DNA from: Branchiostoma floridae | Lineage: Eukaryota > Chordata > Leptocardii > Amphioxiformes > Branchiostomatidae | Direction: 5' to 3' | DNA: 64,000 nt | Assembly: GCF_000003815.2 (NCBI RefSeq) | Contig: NC_049986.1 | Coordinates: forward strand, 13,882,465 to 13,946,464 | In this document: positions 1-64,000 of the stretch, in pieces | Layout of the letters: every line of letters begins with the position of its first letter | Numbering within the stretch: position 1 is the first letter of the stretch | Notes under the pieces: generated by a model | What the model saw: the letters and a program-made list of their open reading frames with translations, nothing else | The model's database searches: none | Told to the model about the DNA's origin: nothing | Program-made: the position numbers and the translations under genes

Positions 1-138
1 GCTTTTCTAAATTAACTTGTAGTAGGAAAAAGGAACCAGTGATTGCCAGTCTAAACTAAAGTCAGTATGGCCTTATTCTGTAAAAGATATAAGTTCATGT
101 CACATAATTTATTCTCCTCTTGTTCACTGGTCTTGTAG

Positions 139-1543
139 GAAATGTGGCTGTGGAAAGAAGGGGGAGGCCTGTGGGGACTCCTTCAAGTGTACTGGCTGCA
201 GAAACCCCTTTAACATCCTCAAGGAGTTTGACATTGACGGTGTAGCAGCGGCCCAGGACAAATGTCTCATGGACAACATCTTCAAGGTAACAGCAAGGTT
301 GCAACTTGCACCTGTTGAAATTCCATTGTTTAATGACACGCCTGACATTGCCAGTTAAAGAAATTCAAATTGTACTTCATCTATGCAGATCTGTTCTTTG
401 TATAGTAAACCATCTTACATTTTCTTTGTCTTGTGCAGATTGAAGATCTGAGAGGCCGTCTGAAGGAGCACCATGAACTGCCATGCTGTTCATATTCTGT
501 ACAGGTGTGTTACAATTAAGATTGCTTATACCTCTGTATAACTAATAGACTTTTCAACATCATCTGGTCGAGTTAGTGTCTTAGATGTCCATAACTATTT
601 GATTCTGTTTTAGAGTAATTTCTTATTCCTCAGCTGAAGAAACAAAGGTTTCTGACTAAGTTCCTTGAGTTTAACTTGTGTTTGTCCCACATTCTAGCTG
701 AAGGACATGGTGCCTGGTAGCATCACTGTGTTCACCTGTCCAGACAAGTACTGCGGGTATGAGTGGCAGTACTCCTGGTGCCACAATGAGTTGGAGGAGG
801 ATTGGGAGGCTCGCCCTCGTTATCACTGTGTCATCTGCCGCAAGTGTGGTGACTACGGGGATGCCCACTGCAAGGTAACCAATTGTTGTTTCAAAACTTC
901 CAATTTCATGGTTATGTGCTGCGTACGAAGATCTGAGTTAATGATTTAGTTCTAAACGTCTTGTACTCTACTATCCTTGCACGTGAACGGCTTAAGATAT
1001 TGGAAAGTTTGCATGGGGGGTCCCGACAACGACTAATGCTGAATTTAGAAAAAAAAGTATTACGCTAAATCAAGGAAGGCAATTACGTTAATATGGTCAC
1101 CTCGCTACGAATTACGTAGATAAAATGGTCTTCCCTACGAGTTACGGGAAATAAAAATATGCAGACCCTCATTATGGCCAAAGCTTAAAAGCACAAAATG
1201 TATTATGGATTGCAGCATTAGATTCATACATCATTATAGCTAAGCTACAGAATTCTAAAGCTGCATGATATGCTTGGCTCTTAGTAAGATTATCAGGGGA
1301 ATGGAATCTATTGTTGTGGCTAGTCCTGCCTTGAATAACCAACCAATCATGACTGTATTCTCCACACAGAAATGCAACAAGTGCTACTTTGCCGGCACAG
1401 CTGGATTCGAGTGCCCGTGCGGAGATAAGTCTACGGAAGATACGGCCAAAAGGGAGCTGACGAATATGTGGACCGTGCTGTACCTTGCTGGGTTCGACAA
1501 TGACAGCATAACCGACTTCTTCCAAAACTCGATACCCATTTGA
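139..1543 (+). CDS. CXC-domain cysteine-rich protein, copy 1 (5' end outside window)
   Basis: Four exons are readable: 139-286, 439-504, 698-874 and 1370-1543 (stop), all with GT-AG borders and matching the exon phases of the complete copy at 6880-9280. Exon 139-286 gives the second half of a Tesmin/TSO1-like CXC domain (KCGCGKKGEACGDSFKC, then CRNPFN). Exon 698-874 gives the pattern CPDKYCGYEWQYSWC, then YHCVICRKCGDYGDAHC; the last exon starts KCNKCYFAG and has FECPC. The two 5' exons (start codon, basic linker, first Cys cluster) lie left of position 1. CXC domains are zinc-binding DNA-binding modules (LIN54, tesmin, MSL2), so a nuclear DNA-binding role is inferred. I do not recognise the C-terminal Cys module. 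The tail after FECPC differs from the other two copies. One CXC cysteine position reads Phe (DSFKC) where the paralogues read Cys, which may weaken this copy's zinc site. Confidence 0.85.
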
Positions 1544-2667
1544 GATCAAACAAAAGGCTGTGCATACAGCACTGGTGTTGACTTAAGAATGGCCTGCTAG
1601 AAACATTTTGTGCCTTTTGCCACATGTGGATCCATTATACCTGCCACAAATGTGCTATCTTTGAAAGTTTGTAATCTACAGTAAGTGAAGTGGCAACATT
1701 GACATTTTACTGTATTGCTTGATTGGCCTACAGTTACACATTAGTTTTTAGCAGTAATTTTACATACATGTATGACATGTAAAAGTGTGTTACTATAAAA
1801 AAAAGACAGATTGTACACTTTTTCGAACCTGGAAGAAGCCATGTTCTATTTATGGAGTGCATTGACTTCCTTAGCTTATGTAACTATCACATGAAATGTG
1901 CACTTGAAATATTCAAGGCTGTCCAGATGGACTTGTTTGATTAAACAAAGTGAGTGGAACTAAGAACAGGCTATCTTCACGAGTCTTATTTTACAGGGAG
2001 AATATCTGCAAGCTTGGAATATTAATCTTTCATTAGATGTTGCTAGCAAGATTGAAATGCTTTAGATTAATGACAAACAGAACCCAGGAAAACGTTGCAA
2101 TCTTGTCACACACACTTCCAGATACTACATAACTGTTACCAGTAGATGCATATTTTACAGTCTGTCTTTATTTTGCCTCATTCTCACTTGTCCAGGAACC
2201 AGTGTGATAAATCATTGTTACCCAGCGAGAAAACATATTGCAAATCCTTTTTAGAATTTTAACAATGTCTCAATGACAATGTAATGCTTTAGTCAAGTCA
2301 GGTGACTTTTTCAGAACATACTATTGATAATATCACTTATTCAAACAATGACTTTGAGAACAAGAAATGTCCAGAGAGAAAGAACATATTTGAAACTTAT
2401 CATTTTAATAGTTGAGTCAAACAACTTTTAAAACTATACCTTCTACATAACAACTGATGCTTTATAAACTTACTTGTTACATATCATACACTGTAGTAAG
2501 ATAATGTTGGATTAAACAACTTTTAAAAAATGCAAAAAAAAAAAGTTTGCCACTGAAACATTCTGTCAAATATGAAAGTGTTATGTCTGGCTTAAAAAGC
2601 ATCATCCTATTACATGCACTGGTTCATGTGGCATGGGGAGCCAGTGAGGTGCAGGAATCTGAGAGAT
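1544..2667. other. Convergent 3' intergenic interval
   Basis: This holds the 3' UTR of copy 1 (+) and the 3' UTR of inverted copy 2 (-). About 1780-1860 resembles the 3' UTR of copy 3 (9531-9600), so the duplication that made the family carried UTR sequence. No coding sequence, RNA gene or transposon was recognised. Confidence 0.6.
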
Positions 2668-5600
2668 TCACATCATGGCACACCTTTCCCTTTCCTCATA
2701 GTCACTGTCCTCCTCATCATCATCATCATACTTGCCACATGTAGGGCACGGGTTAAAGTTGTGGGTAGCAAAGTAGCACTTGTTGCATCTCTGGAAAATA
2801 CAGTGACTTATTATAATTGGTTGGATAAGGATACTTTCACCATATGCAGACACACCAGGTGCATCAGGCAGACCATGCAGACTTTTAATTCAGTCCATGG
2901 GATATGTTAACCATAATCATGTCAGCAGTCAGCCGGTGCTGTACCTTATTTCAAAAACCAATCACATCAAAAGCTGTGAAGGTTACTGAACAGAAAGGAA
3001 AACAAGACATTGGTTACAAATAGGGGTGGGTACCGGAATAGAAAATTCAGGTACTGTCCAGGTCCAGGTCTGAACCTGGACCTAATTATCTGTGAAAAGT
3101 TATGAAAGGGGATACTCAAAACAATGGTCCATTTTGCTACAAAGTATTCTATTTGGTGGAGTGTTTGAAGTCCATTGGCATTTATTTATTTAAAAATTCT
3201 ATCTTCATGTAAACAACACTAACTGCCTCTGTTTTAGACCAAGTTTGACCGTAGAAACTCTCCTCTTCTTCGCTCTTGTTCTTTTCAAGATACACTCCCC
3301 AAAACAGGTGAATCCCTGCCAGTATAATCTGTTCATTTTCAACACGGTCCAACATCCGGTGCACTGGTTTTTATAAGGTCCGTTTTTTCTGGACCGGTCC
3401 AACAAGAAAAAACAATCACAAATGTTCAAAACCAGAAAGACTTACCTCACAATGTTCCCACCTGCAGTCGGCACAACGGCGACACTTCTCACAGTGGTAC
3501 TTGGGATCGTTCTCCTCATCTTCAAAGCTGTCCCAACACCAGGAGTAGTGCCACTCATAGCCACACTCCTCCCCAGGACAGTGGGCCACCCCAGGCAACA
3601 TATCCTTCAGCTGGATGGAAAAAATGCATCAAGGACAAGTCACATTCATTTCTACAGTTCAAAGAAATGATCGGAAGTTCTGCAATGCTATGGAAAATAA
3701 CATATTTACTTCATGTTTCATGAGTTGATGTGACCAGTTGAATTACAATAGTGAGGAAGAATAAAAATTGTTGTGCCTCCATTTACCCAATACCCAACAG
3801 ACCCTGGACATAAAATGTTCAATCTGACATCTCATGGTCTAATCATTTGTCATAAAGCTATGTCCCCTTTATGTTGACATGCTGCATAATATAAGGTATG
3901 TCTGTATGATCAAAATATGATGTTGAAAATAATAGAATCTTCTATCTTTTTTTTTTTACAATGACTGTGTTTGTAATGGATCATTTAGGCCCAAATCTTG
4001 TCTCTTGTCAAGAAAAAATCATTACTGACCTGTACAGACTCATCACAGCACTCCAGTTCATAACTCTGCTCCAGACGGCCTCGCAGATCTTCAACCTGCA
4101 CAATGGTGCAAAAAAATACAAACTATTCATCATAACATTAATAAGGTGTAACTTGAACTTCCCCACATAAACAGTGTCATAAGTGTAAATGCTTTTTTTC
4201 ATAAACATCAATGGTGCTGCTGAACTGCCTTTTTTTAACATTTCCACTCGTGCTGTACCTTGTAGATGTTGTCCATGAGACACTTGTCCAGGGCAGCATC
4301 CGACAAGTCGATGTTATACTCTGCAAGGATGTTGAAGGGGTTTACGCAGTCGGTACACTTGCAGGAGTCCCCACAGGCCTCCCCCTTCTTTCCACAGGCA
4401 CATTTTCTGCAACAGCAGTCAAGAAATTTAGACACATCTTCAATGAATGAATGAATTTATTCTGCAGCCTACATCAAGCGCAATAGCTTTATTACTAAAA
4501 TGGGATATATTGTAAACAATTTGATATTTGTAACTTATTTCCAACTTATCTGCGTCATTTTATTACATTTCAAGTGCTAATCAACAATCCTAAAGGAAGC
4601 CGCGACCAAATTCACTTAATTCCGAAGTAATCGAAGTAAGTCGGTTCTAGATTTCCGAATCAATCGTTGCGGTTGCGGATCTTCAGAACTTCGCAGGGAC
4701 AAACTTAAGTAACAATTCGATTTCGAGCGAACCACCGAATGCGTTCTAGAGCGCGTCTTGGTTCGTCAGAAAGTTGGATAAAACTCAAGCAGCGGAGGGA
4801 AGTGTGCATATTTCAAAATGCCCTCTGACACAGCACAATAAAGTCGTATCCATACGTTGTGAATATTGCCGTGAAGTGTAAAAAGGTAGATTGAACTCAT
4901 AATGTAGAAAAATGACCAAATACAGTGACTTTATTTTTTACAATATATTCCTTTAACGAATTTCACTATCACACAGAACTTTTTTTATCATTATACACCT
5001 AGCAAAGACTTATTACATGGTACATGCTGCTTTCTCTGTTTAGCACTTCAGCATTAAATGAGGAAGAGAATGGGAGTTAGACACACATCACTACCAGCGG
5101 ACTAGCCCCATGTTGTAGTAGCATGCATAAATGTGTGGCCCAAGGGCTACAGAAATAGAGATGGCACCACATCTAACTTCTAAGCATCTGTTTAATAGAG
5201 ATGTATAATGAGCAACTTCAACAATGGCCTGGCTCTCACAGGCTAGACATATTGGATTGGAAACATCAAAACTTGAGCCATGACAAAGATGGAGATGATA
5301 ATCACCTTGTTCTACAGTCCCCTCTACAGCCGCACTTTGGGGTCTTGGGAGGGCTGGGCTTCTTCCTCTTGGGCTTCGGCTTGGTGGGTGCTGATGATGG
5401 AAACAAATCTTATATTTAGTAGAATAGAACTAGATACCATGTCAACAAAAACTAACCAGGATGGCAACAAGTTTTATCGTTGTTGTTAATGTCACAAGTA
5501 ACTGTTACATCTGTTCTACTTGTAAGTTGTATCTTCATAAACCACCTAACTGGGTTCAACCAAAAGTGTGTGGCTGTACAAGAATAACAAACTTGTGCAT

Positions 5601-6374
5601 TTTTGTTTTGTTTTCCTAAACCATTCATCTGATGTTCCGGCGGAAGTGGGCGGGGCACACTTCACACTTCAAACTTTCAATAACAAACTTCCCAGTAGAG
5701 TGTCGAGTACAGAACAGAACACAATGGCATAATAAAGTACTAAAAATTCCTAAATTTCACACGTCGGTCATTTCACACTTCACCTTTTCCCAAAGCGCCT
5801 TTTTATTTTGTCACAGAAGAGGATCTGCATCTGGTTTTCATTTGACTCGCTGACAGAGTAACAGCGGGGTTCTCAGCAACTCACTTTCCCGCCACAATTT
5901 CTAGTCCCGCTATGCCAGAATATTTTCTGGTTCAAACAAAATAGTCGTGCTGGTTCTTGCAGACTAGCCAGGCAGAATTCCTGGGCATGTTTTTGCTGTT
6001 GTTGTTATGGCCTATAATCATACTGACGGTCGTGAAGAAGTAGCAAAAACAGTTTCCCCATATGGTTTTGTTTTGTTTTCCACCTTAAACCCACGAGGTC
6101 AGCTAGCATCTAGCGATCAGAAAACAGCCAAAAACACAACAACATAGAAACCCGCCAGCCACAGAGATTCTACACACACATAGGACTGGGAATGTCCCAT
6201 GAACTTAGATAAAAGACAAAGTCCATGTCCAAATACAGTAAAGATCCAAGCAAATAAATTATTGTATCTTCATGTTCCCAAATTTCTTATATTATCGCGA
6301 GACGCTAAGTTATTCACGTTACCTTTGTCCACTGCGCCCGGTTCAGTATCCAGAGCTGCACGCTTAGATGCCAT
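2668..6374 (-). CDS. CXC-domain cysteine-rich protein, copy 2 (complete, inverted)
   Basis: Six coding exons on the minus strand: 6323-6374 (start), 5306-5390, 4259-4406, 4030-4095, 3446-3610 and 2668-2790 (stop); 212 residues. Lengths and phases of the first four match copy 3 exactly (52, 85, 148, 66 nt). The protein begins MASKRAALDTEPGAVDK, then has a basic linker (KPKPKRKKPSPPKTPK), the bipartite CXC domain (CGCRGDC, then KCACGKKGEACGDSCKC and CVNPFN), a short helix-like EDLRGRLEQ segment, the module CPGEECGYEWHYSWC with YHCEKCRRC, and RCNKCYFA. The last exon ends in a strongly acidic tail (DDDDEEDSDYEE) rather than the tails of copies 1 and 3. It shares an upstream region with copy 3. 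Nuclear DNA binding is inferred from the CXC family and the basic linker; the exact function is unknown. Confidence 0.88.
3024..3415. repeat. Interspersed repeat with GGTACCGG/GGACCGGTCC ends
   Basis: Inside the last intron of copy 2. It begins with a GGTACCGG block followed by AAAATTCAGGTAC and GTCCAGGTCCAG, and ends near the palindrome GGACCGGTCC at 3391-3400. The AAAATTCAGGTAC...GTCCAGGTCCAG block recurs at 39153-39266, which shows it is a repeat family. No coding sequence was seen; it is probably a non-autonomous DNA element, class undetermined. Confidence 0.45.
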
Positions 6375-6471
6375 GATGAGACAACGACGGAAAGTTGCAC
6401 AGGGAAAAGAGAGAGAACAGTTATACCAGGACGTCTGCCGCGCCGGGTCCCGCTTTTCCCTCTAGAATGAA

Positions 6472-6485
6472 AATTGGCGCGAAAT
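6472..6485 (-). promoter_or_regulatory. E2F-like site near copy 2 start
   Basis: AATTGGCGCGAAAT reads ATTTCGCGCCAATT on the copy 2 strand, which contains the canonical TTTCGCGC core. It lies about 100 bp upstream of the copy 2 ATG. Confidence 0.5.
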
Positions 6486-6758
6486 CAGACTAAAGTGCCT
6501 CCCTTTGCCATATATGGAAATCCTCTTAACATATCCCTGGGCGGAGCCTAAATCTTTATAAGTCACAATCACGCATAAAACAAGAGGTAAACTTTTCAAA
6601 AACCTCCTTGATGTAACCAAATTATGAGGTTATGTTATAGTTTACAACTTGGAGAGTTTATAGCGCCATAAAAAAGTTTATAGACTTGCAGTGCTCACAT
6701 ATTTCGGCAGATGTCGCTGGTAAGTTGACTCCCATAATGCATCTGGACATACACCAAA

Positions 6759-6772
6759 GTTCGCGCCATTTT
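6759..6772 (+). promoter_or_regulatory. E2F-like site near copy 3 start
   Basis: GTTCGCGCCATTTT carries a TTCGCGCC core about 110 bp upstream of the copy 3 ATG. It mirrors the site on the copy 2 side. Confidence 0.4.
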
Positions 6773-6879
6773 TTATTTCGGGAGAAGAGTAGAGGCGAGA
6801 CAGACGTCAACTCAGCAAGCTCCTCTATATAACTGTTTCCTCTTTACACATTTGTTAAACTCACTCGAGTTTGCTCAGA

Positions 6880-9280
6880 ATGGCACCCAAGCGCGCAGCT
6901 GTGGATACAGAGCCGGGGACATCGGGTAAAGGTACGTGAAAACGATCAAGAAGCTTCCGGGTGCAGGAATTTTGCTTGGGTTGGCCTAACTCCAACGTCA
7001 ACTTGAGATAAAATTTAGAACCTCCTTACACTCGAGTTTAATATTTACATTCACGGGGACCCGTTTCCCACTTAAAGCATAAGTTTGTAATCGTAGCATA
7101 TTTATGATGATACTAAAACTATCTATAGTTGTTGGAAGCTTGGAAGTGAGTTGTCCTGATACCTAGTGGCTAGTTCTAGTCGAGATACGCCCCTGGGTCA
7201 AGTTTGAGGGCAAGAAAATTTGTCATCAGATCTCCAGGTTTTTATGACGGTAGTAACGTCAAGATATTTAGTAAGAACGAAGATTTCAGAAATTGTTGGA
7301 TGATAATATTTTGAACAGTGAATGTATGGTGTCACAAGTATTTGAAGAACTTGTGTTGTTTTTGCCGCCAAAATGCATGGCGGGAAAATAGCAACGTTAA
7401 TACATACCAGATGTAACGTTTGATTTGAATACACACCATGTTCTGCCTATAATGTAAAATGACCTGTCTGTCTGATTTGTGCTGTTTCATTGTATGCCAT
7501 TGTCTATTGTCTGAGGACAGTATGTTTGTTATGGAAAGTTTGAAGTGTGAAATGCATTTTTGTCACCACAAAACAAAACTACTTTCAGAGAAGCTGAAGT
7601 GTGAACCTGTGAAATAGCTGTCCTGTTTGTGCTGTGCATTGTCTCCATTGCCTTGGAAAGTTTGTGATGGAAAATTCAATTCAAATGACTTTGATTCATA
7701 GACAAAACATAAGATAGTAATACTTTGGAAATACAAAACAACAATTACTAGTCCTATTCCTGAAAACGTCATAACTAAACACTTTTAAGTTTTGAACTTT
7801 TCCACTTTCAGCACCTGCCAAGCCGACGCCCAAGAGAAAGAAGCCCAGCCCTCCCAAGGCCCCAAAGTGTGGCTGTAGAGGAGACTGTAGGTCAAGGTGA
7901 ACACCTGCAATTATTGCACAAATTTTTGACATAATGGGTATACAGGAGATATGCACCTAGCATACATGGAGTTGTTTGTCAAAACTCTTGGGGAAAAGGT
8001 ACCAGCAATTTGTAATGTGTAAACTAAATCAGTATAGACATATTCTGTAAGAGATGCATCACTCATTGTTCACTTTTGTTTTAGCAAATGTGGCTGTGGA
8101 AAGAAGGGGGAGGCCTGTGGGGACGCCTGCAAGTGTATTGGCTGCAGAAACCCCTTCAAAATCCTCAAGGAGTTCAACATCGACTGTGTGGAAGCAGCCC
8201 AGGACAAGTGTCTCATGGACAACATCTTCAAGGTACATCAGCGCAACTTGCATGTCAGCAACACTGTATATGAATGTATTTGCAGTTAATCATAACATTG
8301 CTAGCTTGAAGAAATTCACTGTACTCCATTAATGTTATGAAACATGTTCATAAAAGAATTTCTGGTTCTTGTACAGTTAACCATCTTACCGGTATACCAT
8401 TTTCATACCCTTGAGCAGATTGAAGATCTGAGAGGCCGCCTGGAGCAGAGCCATGAGCTACAGTGCTGTGAGACTTCTGTACAGGTGTGAAGAGCAGTTT
8501 ATGTACCTGTATGGTCTATGTGCTACAGTAAAGATTGTTTTGGGCCTCAGTATGATACTATAAGATGCTTCTTCATTTAGCAGTTGCTTTTTTTTTGTTC
8601 AAGTTTATTCCCTGGTGTGGTCACCTGTCCTGACGATGACTGTGGCTGTGAGTGGCAGTACAGCTGGTGCTCCAACGACTTTGTTGATGAGGAGAATCGC
8701 CCTCGCAACCACTGTGGCATCTGTCGCCACTGTGGGGACTACAGGGATGCTCACTGTGAGGTAAACAAGTGTTGGCATAAAACATGTGCTTCTGATCTAC
8801 CATTGTCAATGTTCCATGCTCTACTATATTGTATGTAGATCTGATGGTTCACAATCTAATTTGAGTTCCATACTCGTAATCACTTCTGTTCACAATCTTT
8901 GTAACTGAAAGGCTCTGGATTCTGGTTATGGCTAACATTTGATTATGGCTAACAGTGTTGGATTGACCATGCATTGTTACTGCGACAGAGTTTTAAAGCT
9001 GCATGATTTGCTTGGCTCATAATAAGATTAACAATGTTATTGTCGATTGCCACTTTGAATGGACATCAATCAACCAGTCATGTCTGTATTGTTGAAACAG
9101 AGATGCAACAAGTGCTACTTTGCCGGCCTGTCTGGTTTCGAGTGCCCATGCAAGGATCGACCACCCAAGCCTAAGGGAGGCATGGGCTCACTGGGCCTGA
9201 TGTTGTGGGCCATGCAGCACTTTGCTGGGGACGACAGCGACAGACTCAGTGATGAGTCAGAGGACGAAGGCTTCTTCTAA
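6880..9280 (+). CDS. CXC-domain cysteine-rich protein, copy 3 (complete)
   Basis: Six coding exons: 6880-6931 (start), 7812-7896, 8085-8232, 8419-8484, 8584-8760 and 9101-9280 (stop); 235 residues. Order: MAPKRAAVDTEPGTSGK; basic linker KPTPKRKKPSPPKAPK (candidate nuclear localisation signal, residues ~19-34); bipartite CXC domain (CGCRGDCRSS, KCGCGKKGEACGDACKC, CRNPF; residues ~36-75); EDLRGRLEQ segment; Cys module (CPDDDCGCEWQYSWC, NHCGICRHCGDYRDAHC); RCNKCYFAG with FECPC; a hydrophobic stretch MGSLGLMLWAM; and an acidic Ser/Asp/Glu tail. The start of exon 5 is odd: the paralogues read LKDM(V/L)PG there, but this copy has a T tract giving LLFFCSSLFPG. I chose 8584 because it preserves phase and the 177-nt length of copy 1. 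The function is presumed nuclear; no orthologue name is offered. Confidence 0.85.
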
Positions 9281-9530
9281 AACTCGACAGCCTGTGAGAT
9301 CAAACAACTGTGACAACAGCCCTGCGTAGACTGTTTTCAAATGTTTTTGCCTTAAGATACATTTTGTGCCTCTTTTGCCACTGATGTATTGATTATGCCT
9401 GCCAAAAATGTTGTACATGCATCATAAAAGTTTGTCATCTACAGTGAGCATGTGGCAACGTGACATTTTACTATATTGTTTGGTTGGCCTGCAATGGCCA
9501 AATAGTTCTAGTTTTTATGTACATGCATAA

Positions 9531-9568
9531 CATGTGTTACTGTAGAAAGACTGATGCAGTCTTCCAAA
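9531..9568 (+). repeat. 38-nt exact repeat, copy A
   Basis: The segment starting CATGTGTTACTGTAGAAAG is identical over 38 nt to 10488-10525. A diverged homologue lies in the 3' UTR of CXC copy 1 at about 1783-1830, so this copy is the original UTR position. Confidence 0.85.
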
Positions 9569-10487
9569 CCAGAAAGAAGCCATATTCTTTTTATATCGGA
9601 CATTGGTTTGAGTTAAAGATTTTAAACTAATAATGATCATAAAGCAAAAGCTAAAAACCAGCTTACATTGTGGACAAATGATATAGCCATGCCTAACCTG
9701 TATAGTAAGTTTGTTTCTTGTTCAACTGGGAACATTACTTGTTCTTGTCCTGAACATCAGGATCTGTTAGAACACACATTTATGATTATGTTCATAGCAA
9801 AAAAGTTCCCTGTATATTATTAAGCCTTGTAAGCCTCATATTTAAAACACAGATTAAGTTTTGTTCATTAACATTCACTTTATTCACTTTGTTTCATTTT
9901 TAAAGGGTTGTGTGAAACCCACTATTCTTATGTATAAGAAGTTGGTTCATAAGGAATCAGTTCTAATATAAATCAATTTTAAGATGTTTTAAAATGTTTT
10001 TGTTCACTCTACAGCTTTACAGTATTACACAATGCTACATACATTTTATGTTCATGTCATGTGGCATTAAAATGTAATTGCCTCTAACACACCTGGTCTT
10101 GTCAATTTTTTGCAACTTCATTCAGAATTGTTTAATATTAATAATTAATAATCAATATTAATTAATTAACACTTTACTAAGCTATCATACCAGACATATC
10201 ATGTACATGGTATAGTCTATATGATATTGCTTACATGTATATAGTCGGGGATGATATAAGTAAGAATGTACATTAGGTTGGTGCCTTGTCCGAAAGTAAT
10301 ACAGTGAAATACCTTTAAAGGACAGTCGTCTAACCTGACTGGTTGCTGAGGTGGCCATACAAATACTGGTGCATAACACTTACTTTTGTATAATTGAACA
10401 TGTTACTATCTTGATACGTGTTGATTTATCAAGGAATGAGAGTTGCAGTTTAGTGTAAAAACTAATATCAAAAAGGATCATCATCAT

Positions 10488-10525
10488 CATGTGTTACTGT
10501 AGAAAGACTGATGCAGTCTTCCAAA
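10488..10525 (+). repeat. 38-nt exact repeat, copy B
   Basis: Exact copy of 9531-9568 about 950 bp downstream, next to a short (ATC)n run. Probably a local duplication. Confidence 0.85.
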
Positions 10526-10685
10526 AAGGAACAAGGTCTGAATTGTCAGGAATGAGTAGTGGAAGATTGGTACAAGCAGCGACAATACATTATTTTACTT
10601 CAAAAAGTCTATTCAGTTTAACATTGAACAATCTAGCCTGTTGCTCAGCACTAAACAGAATGAACACATTACTGGTACTCTGTTT

Positions 10686-10839
10686 CTCCAAGCAGAGGTT
10701 AGGTTCCAGCTGTTTTTAGGCATCTTTATCAGGCTTTCTATTTTGTTCCGTTTTCTATGTGTCTCGTGGCTTAGCGAGACAAACAAAACGGTACAAACAG
10801 AAAGCCCTAAAAAACATTCTGAGCCTAACCTCCTTGGAG
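10686..10839. mobile_element. Foldback/MITE-like element
   Basis: Nearly the whole 154 bp is an imperfect inverted repeat. It opens CTCCAAGCAGAGGTTAGG and closes CCTAACCTCCTTGGAG; inner arms pair TTGTTCCGTTTT with AAAACGGTACAAAC and GTCTCG with CGAGAC around a loop of about 7 nt. No coding capacity. Target duplication was not resolved. Confidence 0.6.
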
Positions 10840-10900
10840 AGTAATCACTGGTAAAGATACAACCAATCAGATGAGAGAAGTGCCTTTAAAGCTCATCTAG

Positions 10901-12463
10901 TCATCTCTTCCCCCCTGCAGAGTTCTCTGTAGGTTTGATGAAAACTCCCTCCATCACTCTCCAGAAGTTGCCACTGTCCGGCTTGGGGTAGGCGCAGACC
11001 TCCCTCTGCCCGTGGATGGGCCGACCGTAGGTGTCTCCAGTGATGTGGAGGTACGTGTCCGTGGCAGTGTGCTTGAACCTGACCTGGTCATCACGCTCCC
11101 AGTACGTCCCGCTGCAGGTCACCGCCCAGTAGTCACCGTTGTCACCAAGGCCGTCAGTTCCAAACGCACTCACCTGATGATGAAAATAGCTTTTTATTCA
11201 ATCAACATTACTCTGGGTTCATTTTATGTAATTTTTACCAAAATATAATACAGTACCTGAGAACAGACAAATCAAATTGGCCTTAACAAATTGTCCATTA
11301 TGATTGATGGAGAGGGCTGACAAAAGCAATTCTTTCTTTCTTCCTTAAGAGCCCACAATCACTGTTGATCATTATGGCACAGTCTTTATATAACGTGCTA
11401 TCCGAGGGATGTCCTAGCCGAAGCTAGGTACTCATTTTCACCTGAGTGAGGTGGGGAAAGTCGTGTAATGTGCCTTTCCCAAGGACACACGATCCGTGAC
11501 ACGGCAGCATTCGAACTCGGGACCTCTTGGCCTGAGCCCAACGCGCTGCCGATTATGCCACATGATCTCACAATTCATTAATAAAAATGACTAGCTAAAC
11601 ACAAAGAAAGATGAATACTAGTAGATTGATGAGTTAGGAAAGTGAAGTGCCCCTACCTCCTGGTTCCGTGAGAGTGGTGACTGGAAGTAGTGGCTGTGCA
11701 GGTTGCGGCGGGTGGTGGTGTGCATGAGGCGGATAGTCTGACCACATTTGATGGGAGTTCCCCTCACACACGGCTTGTCCGCCTTTCCTTTCACCGCCCA
11801 ATAGCTGTTAGTATCATCTGTGTGAAATTCAATCACAAGATTGAAGTCAGAAAGGCAACCATATGGACAGCCTTCCAAGTTCCAGCAATTACTTTTTATG
11901 CCTTTGAAAGAGTAGACTCTGACAAATAAGCAGTGCTAATTAACCTTTCCATATAAAAGGATATGTCGTCATGAAAATTCATAACTTGTCATAATGTGTT
12001 TGTGTGAGCAAGGAGGTTGAAAATAAGATATGATTATGAAGCAGTGTCTACGCACCCCCCTCCCCTTTTTCTGAAAATTCTGTAACGTAAGACTGACCTC
12101 TTTTAAACTAGGGTAATAGTAATACAAAGATGATATCAAAAACATTAGAAGCAACTCTATGCCTACATGTTTGCAGTTTCCAGACTAATACTAAACCTAT
12201 GATTATGCACATAACGTTCTTATATGATATATACCTGAGGAGTCGACAGCTGTGACCGACTGCTGTCCACTTCCTGATCCGTACTTCACATCGTGAGAGT
12301 GTAGCCGCACGTTGTTCCTGGTGTTCAGAAGCTTCACCACAGACCCACACGTTACGTACGGATACTCGAAATCCTCACATAGCCCGAAGGATAGGAGTAA
12401 ACAGAAGAAAAGCGAGGAAATTTGGTAGAAAAGTGCAGTTTTGCTACAGCCTAGAGCCGCCAT
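10901..12463 (-). CDS. SDF2L1: SDF2/SDF2L1-like ER protein (three MIR repeats)
   Basis: Three exons on the minus strand: 12235-12463 (start), 11657-11817 and 10901-11173 (stop); 220 residues (human SDF2 is about 211). The N-terminus is hydrophobic (ALFYQISSLFFCLLLSFGLC), a signal peptide cleaved near residue 29. Exon 1 carries VTCGSVVKLLNTRNNVRLHS and YGSGSGQQSVT, hallmark SDF2 sequence; exon 2 has TNSYWAVKGK, CGQTIRLMH and LHSHYFQSPLSRNQEV; exon 3 has SAFG, CSGTYWERDDQVRFKH, YLHITGDTYGRPIHGQ and VMEGVFIKP. SDF2-family proteins act with BiP and ERdj3 as ER folding factors. The C-terminus reads NSAGGKR and stops, without the HDEL/HAEL-type retention signal of vertebrate homologues. SDF2 and SDF2L1 cannot be separated here. 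The start codon faces Drosha 176 bp away. Confidence 0.93.
11320..11567 (-). mobile_element. tRNA-derived SINE (family 1)
   Basis: In intron 2 of the SDF2-like gene. On the minus strand it starts with a tRNA-like head: box A-like TGGCATAATCGGCAGCG and box B-like GAGTTCGAATGCT. A body follows containing CCTTGGGAAAGGCAC and CACTCAGGTGAAAATGAGTA. The body block recurs in the copy at 17545-17798, and the element ends in an A/G-rich tail. Confidence 0.65.
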
Positions 12464-12639
12464 GGTTGATTCTGAACGTGGGTCGCTCTGATTGGTCAGA
12501 AACGCCGGCGGTCAAAGGTTACGCGAAGGGTTACGAGAGGTCATGATGAGTCTGGGAAAATGGCGGATTTTCAGAACAAGAAATTTGCGACAATGATTAT
12601 TTTGATGTTTCGCTGCGTTTTTACCTAAATCTATTCAAA
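12464..12639. promoter_or_regulatory. Bidirectional promoter, SDF2-like gene / Drosha
   Basis: Only 176 bp separates the two divergent start codons. It is GC-richer than its surroundings and contains GAAAATGGCGG (around 12555), a YY1-type core promoter motif, and CCAAT-type sequence (CTGATTGGTCAG) near 12488. No TATA box was seen. Both genes are housekeeping-like, consistent with a shared TATA-less promoter. Confidence 0.55.
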
Positions 12640-15600
12640 ATGTTCCCACAGGTAAGTGTAAGATAAACGTTGGGATAATTTGTGACTGTTTGTGAGGTGA
12701 TATGAGGGTGCATTTTAACGAAATAATCGTGCAATTCTGTCTGTAAATTGAGTTGGTACTGACAAAAAGAGCTTTGTTTCTTCCTCGTTTTTACCACACA
12801 GGCTCGATCCATGCATATGGTGGTACGATTTATGGACAGGATGCTAGAAAACGTGCTATTGCTTTCTTGGAGGCTTTATCTATATCAAGTTTCCCTGAGG
12901 GTTAGCTAGGTGTTGACCAAAGGGCACTAAATCACATCAAATGCGACGAAGCGACTTAATTTGGTCGTTAAAACGTTTTAACGCTAGTTCACCTTTATCC
13001 GCGGGGCAACCTATATTCGTTGTTTTTGAAAGCACGGTATTTAGGGATATGAAGTTGACGGAAAGTGGTTTCGAATTGCAAATTTTCAAAATATCACAGA
13101 TTGAAACCACTTGACAACCCTAAAGGCCTCGTTTTTATAATTTTGTTTGCGGGACATTGAAACTGATGAGGTGATCTGATGATTTTCATGATCTAGTTGC
13201 AATCAAACTGACAGTTTGTTGTACATCACTCGTGCCTGTTATGTCCTAACCATCCGATGTTGTCTTTGTTCCTTCACTTCAGGGTCCAGGCCAGGGTGGC
13301 CAGCCCCCACCCTTCAGATATCCCGGACCCCCAGGGATGTTCCCACCAGGCCAGGGGCCAGGTCCAAGAGCAGGTCCCCCTAGGGGCCCACATGCAGGCC
13401 CTCCTCCAAGAGCAGGGCCACCCCCAGATCATCGTGGGCCGTTCCTGATGCATCAGCAGGGGCCGTTTGGGGGCCCCAGGCCTGGTGCACCATGGGGCCA
13501 TCCACCTGGCATGCACACCGGTCCACCTTCCAGTCGGCCCATACTTAGACCGCCACAGTTCAGCCCATCACAACCCCGGCCTGACTTTGGGGCACCCAAT
13601 CCAGGATTCCCACCTCCAAGAGGACCAGTTCATCAACACAGACCGCCAATGAGAGGACCTCCACCCAATCAGGGGCCAATGTTGAGAGGACCTCCACCCA
13701 GTCAGGGTGCAGGATTTAGACTGCCACCACCCAATCAGGGCCCACCAATAAGAGTCCCACCACCCAATCAGGGCCCTCTATTGAGGGGACCACCACCCAA
13801 TCAGGGTCCACCACCCAAAGGACCACCAACCAATCAGGGCCCTGCATTCAGGGGCCCTCCACCCAATGAGAGCCCTCGTATGAGAAGTCCTCATCCTCCT
13901 CAACCTAGACAATCTTCTCCATTTGGTTTTCCTGCTCCTCCATTTTCAGGACCCCCTCCTAGAGGATCTTCCCAACCTGTAACTCCCCCAACTAGTGCGC
14001 CTCGTCCGATTCCTCCCGCCAAGGGATGGGGCAGTGGGGACACAGGTGCTGAGGAGTGGGGGACACCTCCTAAGGGAGGGGCATCATGGGAAGGGCTGTC
14101 CAAGTCTTGGGGGGATGAGGCAAAACCGGAGAAAAGTGAGACGGCATGGGATGTGGACAAACCTGGATCAAGCAAAACGTCATTGGGTTGGGGTGAGCCA
14201 GGACCCAGCAAAGCATCATGGGGAGTAGATGAACCGGGACCAAGCAAAGCATCATGGGGGACTGAGGAGCCTGGACCAAGCAAAGCATCGTGGGGGATGG
14301 AGGAGTCTGGACCAAGCAAAGCATCATGGGGGACGGAGGAGTCTGGACCAAGCAAAGCTTCGTGGGGGATGGATGAACCACATAAAGGTTCATGGGAAAT
14401 GGACAAACCAAGCGCAACGTGGGGATCAGAGACTTCCAGGTCTTCAGGCAGATGGGATGATGGGGGCTGGGGTGACGAGAAGGGGAAAGAGAAGTCCTCG
14501 CAAACTGGAAGAAAACGAATTTCCTCTGTGGCATCTGATGAGCGAAGGCAGAGTGAGCGTGGTGAAAAAAGACGTCGTGATTACAGGTGCGTTTGCTCTG
14601 AATGTCAGGTTATTTGTTTGAATTGTTTTTTGATTGGTTGATTGATTGATTGATGGACTGATTGGCAAGTTGAAACAACATACCTCAATAACCATACTCA
14701 TTAGGCCATACTCATATATGAATAAATGTACTGGTAGTTGTAGGGAACAGTTTTTCAACGATACAAAATGTATATATCTTTGACTTTGTCAAAAATCAGT
14801 TTTCACAATAACTGCTGTATATCTTTGATTTTCAAATCAGCACACTTTTCCAGACATTGCTGTGTCTGCAATCAGCTGATGAAATATAATTATTTACTTC
14901 TTCCAGAGATGATGATTGGGGCCAGTGGGATCCTCAGTCAGTAGATGTGCCAACTCCTACCACCACTGAAACTAAGGAGGGGAGTGGTGACAGGGACAGG
15001 GACAGGGAGAGAAGACCCAGCACTAGTAAGGGGTGGGGGGACAGTCATCCTAAGGAAAGTTCCAGAAGGAAGGAGCATTCAAGGTCCCCACCCAGGTAGT
15101 TTTCACTACAGTCCTCAACTTAGTTTTTAAACAGCCTTGTTTTGAGATAATGGACCTTATATTCATTTGTGTCATAAGTGATAAACCATTGTATGTAACA
15201 TACCAGTTTTGTACAGCAAATACAAGTACAAAGTGCCTTTTCCAAGCACACAACATCAAACTGGTGATTGCTTGATCTTGTATCCGCTAGCCTATCAAGT
15301 TGGCTATTTATCACCACTGAGCTAGTGTGAGTAATAACTTTTCTCCCACTTACAGACATTCCAGATCCAGCTCCCCTGCACCCAAGAGGTCCCGCTGGGA
15401 ACACATTGATAAGGAGGTTGTGAAGGAGAAGGAGAAGCCGATCTGGGAGTGGCTGAGTGGGGGCTCGGAACAAGACAAGGGAGAAGATGATAAAACCAAG
15501 AACCCCCCCTGGGTCAGGTGCTCCCCAGGAGACACCTATTATGACAACTGCGCCTCTGAGCAATTTGTAAGTATGGCTCCAATTTCTGATATTTGTGAGT

Positions 15601-18600
15601 GTGTTTTGATGTTTCAGTGCAAGTTTTCACCCTTGCACAGGAAAGGCAGATGTACAGTGATGTATTTTTTTGCATTTTTTTTCTGGGCCTAATTTGTTGC
15701 AGAAGATAGCTTCCTTCAGTATTATGTGTTAATTTACATGTGTACCTAATATCTAATACCAGCTCAGTAAAGAACCAAAAAAAAAGCAATTCTTTTGAGT
15801 ATCAAACTAACTTGTCAATCCAGGATTGAAGTGTTCCAAGATTCATTTTTTTTCCTAGAACTAAAGTAGAGTGGAACTCTTTACCCCCAAAGTGCCAAGT
15901 ACAGCAGAGGCATCATCATAGCTAACTCATGCAGTTTGATATGCAAAGGTTTGGTGTGACAGGTTGTTTCATGCTGGCACCAAATGGCATGCCTGTGATG
16001 TTGATGTGATATGCCAAAGGGCAGTAATACTGGCTATACAGTATACAGATACTGATCCATAAAAAGCATTGGTAAAGATTGTAGTGATACTCAGTTTAAA
16101 AAGGTACAGCTATATATAATATGCATTTTGCATTTGGTCAGTTAGTCCTCACTCTTAGTGACAATTGAGCTGGTCTCAATCATGATGTTTTTGACCTAGG
16201 GCAAAGAGATGCTGTTGCAGCTACAATGTAACCCGTAACCTTGGAGTGGCACACCTTGAACCTTGGTGTGGTGACCCTTAAGTAAATTTTAAAAAGAATT
16301 TGTGCTTCTCTCCCAGAATGGCTCGAGTGTTGTGGCCACAGACAAGCTGAAGGCTCTGTACAAACAGTTTGAGGAGGTGCTGGGGCTGAGGCAGACCGGG
16401 GCCATGGATGCCAAGCCCCCGCGGGAAGACGCCCCCGAGCCAGAACCGCCGCCCGAGGACTCTGGTATGACAAGCGGCAGTTTCTCCTCACATATGCATT
16501 AGGTAAATGGCTGTACCGATGAGTCCTGGTGTTACCACACATCCCATACAATGTGCCAGCTTCCCTCTATATCGCTTTTCCAGTACATGCTATTGTACAA
16601 CTTTGAGTGTTCAACTGAATTCTAATGGTGTCATATACCTAATTACTCCAACTTGCAAAAAAGGAAGGGGTAACACACATTACAACTCTTATCTATTTTT
16701 GGTACGTGTGAGATGTTTGTATATAAAAAGTCTCTATTTGATGTGAAGTGTACAATCAGCATAATCAATGTGGTGTAAAGTTGTGTTGGGTATAACAAAA
16801 ATGCATGTGTATAGTTAATTCTAGCTATTGTTTCATCTGCAATATGTGCTATACTACATGTACTATAAACAATATATGACTAAGGGTCTTGACTGTTCAG
16901 AGTATATTAATCCTGCTTTATGCTGTCCCTCTGTTGTTCTCCAGAGTCAGAAGAGAGCAGTTCCTCCAGCAGCAGCGAGGAAAGTGAGACGGAAGACACA
17001 GAAAATGATGAAGAAGAAGCAGAGAACATCATGGAGGAGCTGCGTAAGAAGAAGGCTCACCCTGACAGACTTCACGAGGAGCTGTGGTACAACGATCCAG
17101 GAGAGGTTTGTTATTTAGATTCCTTCTAAAGGAAAGTGATCTCGATCCAGTTTTAGCTCACATAAGAGCTATTTTTCCTCTGGTCGTGACAGAGAGGACA
17201 AACGCTCTGTACAGTATTTACAGCTTCATTGTATCGGGGAAGTTCCCCTAGCTCTTTTCGACAATTACAACTAACAGTGGACCACAGCTTAATGTCCCAT
17301 CCCTTTCTGGTAGCGCGCATGTCGGGTGAGTGACACAGCCAGAATCAAACTCACGGCTTCTAGTTCCAGAGGCAAAGCCGCTTAACACTGCTACCTTCAA
17401 GAAATAAGATAAAAGTTATTTCTTACATCCAACATTGTGGAGTACATCCTACCAGTGGCTCATGCTTTTGTTTTGTTTTGTATAACCTGTAAACTGACTT
17501 TAGGTGTAATGTGCCAGTCTTGTGCAGTAAGTATGAATTGTAAGGTTTGATCCACTCACACCAGGATGGACCCCTGCTCTTTTGGTAGGATCTTTAACAT
17601 GATAGAGGTGTGGTTCTCCTGGAACACAACTTCACATCCTATCCGATAGGACACCCCTGGTTACTCGTTTTACCTGAGTCAAGTGAGGAAATAGGTGTTA
17701 AGTGCCTTTCCCAAGGGCACAAAATTAAATTGGGGCCTCCTAGGGATGTGAACCCAGAACCTTTAAATTCTATGTCAACAATCCTAACCACTCTTCAAGA
17801 AAGTCAATCATATTATGCAACAAGATTTAATACACACTTTTTTTGTTTACTTTTAAAAGATGAATGATGGCCCCCTGTGCCGGTGCAGTATGAAATCCAG
17901 ACGGACAGGTATCCGTCACAACATCTACCCAGGAGAGGAGGTAATCTAGTTCAGTTAACATTCTGCCCTACAGGTGTCTTCTTGTGTACCATGTGTCTTT
18001 CTTATTTTGCACTGTGTGTTTTTTCCAAGAAAAGTTCTAAACATGGCATTAGGAGGTTTTGTATATTCTTAGTTTTATGTTGCTTTCTATTCCAGCTGAT
18101 TCCCAAATGTGACCCCTACACCAACAATGCCAACAGACTGCACCACTATCGGATCACCATGTCACCTTTCACCAACTTCCTGGTCAGTTCGCTAACTAAC
18201 ATTTACATCTTATATGATTCTTGGTTTAAGCAGCCTGTATATCAACAGCAGGGACAAAAAATTCAACAGCAAATTTCCTAGCATTTCCTAGGATATTGAC
18301 AATTGTTTCTAATGTGACATTTATGACCAAAGAGGTTCATCTTCAAAAGCAGGAACCAGACAGAAAGAGAGGACTTGACTAACATTCTCCTGTGATAAAT
18401 GCTTTGAGAAATTTTGCATAATAAGAAAATTAAGTTTGACCTGATTTGTTTTCAAACAAGTCTGTAGCACCAAAATTGGGTGCTAAAGATGAACACATTT
18501 TAAAACAGCTCTGCTAATGTATGTTAATCCTTATTTTACAGACAGACCGTCCCACAGTAATCCAGTATGACGACCATGAGTACATCTTTGAGGGGTTCTC

Positions 18601-21600
18601 CATGTTGTCTCACCAGAAACTACAGAATGTGAGGGGCGATTCTGTATTCAACAAAGCTGATTAACAGATAAAAACTAGAAAAGCATCTTATTTCACTACA
18701 CAAAACTGTTCTATGATACAAGTGTATGTATTGTAGTAACAAAGTAGTTGGATATCGTTCATTGTTGACTTTTTTTCTTTTTAGATTCCTGACTGTAAAC
18801 TAATCAGATTCAATATCGAGTACACCATTCATCTCATTGAAGAAAAGATGCCAGAGGTGAGTATTCTATTTTTTATTGTAATGTTCCTTCAAGTTCATGA
18901 CAAATCTTTATAGATTGCACTTTCTTTTGCACCCTATCACTGCCTTCAACATTTTGTGTTTGTTTGTTTCAGAACTTCTGTGTGCATGGACTGGACATGT
19001 TCTCAGACTTCCTGTTTAATGACATCCTGGAGCTGGTGGACTGGGACAGATGGGGTAGGTTATACAGAGAATTGATCAACATTAATGTAGAGTATTTGGA
19101 GAAGGACAACCTCAAGCCAACCGTTCACACTTACGCCATATCTTCAGAAAAGACACTGGAGCCTCATGTTCCCTGTGTAGGAACTTTATTCAAATCGACA
19201 CACAACAATGGAGCCGCATGTTCCCCGTATAACAATATGATATGATATGATAAACATTAATGTATTAGCTAGCTTCTGCCTTTTATTGCCCCCCTCTCAA
19301 GTTCTTATCAAGTCCTCAGTGTTTCAATTAAAGAAGCACTGCTAGGAATCATCTGAATTGTATCTGTACACTGAAATATATTCTTTAGGTATGAACTTGC
19401 AAGTTTTTTTGGTAATATGTGAATTCGGAGCGAAATGTCAAACAAACAACCAGGGGTAAAACATCCTCTTGTCTGGTACAGTACTCTATATCTTCTTCAT
19501 TGAATACACAATAGATTTTCTTATCTTCTTCTGCAGGTCCTTCCAGAGTAGATGGGAAGAAGAAGGGCTGCTGCAGGTTCCACTTCATGCCTCGCTTTGT
19601 CAGAAACTTGCCTGGTGAGCAGTCAGTGATTCTATTTTTTCAAAAGATGTTAAAAGTATGTAAACACAAGTAAAGATATACAGATTGTTGCCCTTTTGCA
19701 ATGCAAGTTCCTATTGTTCTGCTTGTGCTGTTTCCCTTGTTCCAGTTTCTTAGACAAATGTTAAAAGAAAAGAGGCACTTTTGAACATGTTTTATTATGC
19801 TCAAAGGTTAGTGTACAAAACAAGTTTGTGACAAAATTATACCGAAATGGTTCAGGAAAAGAGCAGAATACATGTAGAGTTGTTTGCCTTCATGTATTGA
19901 AGATATCTTTCTCATGCATCCCACCATTCATACAACCACATACATGTACATTTTTTTGTTTCATCTGCACAGAGAACGGAAAAGAAGTGCTGGCGATGCA
20001 CCAGGTCCTGCAGTACCTCCAGAGGAGTAACCGGCCGCTGGTGGAGGCCTCAGAGCTGGCCCTGCTGCTGCAGCTGGAGGAGTACGAGTGGCAGAGGTTT
20101 GCTGAACAAACCAAGAACATGATCGTCACCCATCCTGGAATGGTACGTCCCACGTTGTTGACATCTACCTGCATCGTTATACATTGCCTCACCTTTCCAC
20201 TAGCGGCTGTGATCGCTGAGCATTCAGCTTAGTAACCAGAGATTTGACAGATCGCATATAAATTACATAGACAATGAACAAAATTTTTTACGTTTCTTGT
20301 GTTTTTTTGTTTGTTAAATGATATTTTTATTTCTTGCATCATATTCCAGTTATGAAAACAAGCGTTATACAAATCTAATTTTGGTCACTGTGATCAATGT
20401 CTAGTGGAAAGGAAGCCTTATTATATACAGTACCTTATCATATACTAGTATCTCTCTGGATATACTAGTATTCCATATCATACATGTATATCACTCTTAG
20501 TATAGATATTTCCACACGTATGAAGCACACAAAATTTTGTATAGTTGGGGTGCTTGTCTCTATGCCTGCCTTGCACAAAAGGGAAATTTTCTGGTATCAA
20601 TGCAACCAGCGCAAGCCTTTGATTTCTTTGTACATTTGTGCCAATATTGAACACAACATCACCCCCTGAATCTGCTACAGAAGCCCTGTTCAGTTCGTGT
20701 GGACCAGTTGGACAGAGAGCAGCTGAACCCAGATGTCATCAGTTACCCTGTCATCGTTCACTTCGGCATCAGACCTGCACAGCTCAGCTATGCAGGGGAC
20801 CCCAAGTAAGTCTGAACCTTTGTACTCTGTTCTAAAATACATAGCTGTAAGATCAGGTTGGGTAATTTTGAAATTAGAATTATTTGAACTTTGAATTTGC
20901 AATTGATAAGCTGTGCTTTTTGTCAGATAAGTATATGCTTGGAAGAAGACTGTATTGTTGCAGGCATTGTTTGTCAAAGGCTTTAAGTTTAGTCAAATAA
21001 GTGGCTGTGATAATTAATTTTTCTTAATTTTATTTCCTCTTGTTTCAGATACCAAAAGTTGTGGAAGTCATACCTGAGATTGCGGCATCTTCTAGCAAAC
21101 AGGTACTATGTCCCAAATTATAGTTATAGTGAATTCTTATTTTTGATTAGAATTTTTTATGTTAGAATGCTTTAATTTGTGGTATGTTCATAATGATCAG
21201 TTATTTTCTCTTTCCAGCCCAAAAGTCAGACCCCAAGACAGACAGAAACTCTTTATTCGAGAGGTAAATGTTTTATTGCATACTAGTTAAGACTTTGAAG
21301 CAGATAGATAGTTGCTGTGGTGTAAAATCCAATGAAACTTATCAAAAGGAAAAGATAAATCATTACTAGCCTCAGAAGCCAGTCTGAACCATAGCTTTAG
21401 TAAGAGGAAATATCAGTAAGTTATGCAGTAACACTGGATTAGTTTTGCAGGAAAGAAAGTCTTTGTGAAATTGTGTCTATTAAGTATTTTGTACTTTTCA
21501 TTTCTTCCAGACTGAATTGCAAAAGATTCGGTCAAAGAGGTGAGTGTGTCTAACATTGTCTCTCAATTCGGTGGTGGCAAGATTTAGTATTACTTTTGAT

Positions 21601-24600
21601 GTCCAGAATTATGAACTTTTCTGTCATTTCATTTCTTTATATCTTCTTTTTTTCCTTCCTTCAGCGAGATGAGAAGGGAAGTGACTGTTGAGCTGAGTAG
21701 TGAAGGGTTCGTCAGGACAGGTATCAGGTCTGATGTGTGCCAGGTGAGAAAAATACTTAACTTCAACATCCCATCTGTTCCTTTTGATGCTAATTATTAA
21801 AAGATATTGTTCACCATGCAAGTTTGTAGACAAATTAAAGGTCCAAAGGCAAAATGTTACGAGTCATGTATTGTCTTCTCAATACAGTTAGTTAATAAGG
21901 TATTTGCCACGAGAATGTAAGCATAAATCAATGTGATCACGACAATATATTCCTATAGGCAGGTCATGCAACTTGATGCGGTGGGTGCATCTTATTAGTA
22001 TCCATTATTTCTTTTCTTTTAATCCTGATTGTGTTTACCCAGCATGCCCTGTTGCTTCCTGTACTGATGCACTACCTGCGGTACCACGCCTGTTTGAATG
22101 AGCTGGACCAGCTCCTGGGCTCCAAGTTTGAAGACAGGTCCCTGTTAGAGGTGTGCTCAATGTTGCTTCTCTGGTCCTCTTTAAGCCCCTGTTACTCTGT
22201 CAAACTCAAAGAGCTTTGTCCATATTTGTTTATCACCTGAATGTTTTCATCTTTGAGCACTGCTGTTCTTAGGATTTCAGAAAGTTGTTCTTTGTATTTC
22301 TGCACAGCTTGCCCTGACTCATCCTTCTCACCATCTGAACTTTGGTATGAATCCTGACCATGCCCGAAACTCCCTATCAAACTGTGGTATGAGACAACCA
22401 AAGTATGGGGACAGAAGAATTCACCATGTGCACACTCGCAAGAAGGGTAAGAGTTAGCAACAATACCTAGTGCACGAGTTCTCCTCATCAGATGTATAAG
22501 CTTAACAATAGCAACAAAGCTACATATCAAATACATGTTGTCTTCTCTCAATCTATTTGTCTCATTTATCCCAACCCGTATTTTTTGTCTATTCACGTTT
22601 ATGCTTGTATAATTTGCGTGTATATAACCTGTAGCATATTGATCTTGTTGTTTTTTGTTTACCATTTTTCCCAGGTATCAACACATTGATCAACATCATG
22701 TCCAGAATGGGCCATGATGAAGAAACGCCATCTCTGTAAGCCATCTCAGATATCTGACTTTAAACTAGACATTTAAGAAGTTTTCCATGTTAAAGATGTT
22801 TAAAGTGAGAAAATTGATTTTCCCAATGCAGCCTTACTGGTACTGAATCACAGCACCGATGCATGATACGAGTCTGTGAAATATTAATTCCATGTCATAA
22901 AGAAATAACCCAAATGAAATATCATTATCATAACAATAACCTCAATGTCTACATATTGATAATGCATTGTCAACCTCTATCAACTTAAAACCTATTGTAA
23001 ATCATACTCTTCACTTCAGCCCATAACAACTGCTATTATAGCATAGTATATGACCGTTTGAGGCAGATGAACCATTTTCATGGGTGTGTCTTTGCCCCCA
23101 GTATCAACCACAATGAGAGACTGGAGTTCCTGGGTGATGCTGTGGTGGAGTTTCTCACCAGGTCAGTCTTGTCAAACTCACTATCAATTCATTGGGCATG
23201 TTATTGTAGTATATGTATTTATGAAAATTTTATTTTGAGTGTAGCACCCAGTAATTCTATATTCTAGACCAGTATTTTGGATAATGATTATGGAATGCAA
23301 GTTCCTTGGATATACAGGTAAAGTAGATTTTCAAATCAGGAAACACTGCTAGAAATTATCTATGTATCTTTTCAGCTCCCATCTTTATTTCATGTTCCCT
23401 GACTTGGAGGAGGGAGGACTGGCAACATACAGAACAGCCATTGTGCAAAATCAACATTTGGCTGTTCTTGCAAAGGTACAGTCCTACATGTACTTTGTCC
23501 ATACCTTGTGATAAAATTGTGAAATTTTCCTCTAGCAGTCTTTGAAGAAGAGAAAGTATAATGTATTGTTTAAGTGCTACTTACTAGTCCATATTGATAC
23601 ATAAGCTGGTCACAATTTCTTAGGATTGTTCTATTGTAAAAGTTCAAAGTTATGAAACTATCTTTTTCCAGTTGTAGGCTCATCTATACAGCCAAGTAGT
23701 TGGTACAAGTTACAGAAAGAAATATGACTGAATCCTCCAAAATGTTTTGATATCTGTGGTTATTTCTAGGATTGTATGCTTTATCCTTCTTTCATACCTT
23801 TCTCTGAGATAACTGTATATTTGTTTCCCTATCCTTTCCACTATGTAGAAGTTGCGACTGGATGAGTTCATGCTGTACGCCCACGGGCCAGACCTGTGCC
23901 GTGAGTCGGACCTGCGGCACGCCATGGCCAACTGTCTGGAGGCCCTGATCGGCGCCATGTACATGCAGCAGGGCCTGGAGGAGACCAAGAAACTCTTCTG
24001 TAGACTGCTCTTCAGCGATGAGGTCAGTTCTCACATGGTCTATCCACACTGGCCACTTTTCATTTCGAAAGGCACCAAAAATTCCAAATGTATATGAAAC
24101 AAAGTACTTCATTATATCTTGAAGTATATTGCTGCTAACAGTATTTTCTATGCTTCTTCCAGGACCTTCAAGATATCTGGTTGAACCACCCAACACACCC
24201 ACTACAGGTAACTTTTTAGTTTTCATGACTTCATAATACTTTGTAAATTTGGTAATTTGTATTTTTAATACCTCTATGTTGTGTCTGTATAAGTGTCAAA
24301 ATGTTATTTTTATTATTTCACAGCAACAAGAACCAGAGGGAGACAGACACCTAATTGAATCATCACCAGTTCTAAAGGTTTGACAATACTTTGAATGTTT
24401 TCCTCAATACTACTTTCTTATCACATTTACTGTTATTTGCTCTTATAACTTAGTGACAATTTCAACCTTTCTCTCCATCTATGTCCTGATAGTTGATTTC
24501 TTCAAAATGAGGCATCACTTTAAGTTATGTTGGTGTAAAGTTTTGAGCAAGTGTGAAACTTTGTGTTGTATTTCAGCGGTTGACAGAGTTTGAGAGTCGG

Positions 24601-27600
24601 TGTGGGATGGAGTTCAAACATGTCCGCCTGCTAGCCCGAGCCTTCACACACAGGACTGTAGGCTTCAACAACCTGACTCTGTAAGTACACACAGGACTGT
24701 AGGCTTCAACAACCTGACGCGGTAAGTACACACAGGACTGTAGGCTTCGAACAACCTGACTCTGTAAGTACACACAGGACTGTAGGCTTCAACAACCTGA
24801 CTCTGTAAGTACACACAGGACTGTAGGCTTCAACAACCTGACTCTGTAAGTACACACAGGACTGTAGGCTTCAACAACCTGACTCTGTAAGTACACACAG
24901 GACTGTAGGCTTCAACAACCTGACTCTGTAAGTACAGCCTACTGATGCTACAAAGTACTGAAGTCAAGGCTTATCCAGTAAAAAGTTTAGGGCTCAAATG
25001 AGGAAATGTGGGGAAAGGTTTGTTGAAACTCTAGACAGTCAATAGTTTATAAAGATTTTATACCCTATTTCCGTGCACTTACCATCAAGCTCTTGATCAG
25101 TCCTCTGATCCTTTACAAGTTGAAATGACTCTAAGCCTATGACCAAAATTTCAGCTTTAGAAGAATGAGAGTATTGAGCAAAAGCTTGCTGGTAAGTGCT
25201 TCACTTTGGCCGTGGAAAGGGGTATAAAATCTTTATGATGTCAATTACCATGGCGAATGAGCTTTCATTGGAAAGAATGAAGGTCAAGCTGAAGTTTGGT
25301 GAAGGCAGATACCATAGCAAAGGGTAAAGGGACACAAACAAGGACTAGCAAAACATCTCTACAGTGACTACCAAAGAAACAAATGTCGTAACAGACAATG
25401 TAAGAAAATGTATTCTCACCTAAGACACATTACAGAAAAAAATTCAATTTTTCATTTTAAATAAAAAATCTTTTCTCCCATACAACAGAGGCCATAACCA
25501 GCGTCTAGAATTCCTGGGTGACTCCGTGATGCAGATGGTGTCATCAGAGTACCTGTATAAACACTTCCCTGATCATCACGAGGGCCATCTGTCTGTGAGT
25601 ACCTGTTTCCTGTATCACACACAGCTCATTGAGATGCAGTAATCTTCCTTCAAAAGAAAACTATAAATAGTATAATGTAACTGTTGGTGGTTTTGTGAGG
25701 TGTTTCCTTCTGCAGTTTCAGACCTTCATTGGTATCAGATCACCTTCCTTTAAAAAAAAAATGAACACAAAGAGATTGGGTAGTTTTCTATAGTTATTGA
25801 ATGGAGCAAAATTGACTATTGGTATTTATTGAGGATAGAATAGTTTTCCTCTTTGTTCTTGGATGTAATATTAATAACCTGTAAAGTAATAATGTAATTT
25901 GTAAAATTAGGTGAAGAAAATTTTGATATTTTTACTTCCAGCTCTTGAGAAGTTCCCTGGTGAACAACAGGACGCAGGCGCTGGTGTCTCAGGACCTGGG
26001 TATGGAGGAGTACATCATCTCCAGTGACAAGGCACGTCAGGGGAAACTGTCTCTTCGGCAGAAAACACTGGCTGATCTCATGGAAGGTTAGGATAACTAG
26101 CAGTGTCACTGTCACTAGAAATTGTCCAGGCTTACTACGTTAGATACATAGCAAACCAGTAGACTGACTAATATTGTGGAAGTTTATTTGCAAGTTCATG
26201 CCCGAAGGCTAATTGAAGGTACATGATAGAAACAAAGAGAGGGGATATGCATGTAACAGTAAACATTGATAAATATTATGATAAGCACAGTCATATGTTA
26301 CCACGGTAGTCATTTGTGACTTACTGTATAGCTAGAGAGCCTAATACCTCTGTTTTAAGATGTTTGAGACTGCATTATTTCAAACTTCATGTTCATGTTC
26401 ATAATAAGATTAGCACCTCAGATGTAGTTGAATTTTGAACGTTTTTTTTTTACGATTGATGTTGATGAATACATGTTTCTCTTGTTCCACTCTAGCCTTC
26501 ATGGGTGCTCTGTATGTGGACCAGGGTCTGGAGTATGTTTGTGTCTTCATGAACGTCTGCTTCTTTCCAAGGCTAAGGGTGAGTAATCCTTGTCACAATA
26601 CTTCAAGGACTAAAAAATGTCTTTTTAAAATTGTTGTTAGCTGTGAAAGTGAATCAAAAGTTTGACCAATGCAATTGGTTGTTACCAGGGACTTAGCTTA
26701 ACACATTACCAATCGTCTATGCTGAGACATCTTAGCTACCCAATATCTTTGAACCAATCGTGTATGCTTAGACATCTGTGCTAACCAATATCTTTGAACC
26801 AATCAGATCTGCAGTACCATTTGAGCTAACCAATGACATGAACTGTTTCATCAGGAGTTCATCATGAACCAGGAGTGGAATGACCCCAAGTCCCAGCTTC
26901 AGCAGTGCTGCCTGACCTTGAGGACAGAGGGCAAGGAGCCTGACATACCCTTCTACAAGTCAGTGTTCTTTTCTTGGCCAACCTGTTGTCTGATGTTGAA
27001 AAATATTAATCAAGATAGTATCTGATGTTTGAAGAAATTCCTGAAAAATATTATGTTTTGAGGATTCGTACATGAAATAATTACTGACCAAAGTGTTATT
27101 CCTACGAAAAGGTTACTTATGTGTTCTGTTGTTTCATTCTTTCACAAGAACTATAAAATATTATATATATCAGATTTGTATTGCAGATGTATAAGTCAGT
27201 GTTTTGAACCACGAGAACTTCTTTAAGATGAAAGTTAACTTCTGTACTTGATATGATACACAAGAGATCTTATTTGTCCCTTACCTGCCACATGTAGGAT
27301 CCTGGACAAGGCTGGCCCCTCCCATGCCAGGAAGTACACTGTGGCAGTCTACTTCAAGGGAGAGAGGATTGGCACAGGGGTGGGCTCCAGCATACAGCAG
27401 GCTGAGATGGCAGCAGCGAGGGACGCTCTCAAGAACTGTGAGTGACTGAAGGCTAATGATACACACTGACAATATGGTGGAACTGTAGAGGCACTGTACA
27501 GATAGATATTTGATGTAGGGCTCATCTCTTGTAGCATTCTGGTGTGTGACAGAAAGGTACTTGTGTCTATTCCTAGTAGCATGATTTCAAAATCATTCCC

Positions 27601-28430
27601 ACTCCTTTTGGTGTATATGGGCCATCTCCATAGCCCTTGAGTCTTGTAAGGTCACTACAGAAGTGGCTAGTCCAGTGTTCAACTTGCATACTCTTACTCA
27701 TAAGTGCTGAGGATGTAGTATCATTTCTTTTGGACCCACAACCCTCTGAATGCCTCAAACCACTAGGCTATTGCACCAGTTCATGAAGCATTTTGAGGGA
27801 GTGATTTTTAATCCTCTGGTTCAGAATTGGTACATGTCTACTATCAACTGAACAACACAAGCTATGTTTACTGGAATGGCTCAGGTCACTCACAATCTCT
27901 TGAGTAGATATCTTCCATAGTGTGCTAAAGCTTTGGGTGTATTCATTTATATTTGGACCCTAGCCATAAAAGCACAAGTTATGTATCCAAAGACATGACA
28001 AATAGACCTGCAAAAATGTTACGAATGAAAAGTTTGACCGATGCTGTTGCTTGTTCCATGAGACCCAGCTTAACACATTTCCAGTTGTGTATGCGTAGAC
28101 ATCTGAAGTAACACACAGAACACAAAATTTAAACCAGTCATGTCTGCTGAGACATCTGAGAAAAACCAAAGGGAAAACTTATGTAAATATTGATGAATTC
28201 ATAACATCGTGCAATCTTGTTATTCTCCAGACAAGTTTCCCCAGCTGGCCCACCAGCGCAGGTTCATGGACAAGAAGTACAAACATCTCCGCCGTATCCT
28301 GGACATCGAGGAAGAGAGGAGCGGGAGGAGGAAGGAGGGAGGGAGGGACAAGGAGAGGAGGAAGGACAGAAGGAGAGAGCCAAAAAAGAAGGGGAGAAGA
28401 CCAGAGAGGGGGACAAGTCTGCAAAGTTGA
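12640..28430 (+). CDS. DROSHA: Drosha, nuclear RNase III (complete)
   Basis: Drosha is the catalytic subunit of Microprocessor (with DGCR8/Pasha) and cuts pri-microRNA hairpins in the nucleus. I traced 33 coding exons with consistent phase, 1,545 residues (human ~1,374): 12640-12651, 13283-14586, 14907-15095, 15356-15566, 16317-16464, 16945-17105, 17860-17940, 18096-18182, 18542-18628, 18785-18856, 18973-19054, 19537-19614, 19973-20142, 20681-20805, 21049-21102, 21218-21263, 21511-21539, 21665-21743, 22043-22150, 22308-22446, 22675-22735, 23102-23161, 23376-23475, 23849-24022, 24163-24207, 24324-24377, 24577-24680, 25489-25594, 25942-26086, 26496-26578, 26855-26958, 27298-27437, 28231-28430. 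Layout: Pro-rich N-terminus (~5-250), WG-repeat region (~251-490), acidic Ser patch, central domain from ~655 ([19 protein letters not shown]), RNase IIIa near 1110 ([15 protein letters not shown]), RNase IIIb near 1290 ([11 protein letters not shown]), dsRBD ~1400-1480 ([15 protein letters not shown]). Both catalytic signatures are intact. The C-terminal ~40 residues are unusually basic. Confidence 0.97.
13640..13870 (+). repeat. Coding Pro/Asn/Gln repeats in Drosha exon 2
   Basis: Imperfect tandem peptide repeats of the form PPPNQGP followed by a hydrophobic residue and RGP, about eight units (residues ~124-200). They form a low-complexity proline-rich N-terminal tract. Vertebrate Drosha is also proline-rich here but does not share this repeat. 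Confidence 0.8.
14180..14385 (+). repeat. 39-bp coding minisatellite (GPSKASWG)
   Basis: Five near-identical 39-bp units encode GPSKASWG followed by five variable residues (VDEP, TEEP, MEES, TEES, MDEP). A more diverged unit precedes and another follows. The unit length is divisible by three, so copy-number change keeps the frame. Confidence 0.85.
14633..14664 (+). repeat. (TGAT)n-like simple repeat in Drosha intron 2
   Basis: TTGATTGGTTGATTGATTGA-type run just downstream of the exon 2 donor. Confidence 0.7.
17163..17393 (-). mobile_element. tRNA-derived SINE (family 2)
   Basis: In Drosha intron 6. The minus strand starts with a tRNA-like head (box A-like GTTAAGCGGCTTTGCC, box B-like GAGTTTGATTCTGG). 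A body follows with TAGTTGTAATTGTCGAAAAG and a 3' end near TACTGTACAGAGCG. The sequence is old and diverged; target repeats are not clear. Confidence 0.6.
17545..17798 (-). mobile_element. tRNA-derived SINE (family 1, older copy)
   Basis: Same intron. The minus strand has a degraded tRNA head (GTGGTTAGGATTGTTGAC and box B-like GGGTTCACATCC). The conserved body GCCCTTGGGAAAGGCACTTA and CTCAGGTAAAACGAGTA matches the copy at 11320-11567. More diverged than that copy. Confidence 0.6.
24646..24933 (+). repeat. 41-bp minisatellite carrying a splice donor, Drosha exon/intron 27
   Basis: Seven tandem units start at 24646, 24687, 24728, 24770, 24811, 24852 and 24893. Each contains ACACACAGGACTGTAGGCTT, the remainder of the exon end (CAACAACCTGACTCT) and GTAAGT. 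Unit 1 is the authentic 3' end of exon 27 with its donor at 24681; six further units repeat the exon end and donor inside the intron. Unit 2 has a GCG variant before its donor and unit 3 carries one extra base. Reading through unit 1 meets TAA at once, so only the first donor gives full-length Drosha. Confidence 0.95.
25050..25235. mobile_element. MITE-like element in Drosha intron 27
   Basis: Terminal inverted repeats of about 50 bp: TAAAGATTTTATACCC at the left pairs with GGGTATAAAATCTTTA at the right, continuing through CTTACCA...CAAGC and GCTTG...TGGTAAG. No coding capacity. An interior block (GATCAGTCCTCTGATCC, then AAATGAC) has a relative at about 32063-32105. Confidence 0.65.
26707..26842 (+). 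repeat. ~45-bp tandem repeat in Drosha intron 30
   Basis: Three diverging units of the form ACCAATCGTGTATGCTTAGA...CTAACCAATATCTTTGA. The last unit runs almost to the acceptor of exon 31. Sequence from about 26652 through the first unit also resembles intron 32 (28030-28165). Confidence 0.65.
27590..27778 (-). mobile_element. tRNA-derived SINE in Drosha intron 32
   Basis: The minus strand starts GGTGCAATAGCCTAGTGGTT (a good box A), then a box B-like GGGTTGTGGGTCC. A short body extends toward 27590. Confidence 0.55.
28305..28425 (+). other. Polypurine G-rich tract in Drosha last exon
   Basis: The coding strand is almost pure A/G. It contains GGGAGGAGGAAGGAGGGAGG followed by GAGGGAC, which fits a G-quadruplex-type pattern (four GGG runs). 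It encodes a basic Arg/Lys-rich tail in the used frame. Confidence 0.6.
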
Positions 28431-29521
28431 AGTGATTTGCTCTACAGCAGTCCTTGTGTTTGATACTAGTTTTTGTTCCACAATGGAAATGAAGCTAATG
28501 TATCATTCATCTTATTTATTCCAAGAATGGCCACAAAGAGACTGGACAAGAAAACTGGAAGAGGACTCAAAGACTCAAACTTATAGAAGAAGATTTAAAA
28601 CAGATCCATAGGAAGAAAAGTGTTTCAAAAACATTGACTTCCTAACTACATTGCACTTCTCATTCTCCAACTTGTACAGAAGAAGCTGAAGAAAAATAAG
28701 TCTGTTAGACACAAAGTAGAGCTAGTATTAGAGTCAGATGGTTAGCTATTTATCAGTGTTGCAGGGTGAAAGACACTCTAGATAAGAGGTTTGCTCCACT
28801 GTTTCAGGTCTTTCATTCCAAATAGTAGTACAGCATATTAGCCAAAAGGCTCAACTTAAATACAGTTGTTAGTATCCAACTTTCATAGTCATTATTCTGA
28901 AAGGATGACTCTACATGCAAGTTGCAAGATACTAGTAAGTAATAATGCAATAATGATGTGCCATGGAATTGTAGAATTGAAATGTTCAAAATAGTACCGT
29001 GCTATTTTATGAATATGAATATGACAGTGCTTATAATATGTTTTATGTGTGTATTTAGCAACAATGAGTAATGTGTTGCTCTGAACCAATATGACAATGG
29101 GAATTGATTTTGGGACCAGGTTGTTATGAAGGCATCTGTTTTCAGAAATGGGATGGCCTGTAAAAATTTAAACTGTTGAAGCCATAAACAAGACTGAATT
29201 TGAGGTTTTAGCAGTTAAGAGGAACTATGAAGTAAATAGTGTGAAATATGTGATGTTTTAACAGTTGTGGAGTTGTCACAAGTTGGAAAACAGTGCAGTA
29301 TTACAGGCATATTGGTCAGGTTGCCAGTATGTATTGAATTCATGAAAGAACAAGCTAAGCTTAAAAGATGTTGTATAAAGATTAAGTTGCATGGGAGCTA
29401 CAAGTCATGAGATTCATATTCAGAAAGAAAGATGTATTGAAAGTTGACAATGAGTCAGCATATGAATTACAGATGAAATTGATTCCAAGTTTTAGTCTAA
29501 AATCTGTGCCTGTGTCTGTCT

Positions 29522-29584
<63 letters not shown>

Positions 29585-30232
29585 CCACATGCATAAGAAA
29601 GCATTTCATTGATGACTACATTAGCACACATGATAACTTTTGACCTGCACTGCCACATTTTAACACTCTATACATTCTCAATACACTACTTACAGTTGCC
29701 TTATAGTTCTTTTTTTGGGCTTTGTCACAGACCCCATCAAAATCCCAGTATCATCTACAGCTTGCTTTTATTGTTTGAAAATGACTGACTTCAGGGAAAA
29801 TATTGATTGTTAGCATACTGAGAGTAGGGAGTCTAGTTGCGAGCAGATTATGTTCTGTAACAGCTGGTGGTGCAAGTGGTGGCTGAGGGCCCTTCACCAT
29901 CGCTTTACCTACCGTAGCAGCTGTTTGGGGGCAGACTTAATGGAAGAAATTGTTTCAGGGTTTTCAGTTTTACAATAATTAACCCCGGACATGTGTTAGA
30001 AATCACAGACACTTATGCAAAACTCTAGCTGAATTTATACCGTTATTTGATGATTTAACCTTTTACTTTGAGGGAAAGCACTACAAAGTTGGAGAGATAT
30101 ATGATGGGTGCAGTTGGCTTGTGTTTATTACACTGGGTGATGTGAAACAATAGTTAACGTTTGCTACAGGTGGCACTTATCGAAAGCTTGTAGACCGGAT
30201 CTTACGATTTGGGAAACTCATAACGTCCAAAG
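28431..30232. other. Drosha 3' UTR and intergenic DNA up to the ZIP gene
   Basis: AT-rich, with no coding potential recognised. It contains one long (GT)n microsatellite (29524-29582). The promoter of the ZIP gene presumably lies in the last few hundred bases; no TATA box stands out. Confidence 0.6.
29524..29582 (+). repeat. (GT)n microsatellite
   Basis: About 29 uninterrupted GT dinucleotides. Reverse-strand translation gives a poly-(Thr-His) artefact. Confidence 0.98.
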
Positions 30233-31658
30233 ATGGACCCAACAGGAGCGAAACTGGTCAGCCTTGCCGCTGTTCTTGTCGGCAAGTTGGTTTTTAACTT
30301 GCTTCCTTTAAAATGTATGTCTCGTCGGTCCTCCGGCGGAGACTCCGAACCCGCCTCTAACACAGGACACTCCGGTCGGACTGTGACTTTCCTCAACTGT
30401 TTCGCGGGAGGCGTTTTTCTGGGGACATGTTTTTTGGGACTCCTCCCCACCGTGAGAAAGAAGATGTCGTTACTTCTGGAGGCGCGGGGCTTCAACCCGG
30501 ACTACCCCGTGGCGGAGTGTGTGTCCGTTATGGGCCTGTTGTTGTCCATCCTGGTAGAGCAGTTCGTGATGACGTGGCGCTCGTACGGACAGTCCACGGT
30601 CTTTGAGCTGAGTTTTCACGGTAGGTGACCTTTCTTTTTTACTTTGTTTGAAAGCCTTGATCTGAACTGTTGAATGCGAGCAATGAGCAGACCCTAGTTT
30701 GTAGCAGCTTGCAATAACTTATAAGAAATATTTCAGTTTCCTGAATATTTTTAGGATAACAATGTAACAAGTTGGGCAGCTTTAGACTAACATCTTTTTA
30801 CATTACCCTCTATCATACATCACTCGTAAACTTTATGATAATGAAATTTCCATTACAAAGCTGTTTTGATTCAGTACTTACGCGTATTGTACCTAATTTG
30901 CCTTTATTGGTTTATTCTGAAAGAAATTCTAAAATGCAAATAAATATATGGACGATGGAAATACATGAGGGCACAACAAAATGTGTACTCAATTAATAAT
31001 CAATTTATATGCTCACTTCTATCAATTTCTATGCAACCAAAAATAGCATTCACAAGCCAATGATATCTTCGGGCCCCTCCCGCTCCATCTTGCAGGTCAT
31101 AGTCATTCTACGGAGGAAGAGAGTACCCTGGAAAACCATGGAAACAAGTCACCCTCGTCCCCACTGCAGATCCAACGTCACAAGCCAGATGGCGAGTCCT
31201 TCAGCATCAGACCTTACGCGCTACTCCTGGGCCTGTCTGTACATTCTGTGTTCGAAGGGCTGGCTATAGGGCTGCAAGACAACGTAACTCTCGTGCTGAA
31301 GATCTTTGCTGGGATAGAAATTCACGAATGCCTCGTGGCGTTCGCGTTAGGAGTGAATCTCGTCAAACACGGCATGGCAACGAAAACAATAATCAAAGTA
31401 GCCATTCTGTTTTCTGCCATGATTCCTCTTGGTATCGTTATAGGGATGGGCGTTCAGAGCATCAAGAGCTTCGGGGGTGAAGTGTTGGCTGCAGTTCTCC
31501 AGGGATTCGCCGGAGGGACCTTTTTGTACGTCACCTTCCTGGAGGTTCTCTGTCAAGAATTTAATTCTAGAGACCGCAAAGTGGCGAAAGTGTTATGTGT
31601 AGCCACGGGATTTCTACTGATATCAGTCTTGACATATTTCTTGAAGAACAATATCTAA
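30233..31658 (+). CDS. SLC39A3: ZIP-family zinc transporter, SLC39A3-like
   Basis: Two coding exons, 30233-30620 and 31096-31658, 316 residues, phase-consistent. Eight membrane segments can be placed: ~8-28; TM2 NCFAGGVFLGTCFLGLLP; TM3 VAECVSVMGLLLSILVEQFV; a short loop with HGHSH and acidic residues (the ZIP variable loop, unusually short); TM4 LLGLSVHSVFEGLAIGLQ, the ZIP signature with metal-binding His and Glu; TM5 IHECLVAFALGVNL; TM6 SAMIPLGIVIGMGV; TM7 LQGFAGGTFLYVTFLEVL; TM8 VATGFLLISVLTYFL. The HE pair in TM5 and the SAMIPLGI and GGTFL(Y/F)(V/I)TFLE stretches resemble vertebrate ZIP3 more than ZIP1 or ZIP2. Predicted role: zinc (and perhaps other divalent metal) import across the plasma membrane. 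Subfamily placement is by eye. Confidence 0.93.
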
Positions 31659-34600
31659 CCCAATTAACTTTTGTATTACGGATTTCATTAAGGGGCAAAG
31701 TATCTAAAACTAAGGCTCCTCGTGGTCAAGGTAATAACACATAAGTGTGACAGGTCGTTTAACAAATTGTTTAGAAGAAACAAATCTTTTTATGCTTTGT
31801 GTTTTCTTGTCTTTCAGTTAACATCTTGTATGATGTACCCAGTATGAAATGGAAGGTTACGCATATCCGTAAGTTAGGTCGCAGCGAGAGCACAGATTTG
31901 ATCACCCTCCGGTGTGTAACGTTATATATTTATACATGTATTATTCCAAACTGGATACTTTCTTATATTCAAACGATGATCTGTGGCGGTCTAGAAGTGT
32001 TAGATGTTAGTAATAATATAGAGATTTCCGTACAAAAGGTAAAGCTATTGCCCACAATCTTTCAATCAGTCCTATGATCCTTATCAAGCCGAAATGACCT
32101 AAATACAGAAGATATGATACTGCAGTCTTTGTTGTATGTTCATATTTTCTGCAATCAACTTTTGTTTCAACTGGCAGGAGCCTCACAAATCTATCTAAAT
32201 CTATACCACAATAATCAGGCAATAAAGCACAGACACGCTGAGATTCAAAACACTGTAATGCGTTTATTCATATACTTGACACAGAATGTTAGAAGTAACA
32301 GATGGCATAAGGTAAGGAGCCATACTGGAGATCACGTGACACCTCTTCCATCGTGTAAAAATGTTCAAACAAGCTGCGACAGGCTTTTACATCGGTCAGC
32401 CATGCAGGAACAACACAACACTTACAAGTCGAGATAGAGGAGTTGAAATATATTTCACCAATCACAACAACATGTATATTGTAGGGCCCTCAAAGTCAGG
32501 TACTACATAGAACATTTTTCATCATCTCTTCTCTCTTCATAAGTGCTCTTTTGATATAGGCTATCTATTTCCGCTAATCTGAGGAGATTTGGTATTATCA
32601 ATATTATAATTATTATAGCTTCATAACGAAGACAGTATTTTACACCATAGCATAAAAGAAGTTACTCGACTGGTTCGGCCTCTCGTATCTATTGGATGCG
32701 ACATTGAAATCGGTTATGTGCTGAGACGACCTTACCTTGGAATAGATTGTGAATTCAAGAAAAGAAAAGGAATTTGTGAGCCTTTTGAAGTGCTTTAGCT
32801 TGACTGTTTTTGAAAGCTATGATAGAATACCGAATGCTTCTGTCTGTGGCTTGATTCAAAACTAAATGAATTTTGGTTGAATATGTAACTTAGGATGGAT
32901 TCCAGATTTCAAAAAAAGCTATATCATACGCAATTGTCAATTTGAATACAACATAACAACATGATTTTCATATTGTTGTTGTCGCCAAACTCCGCCGCTT
33001 TTTATTCCATGTCTGGGAATCCAGGTAGCTTTCACTCACCCTTCATCTCCCGACACGTCATCAATATGGCGCCACACCCTGTGACGTCATCACTCTGCGT
33101 GCTTGTACAATCCTTCAACAAAAAACTGCAACCAACATTTTATTTTATTTTACACAAGGGCACCAAATCTCACTGTGGCAGAACTACAGGAAATCACAAG
33201 CAACATGTTGCAACATTTTTTCTCTTTACACACGTCAACATACTGAATATCTACATATGTTAGACCTGTAATAATAGATCTACAGTGAGCAGAGTAAGAA
33301 AAGCGCTGAGGTACATACAAGTAACATTTGTCGTGCGTACGCTGTTTGTCTAGAGTGAGCCTTTCTAGAAAAGTCAATATATTAGTTGTTCCATATTGCA
33401 CTACTGTGTTTATATCACATGCCTTTGCTACATATATTATATTGTTCTGGGATCACATGACATCGTGGGGATTGTTTGTGGCCAATCAGGGCAGTTTATC
33501 GAGGGAAGGGTACATTCCTTAACTTGAGTAATATTTTCTAAACGACGTGTCGTGTGATCAGTGTGTGCCGATCCATTGGTGAAATATAAACAGGCTGTAA
33601 TTAAGGGTTTGTAGAGAGGTATTATCGAAAACAACTGTTTGGTGGCCAAGAAGCTGAAACTAGTATAGACGGCCAGTTTTAAAATGCTCTGGCCATTTCA
33701 AGGAAAAAATATCGTTTCAGGATTGAAAGAAGGAGTGAAAAATTGTGCATCAAAGACAAGAATGAAATCTTTGCTTCTCTTGGCCATACAGATACTTTCA
33801 TAAAAACGAACCCTCACAAATTGTGGTTGTCCTTTCTCATAATGGCCACGGCCACGACTTAAGAACAGGGATGTTTTCGAGTCCTCAATAAACAACAAGA
33901 CCCTCGCTTCGTCCAAGCTTCAACGATCTGCAGAACAAATTTCCAACGCTGTAACTTCGGAGCTGTACAAAAGTCCAAGTGTACTTCCCCACGATAGGTC
34001 ATGTCGAACATAGTGCAGAATAGAAACGGTTGTGATACAAACGCAACCCAAAAGGTTACAAGAACATCAAATTCATGAACATTACCTATTGTTGTGGCAC
34101 CCTGCTCATATAATACCTATACATCATAAATCCTTTATATACCAGAACCGGTCCTTTTGCGATTGCACTCACATTCGATTGAATGTTTAACACTGTTAAC
34201 GCCTCCTTTGTTACACAGTGTAACAAAATTCGCTTCAGACATGCCATTTTCAGTACGCTGATTTCTGACGAACCCTCGGCATGCACATTGGTCGTTTGGT
34301 TGCTAAAGTCTGTACAAAACACTACTATACACATATAGTAGGGCCAACGGGAGCATTTCATGCTTTGCTTTGTTACTGTCTTCAACGATGTACAACAAGG
34401 TTCGACGGTACAAGAGTTTCAGTCACGTTCAAGGTCAAAATGAACACACATTTACGAGACTCGGCAATACCTAGAGTGTATATGTCCCCTACTCTATTCA
34501 CGGCACGGTTTAGGTTCCCTTCTTTACAAGCTGAGCTTTTCTTCCCTCTGGTAAGATTACTCGGACATACAAGGGAAATTCTTCTCAGGTACGTCCCATT

Positions 34601-35521
34601 GAAACCGACCCGTACATTCTTTCTACCAATCTGAAGTAGTTAATGTCTTTACACTCATTCCCATCATATATAGTGCATCAATAAATACTCTGTGCAGCAT
34701 TTGCCCGTTACTCACACTATCTTCAACCTATTGTGATAATTATTTCCTCATTTTTGTTCCATTTGGGTTAGTCATACCACGCTATCGTTACTAAATATTA
34801 TCCGCCCCAGTCTGACATACCTAACTGTCTACAACTCTTCCTTTTTGATATGTTCTACATCCGTTATCTAAACTCTACACATTGCGGATCAGACTGGGTA
34901 CGGTGACTTACACAAAGCCAGAGGACAGCAATGACAATTTTTCACCATCTTCCATTCCTTTTGCCTGTCGTTAAACGATTGTCTTGCGTTTCACGTAGCC
35001 CCTCGCGTATCGAGCGGAACATCGGTGTGTTGTCGTGAGAATACTTAGGTCAGTGCTCCTGAGGTGAACATCAACATTGTACACTCACTGTTGGACGGGG
35101 ACGCTTCTCTACACATCAAGAGAGACAGACACTGTACAGTCCTTCTTCTCTGGTACAACCATCTCTGATATCCACGAGTATCATAGGTTTCCTACAATCT
35201 CTGAACTTCATCTGTATGTGAAAGTCAAATTAGACTACTTAATTCGCTCTTAAAGATCAAGTGAAATGCGTTTTCACTAGTGGTAAGAAAAAGACTCTGA
35301 TGCCGTGTTGGCCCTTTGGCTGAGTGGTCATTGTCATTTGACCACGACATAAAGTTGAAAAAGTATTTTTCACACAGACGCAGTTCAGGGATAACGCAGA
35401 ATGAATCTGATCCCTAACAAAACTGTAAACTTCTCTGTCGTTCTTCTCCGATTCTTTAAAAGTCTTGTAGCGTGCCGTGAGATTCCGTGCGGTTGATGAT
35501 TGGTTCTTGTCCTGTTGTCCT
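31659..35521. other. Intergenic DNA between ZIP and the EGF-FReD gene
   Basis: Two genes converge here, so the ZIP 3' UTR and a possibly long 3' UTR of the minus-strand EGF-FReD gene occupy part of it. Seen: a diverged piece of the intron-27 MITE family around 32063-32105, and a perfect TGACGTCA (CRE) at 33082-33089 next to ATATGGCGCC. No coding sequence was recognised. Confidence 0.5.
33082..33089. promoter_or_regulatory. CRE palindrome TGACGTCA
   Basis: Perfect CREB/ATF consensus, with a GGCGCC palindrome about 12 bp upstream. It may belong to an unrecognised promoter or enhancer. Confidence 0.35.
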
Positions 35522-38500
35522 CTAGTTTTGGAAGTCAGCCGGCCTCATCTTGAGACTGACGGTGCGGAGCGAGAGTTTGTCCTTCCACTGCAGCCATATG
35601 ATACCGTCCCACTCCTTGTAGCTGCAGCTGTGGTGGTAGACGCCGTTCAGGTGCGCGTCATAGCAGTTGTTGTACCACCAGCCCGACTGCCATCGCTTGG
35701 CGCAATTCCATTGTCGTGTGGCCTTGTCGTTGTTCTGGTCGTACGTTGAGAAATACATGTTGTTGTGATTGGAATAGACCGGGCGCGCGTTCGTCAGGGC
35801 GTCCCCTGCACTCCCGGAATAAGCCCCAAGGTGGAGGCGGTACTTGTGCTCCTCATCCTCCACCGTGAAGTTGTTATATTGCGCCCAGACGGAGTTGCCC
35901 TCCCAGTCGGACAGGTCGACCCGCAGGATGTAGTGGCCCTGGCTGGTCAGCATGTGGATGTTGTCGTTTCCCAGCCAGTAGTCGCCGTCGATGTTGCCGA
36001 AGCCGTGCTGGTACTCTGTCCAGTTGCGGTAGAAGGTGACTGCGCCGTCCACACGCCTCTGGAAGACGGTCCAGCCCCCTCCAGCCGTCGTCATGTCACA
36101 GTACACCAGGATGGCCTTGGGCGCGCCTTGCGGAGTGATGTAGTACACGCCGCTCGTCTGGGTCCAGTTCTTATAAATCTCGGCGCAGTCGCGGTAGGCT
36201 AGAGAAGAGTATCGAGGGAGAAAAACAGATTCAAACAGCAAAACATCGGAAATTGTTCGATGTCATGCGCAGATGACACAGCATGAAAGCACAAGTTACT
36301 TTTACCCTGATCACGTGACATTTTAGCTGAGTAGTTTCGGTGAGGTCATCAACTAAAAGGTCAACGTGATCCAGGGCAAAGTCAAGGCAGAAGATGTATA
36401 AAGTTCTCCAATTTTACCCCCTTGTCTTTGTTCTCATTTACAGTTTCGCCTTTTATCTTTACACCATTGTAAAGACTCAGAATTTTATATGATTTGGCAT
36501 CAAATTGTACCCAATCTTTTCAGCTAATTCATATTCAATGTACATCTACAAGAGAACATCAAATACATTCTTCGCCTTGGGTATGCTTAGCTTGAATCTG
36601 CAGTTGCATGCATTAACAATATCTTGTAAAGTGTCATTCTTTACAATAATTTACATGCGTAAGTATATGACAGTGACATTTTCGGCATATACGTCAATCA
36701 TTTCCTGTGAGGTTTTCTTTTAGTTGCTTTCTTTTACCATGGTGTTATATAAGTTTCATAACGTAATACTTTCTTACAATTCAACAGATCAAGGAAAAGT
36801 GTCATATTAATGTTAAGTTTTGAAATATCAAACACTTGACTTGAATATAATGCTAGGCTTTCGAAGTAATCGATTTGTTCACACTTAAGGTGCTGGCTAG
36901 TAGCATAAAGATCAAGAGGTAGTTAGATACGAATCAGATCGCTGACGTCAGTTGGACAATGTCAATAGTGGAGACACAGTCAAACCTGCACAAGTGTACA
37001 CCTGTACACTTACCGGACCACCAGGCCAATGTGACCACTCTCTGATGGCCTGTTAGAATTTTGTCTATAGTGACTCCTTGTCTATAAACTTTATGAAGAC
37101 CAAATATTTAGACTGCATGACTTCTTGGGAAGTTTTAACTACAATTCCACCCATGTTAACTCCACATGGTATGCATTATTATGCATATACCGCATAAGTA
37201 CAATGAACAGACCCAATGTATTTGTGTACAGCGTACTCCAAGAAATCGTATTTTGGTTCAACAATTTACGGTAGCATTGATACACACATTCTTCACATTC
37301 CCCCCAAAATGTTTTCATTGGTATATGTACTATGTATTGAGTATACCATACTACTGGAATAACCATACTTCTATAATAAGGTCATTTGTGTATGTAGTAA
37401 AATGTCTACTGCTGAAAGAAAAGCATATCCTTTCAAGGAAACAGTACGTTTCCTTTGCACAAGACTCAAATGGACTCTTAGTCCTCGTCTTTTGAAAATG
37501 ATTAATGCTTAAAGAATTGAATATGACTGTAGGTACGTCACGCGCGTAATCAATGTTGTCATGCATGGATAAGACTAGTCCAAGAACGTTTTAGAAGTGT
37601 CTTTTTTCCTTAGCAGTTCAGTCTCGGGAGGCTATGTATATATTGTTGCGCCTCTAGACAACATCTGGAGAAGTGGCTTCTATTGTGGCTTAAGTATTCA
37701 CTGTGTGTACGATATACTTTGTTCCCAACACTGCATGTATACCGAATAGTTGGAGGTGTGTGTAGATAACTACAATCGATATCAATGTGTATGATTACGA
37801 TAGAGCGAAGATTGTTTAGATATTCATTGCCACTGCATATGCATTGTCCGACTCCTAGCCATGGATCAGCAACTGGGTTGTCACCCGTACCCCTATCAAA
37901 TAAACCGTATTCACAAATCAAGCTCGGTTTGCAGGAGGTCGACTTGTCCATATAATCACGCTGTAGCAAAATCGAAGCTTCTGTCATGCGACATCGAGTG
38001 CATGCATCGACCTCCGGTCTGGGAGTGGAATGGTACTGCGATTTTCAACAAAGTTGCAGAGGAACCCATGCGGCTCCTTTCCCATCTGGCGAATCATAAA
38101 CGACACTAGACAACTTTTAGCAACTATCATACCCATTATAGTTATGTAACAAGAGATTAGGAAATCAAGGAGAAAGTAAGAGCTATAAACGTTTTTTTTC
38201 TCTCTGATAAAATTAAACACAGTGTTGTGGAAGAAATTTATTTGTTCTTTATGTCCATGCTGATAAGAAAAAAAAAAGAAAATTGTCCTCGAGTCGGCCT
38301 GTTCACCGCTAGTGTTACTCCGCAGATCTGGTGAGAATCGCAGTACAGTGGAATGCTGACATCTAGTGCGCGCATGTCGTATGAAGTGCAGTTTGGACTC
38401 ACGGAACCTCCACACGTGCCACGGTCACAGGATGTACATCGGCACGCCGGCAGAGGTTAAGTAATTTTTGTCTTACAGGACTCACTTGTTTCGCAGTTGG

Positions 38501-41500
38501 CCCCCGCGTAGCCGCTCAGACACACGCAGCTGTAGGAGTTGACGCCGTCGATGCAGGTCCCGTTGTTCTCACAAGGGTTGGGCAGACAGTCGTCAGAGTC
38601 TGGTGGAAAGGACACAGGTTCATGGTCAAAACTTCATAAGTCTACAGCTCTGGTCTTAACGCACGGCATGATGGGATCAAGGAACTGATATAAGCTCCTT
38701 GTTGGGATATACTTGTGTGACAAACAAGATGGCAGATAGAACAGAAAGTTTACAACTCCTTCGAATATTTGCTTAACGTTATGTGTTTCTAATTCACCAC
38801 ATGGTTCACAGCTCTCTCAACAACAGCTATATGGTCATGAAACATGGAAATGAAAGTCTTTTAGAACCACAGGGTTATAAAACATGATTTAATCCATCAA
38901 TATCAACAATAAGCCAGGTAGAATTAGATACAATCTATCAATTCAACCAAAGACTTCTCAGCCCTAGCGGGTTTATCGGGTTAATTGATGGAACTCAGCG
39001 GCGCCCTGTGAAGATCTGACCGAGAGTTAACCCCGAAGTGCCCGCTGACTAATGACCGGGATCGTCCATCACCAGGAGAATCCTTCAGGATTGTGATTCT
39101 GACATGACTGATCATGTAGACCGGTGGGTAACGACTATGATGTAGAGTAGGCTTGGGTACTGGTACATAAAATTCAGGTACAGGTACGGTCCAGGTCCAG
39201 AGGATCAGGTCCAGGTTCTCTACAGAGGAATCTGTTTGGTGAAGTATCCTACTGTACTGGTACCCCTAATGTCATGATGTGGAATGTTTGGTTAGTTTAG
39301 TTTACCCGCGAGGTAGGTGTGTTCCTCCATTTCTAATAGATGGAGATCGCCGAGGGACCGTGCAGCAACGAAAATTGGATTTGTGCAAACTTTCATTTCA
39401 TGATTAAAATATCATGTAAGTATGATGGCAACAAGACACACAGACGTAAGAAAAATCGTTCTTGATCTATCAGATTCGATGAGCGATTTGTCAAATCTGT
39501 GATCGGAGACTTTAGTGGAGAGGACATCAGACACGTCCCAGCATCAGCAGCGATGAGTCATTCTCCAAGGTCACCAACCAGTAACAGCCACTCTTAGGTA
39601 AAGGATGGATCACGGAGATATGAGACATCGGAAATCAATTCTGAGTTCCCAAATCGAGCCATCTCTCTTCTGATGGTCATAAGGCAGACCCCATCCCATG
39701 TTATTGAATTTCTCTATTGTTAAACCTGGAAGATCCCCTGCCCCTGCCCGCTGTCGGGCGCGACTGGACACCGATCAATCTGTGAGCGCTGCATCGAACC
39801 GAACCCGCCAGGCTGGTTTAGATAATTCATAATGAATGAATAATGTAATATGTGAACGAATAGTAACGTTATAGCGTAATACAAAACAGAAACGTGGCTT
39901 AAAAGTAAGAATGGAAACTCTGCAAAACAATGGTATGGCTTTTGCAATGATACGGAAGTACATACGTACTAAATAACGACCGTCGAGGTTGTTTTGTATA
40001 AGAAACCTTACACTATAGAAGGGGCAAAATTGCAGAAACTATATGAGGGAAATGGCCAAATGATATCAATTAGCTAGTTTCCCGACAAAAATATTCCTAA
40101 CTAGAGTTCCACGAACACATACCTTTGCCAAATAAACCAGGTTTGTTATGTAGAATGTGTTACTCATTACATTTTATTTTATATGCCTGGAGTTGGTTCC
40201 CATTGCTCATACAAATTAGATCCCTATTTACATAATAATATTAAATTGTATCAAGCATCACTTAAGTTATCAGCATACCAAAAATCATGATGATACTTTC
40301 ATCCTTCTTGAAACCGGCTCCTGCAGTTCAAGGAAAGACGTTAGCGGACCCAAACATACACCTCTTACTCTCTGCCATCTTTTTCAATACATATGTGACA
40401 AATTTGAAAGTCCTATCACTGAATGCAGTGGATTTATCAACTTCCGTCATTAATTATGCAAATTAGCTGTTAATTTGCATAACTAGTATCTCATTGTGTA
40501 AGTTTTTACTTAGGCTATCTACATACCAAAAATCATGACGATCCGTCAACACGTTCATATTTTCCCATTAATTATGCAAATGAGATCATCATCTGCATAA
40601 TTAATAATGTATTGATATTTCTTTCTTTCTCAGCTACAAATGTGACAAGTTTAAAAGTCCTATAAAGGAATGCAGTGGATTTACAAACTTTCCTCATTAA
40701 TTATGCAAATTAGCTGTCGATTTGCACAATTAGAATTCCATCATGTAAGTCTTCCCTTCGGCTATCTACATACCAAAAAGCATGACGATCCGTCAACACG
40801 TTCATATTTTCTCATTAATTATGCAAATGAGGCCGTCATTTGCATAATTAATATGCATTGATATTTCTCTCTTTCTCATCTATATATGTGACAAGTTTGA
40901 AAGTCCTATCGTGAAATGCAGTGGATTTATAAACTTTCCTCATTAATTATGCAAATTAGTTGCTGATTTGCATAATCAGTATTCCATTATGTACATTGTT
41001 ACCTGGGCTATCTACATACCAAAAATCATGACGATCCATCAACACGTTCTCCAGTTATTCTAGTCCAAAGTTTGAAAGGAAATCGGTAACTGCAGTTTCA
41101 AACAAGCCGCTAGGGAGTCCAAACTTACGGCACTTACTCTCTGCCCCAAGGGCTATCTACCACTAAAAAATCATAACCACAGCATGTCCAGAACACGAGA
41201 TATCAAAAATTGAGGTTCTGCTGCAGTACCTTAGCAAGCCGCTAGGGGGCCCATTATCGAACTTGACCTTCGTTTTCCCGACCCCTACCCACCTACCAAA
41301 TATAATCGGGATACATCAAAGGCTTCTCGAGTTATGCTGTTAACAGACACACACACAGACACACAGACACACAGACTCACAAGCCCAAAACATAACCTTA
41401 GCCATTCTGGCAAAGGTAATGAACGTTGCAAAATGGACAGATGGCAGAAAAACAAGAACAGCAAAAAAGTAGTATGCTCTATAAATTTATATATGATTGG

Positions 41501-43073
41501 AAATCATGACACTACAAAGTCTGCGTACCCATGACACTTGACGGTCTGTGTACTCGTTACATTTACACATAAAATTATATGTACTCATGACGTTACAAAG
41601 TCTGTGAAGTCACGACACTACAAAGTCTGTGTACTCATGAAACTACAAAGTCTGTGTACTCATGAAACTACAAAGTATGTGTACTCATGACACTACAAAG
41701 TCTGTGTATCCATGACACTAGACTGGGTAGAAATCACGCTACAAAGTCTGTGTGCGCATGACACCACAAAGTTTGTGTACTCATGACACTGCAAAGTCTG
41801 TGTACTCACTGATCTCACAGATCCTCCCGGTGTAGCCAGCAGGACAATGGCAGGAGAAAGAGTTGATTCCGTCCTTACAAGTCCCTCCGTTCAGGCATGA
41901 GTATTCAGTACAGTCTTCGATGTCTGTAGGGGAGTGGGAAAATGTGACCGATCAGCACATACACTGAACAGAGTCAATGCTACACTGTGTACAGTTATTC
42001 CACTCACTGGAAGACAAAAGACACAAAAACCGAAAGTTCTGCTTCAGTGCCAACGAAAGTCGTCAGAAGGCCCATGATTAACCTAGACCCTTGTCTTCCC
42101 AACACCGTTGCCGTGCCAAATATCACCAAAATCCATCCTGAGGTTCCTGACTTACAGTGCCCGCAACTATTCCGAAACACAGACACACAGAAGCTCAAAC
42201 ACACACACGCGCGCGCGCGCGCGTGCTCGCGCACGTGCACGCGCAAGTACACATGCACACGCACACCGAACTTGAATCATCATCCATTTTTCATAAAGTA
42301 AATGAAACTATCTGTACGTACTTCTCCCGCAGTCCTTGCCAGTGAAACCGGGTGCACAGTAACACTCGTAGTCGTTCACCTTGTCGATGCAAGTCCCGCC
42401 GTTCGCACACAGGTGTTTGGACAGGTACACATTCCCACCCTTCCGTGTCATCCTGTTACAGTCGTTAATATCTGGGGCAGGGCGGGAACATTACATTTTG
42501 GCTTACTGCTCATTATATCATTAAGAGAGAGATTATTTTTGCTAGTTTTCAGTTGGATAGAATATTGTACATGTAAAACATTGTGCATAATTTATGATTT
42601 GAAAACTTCGAAAGATAACAACAAGTTCAGCACCAAGGACAGTAACAGTAAATACTAGTAATTCTGTAGTTACTATTACAACGATATGATATGTAAAGTG
42701 TGTACAAAAAAGATTTGGTAGAATAGAATAGCAAAAGACAATGCGCATCAGTACAGTTTATAGATAAAATTTGTTCTAACACAGCAAAAAATCTCTTCGA
42801 ATTTTCGACTCTCAGCTCTTCTTCAAATTACCAAATTAGATGACATGACGTAACGGATTCTTGGCGTCATGGCATAAGGGGCCGTCTAAGCTGTTCATGA
42901 ATCGTTCCATAATCTAATGTTATTTAGGGAAAAGTTGTTTTTTTACTTACTCTTTTCACAAAACCTCCCCTCATAGCCCTCTGGGCAGGTACAGGTGAAC
43001 GAGTTGATGCCATCGGTACAGTTCCCGTTATGCACGCAAGGGTTCGGATCACAATCGTTGGAATCTTTCAGCC
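35522..43073 (-). CDS. EGF-like repeats plus fibrinogen C-terminal domain protein (3' part)
   Basis: Five exons on the minus strand: 42951-43073, 42322-42471, 41810-41923, 38486-38599 (one EGF domain each, all phase 1-1) and 35522-36198 (FReD plus stop). EGF 1 ([15 protein letters not shown]...FCEK), EGF 3 ([16 protein letters not shown]...) and EGF 4 ([16 protein letters not shown]...) are canonical six-Cys; EGF 2 has an insert of about 12 residues between its first two cysteines. Several begin D-x-(D/N)-D-C with (D/N)G(I/V)NS(F/Y), the calcium-binding EGF pattern. The FReD has [37 protein letters not shown], a Ca-site-like DQNND and [20 protein letters not shown]. Exon phases suit domain shuffling. 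The 5' exons and signal peptide were not found up to 64,000. Such proteins are secreted; in lancelets FReD proteins include immune lectins, but the role here is inferred only. Confidence 0.92.
36199..38485 (-). other. Intron between FReD exon and EGF 4
   Basis: 2.3 kb, AT-rich. No additional EGF exon, RNA gene or clear transposon was recognised. Confidence 0.5.
38940..39075. other. GC-rich structured block in EGF-FReD intron (candidate regulatory element)
   Basis: Contrasts with its AT-rich surroundings and contains GGGTTAATTGATGG and CTGACTAATGACCGG, homeodomain-type cores. Conservation cannot be judged from one sequence. Confidence 0.25.
39153..39266. mobile_element. Small inverted-repeat element related to 3024-3415
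   Basis: Starts GGGTACTGGTAC and ends GTACTGGTACCCC (inverted). Inside is AAAATTCAGGTAC and GGTCCAGGTCCAG, as in the element at 3024. Non-coding. Confidence 0.5.
40230..41418. repeat. Composite repeat with ~245-bp tandem units rich in ATGCAAAT octamers
   Basis: About two and a half units (starts near 40380, 40634, 40881) share GTGACAAGTTTGAAAGTCCT, ATGCAGTGGATTTA, CATTAATTATGCAAATTAG, CTATCTACATACCAAAAATC and CATGACGATCCGTCAACACG. Flanking parts contain AAGCCGCTAGGG blocks. The right end has an ACAC/AGAC-rich run and AACCTTAGCCATTCTGGCAAAGGTAAT with a short hairpin. Nine or so octamer or inverse-octamer motifs are present. Lies in the EGF-FReD intron; no coding sequence. Confidence 0.7.
41565..41808 (-). 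repeat. ~25-bp minisatellite next to EGF 3 splice donor
   Basis: About nine units of (minus strand) GAGTACACAGACTTTGTAGT plus GTCAT. The first unit is continuous with the exon 41810-41923 donor, which reads GTGAGTACACAGACTTTGCA. Later units mostly have AT instead of GT before GAGTACAC. Confidence 0.85.
42040..42200. repeat. Diverged copy of the right end of the 40230-41418 repeat
   Basis: The order AGGCCCATGATTAACCTAGA, CTTCCCAAC, CCAAATATCACC, CATCCTGAGG and CAGACACACAG parallels 41247-41370. It is followed by a (CA)n/(CG)n microsatellite at about 42197-42262. Confidence 0.5.
42197..42262. repeat. (CA)n/(CG)n microsatellite
   Basis: ACACACACACGCGCGCGCGC followed by further alternating purine-pyrimidine sequence. 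Such tracts can adopt Z-DNA. Confidence 0.9.
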
Positions 43074-45784
43074 CTGCAGAAAAAAGGAAGCACATTGTTC
43101 ATGTAATCTGATGTCAAAGTTCGATATTTCTCTGAGAAATTTCTTAGTAGCCCTTTCTGTGGATACAAAGGATGCCAGTTAGTTAGACACGCGCCGCTCT
43201 GATAATGTGTCTTAGTTGCGTCTGGACGCCATTTAACGTTACATGACATTTGAAATCGCGGAAAAATGCAATTGCACAAAGATAGTTGTCTCGCGGAGCA
43301 AACCAATGGCCACCAATATTTTTACATACAACATGTACTTTAATTTCTTGATATTGAATTCTTAACGACTTAGAGGTATACTTGCATTGGCAAAATTGTC
43401 AATGCTTTTCATGGAAAATGATTTTGTTTACGCTGTGATGCCCTTATACGCGATATTAGCACCGGATAACACAGGCATTGGCATTGCAGATATATGTAAA
43501 ATGGAGCACGTGTTTCATGAGTCAAGCCCCATCACCAGTTGTGGTAAGTCAACAAGATTGGTTTTTTGTTTTTGTTTGGAAATTTCATAGTGAGGCACAT
43601 CACCCTGTATGCAAACCTACCAGTGTAGAGATAGACCGATTCTGACTTCGACGGAAAAGAAAGCAGTCGTATCATGTATGTTGTTGAAATTTATGCATTT
43701 CTGCGCGTCGTTTGTTTTGCATTCCTTTGTCATGACTCTTGGCCAAGTTTGGTGGGGTTCGTGGTTCGGTCTACTCAACCGTGTGCGCATAAGCGATGGA
43801 TTTTCACTGTCGATGTTGAAGTGTGCTCTTAATGCACTTTGAAATAAAATTGCCCTGTTCCAGCTTGAACCGACTATCAATCGTGCCCGGGTGTGGGCAC
43901 TGCGTGTTTATGCAAATGTCAAAGAGGAAGCCACCTGTGCCCACCTGCACGTAGTAACCTGCATCAAACTCTCTGCAATATAGCTTTTTATTGAGAGCAA
44001 GGGTTGGTCGTCGGTGACCGGTTAGGTGGTGGCACACATGTACTGTTAGGATTTCTAGGGTTGCAAAAATATGGTTATGTATCAATTTCATCTGCAAGAA
44101 CATCGCGACAGTTTGGGTCGCGATCTGAACACATAGTTTAGGCAAAATATGTCTTAATTAGTTCAAGTACTCAAAAATGTAGAGACTTCTTTAGACTTGG
44201 GATTTTCTTGCACACATCTATATTGCAATCACACGTACAGTCTAACGAGGATGACGCAAATAAGCCTTTTGCCAGAGGTAATTACACGAAGTATTCCCGC
44301 TCATGAGGGCGCTTGAAAACGCCCCCTATCGACCGTGATTTCAAGAGCACCCCGCTCCCTGTAATGCGAGTCCATCGAGCGAGACTGAACCCCGCCCAAG
44401 TCCATTGCCAAGACTCTAAATGTGCGGCGTTTCGCTTCATGCGAGAACTCAAAGGTCGGCGAGTGATCTTTCATTCTGTCACATTTCCTTTGTCCCAGCC
44501 TTCCTTTTCAAGATTAAAGTTATACCGAAGATACGTACAGAGGTTCTTGAAGGTGGTGGTTTAAGACCCCGGGCATGACTTAAGTGCACTAGATTACTAA
44601 GAAGGCATTTTCGTCTGCCTCTGAATCTGTGAGATAGCGGAGCAAGTTAATGTCTTCAGGGGAATAAGGAAAAGCTGGATTAAAGGAAGTCTCCCATTTT
44701 TCGGTTACATTTGTGCCGTCTCTTAAACGGAATCTACAGGCTAAAACTTTAGGTCCTTACTTTTTATCGAAGTTAGATCGGCGATTACCTTGTTAACTGT
44801 TAGATTTGTTTTTCTCCTCTCTGCCTGCCTGGTGTTGTTGCACAAACCTCTTATGTAGCAAATGATCTCGAAGCTATATTTTAAGAGGTTAAACTCTATA
44901 TCCTGCTTGCTTTGACTACGTTATTGCATTCTATCTGATTGATTGATTATCTATTGTTCACCTATTGTTCACCTATTGTGATCATTTTTATTCATTGGCT
45001 TTAGTCATTGCGCGAGTGGCAAGTTACGTAAAGGGATTTTAGCATAAAAAATATACAAGGAAGGCCAGAAGCCTGTATTCTCATTTTGTCAAACTAAGAT
45101 AAATATTAAAGATGTATTGATTAATAAGCAAATAGTGAAAGGAACCAAGTGACAAATAAGTTTAGAAGTGGATATCAAAATGTACGTTAATGATATTAAC
45201 CAATGTTGCTTCTCTCAATCCGTCCAACCGTTAAACGTGTGCAGTCTGCTAAGCAGCAGGATTCCTTCCGAATACCCAAAATAGACATCACCTCTCAGAT
45301 TCTATTAACTGCCTCCTCCTCACCCTTCCATCAGGAGCCGCGCGGAAACAGCTTTTTTATCACCTTGCCAAGGTCAAACACGTTTACAACTTCGCCTCAG
45401 GGGTTGATTGCAGCGTCGAATTTAATAAAAGGCATTTCATCACGCCGAGAGGCCGCGTCTTCCGCCACGGATCACAGCGCACTGTTTCTGAGATACCAGG
45501 CTGTGATACAGCTCATGTTGGTTTCTTACAATTCTCACCCAGCTAGTTCACTCATCTTATTCTCAAGTTCAAATCCTGAATTGATTTTGAAACGTAATCT
45601 TCGATTGGTACTTTGCAAAGTCGGCTAAACCCAGCTTTGAGGATCTCTCCATCGGTTTTTATGGAGTTGTGAACTTCTTCAGTCCTGCCTTGATGTTCAA
45701 GCGCTTCGTTAAGTACCCGAGCCGGATCAAGACGAGAAAGGAATCAAAATGTACAGAACGAAATCCCCAATTGACCTTCTCCTT
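43074..45784. other. Non-coding interval upstream of the EGF exons
   Basis: Either the first long intron of the EGF-FReD gene or intergenic DNA. Mostly AT-rich. A GC-richer block at about 45320-45480 (with CCAAGGTCA, a nuclear-receptor half-site) is a candidate regulatory element. A CTATTGTTCACC direct repeat lies near 44950-44980. No exon was recognised. Confidence 0.45.
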
Positions 45785-46110
45785 TTAACGGCCATGTTTA
45801 GTATGCCGCGGGTATGTTCTTCCCGTCTTCTCCGCTGTCTGTTTTAAGACATTCAACTGTAGCCAGACATTAAGCCGGGGGTTGATGTGCAGGTCTGATA
45901 CGGCGTTTCTTTGGAGAAAGCAGCGCGCTTGATTACAGCTGCAAACCCCGCAATCAGCGCCGCGGTCCTTATCGGCATTTGGCAGGGAGGCGCGGTTTGA
46001 TTTCTGGTTGACTTTGACAAGTTTGCGCGCTGCTTGGTAAGCTCCGTGAGTTCCGCGGCAGTGGGGCCCGGCAGGGGTGTGCCGAACGGCTGGGGCCTGC
46101 GCACAGGAAC
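45785..46110. other. GC-rich candidate regulatory block
   Basis: Distinctly GC-rich between AT-rich flanks. It contains GCGCGCTTGATTACAGCTGC, CCCCGCAATCAGCGCCGCGG and GGCATTTGGCAGGGAGGCGC. Reverse-strand open frames pass through it but show no recognisable protein and no convincing codon pattern, so I treat it as non-coding. Confidence 0.35.
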
Positions 46111-49100
46111 AACTAGGAATCCCAAAATAGAAAAAAAAAATTCTTTGACTGTACAATAACGCCGCTTTTGTATTATGTTGGTTTTGTTCAGCACTTGATA
46201 TTTTGTTGAGTTAGTTCTATGAGCTAGTCTTCTCATTTTATTCTCAGAAAAAGGAAAGACACAAATTTCTGCTGTTGTACAATAATGCTACTTTGGCAAT
46301 ATGTTGCTTTTATTCAACAATTGATATTTCGTTGATAAACGATTTTTCTGATTGGAAGATAAGTACTTCTATTTTGTTTGTTTATTGTGTTAGTTTCACC
46401 CTTAATGTGTTAATATTTTGTTGATAAAACGAATATTGTGATTGGCAAATGAATACTTCCATTTTGTTTGTGTACTGTCACTTGCGTATAAAAGTCCCAT
46501 CCTTAATGTTAAGTACCATTTGTTAAATCTTTGCAATGTTGTTATACCTTATCTTGTGTACAATTCGGCGTTTTAAAGCACTAGTGTATTGTTGTCAAAT
46601 CAATAAACCATTGTCAGAATACACCTAGCAACGAAAACACCACATTAATCAATAAGACATGGCAAAAACATGTTAAGTAATAAAGAGCTTTTGTTCCTTT
46701 GAGATGTAGAGATTCTTATCTGTCGGAATCTCAACTGTTTAATGGAAAACCGCCCAGGCAGTAACAGTTACCTAACGTCTCTTAATCATACTAATAAAAG
46801 TACAATGTGTTCCTACAAAGGCGGACACTAAAACTTTTATGGGCCTTAAAACTGTGCAAGCTACAAAGATATGGAAATTGCCGAATCGGCCACGCCCGGT
46901 TTCCAGCATGGCGAGGGAAACTTGCGATAAAAAACGGCAAATTTGATTCAACAATATGTACACTTGATAACCTTGAAATTGAGCATTTCTAACAAATAAG
47001 ACAAAGGGTGTATTGGAATCTTTATCTTTTGAACGAAAATAGCTTGGCGATTGATACAAAGATTTTAGAAAAGATTGCTCGTATCTATGCTCTTCATCAA
47101 ACGAATTTTTGGCCAACAGCCAAGTTTATATTTGTGCCAGATATGTCACGTGATGCGTTACGTCACACACACCCACAGGTAACACACACCTGCCAGGTGC
47201 TGTCAGGTGCACTATGTTCGCGATCCCCCCGTCAAGGCCCCAAATAAAAGCACGTGAAAAGACATTTGATCCGGTCAAGAGATTTTCATGGGATGCCGCA
47301 TTCCACTCGCGTAGGCCTGATGTTCAGCTATATTCATCATCAGTCATGTGTGACCAGGAGTTATGGGGGCCTTAGCAGAAATCCATCTATCCTCATCAGG
47401 CCATTGGGAAATCATCAACATGCAAATATGACATCTTCCAAGCTGGAAAAAGAATTGTATCTTCAGACAATTCATGGAAGAACATTGAGTGTTTCTTTCC
47501 ACAGCTTTCCTTTGTTATCCGAATGATTTACCTCCCATATCCCATTTTCAAAAATTTATTTTTCGGTGGGTTGGGTAAGAAATAGATTTGACATCTCACG
47601 CGTCGCTCATTACTGAGCTAAGGAATGGCATAAAACCCACCATACAGACTATCACTGAGGAGAGATCACATCAAATTCTGATGCAGGAAGTATAAAGAAG
47701 GGGAAACAACATCCGAGGCCAGAAAGGGAAATTTTAAGGAAGTATGGCATTCTTTAAAAATTCATATAGGTGTGGCTGGTGTATTTCCTTGGAAAAAATC
47801 GTGACATTTGAGGAATTATGCCAATATCATTTAGATTTCGTTACCACATGTTCGAAACAATAGCTGTCCGCGACAAAATGTCTTTGTAGGTGAATCTTTC
47901 TGAGGCCTATTCCCAGCTGTGCAAAAGTTATACGTTACTAATCATGATATCTTTCAAGAATAGTACTTGAAATTTGTGCAAAATTGATCCTTCTCTACCC
48001 TTCTATCTGCTAGGTAATCGAGAGCTTAAGGAAATGACTAGTGTCTTCGCTTTCGTTTCTAAGAAATTGGAAATAGATCGAGAGCGGCGCATTCTTTCGC
48101 TTTTGCCCTGAAGTGATCGCAGGCGGAGCACCGTCAACCTGCTTGTAAAATATCATTAAAAATCTGACATTTTCTGCTGAAAAAATAGCAACTTTGAGTT
48201 GTGTATTGTACAACAACCTGTAACGTTTTAATGACTGATGGGTAAATAGTAACAAACAGAAATATTCGTTACATCTTTTCCGTGACACGGAATTGAATAA
48301 ATGACAACTCTGCAGGAAATAGCGGTCTTCTTGCTTAGCGGTGGATACAATTGAGTATCATTGCCAAATAGTAGATACTGCTGGCTCAGGCCCAACCCCA
48401 AACTCAGAACAGTAAATGTGCATGGCATTTTAAAGCGCTTATGTTACGTTAACCTTTTCCCATAGATCCGGGACAGTTGTGGCCCCATACAAGGGCAAAT
48501 TACAAGGGGAGAACGAGCAAGGAGAAACGTAATATGTCTTAAAGGTCTCGCCCTGTCCCATTATTTTATCCTCCATGATGTGCATATACTGTATCGAACA
48601 TATCAGCACCAGTAACAGTTAAAGACCGTGGAACCGCCATTTTGACCTTGAAGGCACAGTCAGCAATGTCATGTCACTAACCGACAGGAATCATGGGAAA
48701 TCGCCAAGATTCCCGTTTATTTGAGAAGTTGAGGTGGGAATTGCATCTGACTATATTAACCATACTCAGTTGAACAAGACATTTGCCGGCACATCACCTT
48801 ATGTGTGGGTGGATTTGGAAGAAACGGAGTCAGCAAACTTCCATGTTTCACCTGCATGCTTGGTTTGCAGACGGCGTTACCATCAACAGTTCCCTCACAC
48901 CTTCATTAATCAAAATGTACGGACGCTTATTACGAAGACTGATGAATCATTTCAACATTGTAATTTTTTTTCATTGTTATTTTTTTAGGCTTATACTAGC
49001 CGGCTACTAAGAAAACTACACGATTCTTTGTTGTTTTTTTTTCTTTCTCCTGGTACAGTAGTGAAAGGTTCACCGCCTGCTTTTCACCTTAAACATCACA

Positions 49101-50749
49101 TTAATGATAGCCCGCCTATCTTTTGCTAATGCTTTTTTTGTTCATTTCATGCTATGTTGGCATATTACCCATGGCTTTTTGTTGTTGTCCTAATCATTTT
49201 ATTAACCAGGTTCGTAGCATAACACAAATAAATGAAATAGACACTTTTTTTCGTTTGCCACAAAACCGGATAACCAACATACAACTACACTTGTCCAAGC
49301 AGATTCGGAGATCATGGTTTTAGACTAACTAAAAGGAGATTCTACTTCACATGTTGGCTTCAAATGGGCTGTTATTTCAATGTTGTAATTGTAAAAATCT
49401 ATAATGGATATCTGGGTAATACTCGTTGTTGCTTATGCGCCCACTCGACACTTTCGAGACTTTCTCGACACTCGTAGCAAGATATTACGGATACGGAACA
49501 CGAACACGGAAAAGCCTCAAAGTTGCAACCATGTGATATTAGATCTATCCATTTTTTTCGTTAGATCTATCCTGTGTTTTTATCCAATAGATTCCCGTAG
49601 CACTGTTCATGCCGTGAAAAATGTGATTCTACAGATTAGTTGCTCACGTCTAAGACCTTTCCGCTCTTCAACCTGGAGAAACTAACCGGATTAGATCACT
49701 AAAAGGGCTTGCTTGAAATTTGCATTTTGTAGCCGTACTTTGCAGACAGTACGTGTCATTTCGTTTTATTCATTTTAACCCTTGACAGTTATTACATAAT
49801 ATGTTTAAGAATTCATGGCGCGTGTTAGTTGGGGGCATACATGCAACATGCAGGTCGTCAGCAATACAGGATCTGCCATGCGCAAAGTAGGGTCTTTCCT
49901 CAGCATGATGTGATTATGGCAAACGCGAAAAGGCATGGAATTCCCCTATTCCCTTCTTGCTGACATTTTAAGCAGGAGTATGTTTCACTTCAATGGAGCC
50001 TGAAATGCTGATTTTCCTAAACTGTATGAAGCGTGTATCCTGTAGGGGTTATACGAACGAATTTTACATAATAACTAGCCTTTCTCCAAAAGCAGCAGAG
50101 GAAGTCCACTTTGTTTATTCACATGTTCATCAAATCTCGCATTCCTTTAAATCTCACTCACTTTGGTCATTACGGACTCCGGCCATTTTGATTTGATGGG
50201 TACAGAGAGCAGGTGGGCCCCGTGCATTGACAATTACACAAATAGATCTATCGAATCAGGGCAGGGTGAGGTATCGAATTTCAATTTTCAAAAACCATCT
50301 GACTCCTCCGAATTCTCGATCATCCCTGAAACAGGTGCAGCCGCTACTCTGCTTGTATTTATCAAATATCTCACAGGCCACTTGATCAGCGAAGAGCAGG
50401 GCCGCGATAGTCCGTTATTGCTGAACATACAGTACAAATTGCGGAGAAAACTGAAAGAAAATGAACCCTTGTCATTCGGACGATAACAACCCCTCTATGA
50501 GATTGAATCTACAACCCCGTGAAACGTTGTTAGTTTTACGCGTTACGAGTTTTCGTTTCATATTCTATCAAATTAACCTTCCGTTAAACAATGACGTTTA
50601 TACATGTACATATACTTTCGGAAAAATTATTAGAAAAATATTGGTTACTGTTAGACGTTGGAGTTTTTAGAAGATATCGGAGCGGGATTTCGACAGTTGT
50701 GTACCAATTAGTAATATCTGCACTCGGATTTTGCACAACTGTGGCTGCT
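46111..50749. other. Non-coding interval with local duplications
   Basis: 46149-46495 contains nested direct repeats (TGTACAATAA...TGATATTT.GTTGA, and a ~85-bp unit with ATTTTGTTTGT, twice). 47139-47215 has several E-boxes (CACGTG, CACCTG, CAGGTG). 50163-50420 is a GC-richer block with AAACAGGTGCAGCCGC and CCACTTGATCAGCGAAGAGC. No gene was recognised. Confidence 0.45.
46411..46632 (+). mobile_element. Possible solo-LTR-like fossil
   Basis: About 220 bp with TGTTAATATTTTG at the left, a TATAAAAG near 46487, an AATAAA near 46601 and an ATACA-type right end. The order resembles a retroelement LTR. No internal coding region is present and target repeats are not clear, so the family and age cannot be fixed; a weak call. 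Confidence 0.2.
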
Positions 50750-51135
50750 CCGATCGGCAGTCCGCACACGCAGCGGCGGTCATGAATTTTTCATCCCGAC
50801 ATCGTCTGTCTAAGCTGCCTTAAAGTGGTCCCAGAAGAAATGCCGAGAATTCGCAACAAGAGCCCGCTTGAACATTGCTGGGGGAAAATTGCGGCCAATT
50901 TTGCCGATAATCTCGGGAGGGCAGCTCGCCGTATCAGCCCGCCGCACAAGGGTTTCCAAGTGCTCCCGAACGGGGCCTATCGATCTGGCCTCTCTATCTC
51001 CCCTCTCCACAGGGATCGCTTAAGTAAGGATATGATCTTCTCGGGGATAGGCCATCGCTTGTAATTACTCAGCGCGCGCCGATGGATCAGTATGCAGGCC
51101 GGGGGCCGCTGAAAGCCGCTGGCAGCAGGACAACT
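50750..51135. other. Strong GC-rich candidate conserved noncoding element
   Basis: A block of about 385 bp, sharply different in composition from both sides. It contains the short perfect inverted repeat AAAATTGCGGCCAATTTT, CCGATAATCTCGGGAGGGC, GTAATTACTCAGCGCGCGCC and GCCGCTGAAAGCCGCTGGCA. Short open frames exist on both strands but none resembles a known protein. Best reading: an enhancer or other regulatory element of a developmental gene. Confidence 0.4.
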
Positions 51136-53639
51136 GAACATTCAGTACCACGGATAGCGCCAATCAATACACAAGGTGCCCTTGCGGGGCCCGGGAAAGG
51201 GGAGGAGGGGACGGGTGGAGATGAAACAATGGACGGGGGTTAGATATAATCTTAACAAACAAGATATTTATCCATGTAATACAATAAACAAATTCCTACA
51301 TCTGAATTGTCTACATTGCCTCGTGATAGTCCCCCGAGTACATGTAGATTTGACGTTTCTTTCGATGAATGCGATTCCATGGTACAATGTAGTTATGTTA
51401 GCAGAATGAAAAATCCCAAAAATCAATTAATTATTTTGAGATGATTAAGCAAGTTGGAAATTCTTAGAACTGTTCTACATTGTAATCTATAAAAAATTTT
51501 TTTTTAAAATCGGCAACTTTTCTGGTGCACAAATTCGGGATTAGAAAATGTTTTCGATTTGCTTTTCCCATTTCGATAGCTGTCCCATGTTTTTATTTCA
51601 TTCAATCTGCAGCTGAAGATGTTCTTTTTAGCATTATTTTGTCAAAAAGTTTTGGAACTAACATGTAACGTTACAGCAACTGCAACAGCTACCTGCCCCT
51701 CCCAAATTCCTGGAAAAACGATATCGTTCCATCCCAGTGAGGATCTAATAAGATTACTGTTGTACGGGAACGAACTAGCCTTCAGAGATGATGTCTATCG
51801 TTCAAGTTCATTACTTCTTGAGCAGGTCTGACGGGAGCTGAGGGAAGGCTTATAGGGAGGTGCAGGATTCAATATATCTCATGTGAAAAGGACACCTTGG
51901 ATGAAAAACCCGTCCTAACCAGTGCTGCTGATGGACTTCATTTCCTGTGAGAATCCACATGGAAACTGCGCGGATCGCGGCATCAGGGTGAGGCATGGCC
52001 GCCCGGCCCGGGGTGTTCATACAGGCGTTTTGCTGTCTTCCAGGAAGAAACAAGTTCCATTATCCCGCAGCCAGACATAGCTATAAATCTTTTTATAGTT
52101 CAGAAAAGCAGTTCAGCCAAAACACATGTTAAAAGCATTTACATGTGATAACAATCGTTATAATCTCAAGTAGTAGCGAAAAATCGCCCCTATATATAAT
52201 ACCCAACTACCAAGATAATTCATTTAACGTCTTACTGATGAAAAATGGCAACAATACGTAAGAGGGGTGTTAGCTCATTTGTCCACTAATAGAATGTTAT
52301 ATAAATCCTTTTACTGGTAAAAGATGAGTTTAAGGGGTGTTAGCCCATCAGACCAATGCTGCCGTGCTCACATGAAAGATGAGTTTAAAAGGATTATAAC
52401 CTGTGTATACGTAGTTTTCGGATAATCATTTCAGATCGTTAAACTGATATTTTCCGCGAACGGGGCATTCTTTTGGAGAATGGCCTTACACTTGATACTG
52501 AGAAGCTTTTTCCAATGAAGCCAATGCCAAGATGTTTTAACATAAAAGTTCAATAAAGAAAAACAACAAAAAGTAATGCCGACAGACATAACTGTAAGCT
52601 GTTACAAGATTTAACCATTACGTGTGCGAACTACAGCTTTATAACTATCTATCTCACTATTTCACATCATTAAGTATCAAATAGAGTCATTTATTCTCGT
52701 TTTTCTACTCTCCTCATTGTCAGTAAAGAAAACCGTAGCCTTCAGACCACAAAAGGGCGCAACTTCATCCCTTGTAGACCAAGTTACACAAAGGGCATGA
52801 ATTGCTCTACGGATTTGCATAATTGGGCACGTTTGCTGACTTAGGAGAAACTCTTCTGTAGATGAACAACTCAGTTGAGACCTGACCCGGTTAACTGTAG
52901 TGCTATAACCAGGTCATTGCCCTCGTGCCTGCGGTGACCTGATTGACGAGTAGAGTCCTAGATTCCTGGGCTTGGAGGGGCAAGAACAAATAGCCAGCTT
53001 TTACGATAACTTTCAAGTTGGAGCCTAACGTGCCTTGCGATTTTCAGCTACATTTAATCTGGTTGTTGCAGTTGTTAGGAGCACATAATCAGTAGCCCAA
53101 AGATACTTTTGCATGTAATGTTTATTTGTGATCACGGCAATAATGATGCTTGCACGCACAGTACCAGTAGTTTGCAGCAAATGAACTGAGATTGACACAG
53201 GTCGGAATTATGCAAATAACCATCATGTCTAATTTTCAGAGGCTTGAGGGCTTCGGCACCTCTTTCAAGTACAGTTAGGAGATATTTGAAATCTGTTATT
53301 TAAAATCTGTATTAGTATTTTACTGTATTTAGAAAGACGAGGATGTTGGCTTGTGGCATTTGGAAAGAAGGCAGAAGCTGGAGGTTAGCAGGAACGCAAA
53401 ACATTGCGGATGTCCCCGCGGTTCATAATATTCCAAGTTCGATGAAGGCTACTGAAAACATCGTTCACTTGTAGCTAATAGGAAACAGGAAATAATTTTC
53501 TCATCATTGCAATAGCTTGGTCTCCATGCACTTCTCTTTTGCTCTATGTCCTTGACACAGCCAAATGGTCTTGCAGTAACTTTGGGAAGCAGTTTGTTAG
53601 CTGTTTGTAAATGCGATACCAAGGCTGGTAGTATTTTGC
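51136..53639. other. Non-coding interval
   Basis: Holds copy A of the 350-bp dispersed duplication (51370-51720) and a GC-rich block at 51940-52060 (with CTGTGAGAATCC and GGCATGGCCGCCCGGCCCGG). The rest is AT-rich. No gene was recognised. Confidence 0.45.
51370..51720 (+). repeat. Dispersed duplication, copy A
   Basis: About 350 bp aligns colinearly with 53919-54265. Shared blocks include GCGATTC.ATGGTA, GAGATGATTAA.CAA, GGCAACTTT.CTGGTGC, CAGCTGAAGATGTTCTTT, TTTTGTCAAAAAGTTTT and CCTCCCAAATTCCTGGAAA. By eye the two copies agree at roughly three quarters of positions. Confidence 0.8.
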
Positions 53640-53918
53640 AGGAGCCGCAGCAGCATGACATATTGCCGCAGTCCGGGAGCTCGCGGTAGTCTGTATGACT
53701 GTAGCAGAGTGTGAAAGTGAAAACACTTCATCTCTCGACAGGTGTATTATGCTAGCAGGTTGCAGGAGATTGCGCCGGCAGACCTCTCCGCCATTAACCT
53801 GGATTCCTAACGGCGTGCGATGGATGACCAATCAAGGGGCGGAGACAATGGGAGTACATAACGGGGGCCACCGCAGAGGTACGCGGGCACCGGCAGCCGC
53901 AACAACCGCCGCGCAGAA
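53640..53918. other. GC-rich candidate regulatory block
   Basis: Contains GCGATGGATGACCAATCAAG, GGGGCGGAGACAATGGGAG (Sox-type ACAATGG) and GCCACCGCAGAGG. It directly abuts copy B of the dispersed duplication. No protein was recognised. Confidence 0.35.
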
Positions 53919-54265
53919 AGCGATTCTATGGTAGTTACGTTACCAGAATCACAAACAGAAACATCACAAAAACAAAGAATTTTCTAGAGATGATTAATCA
54001 ACTTGGAAAGTCTTAAAATTCTTCTACATTATAATCTATGATGAACAAAATTGGCAACTTTCCTGGTGCGGAAATTCTGAATCATAAAATGTTTTTCGAT
54101 TTGTTTTTCCTCATTTGATGAATGTCTCCGGTTTTTATTACATTCTAACTACAGCTGAAGATGTTCTTTGTAGAATCATTTTGTCAAAAAGTTTTTGAAC
54201 TAACATGCACAGCAACTGCAACAGCTACATGTAACTGTCCCTCCCAAATTCCTGGAAAGACATGG
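53919..54265 (+). repeat. Dispersed duplication, copy B
   Basis: Direct-orientation partner of 51370-51720, about 2.55 kb away. Both copies follow GC-rich DNA by up to a few hundred bases. Confidence 0.8.
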
Positions 54266-57200
54266 GATAGACTATGTCTGTAGCATAGAATGTACATTAA
54301 CGGGCACATCAGGAAACTGCGCAAACTCGGAAAAATTTTCCGGCCGTTCAGTTCTGCTGAAGGGGAAGGTCAAGGCAAATTCATGATGGGATTTCATCAC
54401 AGAAGCTGAATGTTTGACTGGATTGCTTTTAGGAAGCCAGAAACGAAATATGCTCGTTCTGAATTGAATTATATGCTTCCAAGATCATATCCAGTTGCTT
54501 GAGTATGCTTTTGGCGTATCTTATTACCTGGATGTCTAACCTTCACCGACGTATATGCTTCCATCTCGCATGACTTGCATGTTGAGTATAACAAAATGCA
54601 TTATTTGTCGCAACGAAATCGTCTGCTTTACGTTTGCGGGTATGCACATTTCATTTCCATTTGGACGTAACTGTACAATTGAATTTTAAGGTAGCTACCC
54701 GAAGAAGAAACTATTGAAATCGTAACGAATTTTATGGAGTAGTATTATGCACTGACACTGACTACTTCAAAATAGAAGATTTAAATAAGCAATTACATAT
54801 ACATGGTAATGGCAAAACTGAGCCTTGCCATTGGCCCGTTCATCAGTACTAACCAAGAGCTGCAAAACTACATTTTTGTCTTCAATCTTGAATCAAGGGT
54901 TCATCAACCTATATATAACGTTAATCAACGACCTCCTGTCAGTAGGCCACGGGTTTGTAGGGTTTAAGAGGATTTTGTGAGGTTTTGCCACGATGCGAAG
55001 AGAATTTCAACACAACTCTGAATCATTTTATAAATCCCCATACCTTGTGGACATGGGAGAGTGGTATTTGCGGCCTCAGTGATATCATCCCGTAAGTTTT
55101 AATTAACTCGCCTGAGTCGGCTTTCTAAGCCGTGAGATCAAGATGCTGGCCATGAATACGCAAAGACATGTGAGTCTTTGAGAAGAATATAGGAGAAAAT
55201 GCCCCGGTATTGCTTATCTGTAGTCAGAAGAAACTTTCTCTGTCTCTGTAGCTAAAGTCAGCACAAAAAGTTCGCAAACTTGATTTTGGTCGATTGCATC
55301 TCCGTGTATACTTTATCAGATCAGCTATATTGCATTACATGTCCTTGTAAAGCTTGTAAATTGCCCTTCACAATGATATTCATTTTATCAAGAACGTACA
55401 ATCAGATCATTATAACAATCAAGAAGATAATAATCATGAGATGATCACCAGAGCTACTTATATGAGATGGTCTCGAAAAGTTGCGATTTTTTTCTTGATC
55501 GGATGTTTTTGATGACATAAAATGTTTTATCATTGGAAAACTTGTTCCTTAAAAGCGTATCGTATTTTTTATGACTATGGTTTTGTGCAATAAGCGCCAC
55601 GACTAAGTTCGTTGGTGGGTCGCCCCCAAATGTGCCGAAATTCCGTTGTCATCGTCAGGTCGACATTGTTGACAGCGGAATGTCTTTTGGTTTTGTGCCA
55701 CACTAGCACACCTCCAGTGTCCGACTTTAAGTTTAAATGTAGGATTATAACAAATTTGGAAGTTATAGAGTAATAAAAGTTTCGCAATGAAACCTAATTC
55801 TATACAATCGATAAAGTAACAAAAGAAATGTTTGATTAAATCTAAGCTTTGGCCGTTTGCGCTGGCTCGTGAGTGTGTGTTTGCACACAAGCTGTGCTCA
55901 CTCTGTAGGATTCCGTCGTGATGGTTGTATGTGGTATATCCACATCGGATACACGCGGTTAGGGGTCAATGTGGTGGATTAAACTTTGACGTCATCAGAA
56001 AGCTAGCAAAGCACAGTCACAGTTATTTTCTGCCTTATGTATTAACGGCTAGGCCCTAAACGGAAACACACGATAAAGGAGAGATACTGTCTCTGACGCA
56101 GTTTGGTTTGTTTGAGGGGGTGGGTGACGTCACGGCGTCATTATGGAGAAAATTTCGCACATCTGCTATTGTTGCGTGACGCCCGGTGTTGACCTCTGCA
56201 CAAGTATGGTGTTCTCGGGTTGTTGACGGACCCATCATTGCTTCAGAAAGTCTTAAGTGCATGACTGTAAATGGCAATTATCATGACCTTTGTGGGTCTT
56301 CGCATTTTCTTGACATAAGATTAGCCTCTGTAGCAGACTCTTCGAGTCGTTTTTTCGGCGGTAAATAGTTTCTTTTTTTTCTGATGGCAGATCAGTTCTA
56401 GTGCACTCGATTTCTGATGACCGCTCCTCGTAGAGTCTGCCTACACTCGACGTCTCAAAATTTTATCTATCTTTATCTAAATACCCGTTTCAGTGCCAAA
56501 ACGCTAGAAAGCATCAGAGTTTCGTTAGAAATTGACTGGCATTACTCGGTCGCCGTCAAGAAGATGGCTGTCGTTAATGTTCAAGCCTTGACCTCTTGGT
56601 CGTGACCCCGGGTCAATTCTGACGAATGGGGTCACGGGAATGGTGACCCAATGAGAATGTGTATTTTGACAAATTGTGTCGTTGATGTTAACATGCAGAA
56701 AGAAACATGTTACAACTTCTGTAATCCGTCACGTTTGTCTGTCTTGCTAGCGAGACTGACACTTCCACAGTTTCAGCGAATGCCTTGTTTTCGCGCAATT
56801 AACTAGTCCTAATGATAGATATTTACAACCAGACGTTGTTACTTCACGGGCGTTATTTCAGGTATACTTTTCAGTCTCATAGAGATCATAGACGAAGTGC
56901 CACTCTAGCATTTTTGTAATCCCATCTCCGTAAAACATTGTTATCATTGATCATGTGTTGATAATTAGGTAAGAAATATTAACGTTTAGTATCTGCAGAT
57001 TACCTAGGGTGACATAAACTATCGTGATTATCCAAATGGAATCTGACGATGAAGCCTTTTTGACAAGTCAGTATCATTAAAATGTACAAAATATCTTAAT
57101 GTCTTTCCCTAATACCCTGCATTAAAAGTGATTATTGATGGCATGGATAGATAAAACATCAAAGATAAGATATCAAAACATACCAAATCCCTACAAAATA

Positions 57201-57999
57201 TACTCAAGGCCCCGCGTTTGAATTGTAGTCTTTGTCTGATATTATACTTTTCATGATGTATGCATGTTTCATGCGTGGCGACCGCTGGCGTGGTTTGGTT
57301 GCCTAACGGCTGATCTTGGTGGAACGTCTTTTCGTACATTGTTTAACGAAATCTTCGGAACGATGTCTTTCTCAGCCTCCTTCTTTCAATGTTGTTGTTT
57401 TCTTTAGTTCCGATGTTTCAATTGGTAGTCTAGAGTCAAAGTTTATCATTGTTTTGATGGAAAATTGCGATTTCAAAAACCCAAAATGTTTATTTTTTCA
57501 AATACGTTTATTGCTCTACTTTGGGACACTAGTACAGTACAGTGTTAATATCCTTTCACGTTGCTATCAGTTGCACACCTGTCCTTTCCTACGACACACC
57601 TTTTTTGCTGGGTTCCACTTCTAATTCGGTGTTCGGTTACCTCACACTTGGTCATGTCACGATGGCAGTTAATGTTCCTACATGTTGAGACAATACTAGT
57701 TGCATCGAAATGAAACGAAATATTTAACTAGAAATGTTTCGGTGCGGTTAGGCCTTTTGTCAGACTGTATTTCGGTCAACAGACTGCTTTTTGATAAATC
57801 ATCAGAGAGAAAAGTAACTGACGAAAACCCCTGCTGTGCAGTGTTGGATTTCGTTTAAAAACAAGACGTTTACCGGGAGCTGCATTTCCACATTTGTCTG
57901 TGATTCTGAGTAAAATCTCATTGTTCAACGAATATTGCTATGTTTTTTGTGCGTTTTTCATATTTTGCTTTTTTCATACATAAAACGAAACAGCCCAGC
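54266..57999. other. Non-coding interval
   Basis: AT-rich with scattered GC-richer patches (54320-54400, 57270-57330). A TGACGTCACGGCGTCA double CRE-like site lies at 56125-56140. No gene, RNA gene or clear transposon was recognised. Confidence 0.45.
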
Positions 58000-58270
58000 A
58001 GCCTATGTCGTTCCTAGAAGACAGATCTGTGCCGGGGTTAAGTCTGCCCGTCCCTTCCATCAGTTCACATCGCGTAATGGCGGCATCAGCGAAATCTACT
58101 TGAGAAAATGGCGGCGGCATTAGGGGAGGCCGATCGACCATTTTCCGTCAGATAATGACTATTGATTTGGAGGGGGATGGAGAGAATGCCGAGGATGGAT
58201 GACCGGCGCCTGTTCTAACGGCCCCGGGTACTCCTGCGGCGGGGGCCCTGGTGGGGAGTTGACTTGAGCC
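58000..58270. promoter_or_regulatory. GC-rich block with YY1-type motifs (promoter or enhancer candidate)
   Basis: Contains TAATGGCGGCATC and GAAAATGGCGGCGGCATTAG (YY1-type AAAATGGCGGC), CAGATAATGACTATTGATTT (homeodomain/PBC-type cores) and a GC-rich end. Two very short ATG frames begin in the ATGGCGGC motifs and stop soon after. It could be a TATA-less promoter with untranslated exon sequence, or an enhancer. Confidence 0.35.
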
Positions 58271-59121
58271 AGCTCGGTGTTTGTTTGTTTCGCATTAGCC
58301 ACATTTGGGCGCACCAGTTTTGTGCAGTATTGGAGTAGGCGCTACGTAAGACCAGACTGTAAGGTTTCGTTTTTTTTTTTCTACTCACGCCGGAAAAAGA
58401 ACTACTTTTTAGTGTAGTGGGTTCTTCAACGTTTGGAGGTGTTGCTATGTAAGGGCGGGGAACAGATAAAGAATTAGAAACAAATAGATTTTGTACTTAT
58501 TTCGTTTTATTTCTTGACATATTACCACCTTAATCTCAAGTCTCATCTTATCATTTGCACCTGCGTGGCTACGTGTGACTTCTCACGTTGTGCACTTTCA
58601 GTCAGTTGTTCATTTGTTCGTTTGCTTTATTTGTTTTGCTCAATTGCGCCATCGGTTGTTGTTTGACAATGACGTCAACTGCCTTGGCGATATTCCATAT
58701 AAACAACACACGCAAAATGAGGCAAATTCTTCATTGCTTTCCTGTGCTCAGTGTGAAAACCTCCCTCTGATGCCTCCAGTAGGGTAGGAAATAAACTTGA
58801 TGTTCTCTTAATCTTAGATATGAATATTTCAGAGGGAATGCATCAAGTCAAATTAGGTTTAGTGGAAGTGAAAAGAAGGATATGAAACATTACGTTGTAT
58901 ACGTGTATAGTAGGTGAAACAGAGCCAGTATATATTGCATCTCAAGAACGAGAAATATGATCATGAGCTTGACACTGCCCTTGACTCCTGACCGAAGCAC
59001 ATTCCTTAAGCTCATGATCGAATTCCGACTATTTGCGCATGGATGGCGGGAACACGATTTGACATTGCCGACGACATTGGGATCAGTCAGCAGAACTTCG
59101 CAGAACTCCCGAAGACGGAAA

Positions 59122-59192
59122 TGACGTCCACTTTAGTGTCTTCTTGGTAAACAGGAAGTGACGTCAGTACATGTGACTTCTACAGACGTCAC
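59122..59192. promoter_or_regulatory. Cluster of three CRE-like sites
   Basis: TGACGTCC (59122-59129), perfect TGACGTCA (59159-59166) and GACGTCAC (59185-59192) within 71 bp. A candidate CREB/ATF-responsive element. Confidence 0.35.
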
Positions 59193-59255
59193 CAAATCCT
59201 CCTGTAATCTTGTTGAAATTCACTAGAATGCTTCATGCATCCCTCTTGAGCAGTA

Positions 59256-59612
59256 TCGAGCTGTTCTTTAAAGCCAAAGATCTTCAAACAAAATTGTGTC
59301 AGACTCCGTTAACGAAATTAAGAATTTTTGTGGGAAATATGAATGATAGGTGTCTGTAAAACGTGAACATCAAATTCGTTGTAAAATTCTTACACAGTTC
59401 CAGACTGCAGTATCGAGTACTTATGAAGTATGAATAATACTGCCGTATCTAGCTGTTCTTTTTCAGTAAACCCAAAGACGTAACGAAATTGCGTTAGACT
59501 TCCTTAACGAAATCCAAAATTTCGGGAAAAATCAAAGTGTGAATATGGATGCTACAGGTCTGTAATATGTATTTAGAATTCGTTATGATGGAATTCCTTA
59601 ACTGTTCCACGC
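59256..59612 (+). repeat. Diverged two-copy tandem duplication (~160-bp units)
   Basis: Units 59256-59405 and 59446-59612 share AGCTGTTCTTT, a TTAACGAAAT block, GGTCTGTAA/GTGTCTGTAA, AATTCGTT and AACTGTTCCA/CACAGTTCCA in the same order. Confidence 0.6.
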
Positions 59613-60395
59613 ACTCATCAGGCCATCATGAGCGGACTTCCCGCCCATCTCAGCAGACGTACTCTTACGTAAGCCTCTCTTGTACCGTCCGCGTGTGGGC
59701 GCGGGAAGGACGGACTTACCTACGTGACAACTTCAGGGCGTTACAAATATCTACAGTTCAACTCTTACGCAAGACGATGGTTCAAGTTTGTCGCTAATGG
59801 CCCTATCTAAAGGACACTGCCGTCACTGCCGAGAGAGGTGTAGAAGATTAAGAACGCCTTTCATAGATAACTACGTCAGGTTCCCCGTACTCATGTCCCG
59901 CCATGCTACGCGACCACTTTCCCGCCATTAGTAGAGATTACAGTGTATCACCGGAAAACGTCATAAAAACACTTGTCGACGGATGACGGCACCAGAAATC
60001 GTTAACTTCAATTCATATCAGTTATGACGCATTTTGTCGCACGTAGCGGAAAATTCAAAACCACCCCTTTCTCTAATTTCAACGACGTAAAAACGTCATT
60101 GTAGTCAGGTGCCAGGTGCTATACGATGGTTTACGCTTGTCCCACAATGACCTTATTTAGAGCAGATCCCTTCTTTACAGCCAATCAGGGTCTAGATCAG
60201 GATGTCATGTGAAATACAAGTGCCCCTTCTCACAACATGACGCTTATAATGTGCTTACAGCATTAGTAAGGATTATATCTATGACGACGTTATCAATCAA
60301 TTTTCAACAATCATGGCGCATTTTCTCGTAGGCTGTAGGACGAAACACCATCCTGTTTTTCTGATGTAACATGCATTGGCATAATACCGGTCATA

Positions 60396-60973
60396 CGAGG
60401 GGCGTGCAATAAGTAATGGTCCTGACCCACTTCCAGTTGTCTGATCTAAATGAAATTTTGTATGTGTAATAATTCATATCTCTATGGGTTATGTTGCAAA
60501 AGACAGCTCTGAACTAATTGTGGTTTCTGATTTACTGGTGTTTGAACTTAGTCAGGTGCGAAATGGACCAGGTGTGAAATGGAACCAGTTGAGTGTCGCG
60601 CAGTGATCCGGTTTTTGTATTTGAAAGGACGCACACCAAAGAAGACTTTTGATGAAATAAATGAAACTTATGGTGATGATGCCCCATCATATGACCTTGT
60701 AAAACGCTGGCATCCTGAATTCAAACGTGGCTGGAAGTCTGTGGAAACAGCTCCCAGACCTGGTCGTCCCTCTTGTGCCATTGATGAGGCATCAGTTGGA
60801 GGACCAACCTGGGGTGTCCTACAAAATCGGTGTCCAGAGCTGCATCAAACGATGGGAGAAATGCATAACTCTGGGTGATTCCTATGAAGAGAAAGACTAA
60901 TAACTGTGCCAAGTTTCATTAATCTCCTGCTATGGGAAATGGGTCAGGACCATTACTAATTGCACGCCCCTCG
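60396..60973 (+). mobile_element. mariner-type (Mos1-like) internal-deletion derivative
   Basis: 34-bp terminal inverted repeats begin CGAGGGGCGTGCAATAAG and differ at one position between ends; the element is flanked by TA (60394-60395 and 60974-60975), the Tc1/mariner target duplication. The + strand frame 60579-60878 encodes an N-terminal transposase DNA-binding domain (HTH_48/Mos1 type: RAVIRFLYLKGRTPKKTFDE and RPGRPSC). In another frame the 3' end encodes a mariner-like terminus (IKRWEKCITLGD) and a stop. The catalytic DDE region is missing: the 578-bp element joins the two ends of a ~1.3-kb mariner, so it is non-autonomous. Confidence 0.88.
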
Positions 60974-63011
60974 TAAGCCTTATACCGGTCGATTAAAAAT
61001 AGTGGAACTTAAAGAGATCTACACATGCAACAATAGTTATTTCTGAGGTATGCACACTTCAGACATCTAGGTGTCCAATACATAATTTACAAAGCATCGA
61101 TAACAATGCATTCGAAGACAACAAGGCCAAAAGTTTTCAGGTCATTTTCGGGGCAGGCGAGCTCGTCGTGGGACAAACACACTGTCACGTTCATCGCCAG
61201 ATTTGTAGATAATAATCACATGTGCTCACGGCACAAGACGAGCATGATTCAACAGCAATCTTGAATTTCTTTTGGTGACCTACAACTCGTGTAAAAGTGT
61301 GAGGAGCCGTTGCATTATCGCCCGGATCTACGGCTGAATGGGTCAAATTGAACGTACGCCGCCATTTTCCCGCCATTTTTAATGCTACGGCCAGCAGTAA
61401 AGTTTTACGTCATAGCGGTTGTGACGGACCAAAATTAAATGAAAATTCTTGTCAGTATACGCCCATTTTCTCATGACTTTTTGTATGCTCATGCAGATTT
61501 TTGTTTTGTGCAACTACTAACAGGAAAGAAAGGAACAACAGAGGATGTATAAAGGTACATAGCGGCAGTTAATTGTGCCGTGTTTCGTTCGACCGGTATA
61601 GTGCACCCCCTTCCAACCACGCGCCCGTTCTCCGTGCAATTCCGCGGTGTGTTCCAATTACGATATTATGTTTTTAGCAGGACCAGAGAGACAAAATAAT
61701 TTACACAGAAGAAGTGGCAAAGGTAAGCTGTAACAGCAACATGTAACTGGAGAAAATGATGCGTTGATCATTTGCCAAATTAGCATTGCTTGAGAAATTG
61801 CAGTAAACCGACCGGTATTATGCCAATAGATGTTAATATTTCAAGATAAAATGTGAGCCTTGGTTACGTCATTGAAAGTTGGGTTCGCTCAAGTCGTAAT
61901 ATTAAGTACGGCCAGGGAAGATCTTAAAAATCAAGTATGGAATCAAAATTTCTCAACTATCGATGTTGTTCATACTTTTATTTATTGTACAAGTAGGTTT
62001 TCTGATTGATTGTTCACCAGCTTGTCTTGTTGGTCGTTCCCTTATTTTCAATTTATGTTGAACTATATCCTTCCCCAATGTAATTGATTTATACTTGCAT
62101 TCATGTTTTGTAGAAAGAGTTTCTTATGAGCATTTTGTTTTTTGCTCCCTCCTTTTAAATAAATGAATGTGAATAGAAAAACAAATAAAATTTTCCCAGC
62201 CGATAACTGTCATCCATCTCCTCTGCATGCTAATATATGCCTAGGTCACATTTCCAAACAGGGGCCCGCCTGGGCTGTTTTAGGAAACGGAAAATAAAAA
62301 TGAATACGTATACGCAAATCATGCCCAGGACTCTCCTTTTTACGTTTTGTGTGTTTTTAATTCTAGTGTCTTTCATATCATATTTTCGTTGCCAAAAGCT
62401 ACCCGGCGGGGCACCGGTTTGGAAATATGGCCTAACATGGCGGCAGGGTAGCCGAGGAGACTAACGTGTATGCTGTCCGTTGAACTAGATGTTTACGGAT
62501 GTTCGCACGCAGAGATGAGTGATCTGTGTGCCCTACACACGGGTCTGTGGGTGAGAACACGGGTCATATGCACAAGCATTTTGAATGTCATTCCGTCCCC
62601 GATAGAGACGTCCCGTGGATGGAGTGTGGTGTGGTTAGAAAACCTATGTCACTCTCACGGGTACTTGAGCTGACAAGTCAAATACAGTGAGTGACAGAAA
62701 CGTTTCGTTCACCGCTAACCAGTCTTAGTTATGTTCTGTGAGTCATTCATCTATCCGCTGTTCACGCTTATTCTATCAGCTGTGCAATTCGTTTCGTAAT
62801 GAACTGATTCATTTCGCGACACACTTTATTTTAAACAGATTTTCGTTCGTAACTGATTTCCACGCAAAACGTCAAGCAAGTGTCCATTGCTGAGGTGAAT
62901 TCGATGTATGCAATCTTGCTTAAAATTACGAAACAGATTTAGATTCAAAATTTTACTTCCATTGTCGTTTTGAGAGGAAATGATTTGTAGATATAATCAA
63001 CAAATGTTGAT
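60974..63011. other. Non-coding interval upstream of the 63012 exon
   Basis: Contains CGCCGCCATTTTCCCGCCAT at about 61360-61380 (YY1/E2F-type) and a GC-richer patch with ATGGCGGCAGGGTAGCCG at 62437-62455. Part of it may be the 5' UTR or promoter of the next gene. Confidence 0.4.
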
Positions 63012-63086
63012 ATGGCTGCCTCCGATTCCGTGCGCGCGGACATCATCAAACGAATTCACATCAGCTTGCATTTACACTTGGAGAAG
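63012..63086 (+). CDS. Putative first coding exon of an unrecognised gene
   Basis: An ATG at 63012 opens a 25-codon frame (MAASDSVRADIIKR, then IHISLHLHLEK) that runs exactly to a perfect donor GAG AAG|GTAAGT at 63087. The MAAS start, an ATG following a GA-T context and a phase-0 donor are typical of an initiator exon. No second exon was identified in the remaining 900 bp, and I do not recognise the sequence. It could be chance, but the combination of GC-rich codons and a consensus donor is better than background. Confidence 0.4.
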
Positions 63087-64000
63087 GTAAGTGTGTATGG
63101 GGTCATTAGAAACACTTCACTTTGAATTTACACTTAACTTTGCTGAAATTGAATTCCCCTAATGGTGTACAGAAACGGAAACTGTAGCTGATTGACATTC
63201 CCCTCTCGCTGTTCCGTGTTTTTCTCCGGCCCTTCGCAGCGTCTTAAGGAGCACTTCAGGCTAAAAATAAAGTGAGAAGTGCGGTTTGGAAATGGTTTCT
63301 AAATTAGGAAGATGGGCCGCCGAAATAGAACAATCACGACACTCGTATCCAACGGCACAATTTTGTAATAAAAGCAAGATTGGGTGAATCATGAAGAGGT
63401 TGGTATTGGCACCAGAGCGCTGTAGAGGAATGTTGACAGCACGTCCTGTGTTCCGAGAATCCACCGGCTAAGAATAGTTTGACAGCGCTGACATTAACAT
63501 GTGAGGTGATATCGTCCCGGCAAATGGGCTATGTCGGCACTGTCGTATGCGTGATGGCTGAGAATCGCGCAGGCGAAGCCGGAGTAACACTATTAATGTT
63601 ACAGGTTACGCCAGACTGGACGGGAATACTGATAACACACCGTGTGCGTGGACCACGCCTCTGGCTGGAAAGTTACCGGAAGGGGGAGGGGGATAAACTG
63701 ACGCGCTGAATCATCAGATGAGTCAGTGAATCATGATTGCCCTGTGTTCACGGAGCTTGTTCACCTGGTCATGCATGTAACTCGTACAATTTCAGGTATA
63801 ATTGGAACAGAAAATGCACTTTTATTTATCTATTAATCTGATATGTTAGGGTAGTCCTTCCAGTTACAATAACTTATTTCCAAGGGAGCCTTTTATAAGA
63901 TCATAACATATCAGAATACAAAGAAAAAAAATACTGAAATACAAGACTGACAAATCTCAAACATTCACAATAATACTACACCATCGAATATAGTAGAAGT
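63087..64000. other. Terminal interval (possible first intron)
   Basis: No clear coding exon. 63480-63710 is GC-richer and carries an open frame without recognisable similarity. Confidence 0.4.

Follow-up and report, generated by a model that had tools for sequence, protein, structure and literature searches.

A tryptophan-rich, Argonaute-hook-like region in the Drosha gene of the lancelet Branchiostoma floridae

The predicted Drosha protein of Branchiostoma floridae carries many Trp residues next to Gly ahead of its conserved core, which raises the question of whether this RNase III has an Argonaute (AGO) hook of its own. Cells need the N-terminal region of Drosha, which is weakly conserved and little understood (PMC10558778, PMC12027344; papers are cited by such numbers throughout). 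The Argonaute-hook platform is a known kind of module, and its occurrence in Drosha is new as far as we have seen: a WG or hook region in this enzyme appeared in none of the literature matches listed, which cover titles and the openings of abstracts, with subscription literature mostly outside. We analyzed a window of 64,000 nts (C8:13882465-13946464; the whole stretch of DNA considered here) from the 513-Mb genome (431 contigs), which contains a complete Drosha gene on the forward strand.

The Drosha gene and its Trp-rich region

The gene model was predicted from the genomic sequence, with exon borders taken from splice sites and from similarity to what we take to be the human Drosha sequence (66% identity over 981 columns of the part so compared). 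Its central and catalytic part matches human Drosha chains of solved structures (such as 6v5b, 6lxd, and 9asm) with E = 0, and the protein has the features of a class II RNase III, namely a central domain, two RNase III domains, a dsRBD, and an intact frame. Splice sites are weak at a few junctions (acceptors down to -1.5 bits and donors down to 2.4 bits on the gene's own matrix), and the junctions of exons 1-4 preserve one open frame. From the N- to the C-terminus, the order is a Pro-rich domain (36% Pro in residues 1-246), the WG module (residues 250-405), a short basic stretch, the part encoded by exon 3, and a linker alignable with human Drosha. The features of the gene are listed in Table 1. 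Five RNase III-like loci (L001-L005; viral contigs, 32-38% identity) were considered as further Drosha sequences and rejected as not Drosha.

Table 1. Predicted coding exons, tandem arrays, and Trp module of the Drosha gene in the window
Feature	Position	Strand	Basis or remark
Drosha coding region	12640..28430	+	31-exon model, 1529 aa, zero internal stops
Coding exon 1 (MFPQ; ATG TTC CCA CAG / GTAAGT)	12640..12651	+	Predicted; phase 0 join to exon-2 frame
Coding exon 2 (Pro-rich domain, then WG module)	13283..14586	+	Acceptor, donor (9.4 bits), open frame
33-nt tandem array in Pro-rich domain, PPPNQGP units	13650..13875	+	TRF
WG module proper, residues 253-400, with 15 Trp at intervals of 5-14 residues	14027..14470	+	Argonaute-hook-like contexts
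36/72-nt tandem array in module, units GPSKASWG-x-[DE]-E-[PS]	14160..14379	+	TRF
Coding exon 3 (Trp at residues 443, 446, and 482, non-hook-like)	14907..15095	+	Context matrix
Coding exon 4 (linker, including KRSRWE; start of the conserved central domain, NPPWVRC)	15356..15566	+	Human chain alignment

Residues 250-488 of the spliced protein (239 aa) contain 18 Trp, 13 of them touching Gly, an exact recount of the numbers that a preliminary description of this DNA had given for about 230 residues. The residue that follows Trp is Gly at 13 sites, Asp at three, and Glu at two, and the preceding one is Ser at eight sites, Gly at four, and a different residue at each of the remaining six; the five positions after Trp include an acidic residue at 17 of the 18 sites. 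Fifteen of the Trp codons (starts at 14027-14468) belong to exon 2 and three (14917-15034) to exon 3, separated by the intron at 14587-14906. Part of the Trp residues do lie in tandem repeats, as had been described. We also used a collapsed sequence, an artificial construct that retains a single one of the five near-identical array units. The enrichment of Gly-adjacent Trp over shuffled sequence was seen for the full region (13 observed versus a mean of 5.0 in 20,000 composition-keeping shuffles, P = 5e-5) and for the collapsed one (9 of 14 versus 3.8, P = 0.0025).

Successive Trp residues between 253 and 400 are 10, 10, 7, 13, 14, 10, 12, 12, 12, 12, 10, 9, 11, and 5 residues apart. Even with the array collapsed, random placement equaled their regularity in only four of 50,000 trials (P = 8e-5). 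Over all 18 Trp, 13 of the 17 gaps are at least 10 residues, and a chain of 14 Trp can be drawn in which each step is at least 10. TNRC6 sites consist of two or more Trp that are ten or more residues apart (PMC9262622), a spacing that the Drosha module shares. Like a GW platform, the region has several WG/GW motifs and is poor in hydrophobic residues: the large hydrophobics (FILMVYC) make up 5% of it versus 33% of the Drosha core, a composition from which the region is predicted to be disordered. The tetramer TGGG occurs 18, 1, and 2 times in the three frames of the WG region (the array units adding to the 18) versus 2, 8, and 3 times in the core; this bias places the Trp richness at the protein level and rules out a G-rich DNA repeat translated in whichever frame it happened to fall. 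An explanation of the array by RNA structure was rejected, as 14160-14420 folds no better than its shuffles (z = +1.4), and Rfam gave zero matches at gathering scores in the whole 64-kb window.

Vertebrate Drosha has a Pro-rich and RS-rich N-terminus at the same place before the central domain. The preliminary description knew of no WG region there, and none was seen in the solved human protein: within the residues compared, 25-189 and 248 to the linker, Trp is absent before KKRARWEEEKDRW. Human isoform 4 lacks a short segment that presumably carries one Trp. When the lancelet N-terminus was compared with the full-length human isoform (9asm), similarity was significant only from residue 423, and the match of the Pro-rich part was non-significant; the Trp region of exon 2 alone had no Drosha match among solved structures at E up to 10. 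The module is therefore present in lancelet Drosha and not seen in human. The vertebrate N-terminus is required for microRNA output in cells (PMC10558778).

We also scanned exon 2 for GT sites above 4 bits on the gene's own matrix. The sole in-frame alternative donor lies at 14439 (4.1 bits versus 9.4 for the exon-2 donor); out-of-frame sites reach 6.8 bits (14135) and 5.9 bits (14192), and an acceptor-like site of 9.2 bits lies at 13950. Because real donors of the model drop to 2.4 bits, these sites are candidates for alternative splicing, which may occur at the module. On the strand opposite to the WG exon, 13900-14580 forms an open frame of 226 residues, probably a by-product of codon composition. 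The Pro-rich domain contains two PPGM motifs (13328-13339 and 13502-13513, forward strand; residues 20-23 and 78-81), and motifs of this type are bound by GYF-domain proteins such as the splicing factor CD2BP2. The PPxY motif is absent from residues 1-560; human Drosha has PPGY (PMC10558778).

Trp contexts compared with TNRC6, and AGO genes of the same genome

A genome search with the Pfam Ago_hook model hit a single place on contig C171 (L045-L046; 25.4 bits, cut-off 25). The exons there encode a protein whose Trp-rich N-terminal half is followed by Gln-rich and RRM-like parts (the latter 17.7 bits, under the cut-off of 20.7 in hmmscan) and a Trp-containing C-terminal half. From this order the gene reads as TNRC6/GW182, and its AGO binding is assumed from the family. 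Neither its Trp-rich exon (L045:4426-7056) nor a stretch of 405 residues from the long exon that follows was assigned to any Pfam family by hmmscan at E up to 0.1. The Drosha WG region was likewise unmatched by Ago_hook (PF10427); since hmmscan misses the Trp-rich exon of TNRC6 in the same animal, absence from Pfam is little informative for Trp-rich disordered regions. No homology between module and TNRC6 was detected when the collapsed module was run against the genome (E up to 10) in a search limited to candidates from a loose first look: it yielded three rows within the exon that encodes the module and four weak places (E = 0.39-5), and C171 was not among them. A place with E = 5.9e-4 was rejected as a duplicate or paralogue of the WG region; on the opposite strand there, a frame can be read as part of a C2H2 zinc-finger gene.

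To score the Trp contexts, we built a matrix of positions -4 to +6 around the 32 Trp of the Argonaute-binding domain of B. floridae TNRC6, which stands in for a dedicated hook predictor (Wsearch), and used 4000 shuffles that preserve Trp positions and composition. The 18 Drosha Trp had a mean score of 1.52 versus -2.85 in the shuffles (z = 5.1), and the 14 of the collapsed sequence 0.66 versus -3.22 (z = 3.9), with no shuffle as high in either case; the hook scoring against shuffled sequence that had been proposed thus came out positive by way of this matrix. The leave-one-out mean of TNRC6 under its own matrix (-0.76) is below that of Drosha. The result was stable with pseudocounts of 2, 5, and 10 and when the matrix was limited to one part of TNRC6 or the other (9 or 23 Trp). 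As a background we took 366 Trp sites from the window's other open frames (at least 60 codons; mostly not necessarily real proteins), with 95th and 99th percentiles of -2.05 and 2.14; 15 and 10 of the 18 Drosha Trp scored above these, as did 21 and 14 of the 32 TNRC6 Trp. Low means were obtained elsewhere in Drosha, at -7.3 for the 7 Trp of the core, -7.7 for the 4 Trp of linker 488-560, and -5.3 for the lone Trp of the Pro-rich domain, as well as in a fibrinogen domain (-8.8, 13 Trp). The specificity of the matrix is gauged against shuffles, window frames, and the listed domains.

A second matrix, from 12 Trp of the TNRC6 silencing domain, gave non-significant values for Drosha (z = 0.75 and 0.62), and the silencing-domain Trp themselves scored -4.0 under the Argonaute-binding matrix. 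Six of these 12 Trp have Ser at +1 versus none of the 18 in Drosha. As judged from sequence, the Trp contexts of Drosha resemble those of the Argonaute-binding domain of TNRC6 and not those of its silencing domain. Most of the signal adjoins Trp and is weaker beyond ±1: the +1 position alone (G/D/E) yielded z = 5.4 for the full and 4.6 for the collapsed sequence, and with ±1 held fixed the values were 2.5 (P = 0.005) and 1.7 (P = 0.048), or 2.3 (P = 0.009) and 1.6 (P = 0.06) in a narrower window. An Argonaute-hook-like region had been placed at 14021..15045. Its exon-2 part stands (15 Trp, z = 4.6); the three Trp of exon 3 were rejected as part of the hook (z = 0.9, P = 0.19).

A candidate partner is present in this organism. 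We assigned genes on C17 and C149 to the AGO clade and genes on C8, C11, and C3 to the PIWI clade by reading their sequences. The PIWI domain of the C17 AGO (L040) matches human AGO2 with E = 8.7e-192, and 17 of 18 Trp-pocket positions are identical to AGO2, the remaining one being Val instead of Ile. Most of these positions are those that we take to form the pockets, the human letters having been confirmed in solved chains. Two of the 18 are named in PMC9262622. In a PIWI-clade gene (L042), four of the five alignable pocket positions differ. In the AGO genes (1879-1971 and 2318-2419 of L040; 1602-1715, 1768-1860, and 3504-4409 of L041), the exon for the first catalytic Asp (GADVTHPP) occurs in tandem versions and YRDGVSEGQFQQV exons are repeated; these may be mutually exclusive exons or products of local duplication.

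A possible AGO tether and its rivals

At about even chances, we read the module in exon 2 as a convergent Argonaute-hook-like one that tethers Microprocessor to guide-loaded nuclear AGO. Exon 2 would encode a disordered, multivalent Trp module whose side chains insert, two or three at once, into the pockets of the AGO PIWI domain; AGO has three such pockets, which are strongly conserved in metazoans, and disordered WG contacts are likely convergent (PMC9262622, PMC12477606). One Drosha tail could hold one or more AGOs, the 14-Trp chain being enough in principle for several. Most likely, guide-loaded nuclear AGO would be tethered to Microprocessor at nascent primary microRNAs, with either Microprocessor brought to transcripts that AGO recognizes or AGO brought to sites of processing. 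Both the hook-like sequence and the pocket residues are present in B. floridae, and from them we infer that Drosha may bind AGO, in the nucleus and with an effect on processing. The preliminary description had proposed an AGO contact that links cleavage to effector loading or transcription. The hook-like contexts and the retained pockets favor such a contact, and its loading part is the weaker one: TNRC6 favors guide-loaded RISC over guide-free AGO (PMC9262622), so a contact with loaded nuclear RISC fits better than loading.

Known cases bear on this tether in both directions. ALG-1 guided by let-7 promotes the processing of pri-let-7 (PMC3771402, citing Zisoulis), and human Ago2 with Dgcr8 processes pri-miR-183 in cells without the Drosha N-terminus (PMC10558778). 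Co-immunoprecipitation of the human proteins detected contact of Ago2 with Dgcr8 and not with Drosha, full-length human Drosha competes rather than cooperates with Ago2 for pri-miR-183, and Drosha 390-1365 is sufficient in vitro (PMC10558778). In the lancelet, the module would join Drosha to AGO directly, a link for which human relies on Dgcr8. Human Drosha, in which no WG module was seen, shows that the enzyme works without one, which counts against the tether; the dominance of the +1 position, the origin of five Trp from a young array, the second array in the exon, a synonymous excess that reaches beyond the Trp core of the array (below), and the lack of a Pfam match may do so as well.

Differences between the array units bear on whether the Trp residues are merely carried along. 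Comparison of five units of the WG array gave 9 synonymous and 4 non-synonymous changes (P = 0.001-0.002) where about 26% synonymous is expected under neutrality, the counts being small and from a single genome. Its GPSKASWG core had 4 and 0 (P = 0.005-0.007) and the remaining four codons 5 and 4 (P = 0.03-0.05), and the synonymous excess therefore extends beyond the Trp core; seven units of the Pro-rich array had 6 and 7 (P = 0.16). These counts suggest protein-level constraint on the WG array, and the excess argues against pure drift. The frame bias of TGGG and the spacing that stays regular after collapse point the same way. Hence, we consider it quite unlikely that the region is a functionless, lineage-specific expansion of drifting tandem repeats in a fast-evolving disordered linker, even though exon 2 contains a recent 36-nt array next to a second one, no counterpart was seen in human, and conservation within Drosha is lowest at the N-terminal region (PMC12027344). 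Other Trp-pocket proteins include CCR4-NOT subunits and PAN3, and the module might bind one of these, or a nuclear factor, instead of AGO. An acidic residue so regularly downstream of Trp might fit some other pocket, and CCR4-NOT is among the proteins recruited by TNRC6. The partners of hooks may extend beyond AGO (PMC10991848). The silencing-domain matrix, built from 12 Trp only, found no such likeness in Drosha, nor does any Drosha Trp have the Ser at +1 that is frequent in that domain, and we give this reading little credence.

The Trp residues, with charged and small residues as spacers, might also serve as aromatic stickers without a specific partner, promoting nuclear condensates or self-association, with the likeness to TNRC6 reflecting shared sticker-spacer physics. 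Their even spacing among few other hydrophobics would suit this, Drosha of C. elegans, whose N-terminal regions are disordered, assembles into condensates (PMC12027344), and a condensate-promoting role has been suggested for Argonaute-hook regions too (PMC10991848). Stickers, however, have no need for the G/D/E found at +1 in 18 of 18 sites, and the contexts match the Argonaute-binding but not the silencing part of TNRC6, although both are Trp-containing and of low complexity. Recruitment of C. elegans Drosha to granules is, moreover, only partially dependent on the disordered regions (PMC12027344). We regard stickers alone as unlikely.

Compared with known systems, the proposed hook is closest to TNRC6/GW182 in having Trp flanked by Gly, Asp, or Glu and small residues, in steps of ten or more residues, within low-complexity sequence. 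It differs in that its host is an RNase III, its Trp are denser and more regular (gaps of 5-14 residues in exon 2 versus 5-89 in TNRC6), and other hydrophobics are rarer (5% versus 13%). The plant hooks of NRPE1, SPT5L, and SPT6L are likewise variable WG/GW repeats on proteins of nuclear RNA machinery; they sit, however, on RNA polymerase and elongation factors of DNA methylation and not on an enzyme for small-RNA precursors. Several different plant proteins have gained variable WG/GW hooks (PMC10991848). C. elegans DRSH-1 also has a disordered N-terminal region, which is needed for a subset of microRNAs and is proposed to recognize sequences or structures of primary transcripts; unlike in the lancelet, no Trp platform is mentioned for it in the main text of PMC12027344, where the word tryptophan occurs zero times.

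A hook-like module in Drosha would be a concrete, mutable handle for asking if the beginning and the end of the microRNA pathway are physically linked in the nucleus and, if real, an animal parallel to the plant nuclear proteins with gained hooks. It is rather doubtful, but conceivable, that a Drosha with a built-in hook holds guide-loaded AGO and Microprocessor in one nuclear assembly in which a microRNA directs the processing of pri-microRNAs. If so, a microRNA could steer the processing of primary transcripts, its own included, by protein tethering.

Other genes and motifs in the window

SDF2-like exons (10904-12511, reverse strand) lie head to head with the Drosha start codon at 12640, and the two genes possibly share a promoter. 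Of the MIR domains in the SDF2-like exons, one exceeds the Pfam cut-off (E = 1e-7) and another stays under it; no match was obtained for the putative first exon. A similar Cys-rich motif (GCGKKGEACGD) was found in two stretches of the forward strand, of which 8038-8286 resembles the MSL2 CXC domain just below the Pfam cut-off and 26-355 is without a Pfam match. After each stretch comes another Cys-rich frame of similar kind (8581-8835 and 698-946, respectively). Downstream of Drosha, the window contains exons of a ZIP zinc transporter (30224-31655, forward strand), a fibrinogen C-terminal domain (35525-36262, reverse strand), and the HTH of a Mos1-type transposase (60552-60875, forward strand).
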